From Lentisphaera profundi (GTDB lineage Bacteria > Verrucomicrobiota > Lentisphaeria > Lentisphaerales > Lentisphaeraceae): DNA of 64,000 nucleotides. This document shows positions 1 through 64,000 of the stretch, piece by piece; position 1 is the stretch's first letter; the number at the start of each line of letters is the position of its first letter. The notes beneath the pieces were generated by a model that saw only the letters and a list, made by a program, of their open reading frames with translations, was not told the DNA's origin and ran no database searches. A program made the translations under genes and the position numbers. The stretch spans positions 1,488,001 to 1,552,000 of the forward strand of contig NZ_CP117812.1 of the NCBI RefSeq assembly GCF_028728065.1. The letters run 5' to 3'.

Positions 1-577
1 CTAAACCCCAGTCACAGACTACAACCTCACCAAATGTTCCTACCTGTATATTGCTGGGTTTCAGATCTAAGTGGACGACGCCTTGCTCATGAGCGTAGGC
101 AATAGCATCGCATATTTTTTGAAAAACTTCTAAACGCTGAGTTAGGCTGGGCTTCGGAGATTGCTCCATGAAGGTCCGTAAAGTTTCTCCTCTTTGGAGT
201 TCCATTGTAAAGTATGGTACTTCGCCATCGACTCCCATATCGAAAATACTAATAATATTAGGATGCTCTAATAAGGCCGTTAAACGGGCTTCACGAATAA
301 AGGAGTCGTAAAGATCCGTAGGAGCATCTTCATGTAGGCGAGCCATCGCTATATAACGATTACTGCGTAGGTCCAAAACTTTGCCAATACATTTCATTCC
401 ACCCTTGGCTATTAATTCAAATTCACCATAGTGTTCTGTAAGTTCTGACAAAGTGCAGAAAATGGGGGCAATTGTAGTGAGATCATCGACATGATCTTGC
501 TTAGCCAGATCAAGCAATGACCGCATCTGGCCTAGCATGTCTGAACTTAAATCTTCTGAATCAGTCTGAATACTCAT
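1..577 (-). CDS. Ser/Thr protein kinase, N-terminal part (kinase A), cut by window edge
   Basis: The gene starts at 577 and runs leftward out of the window; 192 residues are visible. They cover a short N-terminal tail and the kinase N-lobe and catalytic loop: glycine-loop sequence IAKGGMKCI (about 56-64), beta-3 strand YIAMAR (75-80), alpha-C FIREAR with Glu96, HLDLKPSN (169-176) and DWG (189-191). The usual beta-3 VAxK lysine is absent; Lys62 in the glycine loop occupies the position used by WNK kinases. Catalytic Asp171, Asn176 and metal Asp189 are kept, so an active kinase is likely. HLD replaces HRD, and DWG replaces DFG. The start codon overlaps the end of the sigma-factor gene by 17 bases, indicating translational coupling. 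Its C-terminal part is not seen; by analogy with the four complete paralogues it should have a membrane segment and a TPR/LRR-like part. Confidence 0.9.
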   Translation of the reverse strand, partial: MSIQTDSEDLSSDMLGQMRSLLDLAKQDHVDDLTTIAPIFCTLSELTEHYGEFELIAKGGMKCIGKVLDLRSNRYIAMARLHEDAPTDLYDSFIREARLTALLEHPNIISIFDMGVDGEVPYFTMELQRGETLRTFMEQSPKPSLTQRLEVFQKICDAIAYAHEQGVVHLDLKPSNIQVGTFGEVVVCDWGL

Positions 578-1139
578 GAATCAGCCTTTTAATTTCCTCA
601 ACACAACGACTTTTAACTCGGCTCTTCAAAACTTTCACAGAATCAATTTTTATTTCAGTTTTTTCGCTAATTTGGTGATGAGAGTTGCCTTCTAAGCTCA
701 GCTTAAAAACTTCAATGGCTTGACCTGAAAAAACACTTTCTAGATTTTTCAGGGCCGTTTGGAGAATGAAATTTTCCCATTCCTTTTCGATTATCTCATC
801 AATATGAGGCTCGTCAATTATAATCGGTTCTTCAGCAGTAAATTCTAATTTTTTATTTTTATTTGATCTAAAGTAATTTAATACTTCATTGCGCGCGACA
901 GTTGAAAGCCAACTGCGGAATTTGCCTTTACTATTGTCATATTTGGGAAGTGACTTCCATAAGTGCATAGTAATTCGCTGATAAAGATCATCAATATCAT
1001 TGACGTTAATATTCATCTTACGAAGAAGGAAATAAATAAAGTTTCTATAAAACTCTAAAAATTCTTCCCAGGCTTTAAGGTCATCTCCATCACAGGCTCG
1101 CATTAATAAAGATTGGCGTGTTATGTAATTATCACTCAC
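561..1139 (-). CDS. ECF-type RNA polymerase sigma factor (sigma A), partner of kinase A
   Basis: A 192-residue sigma-70 family protein with only regions 2 and 4. Region 2 spans roughly residues 20-95, including DIDDLYQRITMHLWKSL and the region 2.3/2.4 sequence FRSWLSTVARNEVLNYFR; region 4 (about 130-190) ends in a helix-turn-helix HQISEKTEIKIDSVKVLKSR. It would direct RNA polymerase to its own promoter set. It lies 79 bases after lptB on the same strand and overlaps the downstream kinase gene by 17 bases. No anti-sigma gene is present, so the kinase is the likely controller (inference). It is the most divergent of the five sigma factors here. Confidence 0.9.
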   Translation of the reverse strand: MSDNYITRQSLLMRACDGDDLKAWEEFLEFYRNFIYFLLRKMNINVNDIDDLYQRITMHLWKSLPKYDNSKGKFRSWLSTVARNEVLNYFRSNKNKKLEFTAEEPIIIDEPHIDEIIEKEWENFILQTALKNLESVFSGQAIEVFKLSLEGNSHHQISEKTEIKIDSVKVLKSRVKSRCVEEIKRLIHEYSD

Positions 1140-1218
1140 TATTTACCTTTATTTACAATTGAAATAAGTACTTCAAGCCATCCCTCCAAATAAAAACTAC
1201 CATGAAGGTATAAGCAAA

Positions 1219-1944
1219 TTAAATCTCGAAATCTGAACCTAAATATATCTCGCAAGCTTTTTTATCTGTCACTAAGAATTCACTCGTGCCTTCACATAGA
1301 AGTTCGCCTTTATTCATGATATAACCATAGTCAACGATCGAAAGCATATCGCGAACAGAATGGTCAGTAATGAGAATCGAGATACCACGATCTTTTAAAC
1401 GACGTATGATTTTCTGAACTTCACTTACAGCGATGGGATCAACTCCCGCAAAAGGTTCATCTAGCATCAGAAAACTTGGGTTTGTCACTAAAGCACGAGC
1501 AATCTCTAAACGGCGACGTTCACCACCAGAAAGAGTGACTGCAGCCTGATCGGCAACTTTTTCTAAGCCCAATTCATCAATTAGATTATGCATGCGTTTA
1601 ACGCGCTCAGCCTTATCTAATTTTAGCATTTCAAGAATGGCCATGATATTGTCTTTCACGCTAAGTCGTCTAAAAACAGAAGGTTCTTGAGCGAGGTAGC
1701 CCATGCCCATACGAGCACGTTTATACATCGGGAGCTTAGTTACATTTTCACCATTAAAGAGTACTTTCCCTTCTTCTGGACGTACAAGTCCCACTACCAT
1801 ATAAAAAGAAGTGGTTTTACCTGCACCATTAGGCCCAAGTAAGCCAACAATTTGACCTCTTTCTACATTGAAAGAAACGCCTTTTACAACACGTTTTTTC
1901 TTATATTCTTTGACCAAGCCTTCAGCTTTTATAATGTAATCCAT
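1219..1944 (-). CDS. lptB: LPS export ABC transporter ATP-binding protein LptB
   Basis: A 241-residue ABC ATPase that powers lipopolysaccharide extraction from the inner membrane, working with LptF/LptG (not in the window). Visible motifs: Walker A GPNGAGKT (37-44), Q-loop Gln86 in YLAQEPSVFRRLSV, signature LSGGE (138-142), Walker B LMLDEP with Glu163, and H-loop TDHSVRD (His195). The Q-loop sequence and the H-loop context are typical of LptB rather than of amino-acid importers. It is the last gene of the leftward kdsB-lptC-lptA-lptB operon and begins directly after the lptA stop codon, so function and context agree well. Confidence 0.96.
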   Translation of the reverse strand: MDYIIKAEGLVKEYKKKRVVKGVSFNVERGQIVGLLGPNGAGKTTSFYMVVGLVRPEEGKVLFNGENVTKLPMYKRARMGMGYLAQEPSVFRRLSVKDNIMAILEMLKLDKAERVKRMHNLIDELGLEKVADQAAVTLSGGERRRLEIARALVTNPSFLMLDEPFAGVDPIAVSEVQKIIRRLKDRGISILITDHSVRDMLSIVDYGYIMNKGELLCEGTSEFLVTDKKACEIYLGSDFEI

Positions 1945-2592
1945 TTATTTAGCCTTCTCTAGGCTATTATCACTTTCAATTGTAATAGGTCCCGACTCGA
2001 TGGTTTCACTATCGCGATGAATAACAAAATGATCAGATTTCATTTTCTGTCCATCTTCTGAAATCAAAATGGGATTGCCTGTGAGAGTAATGGTTTGGTC
2101 TTTGAGTAAGTAGACGGCTTTGTCTGAGGTCGCCGTATTAGGTGATTGACGGATTTTTACATTGTCAATAGCGACAATTTTTTCAATTCCACCCTTAGTC
2201 GCTGGTGTTGCTTTTTGTTTCGCAGTCGCCTCGGTCGCTTTTATTGCTTTCGAATAAAAGATATGCATTTCATCACATTCTAAATAAAAATCGCCATCTT
2301 CTACAACGACATTGCGCTTAAAAATAGCTATGCCTTTTTTACTGTTGTAGCTCGAAGATGAGGCTTGAATACGCAAGGGAACTTTTTTCACTTCGGGTTT
2401 TTTAGCGCCTGTCGTATCTTTTTCGCCTTCTTTAGCGCCTGTCGTATCTTTTTCGCCTTCTTTAGATTTAAGTGTTTCTTTGTCACTTAGCGGTTTCTCT
2501 AGCTTTGAATCTTGTTCTACTGACTTTATGGCTTCAGTTTCTTGGGCACTTAATACCATCGCGAACAGTAGAACGATTAAAAATTGTTTCAT
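1945..2592 (-). CDS. lptA: LptA/OstA-like periplasmic LPS-transport protein
   Basis: A 215-residue protein with a signal peptide (about 1-17, MKQFLIVLLFAMVLSAQ), a low-complexity charged stretch (about 25-70) and an OstA-type beta-jellyroll region (about 74-205). It should form the periplasmic bridge for LPS between LptC and the outer membrane. The charged stretch contains the ten-residue unit EGEKDTTGAK twice, encoded by a perfect 30-bp tandem repeat. Its start overlaps the lptC stop by 4 bases, and its stop abuts the lptB start. OstA domains are weakly conserved, so the call leans partly on gene order. Confidence 0.82.
   Translation of the reverse strand: MKQFLIVLLFAMVLSAQETEAIKSVEQDSKLEKPLSDKETLKSKEGEKDTTGAKEGEKDTTGAKKPEVKKVPLRIQASSSSYNSKKGIAIFKRNVVVEDGDFYLECDEMHIFYSKAIKATEATAKQKATPATKGGIEKIVAIDNVKIRQSPNTATSDKAVYLLKDQTITLTGNPILISEDGQKMKSDHFVIHRDSETIESGPITIESDNSLEKAK
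2401..2460. repeat. Perfect 2 x 30-bp tandem repeat inside lptA
   Basis: Bases 2401-2430 and 2431-2460 are identical. The unit is in frame and encodes the ten-residue charged sequence EGEKDTTGAK twice, in the linker between signal peptide and OstA domain. Because 30 is a multiple of three, gain or loss of a unit would change linker length without breaking the reading frame. Confidence 0.97.
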
Positions 2593-3002
2593 TTCTTTGT
2601 CTCTTTCTTTTTCTCTTGTTTACTTACTTTAAAAACAGCTTTGACTTGACTGCGAATTCTTATATTTTGATCATTAACCGCAACATCATAACCCACACCA
2701 TCAATTTTACCTTCATTAAAAGTAATACTTACTTTCTCAGTCGATTTAATTTTTTGTGCGCCTTGATCATATAAGCAACTGGGGCTTTTAATCAAAATTG
2801 GCGTTCCTTTTTTCTGATAGATATTCAAAGTATACTTAGTTAATTTAATATCTTGACCATAAAAGCGTGCTTCATCTGCCAATAGATCCATTTTCTTAAA
2901 TCCTGTTTCGTCAACATCGGAATAACGAGCATTTTTTATCTTTAATTGTGTTTCAGCCTGAACTGAAAACAAAAATAATACCATCAGAAAAATAAACTTC
3001 AT
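2589..3002 (-). CDS. lptC: LptC-like LPS-transport protein
   Basis: A 137-residue protein with an N-terminal hydrophobic signal or anchor (MKFIFLMVLFLFSVQA, 1-16), a beta-rich domain resembling LptC/OstA folds (about 18-125) and a lysine-rich tail. In the Lpt machine, LptC receives LPS from LptBFG and passes it to LptA. The family assignment rests on size, predicted topology and position: it overlaps kdsB upstream and lptA downstream by 4 bases each. It could instead be a second OstA-like protein, because sequence conservation is low in this family. Confidence 0.72.
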   Translation of the reverse strand: MKFIFLMVLFLFSVQAETQLKIKNARYSDVDETGFKKMDLLADEARFYGQDIKLTKYTLNIYQKKGTPILIKSPSCLYDQGAQKIKSTEKVSITFNEGKIDGVGYDVAVNDQNIRIRSQVKAVFKVSKQEKKKETKK

Positions 3003-3736
3003 GAATTTTGTACCTTCAATAATTGTTCAACTTTTGCCACATCCTCGGGAGTATCCACACCGACACTTTCACGATCACTTATGGCTACGAGTATCTTCTC
3101 ACCATGTTCCAAAACACGTAGTTGTTCAAGTGATTCTATTTTTTCTAAGCTGCCTTGTGGCCAAGTAATAAAATCAAAAAGTAGTTTGCGACGGTAAGCA
3201 TAAATCCCCCAATGAAGATAAATACTATCACCTTCTTCTGGCTGATTACGACTAAATGGAATTGCGCAACGAGAAAAATAAAGCGCTTGTTGATGATTAT
3301 CTAAGACTACTTTTACATTATTTGGATTTGTATATTGCTCACTAGAAAAATCTTTTTTTACGGCCACGGTTCCCATATTCACTTCAGGGGACGCCAACAT
3401 ACGATCCACGAGTTCATCTATAACTTCTGTTGGCAATAAGGGCTCATCACCTTGTAGGTTAATAATAAGCTCACAATCAATCCCTTGCACTGCTTCAGCA
3501 ATTCTATCTGTCCCAGTGGGATGATCACTCCTAGTCATGACTACCTCGCCGCCAAATGCTTTGACGCAATCAAATATTTGCTGATTATCGGTCGCAACAA
3601 TGACTTTATCTACTTTAGAAGCAGCCGCTTTTTCATAAGTCCATTGAATCATAGGTCGCCCAGAAATCAGGGCTAGAGGTTTCCCCGGGAAACGTGTACT
3701 TCCATATCTTGCGGGAATTACGGCTACTATTGTCAT
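2999..3736 (-). CDS. kdsB: 3-deoxy-manno-octulosonate cytidylyltransferase KdsB
   Basis: A 245-residue cytoplasmic enzyme that activates Kdo with CTP to CMP-Kdo for the LPS inner core. Visible family features: the N-terminal nucleotide-binding motif IPARYGSTRFPGKPLA (7-22), the DHPTGTDRIAEA stretch (about 87-98), LQGDEPLL (about 113-120) and the Kdo-binding region around HWGIYAYRR. Length fits the family (about 240-255). It is the first gene of the leftward kdsB-lptC-lptA-lptB operon, pairing Kdo activation with LPS export. The 129-base gap to the divergent gene at 3866 should hold both promoters. Confidence 0.96.
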   Translation of the reverse strand: MTIVAVIPARYGSTRFPGKPLALISGRPMIQWTYEKAAASKVDKVIVATDNQQIFDCVKAFGGEVVMTRSDHPTGTDRIAEAVQGIDCELIINLQGDEPLLPTEVIDELVDRMLASPEVNMGTVAVKKDFSSEQYTNPNNVKVVLDNHQQALYFSRCAIPFSRNQPEEGDSIYLHWGIYAYRRKLLFDFITWPQGSLEKIESLEQLRVLEHGEKILVAISDRESVGVDTPEDVAKVEQLLKVQNS

Positions 3737-3865
3737 GTTCTTCCTGGTTTTCTAAGGCAGTTTTTGTATATAAAAGCGTCAATGTATCCTGAATCTCTTA
3801 TTTTTCACTTGTCTTTTAGGCCGATGTGGGCAGATTGTGCTTACTAAACCACCTAGGAAAACTTA

Positions 3866-4390
3866 ATGACTTTGCAAATAACTGCACTACTAATATCTCT
3901 CTGCTTAATTGCTCCCAGCCTTTTACTTTTTTTTGCGAAGAATGAAAAAGTGAAAAATATGCCTCGTGAGCGCATCATCGGTAGCATCTTAACTCTAGCT
4001 TCATTTGCTTGGGCTGGACTACAAGGATACACCTTGCTTAAAGAAGATTTCACCTCTATTGCTCGTATCCTGCCCTATGCTGTCCCTATTGTAGCCATCG
4101 CTAGTTGTGCATTTATGGACTATCTATTTACTCGTGGTCTAGGCTTCGCCCTCTGTTTACTTAGTACACAATACCTCAATCAGCTTTTTGCTGCAGATCC
4201 AAGTGCTCGCCAACTGGCTTCAATCGCAGGATATATTGCGATCATCACAGGCATGTTTTTAGTTGGTCAGCCCTGGATACTCCGTAAAGGCATAGAAATT
4301 TGTCGCGAGCAAGATAAATGGCGTAAAATAATCCCATCCGCATTTATCGCCTCAGCATTAATCATTGTTATCATCCCTTTCTCTTCATGA
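3866..4390 (+). CDS. Small multi-pass membrane protein of unknown function
   Basis: A 174-residue, strongly hydrophobic protein with about five predicted membrane segments (roughly residues 4-23, 38-58, 68-88, 92-110/120-140 and 155-172). I do not recognise a family. The start codon has an AGGA ribosome site 8 bases upstream. Its stop overlaps the rsmG start in an ATGA arrangement, so it is probably translated together with rsmG and sfsA. Function cannot be inferred beyond being an inner-membrane protein. Confidence 0.8.
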   Translation: MTLQITALLISLCLIAPSLLLFFAKNEKVKNMPRERIIGSILTLASFAWAGLQGYTLLKEDFTSIARILPYAVPIVAIASCAFMDYLFTRGLGFALCLLSTQYLNQLFAADPSARQLASIAGYIAIITGMFLVGQPWILRKGIEICREQDKWRKIIPSAFIASALIIVIIPFSS

Positions 4391-5058
4391 TTAACCTTCA
4401 AGAAAGTGATGCTCCGCTAGCAGAGCTCAATATTAAGCTCCCCCAGGGTTTTTCTGAGAAAGCCGAAGAAATCTATCAAGTTGTGACCAAGATTAATGAA
4501 ACTCATAATCTAACCCGTATAACTTCACTTGAAGACTTCAAGATTCGCCATTTGATTGATAGCATTAGCTCCATTGGCTACTACCCCGAATTGGCCACTG
4601 ATGCCATTAAAATCCTCGACCTCGGTTGCGGTGGTGGCTTCCCCTGTATTCCTCTTGCCGCTTATAATCCAAAACTCGATATCACCGGATTGGATTCAGA
4701 AGGCATGAAAGTTAAATGTGTGGCTCAAGCTGCAAAAGAACTTGGTCTAGATAATTTAAAAACTATCCATGCTAGAGGACGAGAACTCGCTATTAAAGAA
4801 GAACACAAAGCGAGTTACGACCTCGTTACGGCTCGAGCGGTGGCCACTGCCGATAAACTCATTAAAGAATGTCGACAATTCCTCAAGCCTAAAGGTCGCA
4901 TTCTACTCTATAAAACTCCTGATGCTATTAAAAAAGAAGATAAGCTCACTCAACGGGAAGCCAAAAAATATAAATTTGATATCGAGCTGAGTCCTATCTT
5001 CACTCTACCTAATGATGCTGGCGAACGTCAGTTCATTGTTTTTCATTCACAAAGATGA
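4387..5058 (+). CDS. rsmG: 16S rRNA (guanine-N7)-methyltransferase RsmG
   Basis: A 223-residue SAM-dependent methyltransferase of the RsmG/GidB family, which methylates G527 of 16S rRNA. Seen: the family's N-terminal HNLTRITSLEDFKIRHLIDS (40-59) and SAM-binding LDLGCGGGFP (77-86), then the RAVA stretch. Length fits the family (about 205-240). It overlaps the preceding membrane-protein gene and the following sfsA gene by 4 bases each, forming a three-gene operon. Confidence 0.95.
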   Translation: MINLQESDAPLAELNIKLPQGFSEKAEEIYQVVTKINETHNLTRITSLEDFKIRHLIDSISSIGYYPELATDAIKILDLGCGGGFPCIPLAAYNPKLDITGLDSEGMKVKCVAQAAKELGLDNLKTIHARGRELAIKEEHKASYDLVTARAVATADKLIKECRQFLKPKGRILLYKTPDAIKKEDKLTQREAKKYKFDIELSPIFTLPNDAGERQFIVFHSQR

Positions 5059-5747
5059 CTTTTGAATCTGACTTAATCCCCGGAAAACTCATTAAACGCT
5101 GGAAACGCTTCCTCTCTGAAATAGAACTGGAAACGGGCGAAATAGTCAGAGCTCACTGTCCCAATTCTGGTCGTATGACTCAATGCATGGAAACGGGTGC
5201 TCCCGTACTTATTAGATTTGTCGATGACCCAAAGCGCAAACTCAAGTATACCTGGGAACTTGTACATACCGGCAGCCACTGGGTGTGCATTAACACCATG
5301 CGGGCTAACCAAGTTATCAAGGAAGCCTTAATCAATAAAGCCCTGCCTGAATTTGCTAAGTACGCAAAGATTCAGCCCGAATATAAAGTCGGAAAATCAC
5401 GGATAGATTTTTTTCTAGAAAATGATGATGAAAAATGCTTTATTGAAGTTAAGTCGGTAAGCTACATCGAGGGTGATCAATGCTGCTTTCCCGATGCCCC
5501 TACAAGCCGTGGACTGAAGCACCTTCATGAACTGATGGAACTTAAAAAAGAAGGTCATCGTGCGGTGATGCTTTTTCTCACCATGTCAGATCAGCCAAAA
5601 TATTTTAAGCCCGCTACACATGTTGACCCCGCATATGCACAGGCTTTAAAGGACGCGGCTCTCGCAGGTGTAGAAATATTAGTCTACACCTGCCATAGCT
5701 CAGCAGAATCAATGACTCTTGCGAGTAAGATCCCCTACTCTCTCTAA
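5055..5747 (+). CDS. sfsA: SfsA family DNA-binding protein/nuclease
   Basis: A 230-residue SfsA-family protein. Visible family signatures: KRWKRFLSEIELETGEIVRA followed by CPNSGRMTQC (N-terminal OB-like region), RIDFFLE (about residues 117-123) and FIEVKSVS with the PD-(D/E)xK-like acidic and lysine residues, then FPDAPTSRGLKHLHEL. First described as sugar fermentation stimulation protein A; the fold suggests nuclease activity, but the true role is unsettled. It is the last gene of the operon. Its stop codon overlaps the stop of the convergent gene at 5744 by bases 5744-5747, leaving no room for a terminator between them. Confidence 0.93.
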   Translation: MTFESDLIPGKLIKRWKRFLSEIELETGEIVRAHCPNSGRMTQCMETGAPVLIRFVDDPKRKLKYTWELVHTGSHWVCINTMRANQVIKEALINKALPEFAKYAKIQPEYKVGKSRIDFFLENDDEKCFIEVKSVSYIEGDQCCFPDAPTSRGLKHLHELMELKKEGHRAVMLFLTMSDQPKYFKPATHVDPAYAQALKDAALAGVEILVYTCHSSAESMTLASKIPYSL

Positions 5748-8700
5748 TTCAAAAAATACTGCTTGATTATGGCCGTATATAAATCGGCGACACGGTAGCC
5801 ATCTTTTTCACATTCAGTAATAATTCTATCCAATTTTGATTCATCTTGAACGCCAGGTTCACGACCAAACATATAGGAAATTAATTTTTTACTAAAAGCT
5901 CTCGCAGTCGCTTTTTCATATTTAACTAAATAATCTTTGAGCTCTACAAGATCATTAATCCTTTGATTATTAATTTTAACTGGATCTTTAACATAATGGT
6001 TATTATCTCCGCCAATTGAGTCAAAACGATCCATAATAATGGCTAAGGAATCCATCTTTTTATGACAACTATTACAAGCAGGATCTTGTGCGTGTACCGC
6101 TAAACGTTCTCGTAGCGTCTTAGCATTTTGGTCTGATACAAATAACTCTACATCAACATTAGGAGGACTTGGCAAAGGGGAGTCAAGTATATTTTCAGAA
6201 ATCCATGCTGCTCGGCGTAAAGGCAAAGGATCAACTCCATTGCCGGTAGAAGTCAGAAAGGCTCCCATGCCTAGAATCCCACCACGGTTCTCATCAGTCA
6301 TTTCTTGTTGTGAAAAATCAAATTCTGAAACAACTGGCGCTACATCTCTGCCTCTAAGTTTAGCCCAACCAACACCATTATAGAAATCGACTAAATCAGG
6401 ATTTAGCATGGCATAATCAGCTTTCACTATTTCTCTAATAGGTCGATTATTTTTAAACAGATTTTCTACAAAGAGTTCCGCTTCGACCCGAAAAGCATCT
6501 TCAAAATTCTTGGCATAATAAGTGCTAAAGCTTTCTTCGTCTGGCAAATTATTTTTGATCTCTCCCAACTTCAACCATTGATATGTAAAAGGCGAAATGA
6601 ATCGACGAAAATTAGGACTCTTGACTAACCACTCACCCAAGAGCTCGGGCTTACGCAGTTTTTTTGCTTGCATGAAGCGTTTTTTAAATTCATTATCAGG
6701 CGCCGTTTTTAAAAGTGCATAAGAGCTAAAACGCATGAAGTCTTCTGTCGTCTTAGGTTTATTATCGACAATGAGAAATTGTGGAGATAAAAAGAACATC
6801 ATTAATGCATTGCGGTAGGCGTCTTCGTATTCAAGTTTATCCACTTGAAAATCTTTAAAGATATATTGATAAATAATGTTATTTTTGATTCCCAATAAGC
6901 TGTGAAGAGTCTTGAATTTATCTCCTACTTGAGAAACACCAATATGCTTCTTTCTTTGTTCTTCATCAAATGATAAGGGGTGAATCTGTACATTGTACGG
7001 TCCCTCAATACGAACCTTTTTGAGACGAAGCATAGGGAAATCATATTTTATCGTACGAAAATATTTTGCTCCCATTTCTTCCCTTGCTTTTAAATCAGCT
7101 TCCTCGCCATATTTAAAATAAGCTAGTTTGCTTGCTAAATTCGACTCATTTGGATAATCAATATCTAAAGTAAAGCCAATGGCTGCACGGCGTTTCAAAG
7201 TGAATTCTATCGCATATTCACCCGCTGAAGAGACTTCCACTGACTCAAGATACTGAGTTGTCGCGTAAGCATCGCCCACACCTGGAGGAGCAATAAAAAA
7301 TTTAATGGGTAAACCATAGGTATCTTCCCCTATGCGTTGCTTCCACTCTTTGAAAGTATCAACCAGGTCCTCACCATATTTTTTCTCTGTGATTTTTGAA
7401 AGATCCATATTCATGGCTTCTCCGTGGAATCGCAAAGTATAAGTCCCTGGGGGTAAACTTTTTTTCAGGATTTCACTGACAACTGCCGTATTTTCATCTG
7501 CTTTAACTTTTCTTGATTGCTTAGCTGTTTGCTTCTTCTCATCTAAATTTTTATAAGTCACTAAATCAATTCGATTTTGCCAATTCCAGCGTAAGTCAAG
7601 GTAGTTCTTACCATTAACTGAGGTGTGCACATTTCGAGTCAAACTAGGTTTCAAATTCAATTTATCTATTTGAGGTTTCAGTCCCACAAAACTTTTCAAA
7701 ACGTCATACATAATATGATAATACTGCGCTAAATAATAAGGGCTCAGAACCTGTCTTTGATGTGTATAAAATATTTTTTCTGAATAGGCTGTATGCAATG
7801 AATCAAATGGATTGTAAGTACCTGTATTGAAATCGAATAAATCGACCATGGTATTTTCTATTTCAAAAGGTGTTAACACACGAGTATTTGCAGTTTCTTT
7901 TAAATTTTCATGCATGAGTTTTATAGAACTCAGCAACAATTCTTTTTCTTCATTTTCTAAAGGTTCCGCATCTTCTTCCGGCGGCATTTCTCCCTTATTA
8001 ATGCTGCGATAGACTTTTGCCCATGCGCGCGTATTGAGTGATTTGGAATTCATCAAAGTTACTAGATTAAATTCACCCTCAATTTCTTTGCCTTTTTCTC
8101 CATGACATGAGATACAATTATCTTTTAAAACTTGATTGAAGCTATAGTGCGTAAGTTCTCCAGTAAAAAGTTCTTCAACTTCTTCTGGTTCTGGTTCCAC
8201 AACTTCTTCTGGCTCCACCTCAACAATAATTTCTTTCTTGACAATTCGTTTTGGTTTTGGTTTTGGTTTTGGTTTTTCTTTCTCTTTCGGTTCTTCCACT
8301 TTATTACGCTCAGCTATATCAGCCTGCTGTTTTTTTACGTAATCTATAATAGGTCTATGGAAATAGGCTAAGGAGCCTACGATAAGTATGAGCGCCACTA
8401 ATGCCTTCGGAAAAGGCTTCTTTTTTTGTACTCTAGGAACCTTTGTAGGAATCTTAAGTTTGGGTTTCTTAGATCCAGAATTCGTTTTTTGTCTTTTGGC
8501 TTGAGTCTTTGTTTTTAAAGATGGTTTTGACTTTGGCTCTACTTGATTTTCTTTATCAGTGTTTGACTGATCATCTTTCAAAGTGATTTTTGGCTCATCT
8601 TTAATAACTTTGGATTTACCTTCCCAAGGCTTTAAATTCTGTGAAGATTTTAATACTTTTAATTGTTCAAGGTCTTCTACTTCAGGAACAAGTTCGACTG

Positions 8701-8983
8701 CTGCGGCCACTTCACTAAGTTCACTTTCGATTTCTTGAAGTTCTTCTGTACTTGCTTCTTGTTGAAATTCAGCATTATTTTTTATAAGCCTTTGTTCAAT
8801 CTCACTAAGCTCATTCAAAACCTCATTCATTAAGTCACTAGCATTTGGCTCTGAAAGTTCACCAGTACTAATTTTTTCTTCGAGAATTTCTAACTCAGCA
8901 AGTTTAACTCTAAGTGCTTCTTTATCTTCTGCACTCATACTCAAGACCATGTCTGTTGCTTCACTACTATTATCTTCGCTCAT
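5744..8983 (-). CDS. DUF1592-type planctomycete cytochrome-like protein with cytoplasmic coiled coil
   Basis: A 1079-residue protein. Order: acidic coiled-coil-like region (about 15-110), basic linker, one membrane segment (about 192-209), a K-P/E-P-rich linker (230-272), a cytochrome-c-like motif CISCH (290-294), then the DUF1587/1592/1588/1585-type regions, with a second CxxCH (CNSCHKKMD, near residue 985) and the terminal SYMFGREPG region. Such proteins are frequent in Planctomycetes and Lentisphaerae, are presumed extracytoplasmic haem proteins, and usually neighbour a DUF1552 gene, as here (1 base away). The long charged cytoplasmic N-terminus in front of the membrane segment is unusual; most relatives I know begin with a signal peptide. 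The substrate is unknown. Confidence 0.88.
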   Translation of the reverse strand: MSEDNSSEATDMVLSMSAEDKEALRVKLAELEILEEKISTGELSEPNASDLMNEVLNELSEIEQRLIKNNAEFQQEASTEELQEIESELSEVAAAVELVPEVEDLEQLKVLKSSQNLKPWEGKSKVIKDEPKITLKDDQSNTDKENQVEPKSKPSLKTKTQAKRQKTNSGSKKPKLKIPTKVPRVQKKKPFPKALVALILIVGSLAYFHRPIIDYVKKQQADIAERNKVEEPKEKEKPKPKPKPKRIVKKEIIVEVEPEEVVEPEPEEVEELFTGELTHYSFNQVLKDNCISCHGEKGKEIEGEFNLVTLMNSKSLNTRAWAKVYRSINKGEMPPEEDAEPLENEEKELLLSSIKLMHENLKETANTRVLTPFEIENTMVDLFDFNTGTYNPFDSLHTAYSEKIFYTHQRQVLSPYYLAQYYHIMYDVLKSFVGLKPQIDKLNLKPSLTRNVHTSVNGKNYLDLRWNWQNRIDLVTYKNLDEKKQTAKQSRKVKADENTAVVSEILKKSLPPGTYTLRFHGEAMNMDLSKITEKKYGEDLVDTFKEWKQRIGEDTYGLPIKFFIAPPGVGDAYATTQYLESVEVSSAGEYAIEFTLKRRAAIGFTLDIDYPNESNLASKLAYFKYGEEADLKAREEMGAKYFRTIKYDFPMLRLKKVRIEGPYNVQIHPLSFDEEQRKKHIGVSQVGDKFKTLHSLLGIKNNIIYQYIFKDFQVDKLEYEDAYRNALMMFFLSPQFLIVDNKPKTTEDFMRFSSYALLKTAPDNEFKKRFMQAKKLRKPELLGEWLVKSPNFRRFISPFTYQWLKLGEIKNNLPDEESFSTYYAKNFEDAFRVEAELFVENLFKNNRPIREIVKADYAMLNPDLVDFYNGVGWAKLRGRDVAPVVSEFDFSQQEMTDENRGGILGMGAFLTSTGNGVDPLPLRRAAWISENILDSPLPSPPNVDVELFVSDQNAKTLRERLAVHAQDPACNSCHKKMDSLAIIMDRFDSIGGDNNHYVKDPVKINNQRINDLVELKDYLVKYEKATARAFSKKLISYMFGREPGVQDESKLDRIITECEKDGYRVADLYTAIIKQYFLN

Positions 8984-8984
8984 C

Positions 8985-10202
8985 TTAGGCTCCGAAAAGA
9001 ACAGGAACTACGTCCTTGTTGCCATTAAAAGTAATATTGCTAAAGCCACTTTGTTTGAGTACACTCGAAAATAATTGTGATGATGTGTATTTCACTTCTT
9101 TACCCTTTTCATCTACGGAACACTTGAGGTAATTCTGATGTTTAAAACCTCCACCAAACAAGAAAGCCGCACCGTTTTTATTGCTGTGTGCACTGGCATC
9201 CGCCATACCGCTGTGAAATAAGACTATCGTATCGTCAAGTAAACCACCCTCTTTTAACTTACGGACGAAATCACGTAAACCACCTAAGACTTTATTATCT
9301 ATAATCTCTAGTTCATAAATTCTTTCAGGATAACCACCATGGTGACTTAAGGTGTGATAGCCATGAGTGATCCCTTCTAAATTCCTTGTTAAGCCACCAC
9401 CAAATTGCAGCACTGCTAGCTTAGTTTGTTCTTGTTCTAAAGCATCATAGACAAGTTGATAATTGTGATGACAAGAAGGCAAAGGCGAGGCTTCTGCGTT
9501 TTCCGCAAAACCTTTCTTTAGGTAAGGTTTCTTTACTTTCAGCCACTTTTCACGCTCATTAAGAACTTCAATCTGATAGGCTACAGAAGCTTTCAAATCG
9601 ACTTCCTGAGGAGATCCTTTCCAATAACGACGTAAATTCCGTGCTAAAGTTTCTAAGATATCTCTTTCCCGTTTTATATAGGCTTTATCTTTATTGAGAT
9701 CGGTTTTTGAAAAAACCTGTTCGTGAAATGCATTGAGTCCACGTGTTGGTGGCATTGGTTGAGCAAACTGATTCCATGACACAAAATCACCTTTGTTCAC
9801 TTGATGATAAAGTAATTTATTTCTCGTTTCTTGAATTGACCCACTGGCTAAACGCTGATCTAAGCTAATGAATTGACGCTCTGGATAATGACTGCGATGA
9901 TCATAACGCATACCTGTAAAAGTTGCGGGTTGAACTTCATGCCCGCCACCCATACCTGGCTCGGAAATCCCCTGTAAAAAGGTCATATCATCTTTGAATT
10001 CTGAAAAGTACTCAGTCATATACTTACAGCTAGCGCCACCTTCCCGGTGGTTACCTGCATACATGCCTAAATCTAGACAAACAAGGACTACGTTCTTTTT
10101 TAGCTTCACACGAGGGCTAATAGGTTTTGAAGCGGCCAATGCTTGGCCCGGAACTGCCAAGCCCATGGCTGAAAGTTTTAGTAAATTTCTTCTATCAATC
10201 AT
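8985..10202 (-). CDS. DUF1552 domain protein with Tat-like signal
   Basis: A 405-residue protein that starts MIDRRNLLKLSAMGLAVPG, a twin-arginine-like signal ending near AxA (about residue 24). The body shows DUF1552 features: LFLQGISEPGMGGGH-type text near residues 75-90, LSHHGGYPERI, and LLDDTIVLFHSGMADASAHSN near the C-terminus. It is related to the alkaline phosphatase/sulfatase-like fold, but function is unproven. It precedes the DUF1592 gene by one base, the usual pairing in PVC bacteria, so the two products probably act together outside the cytoplasm. Confidence 0.87.
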   Translation of the reverse strand: MIDRRNLLKLSAMGLAVPGQALAASKPISPRVKLKKNVVLVCLDLGMYAGNHREGGASCKYMTEYFSEFKDDMTFLQGISEPGMGGGHEVQPATFTGMRYDHRSHYPERQFISLDQRLASGSIQETRNKLLYHQVNKGDFVSWNQFAQPMPPTRGLNAFHEQVFSKTDLNKDKAYIKRERDILETLARNLRRYWKGSPQEVDLKASVAYQIEVLNEREKWLKVKKPYLKKGFAENAEASPLPSCHHNYQLVYDALEQEQTKLAVLQFGGGLTRNLEGITHGYHTLSHHGGYPERIYELEIIDNKVLGGLRDFVRKLKEGGLLDDTIVLFHSGMADASAHSNKNGAAFLFGGGFKHQNYLKCSVDEKGKEVKYTSSQLFSSVLKQSGFSNITFNGNKDVVPVLFGA

Positions 10203-10813
10203 TTTTACCCCTAGATCATTGTCAACTCAAGCAACTTTTGCTTATTAAAAAAGATATCATATTGTTTATATCCACTGAACCTCAAGAGTTGACAGCAAAT
10301 TAAATAATATGACTTCAAAGACTAAATAACACACAGGAGAAGTGAATGTGACTGGGAATTGAAAAATAATAATAATTCTACAATCTCCCTGTGAAATAAT
10401 CATACTTTACTTAAGATCTACCTTCTTTAAACTTACTGATTAGTCAGTTTTTCAATTCAACTTATAAGTCCTGATACGATGATTAGTATAACTGCTTTTA
10501 ACTATATATTAATTATGAAAACTGAATGCTTTATTAACCATAACGAAACGTTTTCTGTGAATCCTCCCCCTATTATTCACGAGCTGATTTGATCCCCTAT
10601 TTTAAAAAATCACATAATCTCAACCCTTAAGAATCCCTTGGATTTCATAGATAACATCAATAAATGCCATCGTTGGCATTTGTTGATACTACAGCGATAT
10701 CATTATTAATACAAATCATACTTATTTAATTAATCTGAATTCCGTGATGGACTGTCATCCATAGTTACAAGTCACCAATCATCACACTAATAGTCAAGGA
10801 TTCTACCTAATAA
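10203..10813. other. Long A+T-rich intergenic region
   Basis: No convincing gene is seen in these 611 bases on either strand. It holds the upstream region of the leftward DUF1552 gene, the downstream region of the leftward mutase gene, and one strong inverted repeat at 10656-10687 (separate entry). Confidence 0.7.
10656..10687. other. 14-bp inverted repeat (hairpin)
   Basis: Arms ATCAATAAATGCCA (10656-10669) and TGGCATTTGTTGAT (10674-10687) pair over 14 positions with a single T-G wobble, around a TCGT loop. It lies 127 bases beyond the stop of the leftward mutase gene. No T-run follows on either strand, so it is not a classical intrinsic terminator; it could be a 3' stabilising hairpin or an operator. 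Confidence 0.75.
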
Positions 10814-12304
10814 TTAACGCCAGTCACTCATGATCTCGATACAAAGCTCATTGAGCTCCAAGGCTCGTTTTTCACTTGATGCTTCATTATAACAACGCAA
10901 TTCAGGTGCATTTCCCGAAGGACGTAAATGAATAATTTCTAAATTCTCAAAACTAATGCGAATACCATCGGTTGTATCTATCGCTTCCACTGCTCCGCAA
11001 AGCTCACCAAATACAGCTTCAATTTTGTTTGCATTATCCGCAAATTTACTTTCTACAAAAGTGGCTAACTTAGCTTTTGATTGCTCTGTAGGGAATTCTT
11101 TTATTCGATTGGAAATTGTATAACGCTCAGGAAGAGTTTTCACCAATCCCGAAACGCTTAAGCCTCGTTTTTTAGCCTCAAGTAAAATAGAAATATGAAG
11201 AATCACGGCATCGCGTGTTGGCAGTGCAGCTAGTGCCTTGCCTTCTTCTACAAGTGCTGAATTTGTCAAGAAACCTCCGTTGGCCTCATAACCTACAACC
11301 ATTTTCCCACCTGAGGCGGATGCTTCTTTCATTGATGCGATAACATAAGGGCTACCAATTTGTGTCCGACTCACTTTTTTAAATGATTGGCATAGTTCCA
11401 CTGCAGAATTACAACTCACGGGAGTCGCTACTACATCTGCACCTAAATGTTGTGCTGTGAGAATCCCGGCTACATCGCCACGTAACCAATGACCTTTTTC
11501 ATCAGAAATTAGCGGACGATCGGAATCTCCATCAGTAGAAAGTAGCGCATCATATCCTCCATTTTTACACCAGTCTAGAGCAAGTTCACAATCTTCGGGT
11601 CGAATCGCTTCCGTATCAACAGGGATAAATTTAGTACTGCGACCTAAGCCCCTTACATTTGCACCAAGAGCTGAATAAATTCTTTTAAGTGTATCACGTC
11701 CCACCGCAGAATGTTCGTAGACACCAAGGTTCAAGCCTGCCAAGGCTTGCTCATCATAGAAATCTGTATAGCGCTGGATATAAATATCCTCTGCAGCTTG
11801 ATAAGGTTTTTCAAGTTCGTATGCAGTGCTAAAAAAACCATTTTCTTTACAAAGGCCTTCGGGGATACTTACATTCTGACGGCGAATACCTTGTTCATCT
11901 TCTTTTAATATTTCGCCTACGGGAGTGTTGTATTTTATGCCATTGCGATCATCTGGAATATGTGAACCGGTGACCATTACTGAAGGAATCGAATTTAAGA
12001 TACCATAATACGCAATAGCTGGAGCTGGAATCTCACCACAATAAAGAGGACTATAACCTTTATCTTCAATAGCTTTTGCGACGGCCGCACAAATCCTGGG
12101 TGAGGATGGACGCAAGTCCCCTGCTATGGCCACTTGGCATGCCGGATCTATATTATTACTCTCTTCCAAGTGCTGTAAAAAAGCGACTGTATAAGCATAG
12201 CAAACTTCATCAGTCATCTTATCTGCTAAACCACGAGCACCAGAAGTGCCAAACTTCACACCACTAAGTTCCATCAGTTCTTCAATATTGTAAATTTTAG
12301 TCAT
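10814..12304 (-). CDS. Phosphohexomutase (phosphomannomutase/phosphoglucomutase family)
   Basis: A 496-residue alpha-D-phosphohexomutase. Visible: VKFGTSGARG near the N-terminus, the phosphoserine loop TGSHIPDDRNG (serine in place of the more usual TASHNP context), the metal loop DGDSDRP, the sugar-specificity loop GYEANGG and the phosphate-binding RPSGNAPELRCY at the C-terminus. It interconverts hexose 1- and 6-phosphates; mannose versus glucose specificity cannot be told from sequence alone. I place the start at 12304 because the longer frame adds 16 residues with no family similarity and a GAGG ribosome site precedes this ATG. It stands alone on its strand. Confidence 0.9.
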   Translation of the reverse strand: MTKIYNIEELMELSGVKFGTSGARGLADKMTDEVCYAYTVAFLQHLEESNNIDPACQVAIAGDLRPSSPRICAAVAKAIEDKGYSPLYCGEIPAPAIAYYGILNSIPSVMVTGSHIPDDRNGIKYNTPVGEILKEDEQGIRRQNVSIPEGLCKENGFFSTAYELEKPYQAAEDIYIQRYTDFYDEQALAGLNLGVYEHSAVGRDTLKRIYSALGANVRGLGRSTKFIPVDTEAIRPEDCELALDWCKNGGYDALLSTDGDSDRPLISDEKGHWLRGDVAGILTAQHLGADVVATPVSCNSAVELCQSFKKVSRTQIGSPYVIASMKEASASGGKMVVGYEANGGFLTNSALVEEGKALAALPTRDAVILHISILLEAKKRGLSVSGLVKTLPERYTISNRIKEFPTEQSKAKLATFVESKFADNANKIEAVFGELCGAVEAIDTTDGIRISFENLEIIHLRPSGNAPELRCYNEASSEKRALELNELCIEIMSDWR

Positions 12305-12560
12305 CAAGCCTACCCTCAAATAAATATATAATAAATGACTAAAACGCACAAAATGAAAAAATACGTGGATTAAAGCCTTAAAAAATGTTCTAGAAAGTAT
12401 GCTTGTTTTTTTATATAATCCAATTTATCCCGTAAAGTCATAAACAATCATTTCTGTAAAATTACTAATTTGTCTATTTTTCTCCGTTTATTGTAGCACA
12501 AAGGCTATCTTATTTGTTTCTTAATAAAACTCTTTTTCAAATTTATATGGATACAAGCCC

Positions 12561-15017
12561 ATGACTCTAAGACCATTATTAGGCCTTTTTGCCTTTTCAC
12601 TTTTCTTTACTGCTTGTGATCAAGCAAACTCCTCACATGCCAAGGAACTTAATAAATCACCCCTTGCGATCTCTTTAGCTGAAAAATCCTTTAAGCAACA
12701 TCGCGATTTTAGTTTGAGTTACTGGGCAGATAAAATCACCGCCGATAAACCTAAGTTCGTAATTGAGAGTAATTACTTTCATTCCGAAATTTCTACAAAG
12801 ACTTTAAGTATTGCCACTCTTGAATGGCGCGATGGTTCAGTTGATCGACATTCCCGTCAGGCTAAGACAAATCAAGTCAGCGCTATACCTTTTAGTATTA
12901 ATCAAATCATCAATGGTAAAAGTCATAAACTACTCGGTTTTCAAGATAACAAGCGTTTGGAAAATTGTGCTCTCATCGAAAATGGACGTTTCTTTCAACG
13001 TCGAGTTCTTTCGCAATTACTTTGGCAAGACCTTAAAAATCAAGAAGAGAACTATTACGAAATTTCTGCCTGGCCTGACCACGTTCAATTCCACCTCGAT
13101 CTTCCACAAGCTCAAGCTATTAATTGGGAAATTGATTTACAGGCTTATGCAGATGTAAAAATCATCAATAACACAAACCTTAGTTTTAGTACTTCCAAGG
13201 GCAAAAAATTCCGACTAAGTACCAATGCACAAAAATTAAAACGCGTCGGCAAAAAAATATTTTTCGAATTCCATTCTTCTAAAGCTAGTATTCGTTTCAT
13301 ACCCAATTCGAGCCAAAATAATGACTCACTCTCTAAGGAGATTACTATCACTGCACAGCAAACTCTGCCTAAAGCCAATGTCGTGCCTGTGAAATTCAAT
13401 GAGAACTTACAGGCCTTTCAATTTGATCTTGACCATATTAATACCAAGCATTTACCTGAGGAACAAAATAAACGCCAAGAACTCATCAAATTTCAAGTAT
13501 CAAATAAGTCCGCTCAAGCCAAACAGGTGAAACTTGTTTTTAGTAAAAAAGGAAGCGTTGGACCTATAACTGGAATATCTTCTATTTTGCGTGATGCTGA
13601 TGGCACTCCGAACGGTACACATATCCAGCTTTCTAAAAACTGGCATAAAGGCAGTAAACATAAATTTGAAGGGGCATGGTTCCGTGGCTTTACTTTACTT
13701 ACGGTCCCAGCAAAAAGTACTCTCGACCTGCAATACCTAAGTGTCAATGGCTTTTTCGGGAACCTTCCTGCGGCTTCTCATAATCAATTAGCACTGCCTG
13801 GTTACCAATCCAAACGCTACCATCTCTGGGAACAATCAGCCCTTGGTGCTTGGGGCGAATCCATTTGTTATGACCCTAACCACGGTCTTGCTAGTGCTAT
13901 CACTGACGTACGTCCTCTCATGGTAAGATCTATGTCTCCTATGAACAAAAAATGGTCTTGGACTAATAATGTCGGTGGCGGAGAATTTTTCTCTGTTTAT
14001 AAAAATGGTAAAGCGACACCACTCAAACATATCAAAGTAAAAGTCGATCATAAGCGCAATTGCCCTGTGCTTACTGAAGTCACTTACGCAAGTGAACTCG
14101 AAGATGGCTCCGCTGAGCTCTCTTATACCGCATCTCTCTCTCGTACCGATGATATGGTTCGTGGGATTTATAATATTGACTACATCATTAAAAAAGACAT
14201 AAGCTTTGATCGTCTCGTACTCTTTCAAGTAGGAGCAGATAACTACAACTATACCCATGAAAATGAATTTGCGGTAGGGCACGGAAAAACAATGACAAAA
14301 ACTTGGGCTACTGCTCCAGGTGGAAATCAGTATAAAAGCCCTGCTTTAAAATTAGACAAAGCTAATTCTTGGGTTTCTCTACATAAATCTGATCCTATGA
14401 AGGAAGGCGCCAGCGCTAATCGTGGAATCATTATTCGCTCATGGAAAGCTTCTATCCATGGTTCTACTCAAGCTCCATGGGCGATTGAACGAAGTCTCGA
14501 TTTGGGTAGAAGAAAAACCTCTATTTGCGATATAATTCTCGATCCAAAAATCAAAATTCTCAAAGCGGGAGATCGTATCACTGCCTGTATCGAAATGATA
14601 GTTACTCCCCAGTTTGCCAATGATTATTATGGGCCCAATGAAAAACTTCACCAAGCTTTAAAAATCAATCAAAATACTTGGAAAATGATTGCTCGCGATG
14701 CTGCTGAGAACGATCTTCAAGCAAAAATAATAAAAGGCTCAATCATTCGTCAACGCCCCCTGAAAATTGCGGTCGATCAAAAACAAGCAGAATTCACTCT
14801 CAAGGGTGGTTTAGCTTATCAGCCCGTGACCTTTACTCAACTTGGTGAATATAAAAAGGCTCTTCTAGAAATCAAAACTGCCTCAGGCTGGAAAAAAGTT
14901 CCTCAATCTGAATTTCTCCAAAATGACTATAATCCCAAGACCAAACGATGGGAGATTACTTATAGTCTCGATTTAAATGATCCTGCACCTAAACATTTTC
15001 GTTTTTCACTTCCTTAA
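12561..15017 (+). CDS. Large secreted lipoprotein of unknown function
   Basis: An 818-residue protein with a lipoprotein signal: hydrophobic core, then FFTAC with the lipidation cysteine at residue 19. The mature part appears beta-rich throughout, without a family I recognise; aromatic-rich stretches (around 400-560) would suit a carbohydrate-active or carbohydrate-binding protein, but no catalytic motif is evident. It lies 56 bases before the sigma B-kinase B pair on the same strand and at the left edge of the glycan-degradation region, so it may belong to that regulon (inference). The upstream ribosome site is weak. Confidence 0.75.
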   Translation: MTLRPLLGLFAFSLFFTACDQANSSHAKELNKSPLAISLAEKSFKQHRDFSLSYWADKITADKPKFVIESNYFHSEISTKTLSIATLEWRDGSVDRHSRQAKTNQVSAIPFSINQIINGKSHKLLGFQDNKRLENCALIENGRFFQRRVLSQLLWQDLKNQEENYYEISAWPDHVQFHLDLPQAQAINWEIDLQAYADVKIINNTNLSFSTSKGKKFRLSTNAQKLKRVGKKIFFEFHSSKASIRFIPNSSQNNDSLSKEITITAQQTLPKANVVPVKFNENLQAFQFDLDHINTKHLPEEQNKRQELIKFQVSNKSAQAKQVKLVFSKKGSVGPITGISSILRDADGTPNGTHIQLSKNWHKGSKHKFEGAWFRGFTLLTVPAKSTLDLQYLSVNGFFGNLPAASHNQLALPGYQSKRYHLWEQSALGAWGESICYDPNHGLASAITDVRPLMVRSMSPMNKKWSWTNNVGGGEFFSVYKNGKATPLKHIKVKVDHKRNCPVLTEVTYASELEDGSAELSYTASLSRTDDMVRGIYNIDYIIKKDISFDRLVLFQVGADNYNYTHENEFAVGHGKTMTKTWATAPGGNQYKSPALKLDKANSWVSLHKSDPMKEGASANRGIIIRSWKASIHGSTQAPWAIERSLDLGRRKTSICDIILDPKIKILKAGDRITACIEMIVTPQFANDYYGPNEKLHQALKINQNTWKMIARDAAENDLQAKIIKGSIIRQRPLKIAVDQKQAEFTLKGGLAYQPVTFTQLGEYKKALLEIKTASGWKKVPQSEFLQNDYNPKTKRWEITYSLDLNDPAPKHFRFSLP

Positions 15018-15073
15018 GCATTGTAAGTAAGTTTCTTAAGTATTAAATTCCGCTTAATTAGGAGTCCCTTAAT

Positions 15074-15676
15074 ATGAGTACCGATTACAACACCAGAGAA
15101 ACTTTGTTGCAAAAACTTCAGAAGGCAGAAGATGAGCATTCTTGGGATGACTTTGTAAAGTACTACGAAGGCTATATTTACGTGGTAATCCGTAGTTTCG
15201 GGGTTGATATCAATACCAGTGAAGACCTGCTCCAGGACGTACTTATCAAAGTCTGGAAAGCCTTGCCAAAATTTGAATATCACAATGAAAAATGTCGCTT
15301 TCGCACTTGGTTATGTGTACTCATTCGCAATACCACATACAACTTCTTCAAATCAAAAGCTAATAGACAAAGCAATAGTAATGTCAGCTATGATGATCTC
15401 CTCAGTTCCCTTAATCTCATTTCTGAACCTGAGATTGATAAAATTGCTGAATTAGAATGGAAGAGCTACGTATCCAACCTCGCTTGGGAGAATGTAAAGG
15501 ATGGTTTTTCTGATGCCGCTCGCCAAGTTTTTGAATCATCCATCATCGGTGAATCCAACGATACTATAGCCGCAAAATTTAATATCCCTGAAAGTAGTGT
15601 GCGAGTCCATAGATCACGTATAAAAAAAGTTCTTATCAAGGAAATTGCTCGCCTCAACATAGAATTAGGCGGCTAA
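15074..15676 (+). CDS. ECF-type sigma factor (sigma B), partner of kinase B
   Basis: A 200-residue two-region sigma factor. Region 2 includes INTSEDLLQDVLIKVWKALP (about 43-62) and FRTWLCVLIRNTTYNFFKSK; region 4 ends with a helix-turn-helix around IAAKFNIPESSVRVHRSR. The acidic region 2.2 residues (SEDLLQD) are kept. An AGGAG ribosome site lies before the ATG. The kinase B gene starts 6 bases after its stop. It is the closest relative of sigma E (57654-58256): both end in LGG, and their kinases are also sister proteins. No anti-sigma gene is nearby. Confidence 0.92.
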   Translation: MSTDYNTRETLLQKLQKAEDEHSWDDFVKYYEGYIYVVIRSFGVDINTSEDLLQDVLIKVWKALPKFEYHNEKCRFRTWLCVLIRNTTYNFFKSKANRQSNSNVSYDDLLSSLNLISEPEIDKIAELEWKSYVSNLAWENVKDGFSDAARQVFESSIIGESNDTIAAKFNIPESSVRVHRSRIKKVLIKEIARLNIELGG

Positions 15677-15682
15677 AAAAAC

Positions 15683-17704
15683 ATGCCCAGAAAGGAAGAG
15701 CAATTTAACAAAAATCTCGCTTCATTTTTTGATGAAGTTAGTGATCTTGACGCCACTCCGCTAAGCGACATCATCCTCTCCAATAAAGAGCGGTATTATG
15801 ATTTCAACTTCTATTGTGAAGGCGGGCTCAAAAAAATCTACCGCTGCAAAGACCGCAAAACAGGCCGCGAAGTGGCCATGGCTTCCCTCAAGGATGAACT
15901 TAGCGATGCCCGCAAAGAATCTTTTTTTCGCGAGGCCCGCCTCAGTGCTTCTCTTCAGCATCCTAATATTGTTCCCGTTTACGATATCGGCATCAAAGAT
16001 GACTCTCCTTGGTTCACCATGAAATTCATTTCAGGTCAATCCCTTGACGAGCTTATTAAGCAAGAGCCTCCACTAAGTCAGAAACTAGATATTTTTATCA
16101 GAATTTGTGATGCCATCGCCTATGCTCATTCAAGGGGTATCATCCACCTCGATTTAAAACCTGACAATATTCGTATCAGTGAATACGGTAATGTTGTCGT
16201 CGTCGATTGGGGATTGGGACAAATCATGGCGTCAGACTGCGATGAAGAGCTCCTAGAGTGTTACTCTTTTAACTCCCATGACTTAGATACCATGACGGTT
16301 GATGGCAATATCAAGGGAACACCAGGTTATATGGCTCCTGAACAAACAAGCCTAATAAAAAATAAAAAAGCTCCCCATACAGATATTTTTTCTTTGGGCT
16401 GCATTCTTTACACCTTGCTTACAGCAAAGAAACCCTTCACAGGTAGTGACTTAAATGATGTCATTAAAAAAACGGCTGAATGCACCTTTGATGCTCCTTC
16501 TAAACGTCGACCAGAGCTCGAGATACCTGCCCCTCTAGAAGCCGTTTGCCTCAAAGCCATGTCCGCTAATCCAACTGATCGTTATCAAAGTGTGACCGAA
16601 CTTCAAAAAGAAATCCTCAAATACCGCGACGGTTTTGCGACCGCCGCAGAAAATGCCAGCCTATTAAAATTACTGCAACTCTGGTTTAGACGACACAAAT
16701 CTCTTTCTATCGTATCCATTCTTGCTCTTTTACTGAGTATGGCGGCTATTATTGCGGTCATGAATAACCTCAAGCTTGCGGAAATCAATGCGCTACAACT
16801 CGCTGAAAAATTGCGTATTGAAAAAGATTATGCTATCAAAATAAATAAAGAATCCGCTCCTCGTTTCTTAGCGCGGGCCGAGTATGCTTTCCGCATTTTT
16901 AACTTTGAGGACACCGCAAACTTTGCTGACAGTGCCGTTGAACTCGATCCCTCATTAAAAGATGCTTGGCGCCTCAAAGGTGAGTTACATTTCATTGCTC
17001 AGGAATTCAACTCCGCACTTGAAGCTTTCTCCAAAAGCAATGTCAACCCCGCGCTAATACAAGTCTGTAAAAAATACTCCCTGATAAAAAACAAAGATTC
17101 GGATCATCTGAAACTATCTCAGTATCTAGCGCTTTTCCAGGATTGTATCAAAGAAAAACTCAAAGCTCAAGTCGCGGGTCTGATGCATAAAATGGCTTAT
17201 TCTGATTTATCCATAGATGATCGAATTAATTTCTGCAAAGGAATTATTAGTGTCCACAACAAACTGATGACCATACACTTTAAATACGATAAACAGACAA
17301 AAACTCTTGATATGTCAAATAATCCAGAAATAATTACCGCCCTGGCTATTCAAAACTTTCCCTGTGAAATAGCTAACCTCTCCTATACCTCTATATCTAA
17401 TCTTATCTGCTTCAGAGCTCAACCCTTAGAAGAGCTCAATATTAGTAATACCAAAGTTGTAGAACTCCATAGTCTAGATAATAATGGGCTTCGCAAACTC
17501 AATATTTCGCATACTTCTATCCCTAATCTCACCCGTCTTCACGGCTCTCAAATTGAAGAACTCGACATAAGTCACACTAATGTTCAAAATCTGACTTTCG
17601 TTCCCGAAATGCCCAAACTAAAGCGTTTAACTGTCCACAAGGGTCAATTCCCAGAGAGTGAAATCTCTAGACTTCCAAAGACGATCAATTTAACGATAAA
17701 ATAG
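15683..17704 (+). CDS. Transmembrane Ser/Thr kinase with relocated lysine (kinase B)
   Basis: A 673-residue protein: cytoplasmic kinase domain (about 40-315), membrane segment (341-360) preceded by basic FRRHK, a short coiled coil (362-385), a TPR-like region (about 393-455) and LRR-like repeats (about 560-655, unit LEELNISNTKVVEL). Kinase residues: glycine loop CEGGLKK with Lys50, beta-3 VAMA (64-67) where alanine replaces the VAxK lysine, alpha-C Glu84, HLDLKPDN (155-162), DWG (175-177), GTPGYMAPE (212-220). Thus all catalytic residues are present but the lysine sits in the glycine loop, as in WNK kinases. It follows sigma B by 6 bases; the C-terminal part is predicted periplasmic and may sense a ligand or partner (inference). 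The convergent beta-galactosidase gene ends 48 bases away. Confidence 0.92.
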   Translation: MPRKEEQFNKNLASFFDEVSDLDATPLSDIILSNKERYYDFNFYCEGGLKKIYRCKDRKTGREVAMASLKDELSDARKESFFREARLSASLQHPNIVPVYDIGIKDDSPWFTMKFISGQSLDELIKQEPPLSQKLDIFIRICDAIAYAHSRGIIHLDLKPDNIRISEYGNVVVVDWGLGQIMASDCDEELLECYSFNSHDLDTMTVDGNIKGTPGYMAPEQTSLIKNKKAPHTDIFSLGCILYTLLTAKKPFTGSDLNDVIKKTAECTFDAPSKRRPELEIPAPLEAVCLKAMSANPTDRYQSVTELQKEILKYRDGFATAAENASLLKLLQLWFRRHKSLSIVSILALLLSMAAIIAVMNNLKLAEINALQLAEKLRIEKDYAIKINKESAPRFLARAEYAFRIFNFEDTANFADSAVELDPSLKDAWRLKGELHFIAQEFNSALEAFSKSNVNPALIQVCKKYSLIKNKDSDHLKLSQYLALFQDCIKEKLKAQVAGLMHKMAYSDLSIDDRINFCKGIISVHNKLMTIHFKYDKQTKTLDMSNNPEIITALAIQNFPCEIANLSYTSISNLICFRAQPLEELNISNTKVVELHSLDNNGLRKLNISHTSIPNLTRLHGSQIEELDISHTNVQNLTFVPEMPKLKRLTVHKGQFPESEISRLPKTINLTIK

Positions 17705-17752
17705 CTGAATTTCTTCAATTTTGGGAACGCTGAGCACCAGCTCGTCCTTAGC

Positions 17753-20700
17753 TCAAAACCCTATGGATTCTTGTGTATATGTAAAACGGTAATATTTCGC
17801 TTCGACACAGTACTCTGGTCGTGTTTGTGGACCGCAACTACCCGAACCTACTCCCCGCTGCACGAGATCTAAATTAAGGTAGTAATAATCCTTATCTTCT
17901 ACTTTGCTGAGATCGCAAGTATGATATGAATGATAGAGTTCTTCATCGGACCAAGGACATACACTGAATTCAAAATTGCCTTTAAAAACCAAGCTCTCTT
18001 GACCATCGCTTAATTTCAAATATTTGACACCACTCTTATTGCCATGAGACTGAGGTAGAATATAGGGCACGTAATGATCTAAAACTCGATTTTTATAAAG
18101 CGAAAAACGCGCACCATAATCACGGTCTACATAATTTTCGTGGGGACCTAAGCCTAACCATTGTACGCCTTGAAAAATTTTCGGGATTTTATACTTCAGC
18201 CCAACACGTGCCAAGCTAGGAAGCTTTTGAGGAAGCATAAATTCGTGCGAAAAATTCAGTTCATTATCTATCAATATTTCGTGACTTATCTCATGATTTC
18301 TTGCCATGTATTTTCGCTTAATAAGAAGTGATTCATTCTCAAACTCATGACTTTCACTCATTAACTTCAAATCGTGTAAGCCTGACTCACGCCATTTATT
18401 ACCCGGCTTATGATCTTGTCCCGTCCAGGCACGTATCGCGTCATTATCCGTTCCTGCTCGATAAAGATTGAGTTCGGGGAGCAATACTTCTTGATCACCA
18501 TGGAAAACTTTAAGCCCATCCATTTCTTGAACGCGTAATTGAGCCACTCTTGAGTTTATATTCTCTTCTTTAATAACTTGATCGGCATCAATGAAAAACT
18601 GACTCCAAGTAAGCTCATGGCCCGCATCATGCCAAGTGCCCTTTTTAATATAAGAAAAGGAGAAGTTAACTGTTAGTATTTGTGTTTCACCTGCTGTGAC
18701 TGGCTTCATTTCTATAGCATAATCTAAACTTTCTTTAGCTTCAATTACTAAATCATCTTCTTGCCCTTCTTGTATGATTTTACCATCTAGTTCTAAAGTC
18801 CAATGAAGTCGAATATTATTAAAATCACTAAAGTATTGATCATTTATGATATGGTATTTTTCCCTAGAAATTTGTTCGACTAAAATTGGTTCCGCACATT
18901 TCTTGAATTCATACATGGCAGGTTTCGGAGTCCTATCAGGCCAAACCATCCCATTAATACAAAAATCAAAATCATGAAATTCTTCGCCATAATCACCGCC
19001 ATAAGTCCAGTATTTCTCCCCGTCTTTGTCATATTCTGCAAGCCCTTGATCCACCCAGTCCCAAATAAATCCACCTTGCAAGCCATCGACTTCACGAAAA
19101 GCCTTCCAGTAATCTTTTAAGGAGCCGTTGCTATTGCCCATGGCGTGATTGTATTCACAAGTAATATAAGGCCGCGGATCATCTTGACGATCTTTTGCCC
19201 AATCCAACATATCTTCCACTTCTGGATACATGGGTCCAAATGTATCGGTCGCCATCCCATGTTTTGCAGTATGATCAGGCAATCCTTGAGACCATTCCGC
19301 ATGAACCGCTCCTTCACAATGAACCAAGCGGCTTGAGTCTATGCCCCTTAAATAGCCCAAAGCCATATCGTGATTGGGTCCGTAACCGGATTCATTGCCC
19401 GTTGACCATTGATAAATACAGGCGTGATTTTTATGCGAATGAAACATCCTCATGACACGATTTAAAAATGCTGGCGCATACTGAGGATCACGACAAATAG
19501 TATCGTAATCCTTATGAGCTTCAATATTGGCCTCATCCATAATGTAAAGACCATACTCATTGCACAGTTCATACCAAAGATCCGGCTGAGGATAATGCGC
19601 ATTGCGTACCGCATTAAAATTAAACTGCTTTAGTAGTCTTATGTCCTTAATCATAGTCTCGCGACTGACTACTTTCCCCGAGTACTCATCATGCTCATGA
19701 CGATTCACACCCTTGATCAACACCGCTTGGCCATTGATCAGTAGCTCCTGATTTTTGACCTCCACTCTTTTGAAACCAATTTTACTGCGTACGCAATCAA
19801 TTAAATCTCCTGCTCTACTTTCTAAGCTCGCAACTACTGTATATTGATAAGGATTTTCGGCATTCCAACTTATCAGCTCTTCTAGCTCTGCATCAAGATC
19901 GATAATATGATAGGGGTAAATCGTTTCTCCATCTTCAGTTTTTTCGTACTCTCTAAAATGCTTCGGGCTCAGACGACAAAACTTATGAGATTTCCAAATC
20001 GATGACGCTTTTGCATCAAAGAGCTCCACATTAATTTTATAGGCATCCAAATCTCGCTTTACTGAACCTAAACGCAACTGACACTTTAAGCTCGCACTCT
20101 TGAGATCTTCATTGAGCTGAGCTCTTGCAAACATATCTTCAATAAATTGTAGTGGACTCGAATAAAGAAAAACATCGCGAAAGATCCCTGCCATACGCCA
20201 GTGATCTTGATCCTCAATATATGACCCATCAGACCAGCGAATTACTTTGACATGTAAATCATTATCTCCCTGCTTTAGGAAATCCGTCAAGTCAAATTCC
20301 ACTGGCGTTCTCGAGCCCTTACTCATTCCTACTTCTTCGCCATTAAGATAGAGATAAAACATGCTTTCCACACCCGCAAAATGAATGATGCTTCTACGCT
20401 CGGGCCAAATATTTTTTATTTTTCGATGATAAATTCCCGTAGGATTTTTTTCTGGAACTTTTGGATAACTTTCATCAAAAGGCATCTGCACATTGGTATA
20501 AATGGGTAAATCTTTAAATCCTTGACGTGTCCAACAAGAAGGCACCTCAATCTTATCCCAATTTTTCACATCTAAACAAGCGCTTAATGGTGACTCAAAA
20601 AGTTTAAAATCCCACTGCCCATTAAGTGATTTCTTGTAGCTAGAATCCTGTACTGACAAGGCCTCAGGAAGAGTATCAAAAGAATACAATGGTGCACGTG

Positions 20701-20761
20701 GTGAAAGTGTACTATATGAAACTAACTGTGGATTCTCCCAAGGATTAATCGCCATTCTCAT
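17753..20761 (-). CDS. lacZ: Beta-galactosidase, glycoside hydrolase family 2 (LacZ type)
   Basis: A 1002-residue enzyme with the full five-domain LacZ layout: sugar-binding domain (about 45-210), Ig-like domain, TIM barrel (about 330-630), and the C-terminal Bgal small-chain domain (about 715-1000). Catalytic residues: acid/base Glu457 in GNESGYG and nucleophile Glu536 in CEYNHAMGNSNG; VRNAHYPQ is the usual barrel motif. No signal peptide, so it is cytoplasmic and acts on imported galactosides. Two starts are possible (residue 1 or Met3); AGG lies only 4 bases before the first ATG and 10 before the second, so Met3 may be the true start. It is transcribed divergently from the AraC-type regulator, 75 bases away. 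Confidence 0.94.
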   Translation of the reverse strand: MRMAINPWENPQLVSYSTLSPRAPLYSFDTLPEALSVQDSSYKKSLNGQWDFKLFESPLSACLDVKNWDKIEVPSCWTRQGFKDLPIYTNVQMPFDESYPKVPEKNPTGIYHRKIKNIWPERRSIIHFAGVESMFYLYLNGEEVGMSKGSRTPVEFDLTDFLKQGDNDLHVKVIRWSDGSYIEDQDHWRMAGIFRDVFLYSSPLQFIEDMFARAQLNEDLKSASLKCQLRLGSVKRDLDAYKINVELFDAKASSIWKSHKFCRLSPKHFREYEKTEDGETIYPYHIIDLDAELEELISWNAENPYQYTVVASLESRAGDLIDCVRSKIGFKRVEVKNQELLINGQAVLIKGVNRHEHDEYSGKVVSRETMIKDIRLLKQFNFNAVRNAHYPQPDLWYELCNEYGLYIMDEANIEAHKDYDTICRDPQYAPAFLNRVMRMFHSHKNHACIYQWSTGNESGYGPNHDMALGYLRGIDSSRLVHCEGAVHAEWSQGLPDHTAKHGMATDTFGPMYPEVEDMLDWAKDRQDDPRPYITCEYNHAMGNSNGSLKDYWKAFREVDGLQGGFIWDWVDQGLAEYDKDGEKYWTYGGDYGEEFHDFDFCINGMVWPDRTPKPAMYEFKKCAEPILVEQISREKYHIINDQYFSDFNNIRLHWTLELDGKIIQEGQEDDLVIEAKESLDYAIEMKPVTAGETQILTVNFSFSYIKKGTWHDAGHELTWSQFFIDADQVIKEENINSRVAQLRVQEMDGLKVFHGDQEVLLPELNLYRAGTDNDAIRAWTGQDHKPGNKWRESGLHDLKLMSESHEFENESLLIKRKYMARNHEISHEILIDNELNFSHEFMLPQKLPSLARVGLKYKIPKIFQGVQWLGLGPHENYVDRDYGARFSLYKNRVLDHYVPYILPQSHGNKSGVKYLKLSDGQESLVFKGNFEFSVCPWSDEELYHSYHTCDLSKVEDKDYYYLNLDLVQRGVGSGSCGPQTRPEYCVEAKYYRFTYTQESIGF

Positions 20762-20784
20762 TACCTATATATTGTTTTTGGTAG

Positions 20785-20809
20785 ATAACTTATTATAGTA
20801 ATAACTTAT
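20785..20809. promoter_or_regulatory. Direct repeat ATAACTTAT x2, candidate AraC-type operator
   Basis: Two identical copies of ATAACTTAT (20785-20793 and 20801-20809) are spaced 16 bases start to start in the 75-base gap between the beta-galactosidase and the AraC-family gene. AraC proteins commonly bind direct repeats. The region is A+T-rich, which weakens the case somewhat. Confidence 0.5.
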
Positions 20810-20836
20810 AAAAATGGGTTAAATGGTATTTAATAT

Positions 20837-21667
20837 ATGCTTTTTGGTAAAAATAATATGGTGCACCGTTATTTTGGTGATAGCGCTGAAAGAGTCGGCC
20901 TAGGTTTGATCAATAAAACTCGGGGTATTGATCATCAAAATTTTAAATGGCCCTGGTATGCCGTAGTATTTATCCTAAAGGGTCATGGCCACTTTATTGA
21001 CCATAATCAACAAAAACACACCCTTTCCGAGGGCATGTTTTTTCAGCGTATTCCAGGCTTAGTTCATAGCAATATTATAGAAAGCGATGATTGGCAGGAA
21101 ATCTTTTTTGATTTTGGAGTTAAAACATATGAAATGCTTAAATCCTGCGAAATTATCAATCCACAAAAACTCACTGGCCACTGCCCCATAAGTTTAGCTC
21201 AAGGACAAGAGCATCAGCTCTTGTTAGAAGAACTCAAGCAAAGCACTCATTTAAAACACATGCACTTAAAAATATTGAGCTTTTTTCAAGATATTCAAAG
21301 TAGTTCTGAACTAACAAACCCCCTCCTTATCGATGAAGCTTGCGCTTACTTAGAAGAAAATTTCTTAGTGAAGGATAAAATTCAAAACTTCTGTATCGAA
21401 AAAGCTGTCGGCTATGAAATGCTACGGAAAAAATTCAAAGAAATAACAAACTCGAGCCCCAAGCAATTTCAAAATCGCGTTCGTATGGAGAAAGCCATTC
21501 AACTTCTAGGCAGTAAAGATTTTAATATAGAACAAATCGCCAATCAGCTCGGATATTGTAGCAGCTTTGAATTTTCCAAGCAATTCAAAAAATTCAATGG
21601 CATCTCTCCTGGCCATTATAGGAATAACTGGACGGTTCAAACTCCGAGTAAATCATCAAATATTTGA
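20837..21667 (+). CDS. AraC-family transcriptional regulator
   Basis: A 276-residue regulator: an N-terminal cupin-like sensing domain (about 10-110; FILKGHGHFIDHNQQKHTLS) and a C-terminal pair of helix-turn-helix motifs (about 170-270), with the AraC signature IEQIANQLGYCSSFEFSKQFKK followed by GISPGHYR. It is divergent from the beta-galactosidase gene and most likely controls it in response to a sugar (inference). The first ATG is used here; an internal Met8 is a possible alternative start. Confidence 0.92.
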   Translation: MLFGKNNMVHRYFGDSAERVGLGLINKTRGIDHQNFKWPWYAVVFILKGHGHFIDHNQQKHTLSEGMFFQRIPGLVHSNIIESDDWQEIFFDFGVKTYEMLKSCEIINPQKLTGHCPISLAQGQEHQLLLEELKQSTHLKHMHLKILSFFQDIQSSSELTNPLLIDEACAYLEENFLVKDKIQNFCIEKAVGYEMLRKKFKEITNSSPKQFQNRVRMEKAIQLLGSKDFNIEQIANQLGYCSSFEFSKQFKKFNGISPGHYRNNWTVQTPSKSSNI

Positions 21668-21852
21668 TTCAAGTAGATACCTAGAAATATCGATTAGGAT
21701 CGAATAAAAAAGCTCGATTAGAAAAGTAAAGCTCTCTTTCAGTAGCAAGGAAATTTGTACTATCTCCACAAGTCCAATACCCGCGAGATGACTGGCCACG
21801 GTAAACGAAGTCATGCTATCAATCATTTAACTCGATATATATTTACAAAACC

Positions 21853-21880
21853 TTGTATCAACATATTTCTTAGCTTGCTT
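21853..21880 (+). promoter_or_regulatory. TTGTATCAA-N13-TTGYTT element, copy 1
   Basis: TTGTATCAA at 21853-21861 and TTGCTT at 21875-21880, 66 bases before the pseudopilin gene at 21919. The same pair of boxes at the same 22-base spacing occurs before genes at 25882, 33062 and 43627. Confidence 0.55.
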
Positions 21881-21918
21881 AATACTTTATATAGTATTCA
21901 AATAACTAAGGTTAAAAC

Positions 21919-22701
21919 ATGAAATATAAATGGACTACAAAGGGTTTCACTCTCATCGAACTTTTGGTCGTAATTGCCATTATTGGTATCCTCGCCTCAC
22001 TATTATTACCCTCGCTCAAATCGGCTCGTGGTTCTGCACAACAGGCTTCCTGTAAAAATAATTTAAAGCAAATTGGCATTAGTCTTTTAATGTATTCCAG
22101 TGATAATGACGAACAAATCCCTCATGCTCAGAATGGACTCTCAGGCTGGGATGATCTCATCAGAACTTATTTGACTAATGATTCAAGTGCTATCGGTAAT
22201 TATTGGACTACCGCTCAAGGATTGGACACTATGCGCTGTCCAAGTGCCCAACAGCCAAAACTAAATGGGACTGTCCCCACAGGGACATATGCCATGCCCG
22301 CAGGTAACGCAGGCCAAACAAATGGTGTCAATTGGAATATTCCCCACTTTGGTTTCAGAGTCCTAGATGGTTCCCCTGCTCATAGAACTCTCACAGAATT
22401 GGATGATCCCGTAGGTACGATGGCACTTACGGAAGTCGATACTAATGGTAGTAGCTCTCGACAAGGAAGTGGCTTTTTTACCCACAATGCCGCTCTACAA
22501 ACCACTCCGGGTAGTAATGGGGCCGCATCAAATGGTGCTTTAAATACTACCTTAGATCTTCACAATAAATCTAAGGTCAATATATTACTCGCCGATGGAC
22601 ATATTGAATCTCATTCCCCACTTTCTTCTACTGTTCTTGGGGAAGGGACCGCTCCAACAAGTCCTTGGAATGGCATGTGGAGCGTCACCGCTGGTGATTA
22701 A
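21919..22701 (+). CDS. DUF1559 prepilin-like protein
   Basis: A 260-residue type IV prepilin/type II pseudopilin-like protein. The N-terminus carries the prepilin motif [20 protein letters not shown] (residues 11-30), with glycine at -1, so cleavage by a prepilin peptidase is expected. The body is the DUF1559 domain, with DNNLKQIG-like text near 45-52 and a C-terminal histidine followed ten residues later by ADGH. It ends GMWSVTAGD, the same tail type as the gene at 35900. Families of these proteins are abundant in Lentisphaerae and Planctomycetes; their role is unproven, with surface or secretion-system attachment suspected. AAGG lies 8 bases before the start. It stands upstream of the sigma C-kinase C pair. 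Confidence 0.93.
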
Positions 22702-22945
22702 TCATCAGTTTCTCTGTGAGATATAATGTGCTCCACTAAAAGTGAACTGACTTCATTAGCTACAATTTCAAAATTGTCTTAGAAAGTTTTAAAATGAAAA
22801 TTTTGTTTAACACTTTAATTATTATCTAGTTTTCAAAGAGATTATTAGCTCTGATAAACTAGCATTAAGCATCGTCAAGTTTTACAATGATATATATTGG
22901 ACTGTGAATAAACTAATTGACTAAATATGAGTGCGAGATATAAGC

Positions 22946-23536
22946 GTGAGTAAGTGGAATACGAGATACACATTAATTCAAAGAGCCCAAAACTCCCCCG
23001 ATAACGATACCTGGGAAGAGTTTATCCAAGCTTACAGCAAATTCATTTATTATATGCTTCACCAAATGCAAGTGCCGAAATCACTCGTCGATGATTTAGC
23101 TCAGGAAATCATCCTGAATTTATGGTCTAAATTAAGTATGTATGCTAAAGAAAAAGGTAAATTCCGCTCTTGGTTAACTCGCGTAATCCGCAATAGTGCT
23201 ACTGACTCTCTAAAAAAAGAACAGCGCTATAACAAGCGTCAAGAAAATGCTAGTGAAGTTCTCGAACTCTTAGAAAGCATGTCAGAATCCGACTTTGAAC
23301 AAATCATTGACCGTGAATGGCGTGCTCACATGATTAAACTCACTCTTGATAGTTTGAGCGATCAACTATCGGAAACGGCTATTGAAGTCTTTAAATTGAG
23401 TATGGAGCAAGTCTCTACTGATGATATTGCCGAAAAAATGGATATAACTCCTGCTTCGGTCTATACCTTGAAAAATCGTGTAAAAGAAAAATTCACTCGC
23501 AGACTCAAACACTTTGTTGCGGAACTTGAGTTCTAA
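22946..23536 (+). CDS. ECF-type sigma factor (sigma C), partner of kinase C
   Basis: A 196-residue sigma factor of two regions: region 2 (LVDDLAQEIILNLWSKL and FRSWLTRVIRNSATDSLKK) and region 4 (IAEKMDITPASVYTLKNRVK). I choose the GTG at 22946 because the translation then begins MSKWNTR, matching sigma D exactly in position and total length (196), and GAGA lies 7 bases upstream; a GTG at 22931 would add five residues without support. An eight-codon open frame (22927-22953) overlaps this start. Kinase C begins 7 bases after the stop. Sister of sigma D. Confidence 0.88.
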   Translation: MSKWNTRYTLIQRAQNSPDNDTWEEFIQAYSKFIYYMLHQMQVPKSLVDDLAQEIILNLWSKLSMYAKEKGKFRSWLTRVIRNSATDSLKKEQRYNKRQENASEVLELLESMSESDFEQIIDREWRAHMIKLTLDSLSDQLSETAIEVFKLSMEQVSTDDIAEKMDITPASVYTLKNRVKEKFTRRLKHFVAELEF

Positions 23537-23543
23537 ATAAACT

Positions 23544-25586
23544 ATGACAAACATACTCAAAGGAGAAGACAGCCACAAGGATGACTTCGACCTGTCTTTG
23601 AATGATCTTTACGATCAGGTATTTACTGATGAAGTAGATACTCCAGATGAAAGTTCCTTCGATATTCTTAGTGCTCAAAAAGAACGCTATATAAAAGAAG
23701 AAGAAATCGGTCGTGGTGGCGCAAAAAAAATCATTAAAGTATTCGATACTCGCGCTCGTAGATACTTGGCTATGGCACTGCCTCACTCAAGTGAGCAAAA
23801 TGAGAAACTTAATGCTTTTATCCGTGAAGCTTGGATTACTGCACAATTAGATCACCCCAATATTATTAAAATTCACGAGGTCGGAGTCAATCCAGAGAAA
23901 CTTCCTTTTTTCACCATGGATTTGAAAAATGGTGATAGTTTAGAATTCATCCTTCGAAAACTCTATTCTGATGACCCTATATACCTAGAAAAATATCCTC
24001 TTATTAAACGCCTCGAGTTTTTTATTAAAATATGCGATGCTATTGCCTATGCTCACTCAGTCAACATACTTCACCTCGACTTAAAACCTGATAACATCCA
24101 GATAGGTGAGTACGGCGAAGTGATTGTCTGTGACTGGGGACTCGCAAAAATTGTAGGTGGTCGTAAATCTATTAACCTCCACCGTGACCTACTCGAACTC
24201 GATCTTGCGGAAAAGGAATCATCGCTAATCATGGGAACACCTGCTTATATGGCCCCTGAACAAGTTAAAGGCGATAAAACCAACACTTTAAGTGACGTCT
24301 ATGGCCTTGCTGCCATTCTCTACCATATCGTGACTTTAAATCCTAGCATTACTACAGATGATGCTAGTGAGGCAATGGCTCAAACCCTAAAAGGATCTAT
24401 TCCTTCCCCACACGAACTAGTTCCTGTTTCCGAAGGCTTATCTTCCATTATCATGAAAGGCTTAGCTCTAGAAGCAAGCGAACGCTACCCGTCTGTCATG
24501 GCGTTTAAAAATGATTTGTCCAAATATTTAGAGGGATATGTTACCAATGCGGAAGACTCCACATTTCTGAAGCAATGCGTATTTTTTTATCGTCGAAATA
24601 AAATGATTTGTCGTCAGGCCATACTTTTTCTCTTTCTTATTATTTCTATTACATTTTGGTTTGTTAATAGCCTACAGCAAAGCTGGAAATTAGAACAAGA
24701 AGCTCGAATCCAAGCAGAAGAAAATGCCTTCAAACAAAAACAAGCCCTCGATCTCTACATCAAAGAAAAAGAACAAGGGGCATTAGTTAAAAAAGACTTT
24801 TCAGGAGTTTTAGTCAAGCGGTATCAGATTTATAATAGTGAAGACTTTTCCAAAGACCCAGAAGCAATGCTACTTGGGTCTTTGAAAGGATATCGTTACG
24901 CTCTAGAGCAGAATCCAAATGATTCTCATATTGCGATGATGACGGCTTTAACATTATTCATTTTACAACGTTATGATGAAGCTCAAAAATTTAACGGTAA
25001 ACACAAACAACTTGAGCAGATTCAATTAGCCTTAAAAGCTGTTAATAAACACTCATACACCAAGGGTCAAAAAAATGTTCCAGTTACCGTTTTTGTTTCA
25101 GCCCTTAAAGGCTTGCGCGAATATGGACATACTAACCAAGCCACCGCTTACCGCGCCATTCTTTACGATATGAAGACACGAGATAATTTTGATGGCTACG
25201 AAAAAGTGGTTGAACAAGCTCTCATGTTATGGAACGATCGTTGGATTGAACCTGAGTTTCATTATGATAAAGAGACTCAATCATTGCATGTCCATGGTGA
25301 TAAGTTCAGTAATTTGGGAATGTATGATAAATTTGGCAGGCAAGCTCTTCTGCTAAAACCTCTAATCAAACACCTTGATGTGAGCAATAGCGAAGTAGAA
25401 GATCTCACCTACCTCTATGGTTCTCAAATCGAAAGTCTGAATATTAGTAATACTTACGTAAATGATCTAAGTCCACTACTAAAGCTTAACAAGCTTAGGC
25501 AATTAACGATTACAGAAAAACAGTTTAGCAAAGAAGAACTCGAACTACTCCCCTCAAAAATCAAAGTAATATATACAAAACAGTAA
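23544..25586 (+). CDS. Transmembrane Ser/Thr kinase with relocated lysine (kinase C)
   Basis: A 680-residue protein: kinase domain (about 50-330), one membrane segment (about 357-375), coiled coil (378-405), TPR-like segment (about 420-500) and a short LRR-like end (about 610-680, LNISNTYVNDLSPL). Key residues: IGRGGAKKI with Lys61 in the glycine loop, beta-3 YLAMAL (74-79, alanine replaces lysine), alpha-C Glu95, HLDLKPDN (177-184), DWG (197-199), GTPAYMAPEQ (231-240). The glycine-loop line is very like the WNK pattern GRGSFK. It follows sigma C by 7 bases; the alpha-galactosidase gene follows 295 bases later. Closest relative here is kinase D. Confidence 0.92.
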   Translation: MTNILKGEDSHKDDFDLSLNDLYDQVFTDEVDTPDESSFDILSAQKERYIKEEEIGRGGAKKIIKVFDTRARRYLAMALPHSSEQNEKLNAFIREAWITAQLDHPNIIKIHEVGVNPEKLPFFTMDLKNGDSLEFILRKLYSDDPIYLEKYPLIKRLEFFIKICDAIAYAHSVNILHLDLKPDNIQIGEYGEVIVCDWGLAKIVGGRKSINLHRDLLELDLAEKESSLIMGTPAYMAPEQVKGDKTNTLSDVYGLAAILYHIVTLNPSITTDDASEAMAQTLKGSIPSPHELVPVSEGLSSIIMKGLALEASERYPSVMAFKNDLSKYLEGYVTNAEDSTFLKQCVFFYRRNKMICRQAILFLFLIISITFWFVNSLQQSWKLEQEARIQAEENAFKQKQALDLYIKEKEQGALVKKDFSGVLVKRYQIYNSEDFSKDPEAMLLGSLKGYRYALEQNPNDSHIAMMTALTLFILQRYDEAQKFNGKHKQLEQIQLALKAVNKHSYTKGQKNVPVTVFVSALKGLREYGHTNQATAYRAILYDMKTRDNFDGYEKVVEQALMLWNDRWIEPEFHYDKETQSLHVHGDKFSNLGMYDKFGRQALLLKPLIKHLDVSNSEVEDLTYLYGSQIESLNISNTYVNDLSPLLKLNKLRQLTITEKQFSKEELELLPSKIKVIYTKQ

Positions 25587-25722
25587 TCGTCCTAATCTAG
25601 CTTAGTTAGAGTTTCTCATTTCAGAATCATTGACATTGGATAATCAGCCTTTTTCCATTTCCTTCAAAACTTCAAGTCTAGTTCATTTTTTTAGTCTATT
25701 TTTAGAAAAACTATCAAAACTT

Positions 25723-25747
25723 GTTGAGATCTTATCATGTCGTGTCG
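25723..25747 (+). promoter_or_regulatory. GTTKAGATC-N12-GTCG element, copy 1 (ECF-like promoter candidate)
   Basis: GTTGAGATC at 25723-25731 and GTCG at 25744-25747, with 12 bases between. Two more copies with identical spacing precede pseudopilin genes (28408 and 35826). A GTC-containing -10 box is typical of ECF promoters. Here it lies 134 bases before the alpha-galactosidase start, upstream of a TTGTATCAA-type element. Confidence 0.5.
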
Positions 25748-25819
25748 TTTTTATGTTTATAGGTCAGATAAAATCATTTTTAAAAACAAATAAAAAAATC
25801 CCGTCTATTTAACAATTTT

Positions 25820-25847
25820 TTGTATCAAATCATTTTGATCATTGCTT
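25820..25847 (+). promoter_or_regulatory. TTGTATCAA-N13-TTGYTT element, copy 2
   Basis: TTGTATCAA at 25820-25828 and TTGCTT at 25842-25847, 62 bases before the alpha-galactosidase start. This copy also contains an inverted repeat ATCAAA-TCAT-TTTGAT across the two boxes. Confidence 0.55.
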
Positions 25848-25881
25848 ACTAGTATAACTATTTTAACAACAAGGATTCTAT

Positions 25882-28149
25882 ATGAAAAAACGATCAACAA
25901 AAGGAATTAAGCTTTTCTCGGCTCTCTTCCTCTCCTCACTTTTCTCGGTACAAGCAGCTGAAGCTAATTTTACTCCAAAAGCAGAAAGCTACACAGTTAA
26001 AAGCGACTTCTCCGCTAACTTCACAGCCAGTGCATCGGCCGTTTACACTGTCGATGGCAAAAATCATCGCGTCGGAACCAAAAGCCTTCCTCTAAATGGT
26101 AAAGTTTCCGTTTCCACTGTGAGCACTCCATTTGGTGACGCCATCCAAACTGAAGCTACTTACGGAGCCGATAACGCTGACTATAAATTCACTCTCAAAA
26201 TTAAGCAGCTCAAAGACCTCAAAGCTTTTACAGTTCAAGGTATTTTCCACAACCATAGCGATAAAGATGCAAATCTCGCCGTCATCGATCTCTTTGATAC
26301 CATCGGCGGTTCTGGCTCATTCGGAATTGCGGATCCCGCAAAATGGCTCATCACCCCACTCATGCAACACGACCACGCTAAAACTCTTGCGGAGATGAAT
26401 GGCTCAGCTAAAGAAGTTGCACTCTTTGTTAATACTGAAAACGACAATAGTTTCCTTATCGGACCTGCAGGTCCTGCAGAAGCTCACTGCCGTGTTGAAG
26501 TCCGCGGCAAAGAAGTTAAAGCTTATGCCGAAATGGATCGTGTCCTTGTTGAACCAGGTGAAAGTCGTCGCAGTGAAGAAATGCTTTTCATCTTCGAAGA
26601 TTCAAAAACGAATACCGACATTTGGACAAAATGGGTTGCTCATACTCACAAAGCTCTCAGTAACAAAGGTCCCGTCTATGGTTGGTGTAGTTGGTATGAC
26701 CGTACCACAAAAATTGATGAAGCTCACGTCATGGACGTGCTAGAAACCCTTGATTCCAATCCCAATACTTTCGGTAAAGGCATCGTTCAAATTGATGATG
26801 GTTACCAAATTATGGATGGTAACTGGAATGGTAACGCCAAATTCCCTTCCAATATGTCTCGCGTTGCGAAAAAAGTACGTGAAGCTGGCATGATCCCAGG
26901 CGTTTGGTTTGCTCCACTCATGGTGAACCCCGAGCATCCTTGGAAGAAGGCGAATCCTGAAGCAATTCAGGCCAATGCTAAGGGCATCTCAAATTTCATG
27001 AATCCAAACCCCTTCCACCCCGATGGTGCGAACTGGATTAACCCTTCTCATCCTAAGTCTAAAAAATTCCTTCGCCAAGTTATCGAAACGGCTCGTGATA
27101 ATGGCTACGGTTACATCAAAATTGATTTCAATGGTATTGGCAGTCGTTTTGTTGACCCAAAACTCACACGCCTCCAAGCTTTTCGTAACCTCTACACTCT
27201 CTACCGCGACGCCGCTGGTGAAGACATGTATATTCTCTCATGTCTTGGTCAGCCCACACGTGGTGTCATTGGCTTCGTTAATGCGGCTCGTGTCGGACCG
27301 GATTCTCACCCAGCTCACTTCTCTCATTGCCTTGATTCAGTGCTCCGTTTCCAAATCTTTAACCGCGTGTGGTGGAATAATGATGCCGATGTTTCCTACC
27401 TCGAGGTCAAACTCCCTTCACGTCGTGTAGGTTACACTCCTCAGGGCGAAGACATGTGGAAAACTTGGCACAATACTGTCGCTCTCACAGGTGGTACTGC
27501 AATGATCTCTGAGCCTATCAATAAAGATGATGTAAAAGCTGTATGGCGTAATTACGAGATCATGCGTCCGGGGAGTGCTGAAAATTCACGTCTACTCACT
27601 CTAGGCAAATCTGCAGTGAACTCAGTTTTTGGTTTCAACGCAGCGCGTAGCTACGGCAACTTCGCTGTCTACAATCTCTATAATTCGGATAAGGAGAAAT
27701 CTCAAGACATCGCTCTTAACTTTGTTGATGCGGGCCTCCCTGCTGATACCAACTGTGCGATCTACGATTTCTGGAAGAATGAAGTAACTGGCTACACTAA
27801 AAATGCTTACACCGCAAAAGGTCTAAAGAAAAACGCTTCTGCCCTACTGCGCTTCACACCTATTAAAGGCGGTACTCCCCAGCTCGTGGGCTCCAACCTT
27901 CACCTCTCTATTGGTGCAACAGAAATCAAAGAAATCTTCATCACTAAGAGCATGGTCAAAATTCACTTAACTGATGCTGGTGCTCAAGTTGGCGATCTCA
28001 TTTTCTATTCAGAAAAAGAACTCACTGCGGGCACTACAGAAAACTGTAAGATTGCCGGGATCTCCAAAGTTGGCGATAAGCTTTGGAAAATTAGCCTCGC
28101 TGAAAGAAAGTGGAATACCAAGCAAAGTGTTTCATTGAATATCAAGTAA
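25882..28149 (+). CDS. Secreted GH36-like alpha-galactosidase
   Basis: A 755-residue protein with a signal peptide (about 1-25), an N-terminal beta-sandwich (to about 250), a TIM barrel (about 265-560) and a C-terminal beta domain. Barrel motifs match clan GH-D (GH27/GH31/GH36 group): GWCSWYD, QIDDGYQ, and the nucleophile Asp415 in YIKIDFN; Asp474 in RVGPDS is the likely acid/base. Best read as an alpha-galactosidase or raffinose-synthase-like enzyme acting outside the cytoplasm; exact substrate unknown. AAGGA lies 7 bases before the start. It follows kinase C, has both recurring cis-elements upstream, and ends before a strong terminator at 28321. Codon use and G+C appear higher than in its neighbours. 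Confidence 0.87.
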   Translation: MKKRSTKGIKLFSALFLSSLFSVQAAEANFTPKAESYTVKSDFSANFTASASAVYTVDGKNHRVGTKSLPLNGKVSVSTVSTPFGDAIQTEATYGADNADYKFTLKIKQLKDLKAFTVQGIFHNHSDKDANLAVIDLFDTIGGSGSFGIADPAKWLITPLMQHDHAKTLAEMNGSAKEVALFVNTENDNSFLIGPAGPAEAHCRVEVRGKEVKAYAEMDRVLVEPGESRRSEEMLFIFEDSKTNTDIWTKWVAHTHKALSNKGPVYGWCSWYDRTTKIDEAHVMDVLETLDSNPNTFGKGIVQIDDGYQIMDGNWNGNAKFPSNMSRVAKKVREAGMIPGVWFAPLMVNPEHPWKKANPEAIQANAKGISNFMNPNPFHPDGANWINPSHPKSKKFLRQVIETARDNGYGYIKIDFNGIGSRFVDPKLTRLQAFRNLYTLYRDAAGEDMYILSCLGQPTRGVIGFVNAARVGPDSHPAHFSHCLDSVLRFQIFNRVWWNNDADVSYLEVKLPSRRVGYTPQGEDMWKTWHNTVALTGGTAMISEPINKDDVKAVWRNYEIMRPGSAENSRLLTLGKSAVNSVFGFNAARSYGNFAVYNLYNSDKEKSQDIALNFVDAGLPADTNCAIYDFWKNEVTGYTKNAYTAKGLKKNASALLRFTPIKGGTPQLVGSNLHLSIGATEIKEIFITKSMVKIHLTDAGAQVGDLIFYSEKELTAGTTENCKIAGISKVGDKLWKISLAERKWNTKQSVSLNIK

Positions 28150-28189
28150 TTTTTTATTATTTAACACGAGTAGCTAGCTGACCTCGTCA

Positions 28190-28287
28190 GGTGCATGCAA
28201 AGCATCATGTCGCCTGGTCCAGGAATGGCAATTCCTTGTAGGGGGAGCTCGAGGGGGGACTAATCCCCTCTCGTGTGCGAAGCACGG
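28190..28287. repeat. Interspersed hairpin-bearing element, copy 1
   Basis: A G+C-richer non-coding stretch with small hairpins (AGGAAT-GGCA-ATTCCT and GAGGGG...CCCCTC) that ends CTCGTGTGCGAAGCAC. A diverged relative at 37676-37756 ends CTCGTGTGTGAAGCAC. It sits between the alpha-galactosidase stop and the terminator at 28321. Confidence 0.45.
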
Positions 28288-28320
28288 CCTTAACTATCTA
28301 ACCGTTTTGCGTAGGTAAAA

Positions 28321-28351
28321 AACGGAGTCCAAGCGACTCCGTTTTTTTTTT
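28321..28351 (+). terminator. Rho-independent terminator
   Basis: Perfect 9-bp stem AACGGAGTC / GACTCCGTT around loop CAAGC, followed by a run of ten T. It closes the transcript of the alpha-galactosidase gene and isolates the next pseudopilin unit. Confidence 0.93.
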
Positions 28352-28407
28352 ATTTCCCTGTGAAAATCAGTCTATTTTTAAAAGATTAGAAATAAATTCT
28401 GAAAGTC

Positions 28408-28432
28408 GTTGAGATCATCGAATCCACTGTCG
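28408..28432 (+). promoter_or_regulatory. GTTKAGATC-N12-GTCG element, copy 2
   Basis: GTTGAGATC at 28408-28416 and GTCG at 28429-28432, 85 bases before the pseudopilin start at 28518 and just after the terminator at 28321, where a promoter is needed. It shares TGTCGTTTT[A/T]ATGTTTA with copy 1. Confidence 0.55.
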
Positions 28433-28517
28433 TTTTAATGTTTAAGAGAATGAAAATGACTGATCAAACATGAACTCATTCATGCTGAAAATCGAATTAA
28501 ACTTAAAGGAGCTTAGT

Positions 28518-29303
28518 ATGATTAAAGCATTAAAGACAAAAAGAAACTTCTCCCTCATCGAATTACTTGTGGTCATCGCCATTATTGGAATCCTCGCCTC
28601 CCTTCTTCTTCCTTCACTAGGAAAAGCTCGTGAAAAAGCTAAAATCTCCGTATGTACGAGTAACCTCAAACAAATTGGCTCAGCTAACTTTATGTATTTT
28701 GATGACAATGACAGTTATTTCCCAACAGTAGTTGGGAACGCAAGCTGGGACGATATGTTGGCGTCTTATGACGGTCGTAAACTTAGCAGTGCACAAATAG
28801 CAGTAGGAGGTGCCGGTGGTCATAATGTAGCAAACTTTGGGAAAAACTACGGTGAATTGTATCGCTGCCCCTTAGATGATCGTGTGAATGGAAATAGAAT
28901 TCTTAGAACGTATGCCCCCACTCAAGATGGTTGGAACTATAGCTTTAACCCAGGACAGAACGGTATTTATGGTGTAGAGGGGGTGGCATTTAACGGTATT
29001 CCCAAGAACATTAACGAGATTAACCAGATCTCTCGAGTCGCTGCCTATACTGAAAATCACTTCCCATTAAGCCATAACAACAATCAACTTAGAGTTTCAC
29101 TTGGACAAACTTGGGCCTTCAGTGGAATGCACGCGGGTTATTTTGAATTAAACGAAACGAAGCATTCAAATTTAAAATTTAACTTCCTCATGGCCGATGG
29201 ACATGTAACAAACATGAATCTGATTCAGTCACTCGTCACCAATGATGGCTCAGTTGCGGGAACTGCTAATGTTAGAGGCACCGTTTGGGACACGGATCGC
29301 TAA
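28518..29303 (+). CDS. DUF1559 prepilin-like protein
   Basis: A 261-residue pseudopilin-like protein. I place the start at 28518 because AAAGGAG precedes it by 6 bases and it puts the prepilin segment [15 protein letters not shown] at residues 9-23, as in relatives; an upstream ATG would add 16 residues. The position before the cleavage-site phenylalanine is asparagine, not the usual glycine. The C-terminal DUF1559 motif (His, ten residues, DGH) is present, and the protein ends VWDTDR, a tail type shared with the gene at 46892. It is followed by a pseudopilin relic and a large esterase gene. Confidence 0.9.
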
Positions 29304-29310
29304 ATCAATT

Positions 29311-29400
29311 TATACTCTCGAAATACACAACAAAATAAAAGTCAATCCCCTCTTAATTAACGGTCATGTAGAAAGTCACTCACCAACTTCCAAATTTGCT
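29311..29400 (+). pseudogene. Relic of a DUF1559 pseudopilin 3' end
   Basis: Bases 29311-29390 match 36551-36630, inside the intact pseudopilin gene at 35900, at 72 of 80 positions counted by eye. The encoded fragment reads YTLEIHNK...[12 protein letters not shown], whereas the intact gene has [12 protein letters not shown]. No upstream part of a second pseudopilin gene is present, so it is a truncated remnant left by recombination between paralogues. It lies between the complete pseudopilin and the esterase start at 29461. Confidence 0.85.
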
Positions 29401-29460
29401 TTCAAATCTTTCAAGTCTCAACTTATCAATTATTTAAATCATTCATTACGGATAAAATTT

Positions 29461-31482
29461 ATGTTTAAAACCTTTACTTCTCTAGCTATGCTCATCGCGC
29501 TCTCCGCAACTGCCGCAGATAGATCGAACGACACCCTGCCTCCTCTATCACCCGAAACTATGCCTGCAGATATTCCCGCTTTATGGGCAACTTTTGATTC
29601 CACTAAAGATCCTCTCGAAATGAAAGTTCTTCACGCATACGAAAAAGATGGTGTGAAAGTACAAATGATCTCTTATGTCGTCGGTACTTTCAAAGGCAAA
29701 AAAGTTCGTATGGGTGGCTATCTAGCTTACCCCACAAAAAATAAAGGTGCGCTTCCTGGTATTGTACAAATGCATGGTGGTGGTCAACGTGCCATGGCAG
29801 ACTACGCTGCTGGCATTGCTCAAAATGGTTATGCGGTTCTCGCAACTAACTGGGGTGGTAAACTCATGACTCATCAAGAAAAAGGTCAAGCCGCTGAAGG
29901 TAAGATTGCTACGGATTGGACACCCCTCGATGCCACACAAAAAAATAATGGCTGGTATGCGCGCACCGAGCCGAGCTCATTAAGCTACGACGATTTTGAT
30001 TCCCCTCGTAATAATAATTGGTTCCTCATTAACTTAGCCAATAAACGCGCCATCACCCTGCTACAAAAACTCCCCTTTGTCGATCCAGAAAAAATTGGCG
30101 CTCACGGTCATTCCATGGGTGGTAAACTCTCGGTCATGCTTGCGGGCACTGACAAGCGAGTCAAAGTTGCTGTACCATCCTGTGGTGGGACGGGCGCCGC
30201 ACCAGCAGCCCTCAAAGCGCGAAAAGGTAATTCTTCTCGTCCACAAGCACTCAAGCCTCTTTACGCCAAGTTCATCGACGATGCAAAAATGCTTCCTTAT
30301 ATCACTTGCCCGATCTTGTACAAAGGACCACAAAACGACTTCAATGGTATGGTTTCTAATATGGCCTTTAACTGGCGTACAATTCCAGCTAATACCTCCG
30401 TTCGTTATTCCATTAGTCCTCATTTTAATCACCGTCATGCTCCTGAATCTTCTTATGTTGATTTACTGATGTTTGAGCAGTACCTCAAAGGAACTTATAA
30501 AATTCCTGAGACGCCCGAAATTAAAGTTGATTTAAAAGGCGATGTAAATGGCCCCATCATCACTCTTAGTCCAGATAATTCACAAGCGATTGACCGCGTT
30601 GAAATTTTTTATAGCCAAGACCCCAATGGTCAATTTCGTTTTAATCGCTCCGCAAAGGTTCGCAAAGTCGGTAATAAATACCTGGCTTCCGCTCCCATCA
30701 TTTCTAAAGACCTAGGCTTTTTCGCCATGGCAAATGTTTATTACAAACATCCCAAAGGCCTAAAGCTTCTCGGTCCGCGATGGAATGCCAATCTCGCAAA
30801 CACTTTTATCATCAGTACTAATATTCAAAAATTTGAAATACCAGAAGTACAGCAAGCTAATCCCGCTATTACGGATAAGTCCACTCGAATGATTCAAGCT
30901 AACTTTGATCATGATGGTAAACCCGATTGGTATCGCTACTCGCAAAGCCGTCTCAACACACGCAAAATTCGTGATCCAAAATGGCGTGGTCCCATTGGAG
31001 CTAAACTCGCTATTGATGTCCTAGACCCCATCGGTGAAAACCTTATCATGGAATTTGACTTCAACAGTTATTCCCAATATGACCGTGAACTAGCCACAGG
31101 TCAATGCTACGTCGTAGTTCCTATCAAAGCCTCAAAGGAATGGCAAACTCTCGCGATAGATATAAAAGATCTCAAGCCTCTAAAAGGCAACCGCAATGGC
31201 ATGCCTCTCGACTGGCAAACTCTTGACCATCTCAGCATAGTCAATAATCTCAAGGCTCCCCTTGACGGCAAAATGCAGAACTTCCAGGCAAATGCAAAAC
31301 ATGGCCAGGGTCGAAAGCTTCGCAAGATGCAGTGGCTTGGCGGCAAATACCCGCAAACAATCCTCATGAATGGTGGTGGACTCGAACTCAGTGCTTCCGA
31401 GTACGAAAAACAATTTAACGATCAGATCGACGTCTCTATCGAGCTCGAAGAAAAAGTCGACGGCCTTGAAAAAGCAAAATAA
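29461..31482 (+). CDS. Secreted alpha/beta-hydrolase esterase with C-terminal beta domain (copy 1)
   Basis: A 673-residue protein with a signal peptide (MFKTFTSLAMLIALSATAA), an alpha/beta-hydrolase domain (about 40-350) and beta-rich regions to the end (about 360-670). Nucleophile Ser218 in GHSMGG; oxyanion-type HGGG in VQMHGGGQ; likely acid in CPILYKGPQNDF and His in SPHFNHRH. It resembles acetylxylan-esterase/dienelactone-hydrolase relatives and probably removes acyl groups from a glycan (inference). The true start is 29461: a longer frame only reads through the pseudopilin relic and lacks a signal peptide at its end. Paralogues lie at 37804 (frameshifted) and 51440. The tandem-SGNH gene begins 7 bases after it. 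Confidence 0.87.
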   Translation: MFKTFTSLAMLIALSATAADRSNDTLPPLSPETMPADIPALWATFDSTKDPLEMKVLHAYEKDGVKVQMISYVVGTFKGKKVRMGGYLAYPTKNKGALPGIVQMHGGGQRAMADYAAGIAQNGYAVLATNWGGKLMTHQEKGQAAEGKIATDWTPLDATQKNNGWYARTEPSSLSYDDFDSPRNNNWFLINLANKRAITLLQKLPFVDPEKIGAHGHSMGGKLSVMLAGTDKRVKVAVPSCGGTGAAPAALKARKGNSSRPQALKPLYAKFIDDAKMLPYITCPILYKGPQNDFNGMVSNMAFNWRTIPANTSVRYSISPHFNHRHAPESSYVDLLMFEQYLKGTYKIPETPEIKVDLKGDVNGPIITLSPDNSQAIDRVEIFYSQDPNGQFRFNRSAKVRKVGNKYLASAPIISKDLGFFAMANVYYKHPKGLKLLGPRWNANLANTFIISTNIQKFEIPEVQQANPAITDKSTRMIQANFDHDGKPDWYRYSQSRLNTRKIRDPKWRGPIGAKLAIDVLDPIGENLIMEFDFNSYSQYDRELATGQCYVVVPIKASKEWQTLAIDIKDLKPLKGNRNGMPLDWQTLDHLSIVNNLKAPLDGKMQNFQANAKHGQGRKLRKMQWLGGKYPQTILMNGGGLELSASEYEKQFNDQIDVSIELEEKVDGLEKAK

Positions 31483-31489
31483 TCGAAAG

Positions 31490-32857
31490 ATGAACTTAAA
31501 ATACTCCCTCTTAAAAGCATTTTTTCTATCGATCAGTTTTTCGACAATCGCATTTGCCCTGCCAAAAACAATCTCCCCTGTCCCGCAAGTCCACAAATGG
31601 TGGACTGAACGCCACCAACAGAAGTTAAATGAACGCTCAACTGAAGTAGATCTCGTGCTCATCGGCGATTCCATAACTCATTATTGGGAACGTAGCCCGA
31701 GCTATGGCTACTTCTTTGGAGATCGTAAAACCTTGAATTTGGGCTATGGCGGAGATAGGACACAAAATGTCTTGTGGCGAATTCAAAATGGTGAACTCAA
31801 TGGCCTTAAGCCCAAAGTCATCAGCCTTATGATTGGTACCAACAACTCCAATCATTTTAGTCCAGAAGATACCCTACTAGGGATTCAAAAAATTATTTCC
31901 GGGCTCCGTTTGCGCTTACCACAAACAAAAATCCTACTCAGTTCTATTCTCCCTCGTGGAGTTCAAGAATTGGATCAAAAAAATCGAACCGTCAATAATT
32001 CTTTAGCGTCCTTAGCGGATAATGAGTCTGTCTTTTTCTTGGATGTTTACAATCAATTTCTTGGAGCAGATGATAAACTCAACATGGAGCTTTATTATCG
32101 TGATGGTGTTCACTTGAGTGACCAAGGTTATTTTGTTTGGGCCAATGCCATGGAAAACTTCATCAGCAAGGAACTTGGGGACAAAGCAAAAGATCAGGAG
32201 CCGGTTTCAGCTATCATTCCCTCAATGCAAAATGGCGATCGTCACAAGCAAAAAGTTAAAGAAGCTAGAGAATCTAATCACGACTTACTTTTCATTGGCG
32301 ATTCAATTACTCATTTTTACGATCGTGAGGGAAATTTTGGCGTACCCGTATGGAATAAGTACTACAAGCACCGCAATGCCATGAACCTCGGTTTCGGTGG
32401 CAATACGACTGCTCATGTTCTCTGGCGTCTACAAAACGGTCAGATTGATGCTCAGTCACCCAAAGTTTGCGTCCTCATGATTGGAACCAATAATACCCAT
32501 GTACGAAAAGACAAAGCTGAAAATACTTTCAAAGGAATCGAAAAAATTGTCGAGCTTCTCAAAAAGAAATTACCGAAAAGTAAAATCCTCGTATTATCCA
32601 TCTTCCCCCGTGGAGCGGATCCATCTGATCCCTTGCGTCAGGAAAATGAAAAAGTTAACGCTATGCTACCTTTATTGGAAGATAACAAGACCATTTTCCA
32701 CCTCGATATCAACCAAGCTTTCCTTGATAAAAAAGGGCACCTATCTCGTGAGTTCATGCCTGATTTATTACATCCCAATACCAAGGGCTACGAAATTTGG
32801 GCTCAAGCGATGGAACCCACACTCAGTCAGCTTCTGGGAGAAAACATGCTTAAATAA
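31490..32857 (+). CDS. Tandem SGNH/GDSL esterase
   Basis: A 455-residue protein with a signal peptide (about 1-23) and two consecutive SGNH-hydrolase domains (about 50-245 and 260-450). Each has the same blocks: VLIGDSITH (Ser61) / LFIGDSITH (Ser272); LGYGGDRT / LGFGGNTT; MIGTNN in both; and DGVHLSDQGY / DLLHPNTKGY carrying the catalytic Asp and His. Domains resemble platelet-activating-factor acetylhydrolase-type SGNH esterases. Probably a secreted glycan O-deacylase. I start at 31490 (Met followed by the signal peptide), 7 bases after the esterase stop; the upstream extension is only the shadow of that gene. A tandem duplication within one gene is the simplest origin. Confidence 0.9.
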   Translation: MNLKYSLLKAFFLSISFSTIAFALPKTISPVPQVHKWWTERHQQKLNERSTEVDLVLIGDSITHYWERSPSYGYFFGDRKTLNLGYGGDRTQNVLWRIQNGELNGLKPKVISLMIGTNNSNHFSPEDTLLGIQKIISGLRLRLPQTKILLSSILPRGVQELDQKNRTVNNSLASLADNESVFFLDVYNQFLGADDKLNMELYYRDGVHLSDQGYFVWANAMENFISKELGDKAKDQEPVSAIIPSMQNGDRHKQKVKEARESNHDLLFIGDSITHFYDREGNFGVPVWNKYYKHRNAMNLGFGGNTTAHVLWRLQNGQIDAQSPKVCVLMIGTNNTHVRKDKAENTFKGIEKIVELLKKKLPKSKILVLSIFPRGADPSDPLRQENEKVNAMLPLLEDNKTIFHLDINQAFLDKKGHLSREFMPDLLHPNTKGYEIWAQAMEPTLSQLLGENMLK

Positions 32858-32985
32858 ATGAACGCACTTCAAACGTTCACTTAGCCAAACTAGTAAGTGG
32901 CAAAAAGACTACGCTCTAGTAATTGCTATAGACTCAAGTAATTGGATTAGAATATCCACCCCACTCTAGTCTATTTTCTTATCAT

Positions 32986-33013
32986 CTGTATCAAAAATAA
33001 AATCGACTTGTTT
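32986..33013 (+). promoter_or_regulatory. TTGTATCAA-N13-TTGYTT element, copy 3
   Basis: CTGTATCAA at 32986-32994 (first base differs) and TTGTTT at 33008-33013, 76 bases before the sigma D start. Between the boxes the sequence is nearly identical to copy 4 at 43530. An AGTCTATTTT sequence at 32968, also present at 25693 and 28369, lies just upstream. Confidence 0.55.
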
Positions 33014-33061
33014 TTTATTGCTAAAAGGTCAAGGTAAATAAATATTAGAAGAGGTTATCAT

Positions 33062-33652
33062 TTGAGCAAGTGGAATACCAGACACACTTTAATTCAACGT
33101 GCCCAAAGCCAACGGGATAATGAAACCTGGGAAGAATTTGTACAAGCCTATGAAAAGTTCATTTTTTATATGCTTCATCAAATGAAAATCCCACAAGTCA
33201 TGATCGATGATTTAGCCCAAGAAATCCTACTCAATTTATGGACGAAAATTAATAACTACTCCAAAGAAAAAGGGAAGTTTCGTCCTTGGTTAACTCGAGT
33301 CATTCGTAACTCAACCAGTGATTTCATCAAAAAAGACCTGCGCTACAATAAACGTCAGGAAACACTATTTTCTCTGCAGCAGAACTTAGCTCAAGTAAGT
33401 GAAACAGATTTCGAAAAAATAATTGATCGCGAATGGCGTACTTATATGATAGAATTGACCCTCAATGATATTGAAGGGCAAGTTTCAAAAACGGCTATCG
33501 AAGTATTCAGACTTAGTATGAAAGAAGTTCCTGTAGAAAAAATCGCCGCGCAAATGAACATAAGTAAAAATTCTGTCTACACCCTAAAAAACCGCGTTAA
33601 AGATCAATTCACTTCTCGACTTCGTTATTATAGAAACGAATTGGAATTTTAA
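33062..33652 (+). CDS. ECF-type sigma factor (sigma D), partner of kinase D
   Basis: A 196-residue sigma factor with region 2 (VMIDDLAQEILLNLWTKI; FRPWLTRVIRNSTSDFIKK) and region 4 (IAAQMNISKNSVYTLKNRVK). The start is a TTG at 33062, supported by GAAGAGG 8 bases upstream and by alignment with sigma C (both begin MSKWNTR). A rare start codon suggests limited expression. A TTGTATCAA-type element lies upstream, and kinase D begins 14 bases after the stop. Sister of sigma C. Confidence 0.9.
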   Translation: MSKWNTRHTLIQRAQSQRDNETWEEFVQAYEKFIFYMLHQMKIPQVMIDDLAQEILLNLWTKINNYSKEKGKFRPWLTRVIRNSTSDFIKKDLRYNKRQETLFSLQQNLAQVSETDFEKIIDREWRTYMIELTLNDIEGQVSKTAIEVFRLSMKEVPVEKIAAQMNISKNSVYTLKNRVKDQFTSRLRYYRNELEF

Positions 33653-33666
33653 GGGAAATTGCATTC

Positions 33667-35697
33667 ATGAGTGATCTATTTAATCAAAATCATGCGTCCT
33701 CAAGTACTGACTTAGATAATTTAAACAAACTTTTCGATGAGGTCTACGATAATCCTTCTCATGAGCGATCGTCCTTAGAAATACTGCTTTCTCAGCAAGA
33801 GAGATACAGGGATATAGAAGAAATAGCGCATGGTGGCGCCAAAAGAATTTTTCAAGTCTTCGATAGTAAATCTAGGCGTTACATAGCCATGGCTGAGCCC
33901 ATCAACACAACAGATAATCATAATGTTGATTTATTTATTAGAGAGGCCTGGATTACCGCACAATTAGACCACCCAAACATTATAAAAATTCATGAAGTGG
34001 GAACAGATAGTCATCATAAGCCTTTCTTCACCATGGATTTAAAAAGTGGCGATAACTTGGATCAAATCATCAAAAAAATTAAGCAAAATGATCCCGGCTA
34101 TTTAACTCGCTTTACTCGTCCAGTTCTTTTAGATATCTTCATTAAAATATGTGATGCTGTAGCTTATGCACACTCAATTGGCATTCTTCATTTAGACCTC
34201 AAACCCGCCAACATCCAAATCGGTGAGTTTGGCGAAGTAATTGTCTGTGATTGGGGCTTAGCTACTATTGTCGGTGGCCGTTCATCTATTAATCCCCACC
34301 GCGACATCTTGGAGATCGACCTCATGGGTACTCCCACTAAATACCTCAAGGGAACTCCAGGATATATGTCTCCAGAACAGCTGATTGGCAAGAACGTCAC
34401 AGAGTTAAGCGATATTTACAGCCTATCCGCCATTCTTTATCAACTCATCACATTATTGCCTGCCATAACAGCTGAAACAAGCCATGAAGTCATGGACAAA
34501 ACTGCTAAGGGCGATATCCAACCACCCTCAGAGTTTGTTAAGATATCTGATGGTCTTGAAGCTATTATGTTGAAGGGACTTTCCTTAAACACAAAAGATA
34601 GATATCAATCTGTAATTGAACTCAAGAATGATCTAAGCAAATACCTCAGCGGTTATGTCACTCATGCAGAAGACTCTAACGTCTTTAAAGAACTGCTATT
34701 TTTTTACCTACGAAACAAAACCGTTTGCATTCAAGCCTTCATTTTTTTAGTTCTCATCATCGGCGGAAGCTTTATCTTCATCAATAACCTACAGGAAAGC
34801 TGGCAAGCTGAACAATTAGCTCGAGTCCAAGCTGAAGAAAATGCTAAAAAACATAAAGAAGCTCTCGACTTGTATCTCAAAGAAAAGAAAGATGGCTTCC
34901 TAGTCAAAAGACAATATAGCGAATCCCTTATTAAAGGCTCCCAGCTCTTTAATAGTGCTGACTATGTCAAGAATCCTCAGAAGATGCTCAATGAAGCATT
35001 AAAAGGTTTTTCTTATGAACTAGAACAAAAACCTAGAAATAAAAATGCTGAAATCATGATGGGTCTAAGCTTATTTATACTTCAGCGCTATGACGAAGCC
35101 CATAAATATCTCTACAAATACCAACAATTAAAACATATCGAGACCGCAGTTGAACACGCATTGAAATATAAATACGACAAGAAGCATAGATGTGCCCCTC
35201 TTCAGGTCTTTCATTCGGTAATTAAAGCTCTAAGAGAATATGGGGTCACAGCTCAAGCCACAGCCTTTCGTGCCGTTATTTATGATTTGCGTACTAGGGT
35301 AGATCGTGATGGTTACGAAATAATTACTGCTGAACTTTTTAGATTATGGAATCCTCGCTGGCAACAAGATCTTTATGAATACGATAAAAAGACTCAGTCG
35401 TTAAAAATTTCTGGCCATGGCTTTGAGTTCGTAAGTTTAAAAGACAAATTTGGGACACAGAGCTTACTCATAGTTCCATTCATTAAACATTTAGATATAA
35501 GTCACACCCATGTTAGCGATCTCCAACAACTAGAAAGTAGCTCTTTAGTTTCACTAAATATTTCAAATACTCTAGTAAAAGACCTCAAGGCTTTAAATAG
35601 TCTGCCATCTTTAACAAAACTCACTATCAGTCCCAAAGTATTTTCACAAGACATGCTCAATGAACTATCTACAAAAATCAAAATTACTGTTCAATAG
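33667..35697 (+). CDS. Transmembrane Ser/Thr kinase with relocated lysine (kinase D)
   Basis: A 676-residue protein: kinase domain (about 48-325), membrane segment (about 353-372), coiled coil (375-405), TPR-like region (about 420-495), LRR-like end (about 605-676; LDISHTHVSDLQQL). Key residues: IAHGGAKRI with Lys59, beta-3 YIAMAE (72-77, no lysine anywhere near), alpha-C Glu93, HLDLKPAN (175-182), DWG (195-197), GTPGYMSPEQ. With no lysine at or near beta-3, it is the clearest case of the relocated-lysine arrangement. It follows sigma D by 14 bases and is followed by a pseudopilin gene with a GTTKAGATC-type promoter candidate. Confidence 0.92.
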   Translation: MSDLFNQNHASSSTDLDNLNKLFDEVYDNPSHERSSLEILLSQQERYRDIEEIAHGGAKRIFQVFDSKSRRYIAMAEPINTTDNHNVDLFIREAWITAQLDHPNIIKIHEVGTDSHHKPFFTMDLKSGDNLDQIIKKIKQNDPGYLTRFTRPVLLDIFIKICDAVAYAHSIGILHLDLKPANIQIGEFGEVIVCDWGLATIVGGRSSINPHRDILEIDLMGTPTKYLKGTPGYMSPEQLIGKNVTELSDIYSLSAILYQLITLLPAITAETSHEVMDKTAKGDIQPPSEFVKISDGLEAIMLKGLSLNTKDRYQSVIELKNDLSKYLSGYVTHAEDSNVFKELLFFYLRNKTVCIQAFIFLVLIIGGSFIFINNLQESWQAEQLARVQAEENAKKHKEALDLYLKEKKDGFLVKRQYSESLIKGSQLFNSADYVKNPQKMLNEALKGFSYELEQKPRNKNAEIMMGLSLFILQRYDEAHKYLYKYQQLKHIETAVEHALKYKYDKKHRCAPLQVFHSVIKALREYGVTAQATAFRAVIYDLRTRVDRDGYEIITAELFRLWNPRWQQDLYEYDKKTQSLKISGHGFEFVSLKDKFGTQSLLIVPFIKHLDISHTHVSDLQQLESSSLVSLNISNTLVKDLKALNSLPSLTKLTISPKVFSQDMLNELSTKIKITVQ

Positions 35698-35825
35698 TTA
35701 GCTTATTCTTTTGGGGTCTTGTAAATTATAGAAATATGAAGAATAAATATATAAATTTCATTCAGACTACGCAGTTAGATTCCTCGCTTTGAGTTTAAGA
35801 AAAAATTAAAAAAAATCAAAAACAC

Positions 35826-35850
35826 GTTTAGATCACCTTCTCCACCGTCG
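35826..35850 (+). promoter_or_regulatory. GTTKAGATC-N12-GTCG element, copy 3
   Basis: GTTTAGATC at 35826-35834 and GTCG at 35847-35850, 49 bases before the pseudopilin start at 35900. It shares GATCA[C/T]C and TCCAC[C/T]GTCG with copy 2 at matching positions. Confidence 0.55.
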
Positions 35851-35899
35851 GATTAATATGTAAATAACTGAAATTTGAAAATTTTTCCGAAAGGTAATT

Positions 35900-36703
35900 A
35901 TGATATCTAAAATAAAAAGCATCAAAGCTTTTACTCTTATGGAACTCTTAGTCGTCGTGGCAATCATTGGCATTCTCGCCTCGCTTCTTCTTCCTTCATT
36001 ATCATCCGCTAGAAAATCTGCAAAGCAGGCTTCATGTACTAACAACTTGAGACAAATTGGTATTGCCAATTACAACTATCTCGATGACAATGACAGTACA
36101 TTACCATGGGGCGCATGGAGCAACTCATCTCCGATTATGGGATGGGGCTGGGATGATCTAATCTATCCCTACCTCGGCAAGGGTGAAATGAGCCTCACAG
36201 ATCAGTACAAATGGTTTTGGACTGAGGAACAAGGTCTCGACACACTTAAGTGCCCCGGAGCTGTATCCCCATATCTTTTAGGAGACAAGCCTACGGGAAC
36301 TTACATTATGCCCAGAGGTAACAATGGTGCAGCCAATACCAGAATTGCCTATCAAATGAGTGGAAATGCCACAAACCCACCATGGACCCGTAAAATCACT
36401 GATATATCCGACGCTCAGGGCACTTTACTACTCACGGAAAATGATAGTATCGGCGGCAATCCCATCCAGGGTCTTGGCCGTGGTGCGACTAATCCTCAAA
36501 AACAAATTGACCCTGCCGGAAATGGTTTGCAATTAGTTGCTACTGCTAATTATACTCTCGAAATACACAACAAAATGAAAGTCAATTTTCTTTTAATTGA
36601 CGGTCATGTAGAAAGTCATTCCCCAACTTCCAAAAATGTTCTTGGCGAAAACGGAACACCCAATAACCCTCTAGGTATGTGGACTGTAAGCGCTGGCGAT
36701 TAA
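35900..36703 (+). CDS. DUF1559 prepilin-like protein
   Basis: A 267-residue pseudopilin-like protein. The prepilin segment [20 protein letters not shown] lies at residues 10-29, with alanine before the phenylalanine instead of glycine. DUF1559 body, then HNK...[12 protein letters not shown] and a GMWTVSAGD end, as in the gene at 21919. GAAAGG precedes the start. It stands 202 bases after kinase D and has its own candidate ECF-type promoter. Its 3' part was the parent (or a sibling) of the relic at 29311. Confidence 0.93.
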
Positions 36704-36717
36704 CACAAAGGATCAAC

Positions 36718-37605
36718 ATGTTAAAATCAACGACTCTCATCTTCATATTATTTTTAAGTATGAACACTTTTGCTTCAAAAAAGCTCCCTATCTTAAAAAA
36801 TGTTTATATCACTATGATAAACCCCATCAAAAGTAAACAAAGTGGCACAATTACAACAACAAAAATTGCTGTTCATACTTTATATGAAGGAGATAATTAC
36901 ACAGCTTGCGTAACGCCTTTGAGGCAATTCTATATTTTCCCGAAGTCAAAAAATTCTGACCCTATAAATTTAGGCAGCCCTATGGAACTAGCGATCCACG
37001 AACGTTACTTCAAAAACAAAAGACAAGCCATTCGAAGAAAAATCATCTCTCTCGAAGCCAGTGCTCCTTCAAAAAATCCAGAGTCGCTAACCATCACTTC
37101 TACGCTTGAAGAAGGTGCAATACATACACTCAATATAATTTTCACCCCCAACAGCATTGAAATCTCTAACAGTGTTCAAGATCCGACTGATTTAAAACCG
37201 ATGACAATTGCTAGTTCCACCCTGAGAATCCCTTCGGCAACTCTTCAGCATGAGAATATGAATTGGGAAAGTACAAAAAAAGCTTTAGGAAAAAGCAGTT
37301 TACAGGTTAAATCCCCAAAAATCATTAAAATCCCCTATACAAAAGACAATCCAAAACTTGGGGTGGGTACAGAGTTTGAACTTAAAAATTATTGGTCTGG
37401 ACGAAAAATCATGATTGAAACTATAAGAGGAGAAAGAACTCGTCCTGATTTAACTCTTTTGGTTTACGGCAAAATAGCTCCCGCCCTAAACGGTTTTCAG
37501 TTCTTACTCAATCCAAACTTGGGCGATAAGATCACCGACTCACAAAACAGCATAAGGAAAAGTGACGTTCTGCATCCTGCGACCATCAAAATCACTATTG
37601 ATTGA
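36718..37605 (+). CDS. Secreted protein of unknown function
   Basis: A 295-residue protein with a clear signal peptide (about 1-19, MLKSTTLIFILFLSMNTFAS) and a mature part that looks beta-rich. I do not recognise a family. The start at 36718 is chosen because AAAGGA lies 5 bases upstream and it begins the signal peptide; a longer frame overlaps the pseudopilin gene. It follows that gene by 14 bases, probably on one transcript, which hints at a shared surface or periplasmic role (inference). Confidence 0.8.
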   Translation: MLKSTTLIFILFLSMNTFASKKLPILKNVYITMINPIKSKQSGTITTTKIAVHTLYEGDNYTACVTPLRQFYIFPKSKNSDPINLGSPMELAIHERYFKNKRQAIRRKIISLEASAPSKNPESLTITSTLEEGAIHTLNIIFTPNSIEISNSVQDPTDLKPMTIASSTLRIPSATLQHENMNWESTKKALGKSSLQVKSPKIIKIPYTKDNPKLGVGTEFELKNYWSGRKIMIETIRGERTRPDLTLLVYGKIAPALNGFQFLLNPNLGDKITDSQNSIRKSDVLHPATIKITID

Positions 37606-37675
37606 CCGCTAATTTTACACACCCATTATTATGAATGGGAAATCAAAATACTAATTAATAAAAAGTAACACCCCC

Positions 37676-37756
37676 GTCGCAGAGTCAAGGGCCTACAGAT
37701 CCTAGTGGCTAGTTCGAGAGCTCCACTCCCTCGTGTGTGAAGCACCATTTACTCTA
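37676..37756. repeat. Interspersed hairpin-bearing element, copy 2
   Basis: A non-coding stretch that ends CTCGTGTGTGAAGCAC, like the element at 28190-28287 (one base different in this 16-base end), with diverged similarity before it (GTCGC at the left, ATCCT..GT.GG then TTCGAG). It sits between a secreted-protein gene and the frameshifted esterase gene. Confidence 0.45.
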
Positions 37757-37803
37757 CGAGAGTCAATCGTAAAAAATTCATCTTTTTAAAACTTAGGAAT
37801 AAT

Positions 37804-39761
37804 ATGAAAAAAATCATAAGTCTAATTCTCATAAACCTTTCTGTATTTGCCTCTCAGGAAGTTCAAGATTTCTGGAACCAGTACGATCCTCACAAAGCAC
37901 CACTCAACACCGAAATCATTAAAGAGTGGCAAGAAGGAGAAAATACTTATATGTTGCTACGTTATGACCTAGGACTACTCAAAGGAACTAATAAATCTGC
38001 TTCGCCCAAAATAGCCGCATATTATGGCTTCCCGACTCGTCTAAAAGGAAAATCCCCAGGTATTGTCCATATTCATGGAGGTGGACAAAAAGCCAGTCTA
38101 AGTCGCGTTAAATCTTGGACTGAACTCGGATATGCCGCAATCAGCATTAACTGGGGTGCAAAAGTTATTGATAAGCCCAATACTCCCAATACAGACTGGG
38201 ATGGTATTGCTGCGGGTTTTATTCGCCCGGGGATAACAATTGCCGATGATCTGGATCACCATAATACTATTAGCCCTGATAACAATACACTCTATAAAGA
38301 GTTTCATTTATTAAATAGTAGCTGGAACCTTATTGCGATGTCGGTAAGAAGAGCTCTCACTTTTCTCGAAAGTCGTCAAGAAGTAGATCCCCATAAATTA
38401 GGTATTGAAGGTCACTCTATGGGGGGAAATCCACTGTATTAAGCGCAATTGATCCGCGCGTTAAAGCAGCATCTCCTTCTGTGGGGGGCACAGGATTTCT
38501 TAATCAAGATTTATGGGGACTTTCCAATAGTAAACGCTCTATGAAAACAGATGATAATCTCAAGCTATACCAAAAAACTGTTTCTGCGCAATCCTACTGG
38601 CCCTACATCACTGCTCCCACGCTATTTCTAGGTGCAAGCAATGACTTCAATTCACCAACAGAACTAATTATAAAGAGCATGAACTTACTTCCTTCTAAAA
38701 CAACAAGTGCCTTAGCTTTAGCTCCCCACCTCAATCACAGGTTCACTACGGGAACTAATAATGCTCGCTTTTATTGGATGGAATCACATTTGAAAAATGA
38801 TTTTTTGTTTCCCGCAAACCCCAATGCCGAACTTAAACTCAACAATAAAAACAAGATCCCCTTTTTCTCTGTCACTCTCGACCCCAAATGTAAATACGAA
38901 GTAGATCAAGTAAAAATTTATTACGGCTTTTCCCGTGATCCTCGCATTCGTTTTTGGCGTACTGCTAAAGCACGTAAAAACAAAAACACCTACTCGGCTT
39001 TTCTCCACATTTATGACCAAAACGAACCTCTTTTTGCCTTTGCCAACGTCACTTACAAAACAGGTAAAACACTTCCAGCTAGACCTGGTGTCCCCACTAG
39101 TGACCTACTCACGCTCAGTTCTAATTATTTCTCAATTCACCCTGATGAGCTAAAAAAATCTGGTATTAAAAGCACTTCAAAAAACTATCGAACTCTTGAT
39201 GATTTCACCAAGGGCATGCAGGATTGGTACATATTGGGAGACAACAACCCTCAGCACTGGTTTATGTCCACTAGAAAAGTGATTGACCCCTCCTTTATGG
39301 GCCCTCAAAATGCCACGCTGAGAATCCAGCTTACTCAAGATACCCCAGGAAATTCAATTGCCATTGGTGTTAAAGTCAATACTTGGCAAGGTTACACAGG
39401 CAGGAAGCCGGATGAATATGTAAGTTTAGTCGATTTATCCAATAAAGGTAAAAACATCGTTTCCCTCAAAGTAGAAGACTTTATCAATAAGAAAGGGCAG
39501 CTGATGAAAAACTGGGATGAATTAACTGAGTTATACTTCACTCCTGCAAATAAAAAGAACCGCAAGTCAAAAAAATGGACTGGAAAAATGCCGAAATTAC
39601 ATAAAATCGAATGGCTAGGTGGACTCAATACAAAACTCCCTTATCCCCACGAAAAACGCAATAACTTAAACAGTAAAGGCAATATAAGTTTTGATGATCA
39701 ATTTCAGCAAGCCATCGACGATTCTGTACTCCTTGAAAAAAACGATAAAAATCTAAATTAG
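37804..39761 (+). pseudogene. Frameshifted GHSMGG esterase (copy 2)
   Basis: A paralogue of the esterases at 29461 and 51440, split by one frameshift. The first frame (37804-38442; signal peptide, alpha/beta-hydrolase fold, HIHGGGQ, nucleophile Ser205 in GHSMGG) ends 24 bases after that motif. The homologous continuation (VLSAIDPRVKAASPSVGG and the C-terminal beta domain, to 39761) is in the next frame. The join is at a run of six G (38421-38426): one more G would restore GHSMGGKS and the whole alignment. It is a real mutation, a phase-variable tract, or a sequencing error; the sequence cannot decide. It precedes the SGNH-sulfatase gene by 8 bases, as in the intact pair at 51440/53434. Confidence 0.85.
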
Positions 39762-39769
39762 GTAAAACT

Positions 39770-41938
39770 ATGCGATACTTTATTCTCCTATTACTCTCCC
39801 TTCATCTTTGTGCCAACGATCCTTTTCACATACCTAAACAAGACCAAAAGAATCTACGTATTGAACAAGAGCTTGATCTTTCCCTACCAAATATTCTTAT
39901 TATTGGAGATTCGATCTCTATTGGCTATCACAAAGATCTTGTCACACTCATGAGTGGCAAAGCCAATATCTTTCGCCCAAAAACCAATTGCGGCGACAGT
40001 AATAAAGGTCTACAACAGATCGATAAATGGCTCGGAAAATCTAAGTGGGATATCATTCATTTTAATTTTGGTCTTCATGATCTTTGTTACCGTCACCCCG
40101 ATGCCAAAGTCTATGGCAATCGAGATAAAATCAATGGCACCATTTCCGTCTCGCTAGATCAGTACAAAAAAAATCTTCAGCTCATCATTAATCGTTTAAA
40201 GAAAACGAATGCCAAACTAATCTGGGGGAGTACTACTTTTGTTCCCGAAGCAGAAGCTGGACGTTTTCAAAAAGACAACATTCGCTACAATGTAGCTGCC
40301 AGTGAAGTCATGTTAGAGAATGACATTCTCATCAATGATCTCTTTACTACCAGTAAAAACTTTCCGGAAAAACTCACGAATAAAGGCGATGTTCACTTTA
40401 AACCCAAAGGTTCACAAAAACTGGCTATTCAAGTAGTAAACACTATTAAAACTCTATTACCTACACAGTCTAATAAGGTCCAAGCTTCACAAAAAAAATT
40501 TTCCTCGCCCAACGTCATTCTTTTTCTCGTCGATGATCTCGGTTGGAATGATATAGCTTGTTATGGCAGCTCCTTTTATGAAACTCCCAACCTCGATCAA
40601 TTGGCTAAAGATGGTTTTTTATTTACTGATGCTTATGCCGCTAACCCTGTATGCTCCCCTACTCGTGCCAGCATATTGCTTGGTAAATACCCCAGTCGCG
40701 TAGGTCTCAGTAATCATAGTGGCTCTTCGGGCCCCAAAGGTCCTAGTCACAAACTTATTCCTGCGAAAGTAAAAGGTAATATGCCTTTAGAAGACATCAC
40801 GCTTGCCGAGGCTCTAAAAGAAGCCAATTACACAACAGCTCATATCGGTAAATGGCACCTGCAAGCCCATTACGATACATCACAAGATCATTTCCCTGAT
40901 AAGCACGGTTTTGATATCAACATAGCGGGTCACCGCATGGGCCAACCAGGGTCCTTTTATTTCCCCTATAAAAGTAAACAGCATCCCAGTACCAATGTCC
41001 CTAACATGTCTGATGGCAAAGATGGCGATTACCTTACTGATCAACTCACTAACAAAGCTATTGACTTCATCAAAGATCATAAGGACAAGCCTTTTTTTCT
41101 CAATTTCTGGTACTACACTGTCCACACACCTATTATCCCCCGACAAGATCTCAAAAAGAAATATGAGCAAAAAGCTAAAATGCTTGGTTTAGATCTTAAA
41201 GCCACTGGTACTCCGGTACTCAAAAGTGTTTCTCGATCGACACAAAATAATCCTAGTTATGCTGCCATGGTTGAGGCCATGGACGAAAATATTGGTCGCG
41301 TCCTATCCACGCTAAAGGAACTCAACATAGAGGATGAAACTATTATTATTTTTTGTTCTGATAACGGCGGATTGTCTACGGGTACTGGTCCTAACGCCCC
41401 AACATCCTTGCTTCCTCTCAAAGCAGGTAAGGCCTGGGTTTATGAAGGTGGTATTCGTATCCCATTTATCATTAAATGGCCTGGTAATCCTGGAGGAAAG
41501 TCGCTTTCTACCCCAGTATGTACAACCGATATTTACCCAACGATCCTTAATATGCTCAAGCTCCCTCTCAAACCAAAACAACATGTGGATGGTGTTTCAC
41601 TAACTTCAATTATGACCGGCAGTACCAAGGAACTGAAGCGTGAAGCCATCTACATTCACTATCCACACTACCACCACATCAATTCAATGGGCCCTGCTGG
41701 CGCTATACGAATGGGCGATTATAAACTCGTGGAATACTACGAAACGGGTGAGGTTGAACTCTATAATTTACACGAGGATATTGGGGAGATGACTAATCTT
41801 GTTAGTGAGCAACCCGAGCGCAGCGCTAAAATGCTCAAGAAATTAGAAGAGTGGAGAAAAGAAAGCAATAGCCCAAAACCCGAACTCAACCCCAATTATG
41901 AAACCATAAAGGACTATCGAAAACCAAAGTTTCTATGA
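39770..41938 (+). CDS. Secreted SGNH esterase-sulfatase fusion (copy 1)
   Basis: A 722-residue protein: signal peptide (about 1-15), SGNH-hydrolase domain (about 35-235) and type I sulfatase domain (about 243-720). SGNH blocks: IIGDSISIG (Ser48), NCGDSNKG, FNFGLHDL, and GDVHFKPKG with catalytic Asp/His. Sulfatase: LVDDLGWNDIACYG metal residues, CSPTR with Cys295 as formylglycine precursor, GKWHL, and FCSDNGG. The protein could both deacylate and desulfate a glycan. Activation needs a formylglycine-generating enzyme, none of which is in the window. It follows the frameshifted esterase by 8 bases. A close paralogue with the same two-domain layout lies at 53434. Confidence 0.92.
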   Translation: MRYFILLLLSLHLCANDPFHIPKQDQKNLRIEQELDLSLPNILIIGDSISIGYHKDLVTLMSGKANIFRPKTNCGDSNKGLQQIDKWLGKSKWDIIHFNFGLHDLCYRHPDAKVYGNRDKINGTISVSLDQYKKNLQLIINRLKKTNAKLIWGSTTFVPEAEAGRFQKDNIRYNVAASEVMLENDILINDLFTTSKNFPEKLTNKGDVHFKPKGSQKLAIQVVNTIKTLLPTQSNKVQASQKKFSSPNVILFLVDDLGWNDIACYGSSFYETPNLDQLAKDGFLFTDAYAANPVCSPTRASILLGKYPSRVGLSNHSGSSGPKGPSHKLIPAKVKGNMPLEDITLAEALKEANYTTAHIGKWHLQAHYDTSQDHFPDKHGFDINIAGHRMGQPGSFYFPYKSKQHPSTNVPNMSDGKDGDYLTDQLTNKAIDFIKDHKDKPFFLNFWYYTVHTPIIPRQDLKKKYEQKAKMLGLDLKATGTPVLKSVSRSTQNNPSYAAMVEAMDENIGRVLSTLKELNIEDETIIIFCSDNGGLSTGTGPNAPTSLLPLKAGKAWVYEGGIRIPFIIKWPGNPGGKSLSTPVCTTDIYPTILNMLKLPLKPKQHVDGVSLTSIMTGSTKELKREAIYIHYPHYHHINSMGPAGAIRMGDYKLVEYYETGEVELYNLHEDIGEMTNLVSEQPERSAKMLKKLEEWRKESNSPKPELNPNYETIKDYRKPKFL

Positions 41939-42022
41939 ACTTTGAAGATACATATAGAGTAAGCTATCGACGATTCCGTGCCCCCTTAAAAAATAGGAGA
42001 CAAATTAAAGTAGGTGAAAACT

Positions 42023-43489
42023 ATGCGCTATTTGATTACACTATTCATATGCTTGAATTTATGGGCTAATGAAAGACCTAATATTATCATTTTTTATGCG
42101 GATGACCTAGGCCCAGGTATGCTTTCCTGTTATGGACAGGAATTACTCAAAACTCCCAACATCGATAAACTCGCCAATGAAGGCATGACGTTTAACAAAT
42201 TCTACGGAAATAATGTCTGCGCTCCCGCTCGAGCCAATCTCTTGACCGGCTTACACGATGGCAATTCCTTCCATGCCAACAAAGGCGCACTTTCAATTCA
42301 GCTTCATCGCGGAGATATTTCCAAAGCTGATTACGACAAAGTTCTCAAAAAGACTTATGATCAAAGAAAAGACTTTTCATTCATAGGTCAAATGGCTAAA
42401 GCCTCTGGCTACCACACATCCTACTTTGGAAAACTTGGAATGGGTTACTCCGAGAATCATGAGCTCATCAAACTCTATGGTTTTGATCATTACGTAGGAC
42501 TCTACGACTCCGTCGTTTGCTGGAGTTTTTATCCGGAATTCTACTGGAATAACGGCAAAAAAATTGCTTTAGCAAACAACCCAAAGTTTAATAAAAGCTC
42601 TCCTCAATGCCCACTCATTGGCGAGTCGGATATGACCTATACCGAGGATATTTGGCTCAAAGAAGCCTTAAATTATATCGATGAGAAAAAGAATGACCCC
42701 TTCTTCATGATCTACTCGACTCAGCTCCCCCACGGCCCTGCATCTATTGCTCCAAAAGATCACGTCTTCAGAAACAAAGAAGGCTGGACTGAAAAAGAGC
42801 GCGTCTATGCCTCCATGATTGTTAAAATGGACCAATCTCTTGGTTCTATAATGAACAAACTCAAACAGCATAAAATTGACAAAAATACCCTTGTCATTTT
42901 CACTGGAGATAATGGCCATGAACCTTCCTACTATGCTGACCTTCGTCAAAAAAGTAATAATGATAACAAGTTCTGGGATGGCCATCAAAGATCTGAAGAT
43001 ATTTTTAAAGGTTCTCTCGGTAAAAGAGGCATGAAACGTTGGAATTTTGAGGGTGGCCTACGCGTCCCCACTATTGTAAGATGGCCTGGAAAAATTAAAG
43101 CCAAGTCAACATCCGACTTAAACGCCACTACCTACGACCTTTTTGCGACCTGCGCAGATATCATGAACTGTCCGAAAGAATATAAAACGGATGGTATATC
43201 ATTCAAAAATGAACTGCTCGCTAAGCCTCAGCAGCAACACGAATACCTCTATTGGCAAAATAGTACTGGAGCCAGTCGCGACGCATTAATAAAAGGCGAT
43301 TGGAAATTAATTAATGAAATGGATACTAAAAATAGTGATTTCGAAAATAAGAAGCGACGCTACAAATGGGCATTATACGATATCGAAAACGACCCTTTAG
43401 AAACAAACGACCTTGCTGAACAATACCCAGAAACAGTTCAGCTTTTAATAAAACTCATTCCAAGACAGTTATTATTATCAGACAAGTAA
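42023..43489 (+). CDS. Secreted type I sulfatase
   Basis: A 488-residue sulfatase with a signal peptide (about 1-16). Motifs: NIIIFYADDLGPG, CAPAR with Cys66 as the formylglycine site, GKLGMGY (replacing the usual GKWHLG, so the active-site lysine is kept but the histidine is lost), TQLPHGP, and FTGDNGHE. It would remove sulfate esters from a glycan in the periplasm or outside. The start is set at the ATG at 42023, with AGGTGA 7 bases upstream; its leader TAGGTGAAAACTATGCG resembles that of the sulfatase at 39770. A GTG three codons earlier is possible. Confidence 0.92.
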   Translation: MRYLITLFICLNLWANERPNIIIFYADDLGPGMLSCYGQELLKTPNIDKLANEGMTFNKFYGNNVCAPARANLLTGLHDGNSFHANKGALSIQLHRGDISKADYDKVLKKTYDQRKDFSFIGQMAKASGYHTSYFGKLGMGYSENHELIKLYGFDHYVGLYDSVVCWSFYPEFYWNNGKKIALANNPKFNKSSPQCPLIGESDMTYTEDIWLKEALNYIDEKKNDPFFMIYSTQLPHGPASIAPKDHVFRNKEGWTEKERVYASMIVKMDQSLGSIMNKLKQHKIDKNTLVIFTGDNGHEPSYYADLRQKSNNDNKFWDGHQRSEDIFKGSLGKRGMKRWNFEGGLRVPTIVRWPGKIKAKSTSDLNATTYDLFATCADIMNCPKEYKTDGISFKNELLAKPQQQHEYLYWQNSTGASRDALIKGDWKLINEMDTKNSDFENKKRRYKWALYDIENDPLETNDLAEQYPETVQLLIKLIPRQLLLSDK

Positions 43490-43529
43490 TTTCCATCCTC
43501 ACTTACATCTCTGTTTTTTTTGTAATCTT

Positions 43530-43557
43530 TTGTATCAAAAATAAAAAAGACTTGTTT
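43530..43557 (+). promoter_or_regulatory. TTGTATCAA-N13-TTGYTT element, copy 4
   Basis: TTGTATCAA at 43530-43538 and TTGTTT at 43552-43557, 97 bases before the ThuA-domain gene. Over the whole element it differs from copy 3 (32986) at only about three positions. Confidence 0.55.
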
Positions 43558-43626
43558 AATTTTTAGCGAAAGATTTAATGAAAATAGCGAATAAAATTCA
43601 TAATAACAAATTTACGGAGACAATCA

Positions 43627-44622
43627 TTGAAAAATATCGCATTAAAATGCCTTATGGCCTTATTCATTTTCACGTCCTTGTCACAGGCAGTTGAAAAGAA
43701 AAAAATTCTCTTTTTAGCAGGAAACCCCAGCCATAGTAGTGGTGATCATGAGTTTCGTGCTGGTTGCATGATTTTAGCCGACAAGCTAAATAAATCTGGT
43801 TTGCCCATAGAAGCAAAAGTTCATTTCTATGGTTGGCCAAAGGATGAAAGTATTTTTGATGGTGTAGATGCTTGTGTTGTCTATGCCGATGCCGGTGGTC
43901 GTTTTGGAGAAAAGTATGAATTTCTTAATAATAAAGTAAAAAAAGACGGCATGGGCATCATGTTCATGCACTACGGCGTTCATCCTAGTAAACAGGTCGG
44001 CGAAAAATACTTCAAAAACTGGATTGGTGCTTATATGGACAACCACATTTCAGTGAATCCTCACTGGATTGCCGATGTGAAAGCCCTAAGTAAAGAAGAT
44101 ATCTCACGCGGTATTACTCCTTTCACCGCCTATGATGAATTCTACTTCAACATGGATTGGCCCACCAAGGATGAATGCGATTCATGTCGTCCAGTAGCGG
44201 TAGCGACCCCTAGCCCCGATCGTATTGTTCGTTATATCAATATGTGGAACCAGCATGGCGAGAAGTGTTTTGGTAAGGAACAAGCTCTCATGTGGTGTCG
44301 CGATGCTAAACCCGAAGAAGGCGGCCGTGGCATTGGCTTTGTAGGGGGTCATTATCACCGCAATTGGGCCATCGATGAATTCCGTAAGCTTGTGCTCAAC
44401 GCCATTATTTGGACGGCGCGCATGGAAGTCCCCAAAGGCGGTGTTCCCGCCGGTAAAGTCACTGAAGCAGATTTGAACAAGAACCTTGATAAGAAAAAGA
44501 AACTAAACTACATCAAAGTTCCAACTTCAGAGTTATACGAACAGAAACCCATGGCTCGTCAGCAGTTTGATGAAAATGGCAAGCGTATCCGTGGTGGTAA
44601 GCAAAAACCTAAAAAAAAGTAA
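43627..44622 (+). CDS. Secreted ThuA-domain protein
   Basis: A 331-residue protein with a signal peptide (about 1-21) and a ThuA-like (trehalose-utilisation type, class I glutamine-amidotransferase-like fold) domain (about 24-265): FLAGNPSHSSGDHEF, VVYADAGG, MFMHYGVHP and FVGGHYHRNW. The charged tail (KKKK, GGKQKPKKK) is unusual. ThuA domains are common in glycan-degradation loci of PVC and Bacteroidetes bacteria, often with putative sugar-oxidation roles; exact function unknown. The start is a TTG at 43627, supported by GGAG 7 bases upstream. A TTGTATCAA-type element precedes it. Confidence 0.88.
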   Translation: MKNIALKCLMALFIFTSLSQAVEKKKILFLAGNPSHSSGDHEFRAGCMILADKLNKSGLPIEAKVHFYGWPKDESIFDGVDACVVYADAGGRFGEKYEFLNNKVKKDGMGIMFMHYGVHPSKQVGEKYFKNWIGAYMDNHISVNPHWIADVKALSKEDISRGITPFTAYDEFYFNMDWPTKDECDSCRPVAVATPSPDRIVRYINMWNQHGEKCFGKEQALMWCRDAKPEEGGRGIGFVGGHYHRNWAIDEFRKLVLNAIIWTARMEVPKGGVPAGKVTEADLNKNLDKKKKLNYIKVPTSELYEQKPMARQQFDENGKRIRGGKQKPKKK

Positions 44623-45052
44623 ATCCTAAAAACTGACAAAATGTTAATTATAAAAAGCCAAAGAACTAACAGAGAGCCGTGTAATTAAAGCCTCTGATGA
44701 AAAGCGCTCAGAACTTAGGCACTTACGTAAAAGGTCTTAAAACTGTATCTGTTTATGCTGACAATATGATGAAAAAGCCTTTGCCTAGATAAGGCTGAGT
44801 CTTGTGGGATTTATTGAGACCGCCGGTAAAGAAACTCCTGTTGACAAAAAGCACCTTATTGATTCTGAATAAGGTGATGAAAATCACACCCATGAAAATT
44901 AATAAAGATTCTTTACTTGTAACAAGATATTCTTTTCACAGTTCATTAATTCAAGCTTAAAAAATTCAGTGTCCAAAAATCATTTAGATAAGCGTATCAC
45001 TACATAAATCTCGATTTTCATAAATAAATAAAAATAGTCAAAAGGAATACAT
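44623..45052 (+). other. Intergenic region with possible gene relic
   Basis: No intact gene in these 430 bases. Two short stretches look like decayed coding sequence: 44697-44792 (31 codons; ...GLKTVSVYADNMMKKPLP) and, in another frame, about 44809-44872 (...GFIETAGKETPVDKKHLIDS). The family was not recognised. The last 80 bases should hold the promoter of the gene at 45053. Confidence 0.35.
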
Positions 45053-46567
45053 ATGCCCTCTTTCAAAAATCTTATTAACTTAACCATCATTGCCATCAGC
45101 TCACAAGTCTATGCCGATATTAGTCTCCCTCAAATCATCGATAGCCAAATGATTCTCCAGCGTGATGCCAAAGTTCCTATTTGGGGTTGGGCAGATAAAG
45201 GCGAACAAGTTACAGTTCAATTTGCGGGACAAACAAAAACGGCTACGCCAAATGAATCTGGCAAATGGATGATTGACTTAGATCCCATGCCGGCGTCAAA
45301 CGAAGCTCGTAGTATGATTATAAAAGGCAAAAATACGATTAACCTCAATGATATCCTCGTGGGAGAAGTGTGGCTTGCCTCCGGACAATCCAATATGGAA
45401 TGGACCTTTAATGGCATAGAAAAAAAGGAATATGAAGCCGCGCTAAAACAAAAAAACAATAATGACATTCGCTTCTTTCACGTCACCCATCATCTCCAAG
45501 CTGGAGCGCCAATGGATGATACTATCGGTAGCTGGAAAAAAGCTGAAGAGTTTCTCGCTACACCTCATTCAGTTTCTGCGGTAGCCACTTTCTTTGCGAT
45601 AAAACTTCAAAAAGAACTTGCTATTCCCATCGCTATTCTGGATTCAAATTGGGGTGGTATGAGAGTCGATTGCTTCATTTCTGAAGAAGGTTATAAAAGT
45701 GAAAATCTTCCACTCAGAAAACATGGAGTGGCTCAGCCTAATATTCGCTTACAAAAACTCAAACAAATGCGTGATTCACTTAATCAAACTATTGCACTAG
45801 CCGAAAAAGGGATATCAGCTTCATATATTGAAGAGCGCATAAACGGCTGGGCAGATAATATGATTTACAATGCCATGATCGCCCCACTCGCTCCTTATGC
45901 CATCAAGGGTGCCATTTGGTACCAGGGCGAATCCAATCGTGGTGATGCAAAATACTTCAAAAAGATGAAAGCACTCTCCTTTGGTTGGTCCAAAGCCTTT
46001 CGCGTTAAAGATATCCCACTCATTCAGGTACAAATTGCTCCCTTTGACTACACTCGTGGAAAAAACCCAAAGGATAGCACTCTCTGTGATACTATTTGGA
46101 AGGCTCAATACAAAGCCGCTAAAGAACTTAAGGGAATCGAAGTCGTCGCCATACATGATATCAATATCAATATTAAAGATATTCATCCTCGAAGTAAAGA
46201 ACTTGTGGGTCAGCGTTTAGCCGCGATAGCACTAAAAAATACTTATGGGAAAAACCTTATTGCTCAAGGTCCTCAATTTGCCTCGGCTAAAACCCAAGGA
46301 CAGAAAGTTATTCTCAGCTTTGATAACATCGACCAAGGGCTGAGTACCAAAGATAATAAAGCTCCTACACATTTTGAACTCTCCAACGATGGCAAGAATT
46401 TCATCGCTGCTGAGGCCATCATTCAGGGCAACTCCATTGTCGTTTCTTCCACACAAGTTTCCACTCCGAAGTTTGTCCGCATGGGTTGGAGCGATATTGC
46501 CATCCCAAACTTACAAGATAAAAACGGCTGGCCCGTTTTCGCTTTCCCCGCACAGCCAATTAAATAA
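45053..46567 (+). CDS. Secreted sialate O-acetylesterase-like (SASA) protein
   Basis: A 504-residue protein with a signal peptide (about 1-20) and the DUF303/SASA layout: an N-terminal beta region (LPQIIDSQMILQRDAKVPIW), the nucleophile motif ASGQSNMEW with Ser113, IWYQGESN near residue 289, and a C-terminal DIHPRSKELVGQRLA with catalytic Asp/His. The family hydrolyses O-acetyl esters on sugars, not only sialic acid; in this setting it probably deacetylates the same glycan as the sulfatases. AAGGAA lies 6 bases before the start. Confidence 0.93.
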   Translation: MPSFKNLINLTIIAISSQVYADISLPQIIDSQMILQRDAKVPIWGWADKGEQVTVQFAGQTKTATPNESGKWMIDLDPMPASNEARSMIIKGKNTINLNDILVGEVWLASGQSNMEWTFNGIEKKEYEAALKQKNNNDIRFFHVTHHLQAGAPMDDTIGSWKKAEEFLATPHSVSAVATFFAIKLQKELAIPIAILDSNWGGMRVDCFISEEGYKSENLPLRKHGVAQPNIRLQKLKQMRDSLNQTIALAEKGISASYIEERINGWADNMIYNAMIAPLAPYAIKGAIWYQGESNRGDAKYFKKMKALSFGWSKAFRVKDIPLIQVQIAPFDYTRGKNPKDSTLCDTIWKAQYKAAKELKGIEVVAIHDININIKDIHPRSKELVGQRLAAIALKNTYGKNLIAQGPQFASAKTQGQKVILSFDNIDQGLSTKDNKAPTHFELSNDGKNFIAAEAIIQGNSIVVSSTQVSTPKFVRMGWSDIAIPNLQDKNGWPVFAFPAQPIK

Positions 46568-46573
46568 AACTCT

Positions 46574-46740
46574 GGGCGCGCAGGCATCCTGCCCGCACTT
46601 ATCATAAAAGCACTTACAACTGTAAACTGAGCGCTGACGACTTTTTTCTAAGGCACGATAAATCGTGGACTACATACATAAGGAAGGCTCGTAGTACAGG
46701 CTTTAGCCTGCGGTTTTTTAAGGCACGATAAATCGTGGAT
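46574..46740. repeat. Mosaic of palindromic intergenic repeats
   Basis: Seen: GCAGG-CAT-CCTGC (46580-46592); CAGGC-TTTA-GCCTG (46697-46710); and two direct copies, 70 bases apart, of TAAGGCACGATAAATCGTGG (46649 and 46719), each holding the palindrome CACGAT-AA-ATCGTG. This is typical of dispersed REP/BIME-like repeats; no protein is encoded. Confidence 0.75.
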
Positions 46741-46750
46741 CACCATACAA

Positions 46751-46784
46751 AGGGCGCCGAGAATTATTCTCGGCGTCCTTTTTT
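46751..46784 (+). terminator. Rho-independent terminator
   Basis: A 13-bp stem (46751-46763 with 46767-46779; one G-T pair) around loop TTA, followed by six T (46779-46784). It closes the SASA-esterase transcript and its repeat-rich 3' region before the next pseudopilin gene. Confidence 0.92.
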
Positions 46785-46891
46785 GTCCATGATTGAAATA
46801 ATTAAAAAAACAATTTCTTGTAACAGCAAAGCTTTTCTGAAGTTTTACATTTTAAGGATTTTTATAAGGTAAGAAAAACAGGAGTTTATTT

Positions 46892-47716
46892 ATGCGTTTC
46901 AAATATCAGTCATCATTTAAAAAACAGTATCAGTTCACACTCATTGAACTCTTAGTGGTCATAGCCATAATTGGTATATTAGCATCCCTTCTTTTACCTT
47001 CATTAAAGAAAAGTAGAGAGCAGGCTAGAATAGCTGTTTGTACCAGTAATTTGAAGCAAATTAACACAGCGACATTTTTATACATGGATGACAGTGAAGG
47101 CTATTTCCCTGCAAGATCACCATGGACCGGTATTGGTTTCGATGATCTTCTTGGAACCTATGACGGACGTGACCTGACTGAAACTCAAATGCTCGCTGGA
47201 GGACATATCGGTGCACTAGTTGCGAATCTCCCTGGTGGCGTTGATCATGGTGCACTGTATCGCTGTCCTCTAGATGATCGTGAAAGTCCTGGCTGGATTA
47301 TAAAAACCTATGATATTTCTGCTTTTTATCATGCTCCTATTTGGAATTATAAAGATCCCGCTCGCAGAGGAGTTTCAGGTATGTTTCATAATGGGACAAC
47401 ACTCTTAGCTGCTTCAAGAAAATTAAATGACCTTAATAATACTAGTGAAGTCATTGCCTATGGAGAAAATTTTGCTCCCTTAGATTTTGATAATAATTGG
47501 ATTAGACTGAATATGGGTAATTCATGGGAATGGAGCGGTCTTACTGCCACTCTTTTTGAACAGAATGAAGCCGCCCACTCAAATATGAAATTCAATTTCT
47601 CTATGGCAGATGGCCATGTGGAAAAAATGAATTATATACAATCCATGGTTCGTTCAGGTGGTGCCATGGCTACTAATGCTGACACATCAGGAAGTGCATG
47701 GGATTCAGAGAGATAA
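46892..47716 (+). CDS. DUF1559 prepilin-like protein
   Basis: A 274-residue pseudopilin-like protein. Prepilin segment [20 protein letters not shown] at residues 15-34, with glutamine before the phenylalanine, not glycine. The DUF1559 body includes RCPLDDR, shared with the gene at 28518. The C-terminus has His, ten residues, [14 protein letters not shown] and ends AWDSER, the second tail type. AGGAG lies 8 bases before the start. A terminator stands just upstream, so it has its own promoter. Confidence 0.93.
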
Positions 47717-47896
47717 AACCACTGCTAGCTCAACATGCCTTTGTCCGCAGCAAAGTAAAAATCTATGACTGATCTATCGCAGCTACTAAAAGAATAAGTC
47801 GAAGCTAAATAAGCTTTCACTATGTTTTCGTTTGATATTTGTCGCAAACTAATGTTTTATGTGTTTATCATATTCAAAGCAGTCACGGAAAATCAC

Positions 47897-50401
47897 ATGA
47901 AACTTAAGTTCATACCCTTCTTACTCTTATCATTCAGCCTCTTTTCTCAAGATCGACCCAAGCCCAATATCGTACTCATGCTCGCCGATGACTTGGGTTG
48001 GCAAGATGTGAAATGTTATGATATTGATAAGCCCTCGCCCATGGAAACCCCGAATCTCGACGCTTTAGCAACAAAGGGCGTCAAGTTCTGGCAAGCCTAT
48101 TCCCCTGCCCCCGTATGTGCTCCTAGCCGCGCGGCGATCCTCAGTGGTCATCACCCTGCCCGTGGTGAAATGACGAGTGTTGCGGGTGGTAAGCCTCCTC
48201 ATGCTGGTCATCCCAAAAACTCTTTTCAAATCACGCCTTGGTATAGCTCGCGCATGCCCTTGAGTACTTTTAGCTTGGCAGAAGCTCTAAAAGCCGAAGG
48301 CTACACGACGGGTCATAGCGGTAAATGGCACATCTCAAAAAATCATTATGCCTACCCACAACCCTTTCATCATGGCTTTGATTACTCGGTACACGAACGC
48401 GGTGTTCAGAACAATATGACACCTGATCGTCTTACAGAATTTGCTACTAATGACCCCAAGGACCCCTACCGTTTAGACAAAAATGGCATGCCTTTTGATG
48501 CTCCCCAGCATGGTGCCATGACTTTTATTAAAGAAAACCAAGACAAGCCCTTTTTTCTTTACTACGCTACTTGGTTGGTTCATGCGCCCATTGTCATGCG
48601 TAGTGAAGCACTGCTCAGAAAGTATGAAAAAAAACTAGGCGTAACACTCACGGATGAACACAAAAAGAGCTGGAAGAAAAAGGGCCAAAGCAATCCTTTT
48701 TATTGCGCCATGGTTGAGCAACTCGATTATTACCTAGGACAAATTTTTACACATTTAGAAACGACTGATGATCCCCGCTGGCCCGGCCATAAACTGATCG
48801 AAAATACTTACATCATTTTTAGCTCCGATAACGGTGGTATGGAGGGTGGTGGAAATGAAATCTATACCGATAACTTCCCTCTCGACCGCGGTAAAATCTC
48901 CACCAAAGAAGGCGGTGTTCGCGTCCCACTCATTATCACGGGTCCGGGTATAGCTAAAAACACAGAGAGTGAGGTCATGGTCAATGGCTTGGACTTTTTT
49001 CCCACTATCCTATCGCTCATTGGAGCTAAGAAACCGAAAAATAAGATTTTTGATGGCTGTGACCTAGTCCCCTTATTAAAAACTGATGTCTCCGACCCCA
49101 CACTGGTTAAAAATACCGCCGGAAAAGTTCGCGACACCATGCTTTGGCATTTTCCTCAATCCGAGAATACGAGCTCAATCCGAGTGGGAGACTATAAATT
49201 ATTACGACGCTATAATAAAGAAAATTCTCTGGAGCTCTACCGCTTGTATGATTCTTCTAAGCAAACTCAAGTACGCTCTGACATCGAGGAAATGAAAGAC
49301 ATTGCGGTAAAAATGCCCGATAAAGTACGCGAACTAAATGATAAGCTCAGCTTAATAATTAGCGGAATGGGTGGGCGTACACCTTACTTCAATCCCCATT
49401 ATGTGGGTCCCCTAACCCATAAAAAAAAGGCTCCCGTCATCTTCAACCATAAGCAAGTGGGAAACAAAGTCGAATTCCGTTTTAAAAACAATGGGGCTCA
49501 AGTCATCCACGCCGACCTCATTTACACTCAAAAAGGTGGTGATCGCGATGAAGAATGGCAACGCCTTGACGCTGAAATACTCGAAGATAACAAAGTGATT
49601 GCCTTTCTCCCCAAACACACGAGTCATTTCTTCCTCAACTTAATTGATGAAAACAATTTCTTAGCCTCCTATCCAGAAATTGATGGTCTCAAAAAAAGAA
49701 ACGAAAACTTGGGTTTCAGTTCTATGGCCTTAAAAGCTCATTACCCTAAAGCCCATAAAGGAAAGCCCATTAATTTTAGTGAGATATTCACTGATTTAAG
49801 CCAGCCAAATAGCCATGTAGATATTCTTCTCAGTGAGGATTTCGAAGCTGATAAACTACCCACGAGTATGAGCTTCACTCAAGGTATTTCTCTCAGCAAT
49901 ATAGCGGCCGCAAGTGGCTCACAAGGCCTAGAGCTTTTCGATAGCAAAAAATTGACTCGTCCTTGGATGCCCCTAACAGATTTTAAAGTTGATACCCCAA
50001 AGGACAAAAAATCTGGTCAGCTAAGAATTTCATTCGCTTTAAAACTAGACGAAAAATCACCGGGAATACTCGGCTTTGTCTTGCGAGACCACCGTTCAGG
50101 AAAACGTTTATCCCTCGGAGACATTAAAATTGGCGATGACTGTGTAAAAGCCAATGGCTTAACGCTCATGTCCTTTGACCCCGGGATTTGCTATCAGGTG
50201 GATTTATCCTTGCAATGGGGCCCTAAACGCAGTCACTTTTATACGCTCTCTGCCACTACTGCCGATGGCCGACATTTAAGTGCGAGTGTCCCCTATGAAA
50301 ATTATCATTTTAATCTTCCCGACTCCGTCAGTCTCATGGGTCTAGGAGCTCAAGAAAGCCTAATCTACATCGACAACCTCGTCATTCGTCTTGAAGATTG
50401 A
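47897..50401 (+). CDS. Secreted sulfatase with C-terminal beta-sandwich domain
   Basis: An 834-residue protein: signal peptide (about 1-17), type I sulfatase domain (about 22-500) and a long C-terminal extension (about 510-834) whose last 190 residues look like a concanavalin/laminin-G-type beta-sandwich, possibly carbohydrate-binding. Sulfatase motifs: VLMLADDLGWQDV, CAPSR with Cys74 as formylglycine precursor, GHSGKWHIS and FSSDNGG. The start at 47897 begins the signal peptide; an upstream ATG would add 25 residues that hide it. The ribosome site is weak (GGAA). Ends 66 bases before the BD-FAE-like gene. Confidence 0.91.
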   Translation: MKLKFIPFLLLSFSLFSQDRPKPNIVLMLADDLGWQDVKCYDIDKPSPMETPNLDALATKGVKFWQAYSPAPVCAPSRAAILSGHHPARGEMTSVAGGKPPHAGHPKNSFQITPWYSSRMPLSTFSLAEALKAEGYTTGHSGKWHISKNHYAYPQPFHHGFDYSVHERGVQNNMTPDRLTEFATNDPKDPYRLDKNGMPFDAPQHGAMTFIKENQDKPFFLYYATWLVHAPIVMRSEALLRKYEKKLGVTLTDEHKKSWKKKGQSNPFYCAMVEQLDYYLGQIFTHLETTDDPRWPGHKLIENTYIIFSSDNGGMEGGGNEIYTDNFPLDRGKISTKEGGVRVPLIITGPGIAKNTESEVMVNGLDFFPTILSLIGAKKPKNKIFDGCDLVPLLKTDVSDPTLVKNTAGKVRDTMLWHFPQSENTSSIRVGDYKLLRRYNKENSLELYRLYDSSKQTQVRSDIEEMKDIAVKMPDKVRELNDKLSLIISGMGGRTPYFNPHYVGPLTHKKKAPVIFNHKQVGNKVEFRFKNNGAQVIHADLIYTQKGGDRDEEWQRLDAEILEDNKVIAFLPKHTSHFFLNLIDENNFLASYPEIDGLKKRNENLGFSSMALKAHYPKAHKGKPINFSEIFTDLSQPNSHVDILLSEDFEADKLPTSMSFTQGISLSNIAAASGSQGLELFDSKKLTRPWMPLTDFKVDTPKDKKSGQLRISFALKLDEKSPGILGFVLRDHRSGKRLSLGDIKIGDDCVKANGLTLMSFDPGICYQVDLSLQWGPKRSHFYTLSATTADGRHLSASVPYENYHFNLPDSVSLMGLGAQESLIYIDNLVIRLED

Positions 50402-50467
50402 TGACAGTCGTATTCAATTTAACTAGCCACGCAACTTTTAATTAACTCCCACCACAAGGTTCCATCA

Positions 50468-51343
50468 ATGAATTCTTTATTTAAAAAAATCAGCTCTTCA
50501 CTTTTTATTTCATGCCTGATTGCACTCACTTGCGCTTCCGGGCTTCACGCTGCCGAGCGCCAAGAACTCAGACTGTGGCCCGAGTTCGCTCCCGGAGAAA
50601 CAAATGATAAGAATGGACCACGCCTTTATCTCTATCAGCCCGAAAAGAAAACTTCCGATTCCATCATGCTTATCTTCCCTGGTGGTGGCTACCATGGTTT
50701 AGCTATCGACCATGAGGGCTGGAAAATCGCTGAGTATTTTAATAAACAGGGTGTCACTGCCGCCGTACTTAAATATCGCGTTCCCCGCCGCAAAGGCATG
50801 CCCAAACACATGGCGGCATGGCAAGATGCTCAACGTGCCGTACGCATTATTCGTTCAAATGCGACGAAGTGGAATATCAATCCCGAGAAAATTGCTGCCC
50901 TCGGCTTCTCAGCCGGCGGTCACCTCACCTTAATGACTTCCACCACTTCACAGACGCCTGCATATAAAGCTATTGATGAACTAGATAAACTTCCTTGCCA
51001 CGTAAACTTTGCTGTCCCCGTCTACCCTGCTTATGTACTCGAAGATGGCAGTAATGGTCCCAATAAGGGTAAAGGCAATGATTCCACCATTGTCAAAGAC
51101 TTTAAATTCGATTCAAAAACTCCACCCATGTGTCTCATTCACGGAGATACCGATCAGTATTCTGCCATGGGTTCAGTTGCGATCTATCATAAATTGAGAA
51201 CTAAACAAATTCCTGCCGAGCTTCATATCTTTGCAAAAGTTGGCCACGGTTTTGGGGCTAATCCCACTCTGAGGCCAAATAATAAGCATATTGGTGATTG
51301 GCTCAATCGCAGCTACGAAGCGCTCAAAGTTTTTGGCTTTTAG
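50468..51343 (+). CDS. Secreted BD-FAE/acetylesterase-like alpha/beta hydrolase
   Basis: A 291-residue protein with a signal peptide (about 1-28) and a compact alpha/beta-hydrolase domain. Motifs: FPGGGYHGLA (oxyanion hole), GFSAGGH with nucleophile Ser148, and a terminal VGHGFG histidine; the catalytic Asp is probably in IHGDTDQYS. It resembles bifunctional carbohydrate/acetyl or feruloyl esterases found with xylan- and glycan-degrading genes. AAGG lies 9 bases before the start. Confidence 0.9.
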   Translation: MNSLFKKISSSLFISCLIALTCASGLHAAERQELRLWPEFAPGETNDKNGPRLYLYQPEKKTSDSIMLIFPGGGYHGLAIDHEGWKIAEYFNKQGVTAAVLKYRVPRRKGMPKHMAAWQDAQRAVRIIRSNATKWNINPEKIAALGFSAGGHLTLMTSTTSQTPAYKAIDELDKLPCHVNFAVPVYPAYVLEDGSNGPNKGKGNDSTIVKDFKFDSKTPPMCLIHGDTDQYSAMGSVAIYHKLRTKQIPAELHIFAKVGHGFGANPTLRPNNKHIGDWLNRSYEALKVFGF

Positions 51344-51439
51344 TACTTAAAAACAATAATGCCTAAGGGCCTTATAAAACTTGTAGCAAAATACCTATAA
51401 GCTTTGTTTAGTATCGAAAATCATCAATAGGAATCATTT

Positions 51440-53344
51440 ATGTCTTTTTTTAAATCAAGATCAAAAGCCACTCTACAGACCTTATTTATCTCTTGCTCAC
51501 TTCTAAGTTTCAATAGCCAAGCAGCCACTCCACTTCCCGAAACACTCGCTCCCCTCAATAATAAGCCCGCACCTCAAAGTTTTGACCAAATGTGGAAAGA
51601 TTTTGATCCTCGAAAAGAAGCACTCGAAGTGGAAGTCATTAAAGAATGGGAAGAAGATGGTGTTATCTTAAAAATCCTTCGCTACGACATCGGAATTTTC
51701 AAAGGACAAAAAGCCAAAATGGCCGCTGTTTATGGCTACCCAAAAGGAGCTAAGAACCTTCCGGGATTACTACAAATTCATGGTGGTGGCCAGTACGCAG
51801 ATCACCGTGCCGTACTCACTAATGCCAAACGCGGCTATGCTACTTTATCTATTGCTTGGGCGGGACGTATAAGTGCGCCAGATTACAAAGTTAGTCCCCA
51901 TGAAGTCAAACTCTTTTGGGATAAGAAAACTTCCGATCCCGATTATAAACTCACTACTGACTGGGGCGCCTTGGATGCTTATCATGCTCCAAGTAAACAT
52001 GGTAAAGATGCTTTCCCTTCTATCCCTACTGCCGATTGGACTTTAGATCCCATCGAATCACCTCGTAATAACTCTTGGTTCCTAATCACTCTCGCTGCTC
52101 GCCGAGGATTAACTTTTCTAGAAAAACAGCCTCAAGTCAATGGTGATAAGTTAGGCGTCTATGGTCATTCCATGGGTGGCAAACTCACGGTTGCGACTGC
52201 CGCAAGTGATTCACGTATCAAAGCTGCGGCCCCTTCCTGCGGTGGCATTAGCGACCGCTACAACGAAAAAGAACTGCATCGCAATACTGTGGGTGATTCA
52301 ACACAACTCAAGCAGATAAGTGCTCCCATAGTCTTTCTTAGTCCGTCGAATGATTTTCATGGTCACATCAATAATTTAGTTGACGCCGTAAAGGAAATCA
52401 AAACGGATCAATGGCGAGTCATTTGTTCACCTCACGGTAGCCATCAGGAAATCCCCTCTGCAGAAGTCGCAACTCAATTATGGTTTGATCAATACCTTAA
52501 AGGATCATTCACTTGGCCCAAAACCCCTGCAACTTCACTCAATTTAGTCAGTCCGTCAGGCAGCCCTACTCTCATTGTGACTCCCGACCAAAGTCGTACT
52601 ATAGAAGCCGTCGATGTCTATTACTGCCAACAAGGAGACTCCAGCGGTAATCGACAATTACGTTCAAATCGAATAAATCGCTTTTGGCACCATGCACCAG
52701 CGCATAAAAAGGAAAATCAATGGCAGGCTTCAATGCCGCTTTATTCCGTGGATAAACCACTATGGGTTTATGCCAACATTAGCTATAAATTAGATACTGC
52801 GGTGACCGCTGCGGGCTATTACTATGGAACTTACAAAACTGATACATTCATTGTCTCATCTTTAGTCAAACTAGTCACTCCTAAGGCCTTACAGAAGGCA
52901 AATTTAAAAGCACAACTTAAGCCGAGTACTATCATTGAAGACTTTGATACTGATTGGCATCAGGAATGGTTTAGCTATAAGCCTCAAACTTGGCCACGAA
53001 AAACTCATAAACTCTATCATCCTGCTTATCAAGCACCTAGCCCTGATGCGGGATTAAAGATTAGAGTCTTCTCGGAAAAAGATAACACCCTGCTTATTGG
53101 CATCGATAAATACGTAGCTGAACTCACCTTAAAAGCAGGCCAAGTCAACGAGTTTATCCTCAAGCATAGTGATTTTAAAAACTATGAGGAGCAAGCCCTC
53201 AACTCTTGGAAGGGAATTGCCGAGCTCAGACTCAGTGACGCCGAAATCCTACGCTCGAGTAAAAACCGTAGTAAGACTCGTCGCCTTGGCAAATCTTGGC
53301 AAGGTAGCGATCCTCAATTCAAAGAACTGACTTGGATTAAATAA
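51440..53344 (+). CDS. Secreted alpha/beta-hydrolase esterase with C-terminal beta domain (copy 3)
   Basis: A 634-residue intact paralogue of the esterases at 29461 and 37804. Signal peptide (about 1-28), hydrolase domain (about 45-370) with LQIHGGGQ and nucleophile Ser244 in GHSMGGK, APIVFLSPSNDF, SPHGSHQE, then a beta-rich C-terminal region. It probably deacylates a glycan outside the cytoplasm. AGGAA lies 7 bases before the start. It is followed by a perfect hairpin and the SGNH-sulfatase gene at 53434, repeating the 37804-39770 gene order. A near-match to the TTGTATCAA element (TTGTAGCAA at 51381, second box one base off spacing) lies upstream. Confidence 0.87.
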   Translation: MSFFKSRSKATLQTLFISCSLLSFNSQAATPLPETLAPLNNKPAPQSFDQMWKDFDPRKEALEVEVIKEWEEDGVILKILRYDIGIFKGQKAKMAAVYGYPKGAKNLPGLLQIHGGGQYADHRAVLTNAKRGYATLSIAWAGRISAPDYKVSPHEVKLFWDKKTSDPDYKLTTDWGALDAYHAPSKHGKDAFPSIPTADWTLDPIESPRNNSWFLITLAARRGLTFLEKQPQVNGDKLGVYGHSMGGKLTVATAASDSRIKAAAPSCGGISDRYNEKELHRNTVGDSTQLKQISAPIVFLSPSNDFHGHINNLVDAVKEIKTDQWRVICSPHGSHQEIPSAEVATQLWFDQYLKGSFTWPKTPATSLNLVSPSGSPTLIVTPDQSRTIEAVDVYYCQQGDSSGNRQLRSNRINRFWHHAPAHKKENQWQASMPLYSVDKPLWVYANISYKLDTAVTAAGYYYGTYKTDTFIVSSLVKLVTPKALQKANLKAQLKPSTIIEDFDTDWHQEWFSYKPQTWPRKTHKLYHPAYQAPSPDAGLKIRVFSEKDNTLLIGIDKYVAELTLKAGQVNEFILKHSDFKNYEEQALNSWKGIAELRLSDAEILRSSKNRSKTRRLGKSWQGSDPQFKELTWIK

Positions 53345-53379
53345 AGCCAGTTCTTCAGTACATCTATCAAATATTAAAC

Positions 53380-53411
53380 ACTCTTGTTTACTTGAGTAAG
53401 TAAACAAGAGT
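53380..53411. other. Perfect 14-bp inverted repeat between two genes
   Basis: Arms ACTCTTGTTTACTT (53380-53393) and AAGTAAACAAGAGT (53398-53411) pair perfectly around loop GAGT. The hairpin ends 22 bases before the SGNH-sulfatase start. No T-run follows on either strand, so an mRNA-processing, stability or operator role fits better than intrinsic termination. Confidence 0.85.
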
Positions 53412-53433
53412 AAAATAAACTGAGACATAAATT

Positions 53434-55572
53434 ATGTTCCGAATCTTTCTTACACTCTGCTGCTTTAGCCTTGTTCATGCCGCCGAATTCCATACTCCTG
53501 ATACAGATAAAAAAAATCTACGCCAACAAGAGGATTTTGACTCAAAACTCCCCAATGTACTTCTCATTGGTGATTCCATTTCTATTGGCTACCACAAAGA
53601 TGTAGTCAATAGACTTGCAGGAAAAGCTAATGTAAGTCGTCCCAAAACCAATTGCGGAGATAGCAATAAGGGTGTAAAAAGCATTGATAAATGGCTAGGT
53701 AAAACCAATTGGGATGTCATTCATTTTAATTTTGGACTTCACGATCTTTGTTACCGTCATCCCGATGCCAAGGTCTATGGCAAGCGCGATAAAGTTAATG
53801 GTACCATTTCAGTTCCTATCGAACAATATCAGAAAAATCTTCAGTTCATTATTAATCGTTTAAAGAAAACAAATGCCAAACTCATTTGGGCAAGCACCAC
53901 TATTGTTCCCGAAGGTGAAGCCGGTCGTTTTCAAAAAGATAACATTCGCTATAATTCTGCCGCCCGTAAAATTATGCTGGCTAATGGAATTATCATTAAT
54001 GATCTCTTCACTATAAGTAAAAATCTTCCTGATAAATACTGTAAAAAAGGCGATGTTCACTTCATTTCCGAGGGTTCGAAAATATTGGCCACAAAAGTAG
54101 CCAAGGCAATTGAGGCTCAATTGCCAAAAAAAGCCTCTACTCCGAATGTCATACTTTTTCTCATTGATGATTTAGGTTGGAATGATATAGCCTGTTATGG
54201 CAGTACTTTTTACGAAACGCCAAATCTTGATCAACTCGCCAAAGAAGGCTTTCTTTTTACCGATGCCTATGCTGCCAATCCTGTCTGCTCCCCCACCCGT
54301 GCGAGTATCTTGCTCGGCAAATATCCCAGCCGTGTGGGACTGAGTAACCATAGTGGTTCACCCGGGCCAAAAGGTCCAAGTCACAAGCTTATTCCTGCCG
54401 AAGTAAAAGGCAATATGCCTTTAGAGGATATCACCCTTGCTGAAGCGCTTAAAGAAGCAAACTATACCACCGCTCATATAGGTAAATGGCATCTGCAAGC
54501 CCATTATGATAAATCACAAAATCATTTCCCCGATAAACATGGTTTTGATATCAATATCGCCGGCCATCGTATGGGCCAACCCGGCTCCTATTATTTTCCT
54601 TATAAAAGTAAACCGCACCCTTCCACTAATGTCCCTGGCATGGCTGATGGCAAAGACGGCGATTACCTCACCGATAAACTCACTGATAAAGCCATTGACT
54701 TTATCAAAGATCACCAAAACAAGCCTTTCTTTCTCAACTTCTGGTACTACAGCGTTCATACACCGATTATTCCTCGTCAAGATTTAAAGAAAAAATATGA
54801 GGCTAAAGCCAACAAGCTCGGGATTCAAAAAAACCTACCCGGTACGCCAGTCTTAAAAAGCTTTGCGCGATCCTCGCAAAATAATCCTTCTTACGCCGCT
54901 ATGGTAGAAGCTATGGACGAAAATATTGGTCGCGTTCTTACCACTCTCAAAGAACTCAAGATTGAAGATCAAACCATTATAATTTTTTGTTCCGATAACG
55001 GTGGCTTATCCACGGGTACTGGTGCTAATGCTCCCACATCTCTGCTGCCACTCAAAGCCGGAAAAGCGTGGGTCTATGAAGGAGGAATTCGCATCCCCAT
55101 GATTATCAAATGGCCCGGAAACAAAGCGGCTGGCAAAAAACTCAATACACCTGTGATCACCACAGATTTGTACCCCACTATTTTAGATATGCTAAAACTT
55201 CCCGCTAAGCCCAAACAGCACGTAGATGGTGTATCTCTTACTAGTCTGATGACAGCTAAGAGTGAGTCTCTTAATCGTGAAGCTCTGTATTTTCACTACC
55301 CTCACTATCACCACATCAATTCCATGGGACCCGCAGGCGCTATTCGCATGGGTGATTATAAACTGCTGGAAGTTTACGAAACGGGTGAATTGGAACTTTA
55401 TAATCTAGTAGATGACTTAGCTGAACAAAAAAACCTAATCTCTGAGCAACCAGAACGAGCGGCACAAATGCTTAAAAAACTTCAGCAATGGCGCCTAGAA
55501 AGCTCAAGCCCTCTTCCCAAAGCCAACCCTACTTATGAAGCCGAAAAAGATTACCGCATTAAAAATAAATAA
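53434..55572 (+). CDS. Secreted SGNH esterase-sulfatase fusion (copy 2)
   Basis: A 712-residue close paralogue of the fusion at 39770: signal peptide (about 1-16), SGNH domain (about 35-230; LIGDSISIG with Ser48, NCGDSNKG, FNFGLHDLCYRHPDAKVYG, GDVHFISEG) and sulfatase domain (about 238-712; CSPTR with Cys285, GKWHL, FCSDNGG). Long stretches are identical between the two copies, so they arose by duplication and probably share substrate type. It is separated from the upstream esterase by the hairpin at 53380. The convergent kinase E gene ends only 5 bases beyond its stop. Confidence 0.92.
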   Translation: MFRIFLTLCCFSLVHAAEFHTPDTDKKNLRQQEDFDSKLPNVLLIGDSISIGYHKDVVNRLAGKANVSRPKTNCGDSNKGVKSIDKWLGKTNWDVIHFNFGLHDLCYRHPDAKVYGKRDKVNGTISVPIEQYQKNLQFIINRLKKTNAKLIWASTTIVPEGEAGRFQKDNIRYNSAARKIMLANGIIINDLFTISKNLPDKYCKKGDVHFISEGSKILATKVAKAIEAQLPKKASTPNVILFLIDDLGWNDIACYGSTFYETPNLDQLAKEGFLFTDAYAANPVCSPTRASILLGKYPSRVGLSNHSGSPGPKGPSHKLIPAEVKGNMPLEDITLAEALKEANYTTAHIGKWHLQAHYDKSQNHFPDKHGFDINIAGHRMGQPGSYYFPYKSKPHPSTNVPGMADGKDGDYLTDKLTDKAIDFIKDHQNKPFFLNFWYYSVHTPIIPRQDLKKKYEAKANKLGIQKNLPGTPVLKSFARSSQNNPSYAAMVEAMDENIGRVLTTLKELKIEDQTIIIFCSDNGGLSTGTGANAPTSLLPLKAGKAWVYEGGIRIPMIIKWPGNKAAGKKLNTPVITTDLYPTILDMLKLPAKPKQHVDGVSLTSLMTAKSESLNREALYFHYPHYHHINSMGPAGAIRMGDYKLLEVYETGELELYNLVDDLAEQKNLISEQPERAAQMLKKLQQWRLESSSPLPKANPTYEAEKDYRIKNK

Positions 55573-55577
55573 GTGAT

Positions 55578-57641
55578 TTACGGTAGGATAATAATTTCAG
55601 TATTGGGAAGCCTTTTCTTAAGGTTTTCAAGCTTAAATTGTCCTTGGTGAATATACAGTTTTTCCAAATCCTCAAAACCAGTTAAATTCATGCTGGTACG
55701 CACTGCAGAATGACTTATATTTAGTGTCTTCAAAGACATATCTCTCAACTTATAAATATTCGCAATTGCTGTATGTGATATATTAAGATTTCTCAAATCA
55801 TAATTTTCCAAAGTATTTAATTCAATGATTTTGGTGTAACTCACATCCAGTGATTTCAATGGCTGATTACGAAAACAGATGAAATCTTTAATTTTAGTAT
55901 GGGACAAATCGGCTGATTGAGCTGGAAAACCCTGTAAAATTAGAGCTGATTGAATCCAATCATTATGGGAAACATCCAGATGTTTATTTTTTCGATCATA
56001 CTCAAAGTGAATTTTTTGATTTTTAACCTGACTTATGGCTAGTTTTTTATTATGAACAATAATCACACCCTTGCAAAACTCAATCCGCTTAGCAAGCGGC
56101 ATTTCTGAATACGCGGTGTAATGAACCAGCCCGCCAACGACTTTTGGCTGTTCGTTTTCCATCCCCTGCTTAAACAAAGCAAGAAATTGATCTAAAGACA
56201 ATGCTAAGACATCATCATCTTTGATTTTCTGAAATTGTTTTGCCAAGTCAAGTAATTCAGGTGCTTCTCCATTTTTTTCAAGTGCCTTAACCGCGGCATT
56301 GAACTCTTGGTAGATGATGTGTAAAAGTCCCTTCAAGCCCCACGCTTCTTTTAAACTCGGATCGAGTTCTACTGCACTATCACAAAAGTTCACCGCATCA
56401 TCAAAATTAAAGGAATTAAAGGCAATTTGAGCACGTTGATAAAAACGTGGGGCAGCATCTTTTCCCATTTTGACATGAAACTCTTTCTCAAGACTTAATT
56501 TTTCCGCACGTTGTATGGCATTAATTTTTTCAAGTTTCAAATTATTAATCATAAACCAAGCGGCAAAAATACTGATCAAAACAAGTAAGAGCGAGGCGAT
56601 ACTGATCGATCGATGGCGTTTCACCCATAAGCGCATTAACGTTAATAGAGACGCTTTTTCTGCGCTGGTCGCAAAACCATTGCGGTAACTTAAAATTTCT
56701 TTTTGTAACTCGACCACACTTGCATAACGTTCATTAGGATCTTTCGACATAGCTTTCAAGCATACCGCTTCCAAAGGCAAGGGAATACTAGTATCTATTT
56801 TTGTGGGTTTTATAAAATCACAGTCAAGCGTTTTCTTCATGATCAACTTAATAGCTGCACCGCTAAACGGTTTTTTGAACGTTAAAATTTTATACAAAAC
56901 ACAGCCTAAAGAGAAAACATCTGTGTAGACACCTTTTTTACTCTTGATCAGACCGGTTTGTTCAGGCGCCATATAGCCCGGCGTTCCTTTGATGAGGCCA
57001 TCTATCGTAACATTCGTCTCCTTAGGATTGAAAGCATAACAGTCCAGCAACTCTTCGTCGCAGATAGCGGCCATCACCTTTGCAAGGCCCCAATCACAGA
57101 GTAAAACATCACCATAATCACTTATTTGGATATTATCTGGCTTAAGATCCAAGTGAAGTACACCCCTAGAGTGGGCATAGGCTATTGCATCACAAACTTT
57201 AATGAACACATCTAAGCGATCACTTAAATCGACTAAATAATCTTTCTTATTATTTTTTAAATCACTTAAAATCTGTTCAAGCGAAGATCCCGATATGAAC
57301 TTCATGGTAAACCAAGGGTGACGGCCTTTTAAACCTAAGTCGTGCATAGGGATGATATTCGGGTGCTGTAAGGCTGCGGTCAGGCGTGCTTCTTTGAGAA
57401 AGGCTTCTTTTTGTTGGTCATTGGCATCATTTTTCAAACGAGCCATAGCAACCGTACGACCAGTCTTAAGGTCCTTACATGTTTGAATGACTTTTATTCC
57501 ACCTTCATCAACGTACTTAAACTCACAGTATCGAGTCTTAATTGACTCAATCATATCGAGTAGCGGCATTTCATCTAATTCATCTAGCTCATCATAAAAG
57601 CTTGCAAAATTTTTATCGAAACTCTCTTCTTCTCTATCCAT
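55578..57641 (-). CDS. Transmembrane Ser/Thr kinase with relocated lysine (kinase E)
   Basis: A 687-residue protein, sister of kinase B: kinase domain (about 40-330), membrane segment (about 350-370) after basic VKRHRS, coiled coil, TPR-like region (about 405-470) and LRR-like repeats (about 575-670; LDVSYTKIIEL). Key residues: VDEGGIKVI with Lys50, beta-3 VAMA (64-67, alanine for lysine), alpha-C Glu84, HLDLKPDN (163-170), DWG (183-185), GTPGYMAPE. The activation segment shares DEELLDCYAFN with kinase B. It follows sigma E by 12 bases and marks the right edge of the glycan-degradation region. Confidence 0.92.
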   Translation of the reverse strand: MDREEESFDKNFASFYDELDELDEMPLLDMIESIKTRYCEFKYVDEGGIKVIQTCKDLKTGRTVAMARLKNDANDQQKEAFLKEARLTAALQHPNIIPMHDLGLKGRHPWFTMKFISGSSLEQILSDLKNNKKDYLVDLSDRLDVFIKVCDAIAYAHSRGVLHLDLKPDNIQISDYGDVLLCDWGLAKVMAAICDEELLDCYAFNPKETNVTIDGLIKGTPGYMAPEQTGLIKSKKGVYTDVFSLGCVLYKILTFKKPFSGAAIKLIMKKTLDCDFIKPTKIDTSIPLPLEAVCLKAMSKDPNERYASVVELQKEILSYRNGFATSAEKASLLTLMRLWVKRHRSISIASLLLVLISIFAAWFMINNLKLEKINAIQRAEKLSLEKEFHVKMGKDAAPRFYQRAQIAFNSFNFDDAVNFCDSAVELDPSLKEAWGLKGLLHIIYQEFNAAVKALEKNGEAPELLDLAKQFQKIKDDDVLALSLDQFLALFKQGMENEQPKVVGGLVHYTAYSEMPLAKRIEFCKGVIIVHNKKLAISQVKNQKIHFEYDRKNKHLDVSHNDWIQSALILQGFPAQSADLSHTKIKDFICFRNQPLKSLDVSYTKIIELNTLENYDLRNLNISHTAIANIYKLRDMSLKTLNISHSAVRTSMNLTGFEDLEKLYIHQGQFKLENLKKRLPNTEIIILP

Positions 57642-57653
57642 AAGTGAGATTAA

Positions 57654-58256
57654 CTAGCCGCCAAGTTCTTGATTTAAACGTGATATTTCTCTGAGCAAAA
57701 CTTTTCTGACTCGCGATTTGTAGACGCGTACAGAACTGGCACTCATTTCAAATTTTTCACCAATAAGTTCATTATCCTCTTGCCCCATCGACATTTTAAA
57801 AATCTCGCGAGTCCTATCTGAAAATTCATCTTGCACATTTTTCCAAGCCATATTAGAAATATAGCTCTTCCATTCCAATTCCGCGATTCGATGAACTTCC
57901 GGTTCCGTGAACATATCTAATGAATGGAGTGTTTCATCATAGTCAATATTCTTGTTATCATTGCGAGTGGATTTCTTTTTGTAAAAATTATACACCGTAC
58001 TTTTTATAACTAAGCATAACCAAGTGCGAAAAGTACACTCGCCTTCACGATATTCATATTTAGGCAATGACTTCCAAACTTTAATCAGCACGTCTTGTAA
58101 CAAGTCTTCAGCAATTTGCTTATCAACCCCTAAACCTCGAATAACTACGTATATGTAGCCTTCATAATATTGCGCAAACTCATCCCAAGATTTCTCATCA
58201 TTCGAATCAATCAGCTTATACAAAAGTGTCTGCCGAGTAACTTGCTTATTATTCAT
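57654..58256 (-). CDS. ECF-type sigma factor (sigma E), partner of kinase E
   Basis: A 200-residue two-region sigma factor. Region 2: IAEDLLQDVLIKVWKSLP and FRTWLCLVIKSTVYNFYKKK; region 4: IGEKFEMSASSVRVYKSRVR. Its closest relative in the window is sigma B, with the same length and the same ISRLNQELGG-like end, and its kinase is likewise closest to kinase B. The pair is thus a duplicated module in inverse orientation about 40 kb away. No anti-sigma gene adjoins. Confidence 0.92.
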   Translation of the reverse strand: MNNKQVTRQTLLYKLIDSNDEKSWDEFAQYYEGYIYVVIRGLGVDKQIAEDLLQDVLIKVWKSLPKYEYREGECTFRTWLCLVIKSTVYNFYKKKSTRNDNKNIDYDETLHSLDMFTEPEVHRIAELEWKSYISNMAWKNVQDEFSDRTREIFKMSMGQEDNELIGEKFEMSASSVRVYKSRVRKVLLREISRLNQELGG

Positions 58257-58573
58257 CGAATAGCCTTTTACATTAACTTAGATCAAACTTCATGTCGATA
58301 ATATAAACTGCATTATTAATAAAATTCTAGCACAAATACTAATTTGATCCTATTAATGAGTAGATGCTTATCATAAATCATTTCTTCTATTGTTAATTCT
58401 TGCCTACCTGCCCTTAATAAATCATGTGAATCCTGAGCTCGTAAGCTGATTTTTAAAAAACCTCCTTTGAATTATTTTTCAATGAGGACTTTTTTACGAA
58501 AAGCTTACATCATAGGTGGTTTAAATTAAGCTTAGCTAAGTTAGTTTGAACCTAAACAAAATATATTGCCCCT
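58257..58573. other. Divergent intergenic region with a terminator-like hairpin
   Basis: Holds the promoters of sigma E (leftward) and the histidine kinase (rightward); no gene seen. At 58461-58495, CCTC/GAGG and TTGAA/TTCAA arms form an imperfect hairpin followed by six T, a weak + strand terminator or attenuator about 80 bases before the histidine-kinase start. Confidence 0.5.
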
Positions 58574-60085
58574 ATGACGCTCAAACTCTTCAGCATTTTT
58601 TCCTTTATCATTCTAGTTCCTAGTTTGACGATATTTTATTTGGGTTCACGACTGAATGAATCTGAGGAAAGTATGCTGAAAGCCCGCTTTTATAGCCTAC
58701 AAAATGAGCGCTTACAAAGCATTGAGCAGCAATCTACTGCCATCTTAAAAAAGATTGAAACGGGGCTAATCCCCTTGATTACAAATACCGATATGGATAA
58801 TAAATCTATTAATGAAACTAGTAGTGCCAGTATCTACATTAATCATTTATTCATTCTAAACCCTAAAGGTAAGGTCATTTACCCTTTACGTTCAAGTGAA
58901 GCGATTACGCCACGTGAACTAGATTTTTTAAACCGCAACTCAGATATCCTTTTAAATCCTCAAACTTATCAGCCGAGTAAAGCAGATGCTCACAACGGTT
59001 GGTACTCTTGGTACATTAGAAAAAAACTGCATCTGATTTTATGGTCAAAAACGATCGATTCATACACGGTAGGAGTGGAGTTACATCAAGAAAGAATTAT
59101 TAATGAAATCATTAATAGCATCCCTAAAAACATCAGTAGTAATGACTATCAACTCACTTTGAAAAATGCTGAGCAAAACCTTTATCAATATTCCTCCGAA
59201 ACTCAATCATTTGACGCTTCCGTAAAAACAGAATTGCCCTACCCCCTGCATTCATACCAATTTGTTTATCAGTTCAATGAACCGAATTTTATTTCTCCTC
59301 TCAGAAAATATTTCCTCATGGGTTTCAGCCTCATTATTGCAGGCGCCCTTTCTGGAATATGTTATTTATTTTATCGTGAACAAATTCGCAATATCCGCGA
59401 ATCGGCTCAGCGCGTCAATTTTGCCAACCAAGTTTCACATGAGTTAAAAACTCCGCTTACCAATATACGCATGTATGCTGAGCTCTTGGAGTTTCAACTC
59501 AGTGATGATGACCCCAAAGTCACAAAGCGTCTTAATGTAATTATTAAGGAATCGCATCGTTTAAGTCGCATGATCAATAATGTCCTGAATTTTGCTAAAC
59601 AGGAAAACGATAGCGTATTCATCAAGACTGAGGAGATCGTCCTCGACCCCCTCTTACAAGAAGTTCTCAATAAATTTGACCTCGCTTTTCGTAAAAAGGA
59701 AATCTCTATTAAGCTCCACCTCAATAGCCAGAAAACTATCGAAGCAGATCCCGATTTAATCACGCAAATCATTGGGAACTTACTCAGCAATGTAGAGAAA
59801 TACGTCCCTCAAAAATCCAATTTAGATATCAGTACTTATCAAGATAATGAACTGACTACTTTAATTATGCAGGATAACGGTCCTGGAATTGCTAAGAAAC
59901 ATAAAGAAAAAATCTTTCAATCATTCTACCGAATTTCTAATCAGCTCTCAGATGGCGTGACGGGTACCGGCATTGGCCTCGCCATTGCTCGCGACTTTGC
60001 ACGCGCACATCGCGGCGACCTCGAACTCGTCCCCTCCGAGTCGGGAGCCTGCTTTAAACTAACTTTACCCAATGCAAGGAAATAA
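58574..60085 (+). CDS. Membrane sensor histidine kinase
   Basis: A 503-residue two-component sensor. Membrane segments at about 4-22 and 248-268 enclose a periplasmic sensing region; then a dimerisation/phosphoacceptor domain with VSHELKTPLTNIRM (His289) and an ATPase domain with N-box IGNLLSNVEKY, G1 DNGPGIA and G2 GTGIGLAIA. It should phosphorylate the response regulator encoded next. The signal sensed is unknown. No clear ribosome site precedes the ATG. Confidence 0.93.
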   Translation: MTLKLFSIFSFIILVPSLTIFYLGSRLNESEESMLKARFYSLQNERLQSIEQQSTAILKKIETGLIPLITNTDMDNKSINETSSASIYINHLFILNPKGKVIYPLRSSEAITPRELDFLNRNSDILLNPQTYQPSKADAHNGWYSWYIRKKLHLILWSKTIDSYTVGVELHQERIINEIINSIPKNISSNDYQLTLKNAEQNLYQYSSETQSFDASVKTELPYPLHSYQFVYQFNEPNFISPLRKYFLMGFSLIIAGALSGICYLFYREQIRNIRESAQRVNFANQVSHELKTPLTNIRMYAELLEFQLSDDDPKVTKRLNVIIKESHRLSRMINNVLNFAKQENDSVFIKTEEIVLDPLLQEVLNKFDLAFRKKEISIKLHLNSQKTIEADPDLITQIIGNLLSNVEKYVPQKSNLDISTYQDNELTTLIMQDNGPGIAKKHKEKIFQSFYRISNQLSDGVTGTGIGLAIARDFARAHRGDLELVPSESGACFKLTLPNARK

Positions 60086-60089
60086 CATT

Positions 60090-60770
60090 ATGAAAGTACT
60101 TATTGCCGAAGATGATGTCCTCATACGAGAAGGCTTAATTGATATTTTTGAAGACGAGGGCTACGAAATTGCGGAAGCCGCAAATGGTCGTGAAGCATTA
60201 GAACTCTACTCATCTGAAAAGCCCGATTTTATTTGTCTCGATATTATGATGCCCGAAATCAATGGCTATGAAGTTTGTAAGGAAATCCGCAAAACTAATC
60301 CTGATATCCCTATTATTTTTTTAAGTGCTAAATCCCAAGAAGAAGATAAGCTTCAGGGCTTTGATTTAGGCGCAGATGATTACATCACCAAGCCCTTTGG
60401 CATCAAAGAAGTCATTGCTAGGGTGAGAGCGGTTACACGCCGCTGCCTCAAGAAAAGTTCTACTAGCAATGAATGCTTTAAGATGGCGAAGATCAGTGTA
60501 AACCCCAAGGGACTTACTTGTACACGAAATGAAGAAATCATCGAACTTGGTTTGCGCGATATCAAGATCCTTCAATACCTTCACTCTCATGCCAACGAAG
60601 CTATTTCTAGACAACAGCTTTTTCAATCCTGCTGGGGCATGGAATTCATGGGCAATACGCGCTCCATCGATCAAAAGATTTCTCAGCTTCGCAAACTAAT
60701 AGAAGATAACCCTCAAGAACCCAAAATCATTCAAACAGCTCACGGTGTGGGATATATCTACAAAGATTAA
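60090..60770 (+). CDS. OmpR-family response regulator
   Basis: A 226-residue regulator: receiver domain (1-120) with acidic Asp8/Asp9, phospho-acceptor Asp51 in ICLDIMMPE, LSAKS and KPFG (switch Lys), then a winged-helix DNA-binding domain (about 130-225) ending HGVGYIY. The start at 60090 is preferred over the ATG six codons upstream because AAGGA lies 9 bases before it and the receiver begins MKVLIAEDD. It begins 4 bases after the histidine-kinase stop, its evident partner. Confidence 0.94.
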   Translation: MKVLIAEDDVLIREGLIDIFEDEGYEIAEAANGREALELYSSEKPDFICLDIMMPEINGYEVCKEIRKTNPDIPIIFLSAKSQEEDKLQGFDLGADDYITKPFGIKEVIARVRAVTRRCLKKSSTSNECFKMAKISVNPKGLTCTRNEEIIELGLRDIKILQYLHSHANEAISRQQLFQSCWGMEFMGNTRSIDQKISQLRKLIEDNPQEPKIIQTAHGVGYIYKD

Positions 60771-60839
60771 GCCCATAAAAGCGATTCAGGGGCATTGTTT
60801 ATTAGCTGTAAGAGTAATTGGACTGCTTCACTCTCCTGA

Positions 60840-63800
60840 TCATTTTTCTTTTAGATTAAAAATCTTGTAGGTCAATTGATATTTCTTATCGCTAATCTTC
60901 TCCGGGTGGAGCAATACTATTTTATTGGGTTTTGCGTAAGAGCGAATCAAGAAGTTTAAGGGCTTCACGACACTCACACTCATTTCATGTCCCTTTACGA
61001 GATTTTTTCGTAACTTATATTTTTCTTTAAGCTGATACTTATCGAATTTTTCTCCATGTTTAATAGGATAAAAAACAAGTGAAGCATTTCCTGGTTTAAT
61101 CCAGAAGCTACTCACTTTCCCCGGCCCATTTTCTCTGAAACGACATTTTATACTGCCATCACAAATATCAATATAGGGATTATTTTGATTAAAGGGATTC
61201 TGATCGCTCATTTTTGTTTCTGAGCTCTCAATTGTCCATTTATTTAAATCAAGTATATCTAAATTTCGATGGACTGTATCTAAATCTTTTGTAGCAATTT
61301 TCTTGTCACTTGCAATGAGTTCGATAACGGCCTTATCCTTCAAAGTTTGCTCGGATAAATACCACTTCATAGACTTATAATCCCACTGCAATAGATACAT
61401 CAGTTCTTGCAGTGTACGCAAAGTATTGATATTGAGATCCTTTGTACTTGCACGTACAATCTTCATCAATTCTGGAGTAACCAGGTAAGAACGGTGCGAG
61501 GATGCTAACTGGCTTGAATCAATCAATAAGCGCAAGCCATCAATCTCACCTGACATAAATGCCGTTTTTGCTAAAGAATTAACGTAGCGTTCATGAAATG
61601 AATTCATTTCAATTGCCTTATGCAAGACTAAAGCTTTTCTTAAAACGAGGCGAAGTTGCTCTTTTTGTTCTTGGCTACTGCTTACTAAATTCTTTCTCAG
61701 TTTCTCAAAATTCTGAGCATAATTACTGTTTAATTTTAAACATTGAGCATAAACCTCGGGATATAAATTTTCTATTTTATAATCCAATACCCGCAAGGGT
61801 ATGAGCAAGACTTCGCCAGCAAATACCCACGCGTTTCTCTGTAGAATGATCGCCGCTTTTTTTGGATTGGCTTTTAAAGCTAAGTCTAAGTATTGAAAAT
61901 CACGCTGAAAAGCTTCGAGAAAAATAATTTCATTTTCAGCAAGGGCCAGTTTCTCCAAGAGAGTTTCTGTTATAAATTCTTGGCGCCAGGTGCGTTTATC
62001 ATTATCCAAAATCTTCATTAATGCGGGTATAGCACTCGCACCAAATTTTTTAATAAAATCATTTCCGCCATTTTTCATCACCCAAGATGAACTCAGGCTA
62101 TCCCTGAAATAGAGTATCTTATATATCTTGTCAAAAAGTTTTCTTTGCTCTGTATTAAGGTGATCTAGACAATTAACTTTTTCACCTTCAGGTGTACGGT
62201 CATTAATGGTATATATCCTCTTCACTTTCCATGAGCTCGGTGAATTGTATTGTTGAGGGACGGTTTCCAAATAAAGCAGGCGTTCATGCACTAATTTCTC
62301 TACATTGCTCACAAAGCAATAAGCTGGCGCGGTCTTCCATAGTTGCTTTTGCAGTTTTCTGAATGCGCTCAAAGCGACAAAGCTTTCTCCCTGTCGACGC
62401 AGAAGCTCCGCTTTCATAAATGATATTCCTACTTCATGACTATATTGCCAGGTTTGATCTCGCTGCTTTTGTTTTGCCAGGTCCTTTATCAATTTATCTG
62501 CAAATACAAAATCGCGTTCATCCAACGCATCTTTATAGAGAGAATATAAGCTAGAAGGACGCATTTCTTTACCCTTTTGAGTTGAGCTATATGCACCCTT
62601 CTCAAATTGATAAAATTGTACTCGAGATAAAGTTTTTCCTTTCAAACGACTAAGACTTGAAAAATAATATGTATTGCCTTTATTCTTGGAAAGATAAATA
62701 AGTTCTTCTGCCCTATCATATTTACCCATCATTGATAATAACTTGGCTTGCTGACTTATATTAAGTCTAGGCACCACTGCTAAAATAGCATTTTCGCGGT
62801 TTTTATTTAAATGATAATCAACTCGCACCGTGAGATGACTGACTGCCTTTAAAAAAGTCGAAAAACGCTCGTGTTGCCATTTTTGTTTTTCTGGCATTTT
62901 AACTAAGGCTGTGTATAAATCGACATATTGTTCACAAAGTTTGTAAGTCTCTATATTAAATTTTTGTGGGAACATTGGCCAAGTAAGTAATTCTTTTTGC
63001 TCTTCCTGAAGGTAGCTCAATTCGATACGTGATTGATGAATATTAACTTTGGGCTTATTCACATGCCAAGCATAGTCATCTGTCCCACCTTTTTTAAAAT
63101 AATTAATGCCACTTATCACGTAAGGAGTTAAAAACTCTTTTATATAAACTTTACGCCATTGTTGCTTATATGTTTTTAACCATGCTTCTATTTCTGGGCT
63201 TGCTGGACGCTTCATCTTCTGATCACAGAGCACTAACATTTCGTAGAGCGAGGCTTGGATATGATCTTTCGTACTTTGATGTTTAAAATCAGCACGATGT
63301 AGAAATTTTTCTGATTCCAGAAAAGTACTCTTTGCCTCTTCCCATTTTTGACGTTTAAAATCGTCGAAAGACTGATTATATTTAAATGTAAATTTAGCTT
63401 TAATGGGTACATCTTTCTTAATCTTTAGAATATCTTCCATATAGGCCGCATACTTCTTTTCTCTATAGCGTAAATAGCCTTTGCCCATGTGGTAAAAAAC
63501 ATTGCGTGTCACCTCATCATCTTCCATGCGGACTCCATTTAGTCCATGTTTTTGATACAGAAATTGACATTCGTAATAATAAGCTAAATCACTTTTATTT
63601 TGAGCAAATAAATCCTGCCACAAGGCCACTTTGAAATTTTCGAATTCCTCTCGAAAGTCATTCACTAAAATGAAAATTTTAACCTCAGGCTCAATCCCGC
63701 CCTTAATATCTTCTAATACATCCCTCAATAAATAACGTTTATTTTTATAGACACTCTGCAAATGAGATACTGACGAAAGTGACTTATCCTCACTATTTTC

Positions 63801-64000
63801 CTCCTTGGACGTATGCCCAGTAAGCAAGGCTGATTTAAGGGCTTCAAAATGAGTTTTTTGTAGTTCCGAGTACGAATGACTCATCAGTAATTTTCCATCA
63901 CGAGTACGTCTCAATGAAACAATTAATTCATCATTTTCACTTTCGAGATTAATGGCATACGAGCTCGCATATTGTTCTAATTGTGAGATTGCTTTGTGAT
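60840..64000 (-). CDS. Large helical protein of unknown function, 5' end outside window
   Basis: The reading frame is open from its stop at 60840 to the window end, so at least 1053 residues are seen and the N-terminus is missing; a TTG near 63914 is only an internal codon. Most of the protein looks alpha-helical with TPR/HEAT-like stretches (for example GASAIPALMKILDND), followed by a beta-rich C-terminal part of about 130 residues. No catalytic motif is recognised. It is convergent with the two-component genes, 69 bases away. It may be the outer part of another sensor, but this is a guess. Confidence 0.75.
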   Translation of the reverse strand, partial: HKAISQLEQYASSYAINLESENDELIVSLRRTRDGKLLMSHSYSELQKTHFEALKSALLTGHTSKEENSEDKSLSSVSHLQSVYKNKRYLLRDVLEDIKGGIEPEVKIFILVNDFREEFENFKVALWQDLFAQNKSDLAYYYECQFLYQKHGLNGVRMEDDEVTRNVFYHMGKGYLRYREKKYAAYMEDILKIKKDVPIKAKFTFKYNQSFDDFKRQKWEEAKSTFLESEKFLHRADFKHQSTKDHIQASLYEMLVLCDQKMKRPASPEIEAWLKTYKQQWRKVYIKEFLTPYVISGINYFKKGGTDDYAWHVNKPKVNIHQSRIELSYLQEEQKELLTWPMFPQKFNIETYKLCEQYVDLYTALVKMPEKQKWQHERFSTFLKAVSHLTVRVDYHLNKNRENAILAVVPRLNISQQAKLLSMMGKYDRAEELIYLSKNKGNTYYFSSLSRLKGKTLSRVQFYQFEKGAYSSTQKGKEMRPSSLYSLYKDALDERDFVFADKLIKDLAKQKQRDQTWQYSHEVGISFMKAELLRRQGESFVALSAFRKLQKQLWKTAPAYCFVSNVEKLVHERLLYLETVPQQYNSPSSWKVKRIYTINDRTPEGEKVNCLDHLNTEQRKLFDKIYKILYFRDSLSSSWVMKNGGNDFIKKFGASAIPALMKILDNDKRTWRQEFITETLLEKLALAENEIIFLEAFQRDFQYLDLALKANPKKAAIILQRNAWVFAGEVLLIPLRVLDYKIENLYPEVYAQCLKLNSNYAQNFEKLRKNLVSSSQEQKEQLRLVLRKALVLHKAIEMNSFHERYVNSLAKTAFMSGEIDGLRLLIDSSQLASSHRSYLVTPELMKIVRASTKDLNINTLRTLQELMYLLQWDYKSMKWYLSEQTLKDKAVIELIASDKKIATKDLDTVHRNLDILDLNKWTIESSETKMSDQNPFNQNNPYIDICDGSIKCRFRENGPGKVSSFWIKPGNASLVFYPIKHGEKFDKYQLKEKYKLRKNLVKGHEMSVSVVKPLNFLIRSYAKPNKIVLLHPEKISDKKYQLTYKIFNLKEK

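Follow-up and report, generated by a model that had tools for sequence, protein, structure and literature searches.

A frame break at the nucleophile motif of a predicted esterase in a Lentisphaera profundi genome with an interrupted mutL gene

The split esterase gene and its surroundings

The window analysed here is a stretch of 64,000 nucleotides from Lentisphaera profundi, and all positions given without a replicon label refer to it. It harbours an esterase gene which is distributed over two overlapping reading frames. The upstream ORF (37804-38442) comprises 212 amino acids and ends with GHSMGGNPLY*, while the -1 frame is open for 445 codons (38424-39761) and continues the protein of the upstream ORF. 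Direct reading of the window sequence places a run of six G at 38421-38426, followed by three A. The features referred to below are these:

37804-38442, + strand: upstream esterase piece with a signal-peptide-like start (judged by eye), the first half of the alpha/beta-hydrolase domain and the nucleophile Ser (Pfam AXE1, profile)
38416-38418, + strand: codon of the nucleophile Ser in GHSMGG (sequence; alignment column nearly invariant)
38421-38433, + strand: break interval, spanning G6A3 (38421-38429) and the bases that follow, with one base missing somewhere in it (profile switch-point scores)
38424-39761, + strand: downstream open frame of 445 codons with the remaining hydrolase domain and a long C-terminal region; single-lesion gene (homologue comparison)
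38483-38488, + strand: second G6 of the esterase gene, of the same tract length, in frame and undamaged (tract count)
38643-38645, + strand: codon of a conserved Asp (NDF), presumed catalytic (alignment; role suggested by the alpha/beta-hydrolase fold)
38736-38738, + strand: codon of a conserved His (NH), presumed catalytic (alignment; role likewise presumed)
29242-31482, + strand: intact paralogue 1, motif ATG GGT GGT AAA (sequence comparison)
51440-53344, + strand: intact paralogue 2, motif ATG GGT GGC AAA, structure predicted (sequence comparison, model)

In 21 homologues both ORF pieces match a single open frame and abut at the motif. In homologue L010, the match of the upstream piece stops at residue 221 (residue 208 of the piece) and that of the downstream piece begins at residue 224 (residue 3 of the piece). 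Against a profile of these 21 intact homologues the read-through of both frames scores 539 bits, while the pieces alone reach 187 and 339 bits. Together with the end of the upstream ORF and the length of the -1 frame, this bears out the first-pass annotation where it located a break of the esterase frame just after GHSMGG, at the six G. The score, however, is nearly flat when the point of frame switching is moved over 38421-38433 (539.2 to 537.6 bits), so the lost base need not have belonged to the G run. Both the G6A4 found in a homologue from the same genus (L016) and the G7A3 of another one (L128) are compatible with an open frame. Judged from the profile, the lost base thus lies somewhere within about 38421-38433, i.e. 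in either the G run or the A run, or directly behind them. The proposal that a seventh G would restore GHSMGGKS therefore stands as one reading among several.

The downstream frame itself has ordinary coding properties. It contains no stop, whereas the other two frames have 24 and 46, its codon usage lies at the 56th percentile of 232 genes, and its per-codon log-odds of 0.186 is close to the mean of the intact genes (0.178, n=232). It had previously been described as well conserved over about 430 codons; its 445 codons are indeed free of any further lesion, yet the identity to homologues is modest, with a best value of 34% for the downstream piece. All 34 judged homologues (21 and 13 in two comparisons) are open across the motif, including one with a variant motif (L026); L126, which is cut by a contig end, and L123, which has another motif within a frame of 640 codons, were excluded from these counts. 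A close orthologue of the broken esterase was found neither among 387 genomes sampled from the phylum nor in a contig scan, the best identity being 34%, and for this reason neither a dN/dS analysis nor dating by relatives is possible. Narrow literature searches listed no paper whose title concerns this esterase gene or genome.

Four paralogues are intact, two of them within the window and two outside it; they could compensate for the loss of the gene and might have allowed it to decay long ago. Such an old pseudogene is hardly probable, since no second lesion is present in 445 codons; at 2% neutral divergence, and assuming 0.08 indels per substitution, the chance of this would be 0.036. The undamaged downstream frame and the open motif of the 34 homologues instead agree with the earlier suggestion that the loss is either recent or an error of the assembly.

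With regard to the encoded protein, the upstream piece matches Pfam AXE1 (E 6.4e-05, 22.3 bits compared to a cut-off of 21), while the downstream piece yields no Pfam match; no NCBIfam match was obtained. A family profile of 23 rows finds 1ods and 1l7a, which are among its best matches, at E about 1e-10 besides other alpha/beta-hydrolases, its matches including cephalosporin C deacetylase and acetyl xylan esterases. The predicted structure of the intact paralogue at 51440-53344, which is of moderate quality (mean pLDDT 64), has 6agq, 7xmj, 3fcy and 1l7a as its first structure matches (TMt about 0.6, TMq about 0.3). With the CE7 acetyl xylan esterases and cephalosporin C deacetylase (1l7a, 1ods, 6agq), which provide the best fold matches in the PDB, the family shares the order of GxSxG, Asp and His. 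It differs from them in its low identity of about 15-18%, in the motif itself (GHSMGG as opposed to GGSQGG in CE7) and in a long extra C-terminal region. The gene is accordingly predicted to encode a secreted CE7-like alpha/beta-hydrolase with esterase activity, at best a distant relative of that family.

In the model of the paralogue, a strand (residues 233-242) and a helix (245-256) flank GHSMGG (242-247), which places the break at the nucleophile elbow. The Ser resides in the upstream piece while the conserved Asp (NDF) and His (NH) reside in the downstream piece. Since the break parts the Ser from the other two residues, neither product should be an active enzyme, and both would be expected to be inactive.

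The neighbours of the broken esterase are sulfatases, a ThuA-like protein and a SASA esterase, so that the locus is probably a cluster for polysaccharide use. Four pairs of a sigma-70-like protein (~200 aa) and a kinase-like protein (~675 aa) are found beside polysaccharide-use genes at 15074-17704, 22931-25586, 33062-35697 and 55578-58256; they are possibly local regulators, the pair at 33062-35697 being the one compared with Pfam. Just upstream of a paralogous esterase gene, a segment of 85 bp (29310-29394) is 91% identical to the tail of a DUF1559 prepilin gene at 35900 and is likely to be a remnant of recombination between modules.

The homopolymer at the break

The first-pass annotation had offered for consideration that the tract switches the enzyme on and off by slipped-strand mispairing. 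The enzyme is predicted to be secreted, a reversible change in tract length is possible (the more so without MutL), and switching of this kind in mutators is proposed in PMC4702332. The tract, however, is no longer than G6A3, and its G run is dictated by the codons, as ATG GGG GGN always gives at least six G. Among 33 distinct intact homologues in which the motif was located by a search expression, seven carry G6 or G7 at this place and none of the seven is broken. The paralogues in the window use GGT or GGC in place of GGG. The run of six G is therefore a matter of codon choice. The repeats sought near a frame break in PMC3711429, as described there, were of 7 nt or more.

The wider sequence gives a similar picture. 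G6 is not enriched in the window (three runs as compared to about ten expected by chance). The 464 kb which end with the window contain 41 G/C tracts at least 6 bases long, and 30 of these fall well within ORFs of no fewer than 200 aa. Runs of at least eight G are rare, the whole genome having 16 distinct tracts. Four of these 16 were inspected, and the longest two, G12 and G10, are not spanned by any open frame of at least 80 codons. Nothing shows selection for switching of the esterase, and as an evolved feature of this short and unconserved tract the switch is unsupported and highly improbable.

Two further tracts deserve mention. The longest G run of the genome, at G000:C1:1784033-1784044, consists of T10 followed by G12 and lies outside any open frame of at least 80 codons. 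The other tract belongs to a protein of 1,501 aa (L043:6068-10570 = G000:C2:1274068-1278570), which carries DUF6797, cytochrome c and laminin-G-like domains; its gene has A10 at a site where the two sister genomes carry A9 and A10 and are out of frame (G005:C1 about 661075; G004:C2 about 6000). For slippage or switching, this A10 is a stronger candidate than the esterase.

The full-length enzyme could also be produced from the sequence as it stands, by programmed -1 ribosomal frameshifting or transcriptional slippage, which are reviewed in general terms in PMC5009743. Two overlapping heptamers, G GGG GGA and G GGA AAT (38421-38430), fit the slippery pattern X XXY YYZ, and a -1 shift at either of them restores the full protein. 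Yet these heptamers would remain after any loss of one base at this place and are therefore not independent evidence for recoding. None of four predicted folds is significant, the three downstream having z of -0.92, -0.44 and -0.72 and the one across the site 1.09; a Shine-Dalgarno-like pairing is equalled in 17% of random coding stretches and is thus ordinary, and the break is absent from all 34 judged homologues. As reported in PMC4066793, the related G_GG.G_GG.U was the lowest of all constructs in E. coli. We regard this as the least probable of the explanations considered.

The interrupted mutL gene

The most useful result of this study, although it lies outside the coordinates of the esterase, is that the only mutL of the genome (G000:C2 about 2378672-2382210; L200:115-3258, L201) is split by an insertion sequence (IS). 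MutL_C and DNA_mis_repair each find one match in the genome. The protein reads to residue 546 and then runs, within the C-terminal domain, into an IS encoding a DDE transposase; MutL_C is matched to position 87 of 142, and the frame comprises 560 codons as compared to 639 and 657 in the two sister species, in both of which mutL is whole. After about 1.6 kb the last 99 MutL codons resume in an open frame, and this downstream region is 74% identical to that of G005 over 102 residues. Neither part of the gene is decayed. TAGCTG is present at both ends of the IS, a repeat as expected of a target duplication. MutS is encoded by an open frame of 837 codons, the same as in G004.

Another copy matches the IS within mutL with 100% identity over 1,510 bp. 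The genome holds 13 full copies, 11 of which (including the one in mutL) are identical over 1,461 bp, while one has C5 in place of C6 and one is at 99%. As nearly all copies are identical, the insertion into mutL is held to be young. Over the 1,461 bp, the twelve young copies show zero substitutions and a single loss, in a C6. The copy concerned (G000:C2:275910-277369), whose transposase is broken, can serve as an internal measure of either slippage or assembly error.

From the state of mutL we conclude that mismatch repair is probably off in this lineage. Interruption of mutL by a mobile element is known from Streptococcus pyogenes, where SpyCIM1 interrupts mutL expression and produces a mutator (PMC4689407). 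The element is disruptive both there and here, but SpyCIM1 is described as an island at the 5'-end which leaves and returns with growth phase, whereas the present IS is inserted within the C-terminal domain. The first-pass annotation could not have known of the split gene, by virtue of which slippage would have a cause and would be reversible.

Frame breaks elsewhere in the genome and the origin of the lesion

Frame breaks were sought in 1.264 Mb, i.e. the 464 kb which end with the window and two stretches of 400 kb each, one around rpoB and one around alaS, by comparison with proteins from pieces of two sister genomes (G004, G005), from one family relative and from own paralogues. The core sequence that sister proteins covered near rpoB and alaS was small in amount. 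Nine breaks were kept, the esterase and the following eight:

C2, about 1148320: GDSL/esterase; A10, gain of one or loss of two
C2, about 1238360 (L041:10079-10677): sigma-70 factor, regions 2 and 4 in different frames; A7
C2, about 1332480: LacI regulator; T6
C2, about 277060: IS transposase copy; C5 where sister copies have C6
C2, about 494370: sulfatase; place uncertain
C1, about 2528578: sulfatase; A5
C1, about 2584290: DUF7133/cytochrome c protein; C7
C1, about 2668140: DDE transposase; 5-nt duplication and a second lesion

Eight of the nine are single lesions, and seven of these lie at runs of 5-10 (A10, T6, A7, A5, C7, C5 and G6A3). Likewise, seven of the eight are -1 shifts, that is losses. 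Six of the nine breaks are situated within 12 nt of a run (A/T of 6 or more, G/C of 5 or more), compared to a base rate of 9.8% (P 6e-05). With the esterase counted as a G-run event, three of 94 G/C runs at least 6 bases long are hit as opposed to three of 3,619 such A/T runs (P 3e-04). Internal stops in the eight single-lesion genes are confined to overhangs at the break itself.

A first tally, which had eight breaks at homopolymers (P 7e-08), was superseded when re-location moved one sulfatase break to A5 and left the place of the other uncertain; for this reason the seven of eight at runs and the six of nine in the proximity test are used here. Three candidates in the 464-kb piece and around the C1 sulfatase were dropped: a repeat of low complexity at 333170 of the 464-kb piece, a weak match at 460052 which spans two adjacent genes and, in the C1 sulfatase, a second, weak call at 128709.

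Since mutL is split and mismatch repair probably off, a fresh slip is our first choice, to which we assign not quite an even chance: one base would have been lost from GGGGGGAAA at the nucleophile elbow and the loss left unrepaired. The IS would have inactivated the only MutL of the lineage; polymerase slippage in GGGGGGAAA would then have dropped a base, which would be truly missing in the cells and lost later than the insertion into mutL. A second slip could revert the esterase at mutator rates. Close behind follows an error of sequencing or assembly at a homopolymer, in which case the gene would be whole in the organism and the base absent from the record alone; we hold this to be a serious, somewhat less probable alternative.

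The clustering of the breaks at homopolymers, the higher number of hits per G/C tract and the otherwise fresh state of the genes speak for slippage. They resemble what is reported for lines lacking mismatch repair, i.e. single-base homopolymer events which hit short G/C runs most per tract and leave the genes otherwise undamaged. In repair-deficient P. aeruginosa all of 108 indels fell into single-base runs, most often of 6 bp and to 96% of G:C (PMC4702332), and in V. fischeri and V. cholerae single-base indels become 473- and 334-fold more frequent once mutS is lost (PMC5854121). In E. coli the frame-restoring rate of a homopolymer reporter rises 119-fold upon loss of mutS (PMC3306285), and a marine Pseudoalteromonas deleted for mutS is also described as having acquired single-G frameshifts (PMC10634453). 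Coding homopolymers of repair-deficient tumours drift in and out of frame in a similar manner (PMC11250277). There, however, the repair genes are switched and reversion was seen, neither of which is shown here; the P. aeruginosa and Vibrio lines were followed in culture, while the present case is deduced from one assembled genome.

Error would, on the other hand, predict the same clustering at homopolymers. Eight single lesions in otherwise well-conserved genes, mostly at homopolymers and with seven losses, are in keeping with it: long-read deletion errors are reported to be tied to homopolymers of 2-8 nt (PMC12007338), and lone frame breaks supported by homology are, according to PMC3711429, expected to be sequencing errors and not genuine indels. 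The bias towards losses suits error as well, whereas in the deficient P. aeruginosa lines insertions were 3.3 times commoner than losses (PMC4702332). A mutator should furthermore leave substitutions, of which the twelve IS copies have none.

Nor is the density of breaks clearly above that of the sisters with a whole mutL. Per covered Mb it amounts to 15.1 here (8 breaks, one of uncertain place), while G005 has 4.8 (p 0.11) and G004 has 15.8 (p 0.65). Of the five breaks of G004 some are doubtful; the sister breaks were taken as first located, and three more G004 clusters without a nearby run were left out of the homopolymer count. The similar density in G004, whose mutL is whole, thus adds to the case for error. 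Against error it has to be held that 40 of the 41 G/C tracts counted in the 464 kb (6 bases or longer) are without a detected break, that a C6 common to the other young IS copies is altered in one of the twelve, that genuine decay is present too (the transposase with the 5-nt duplication and the second lesion, and the sulfatase fragment described below) and that the split mutL offers a biological cause. It is this mixture of fit and misfit with a mutator, with error accounting for the same clustering and for the loss bias, which leads us to rank the two explanations as we do.

If the loss is real, the esterase is one of the scars by which a natural mutator can be recognised among bacteria that degrade polysaccharides, and the condition of mutS and mutL should be considered whenever a frame break in a short run is to be called a phase switch or a pseudogene. 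If it is an error, about 15 such breaks per Mb compared would mean that the intact enzymes of this genome are undercounted. A more far-reaching version of the fresh slip, to which we grant a slim chance, would have a burst of the IS disable mismatch repair and slippage toggle many polysaccharide-use genes (sulfatases, esterases, the sigma factor, the LacI regulator) at homopolymers that are short and ordinary; the cells would then differ from one another in their degradative repertoires, a mixture which could be reset if the IS leaves mutL.

Sites of nonsense lesions number three in the 464-kb piece, three in G005 and seven in the G004 pieces, all of these being small counts. One of the three in the 464-kb piece resembles a real decayed gene: at G000:C2 about 1137672 (464-kb piece, 49672) lies a sulfatase fragment with an in-frame stop and with parts missing, which is probably a genuinely decayed copy.
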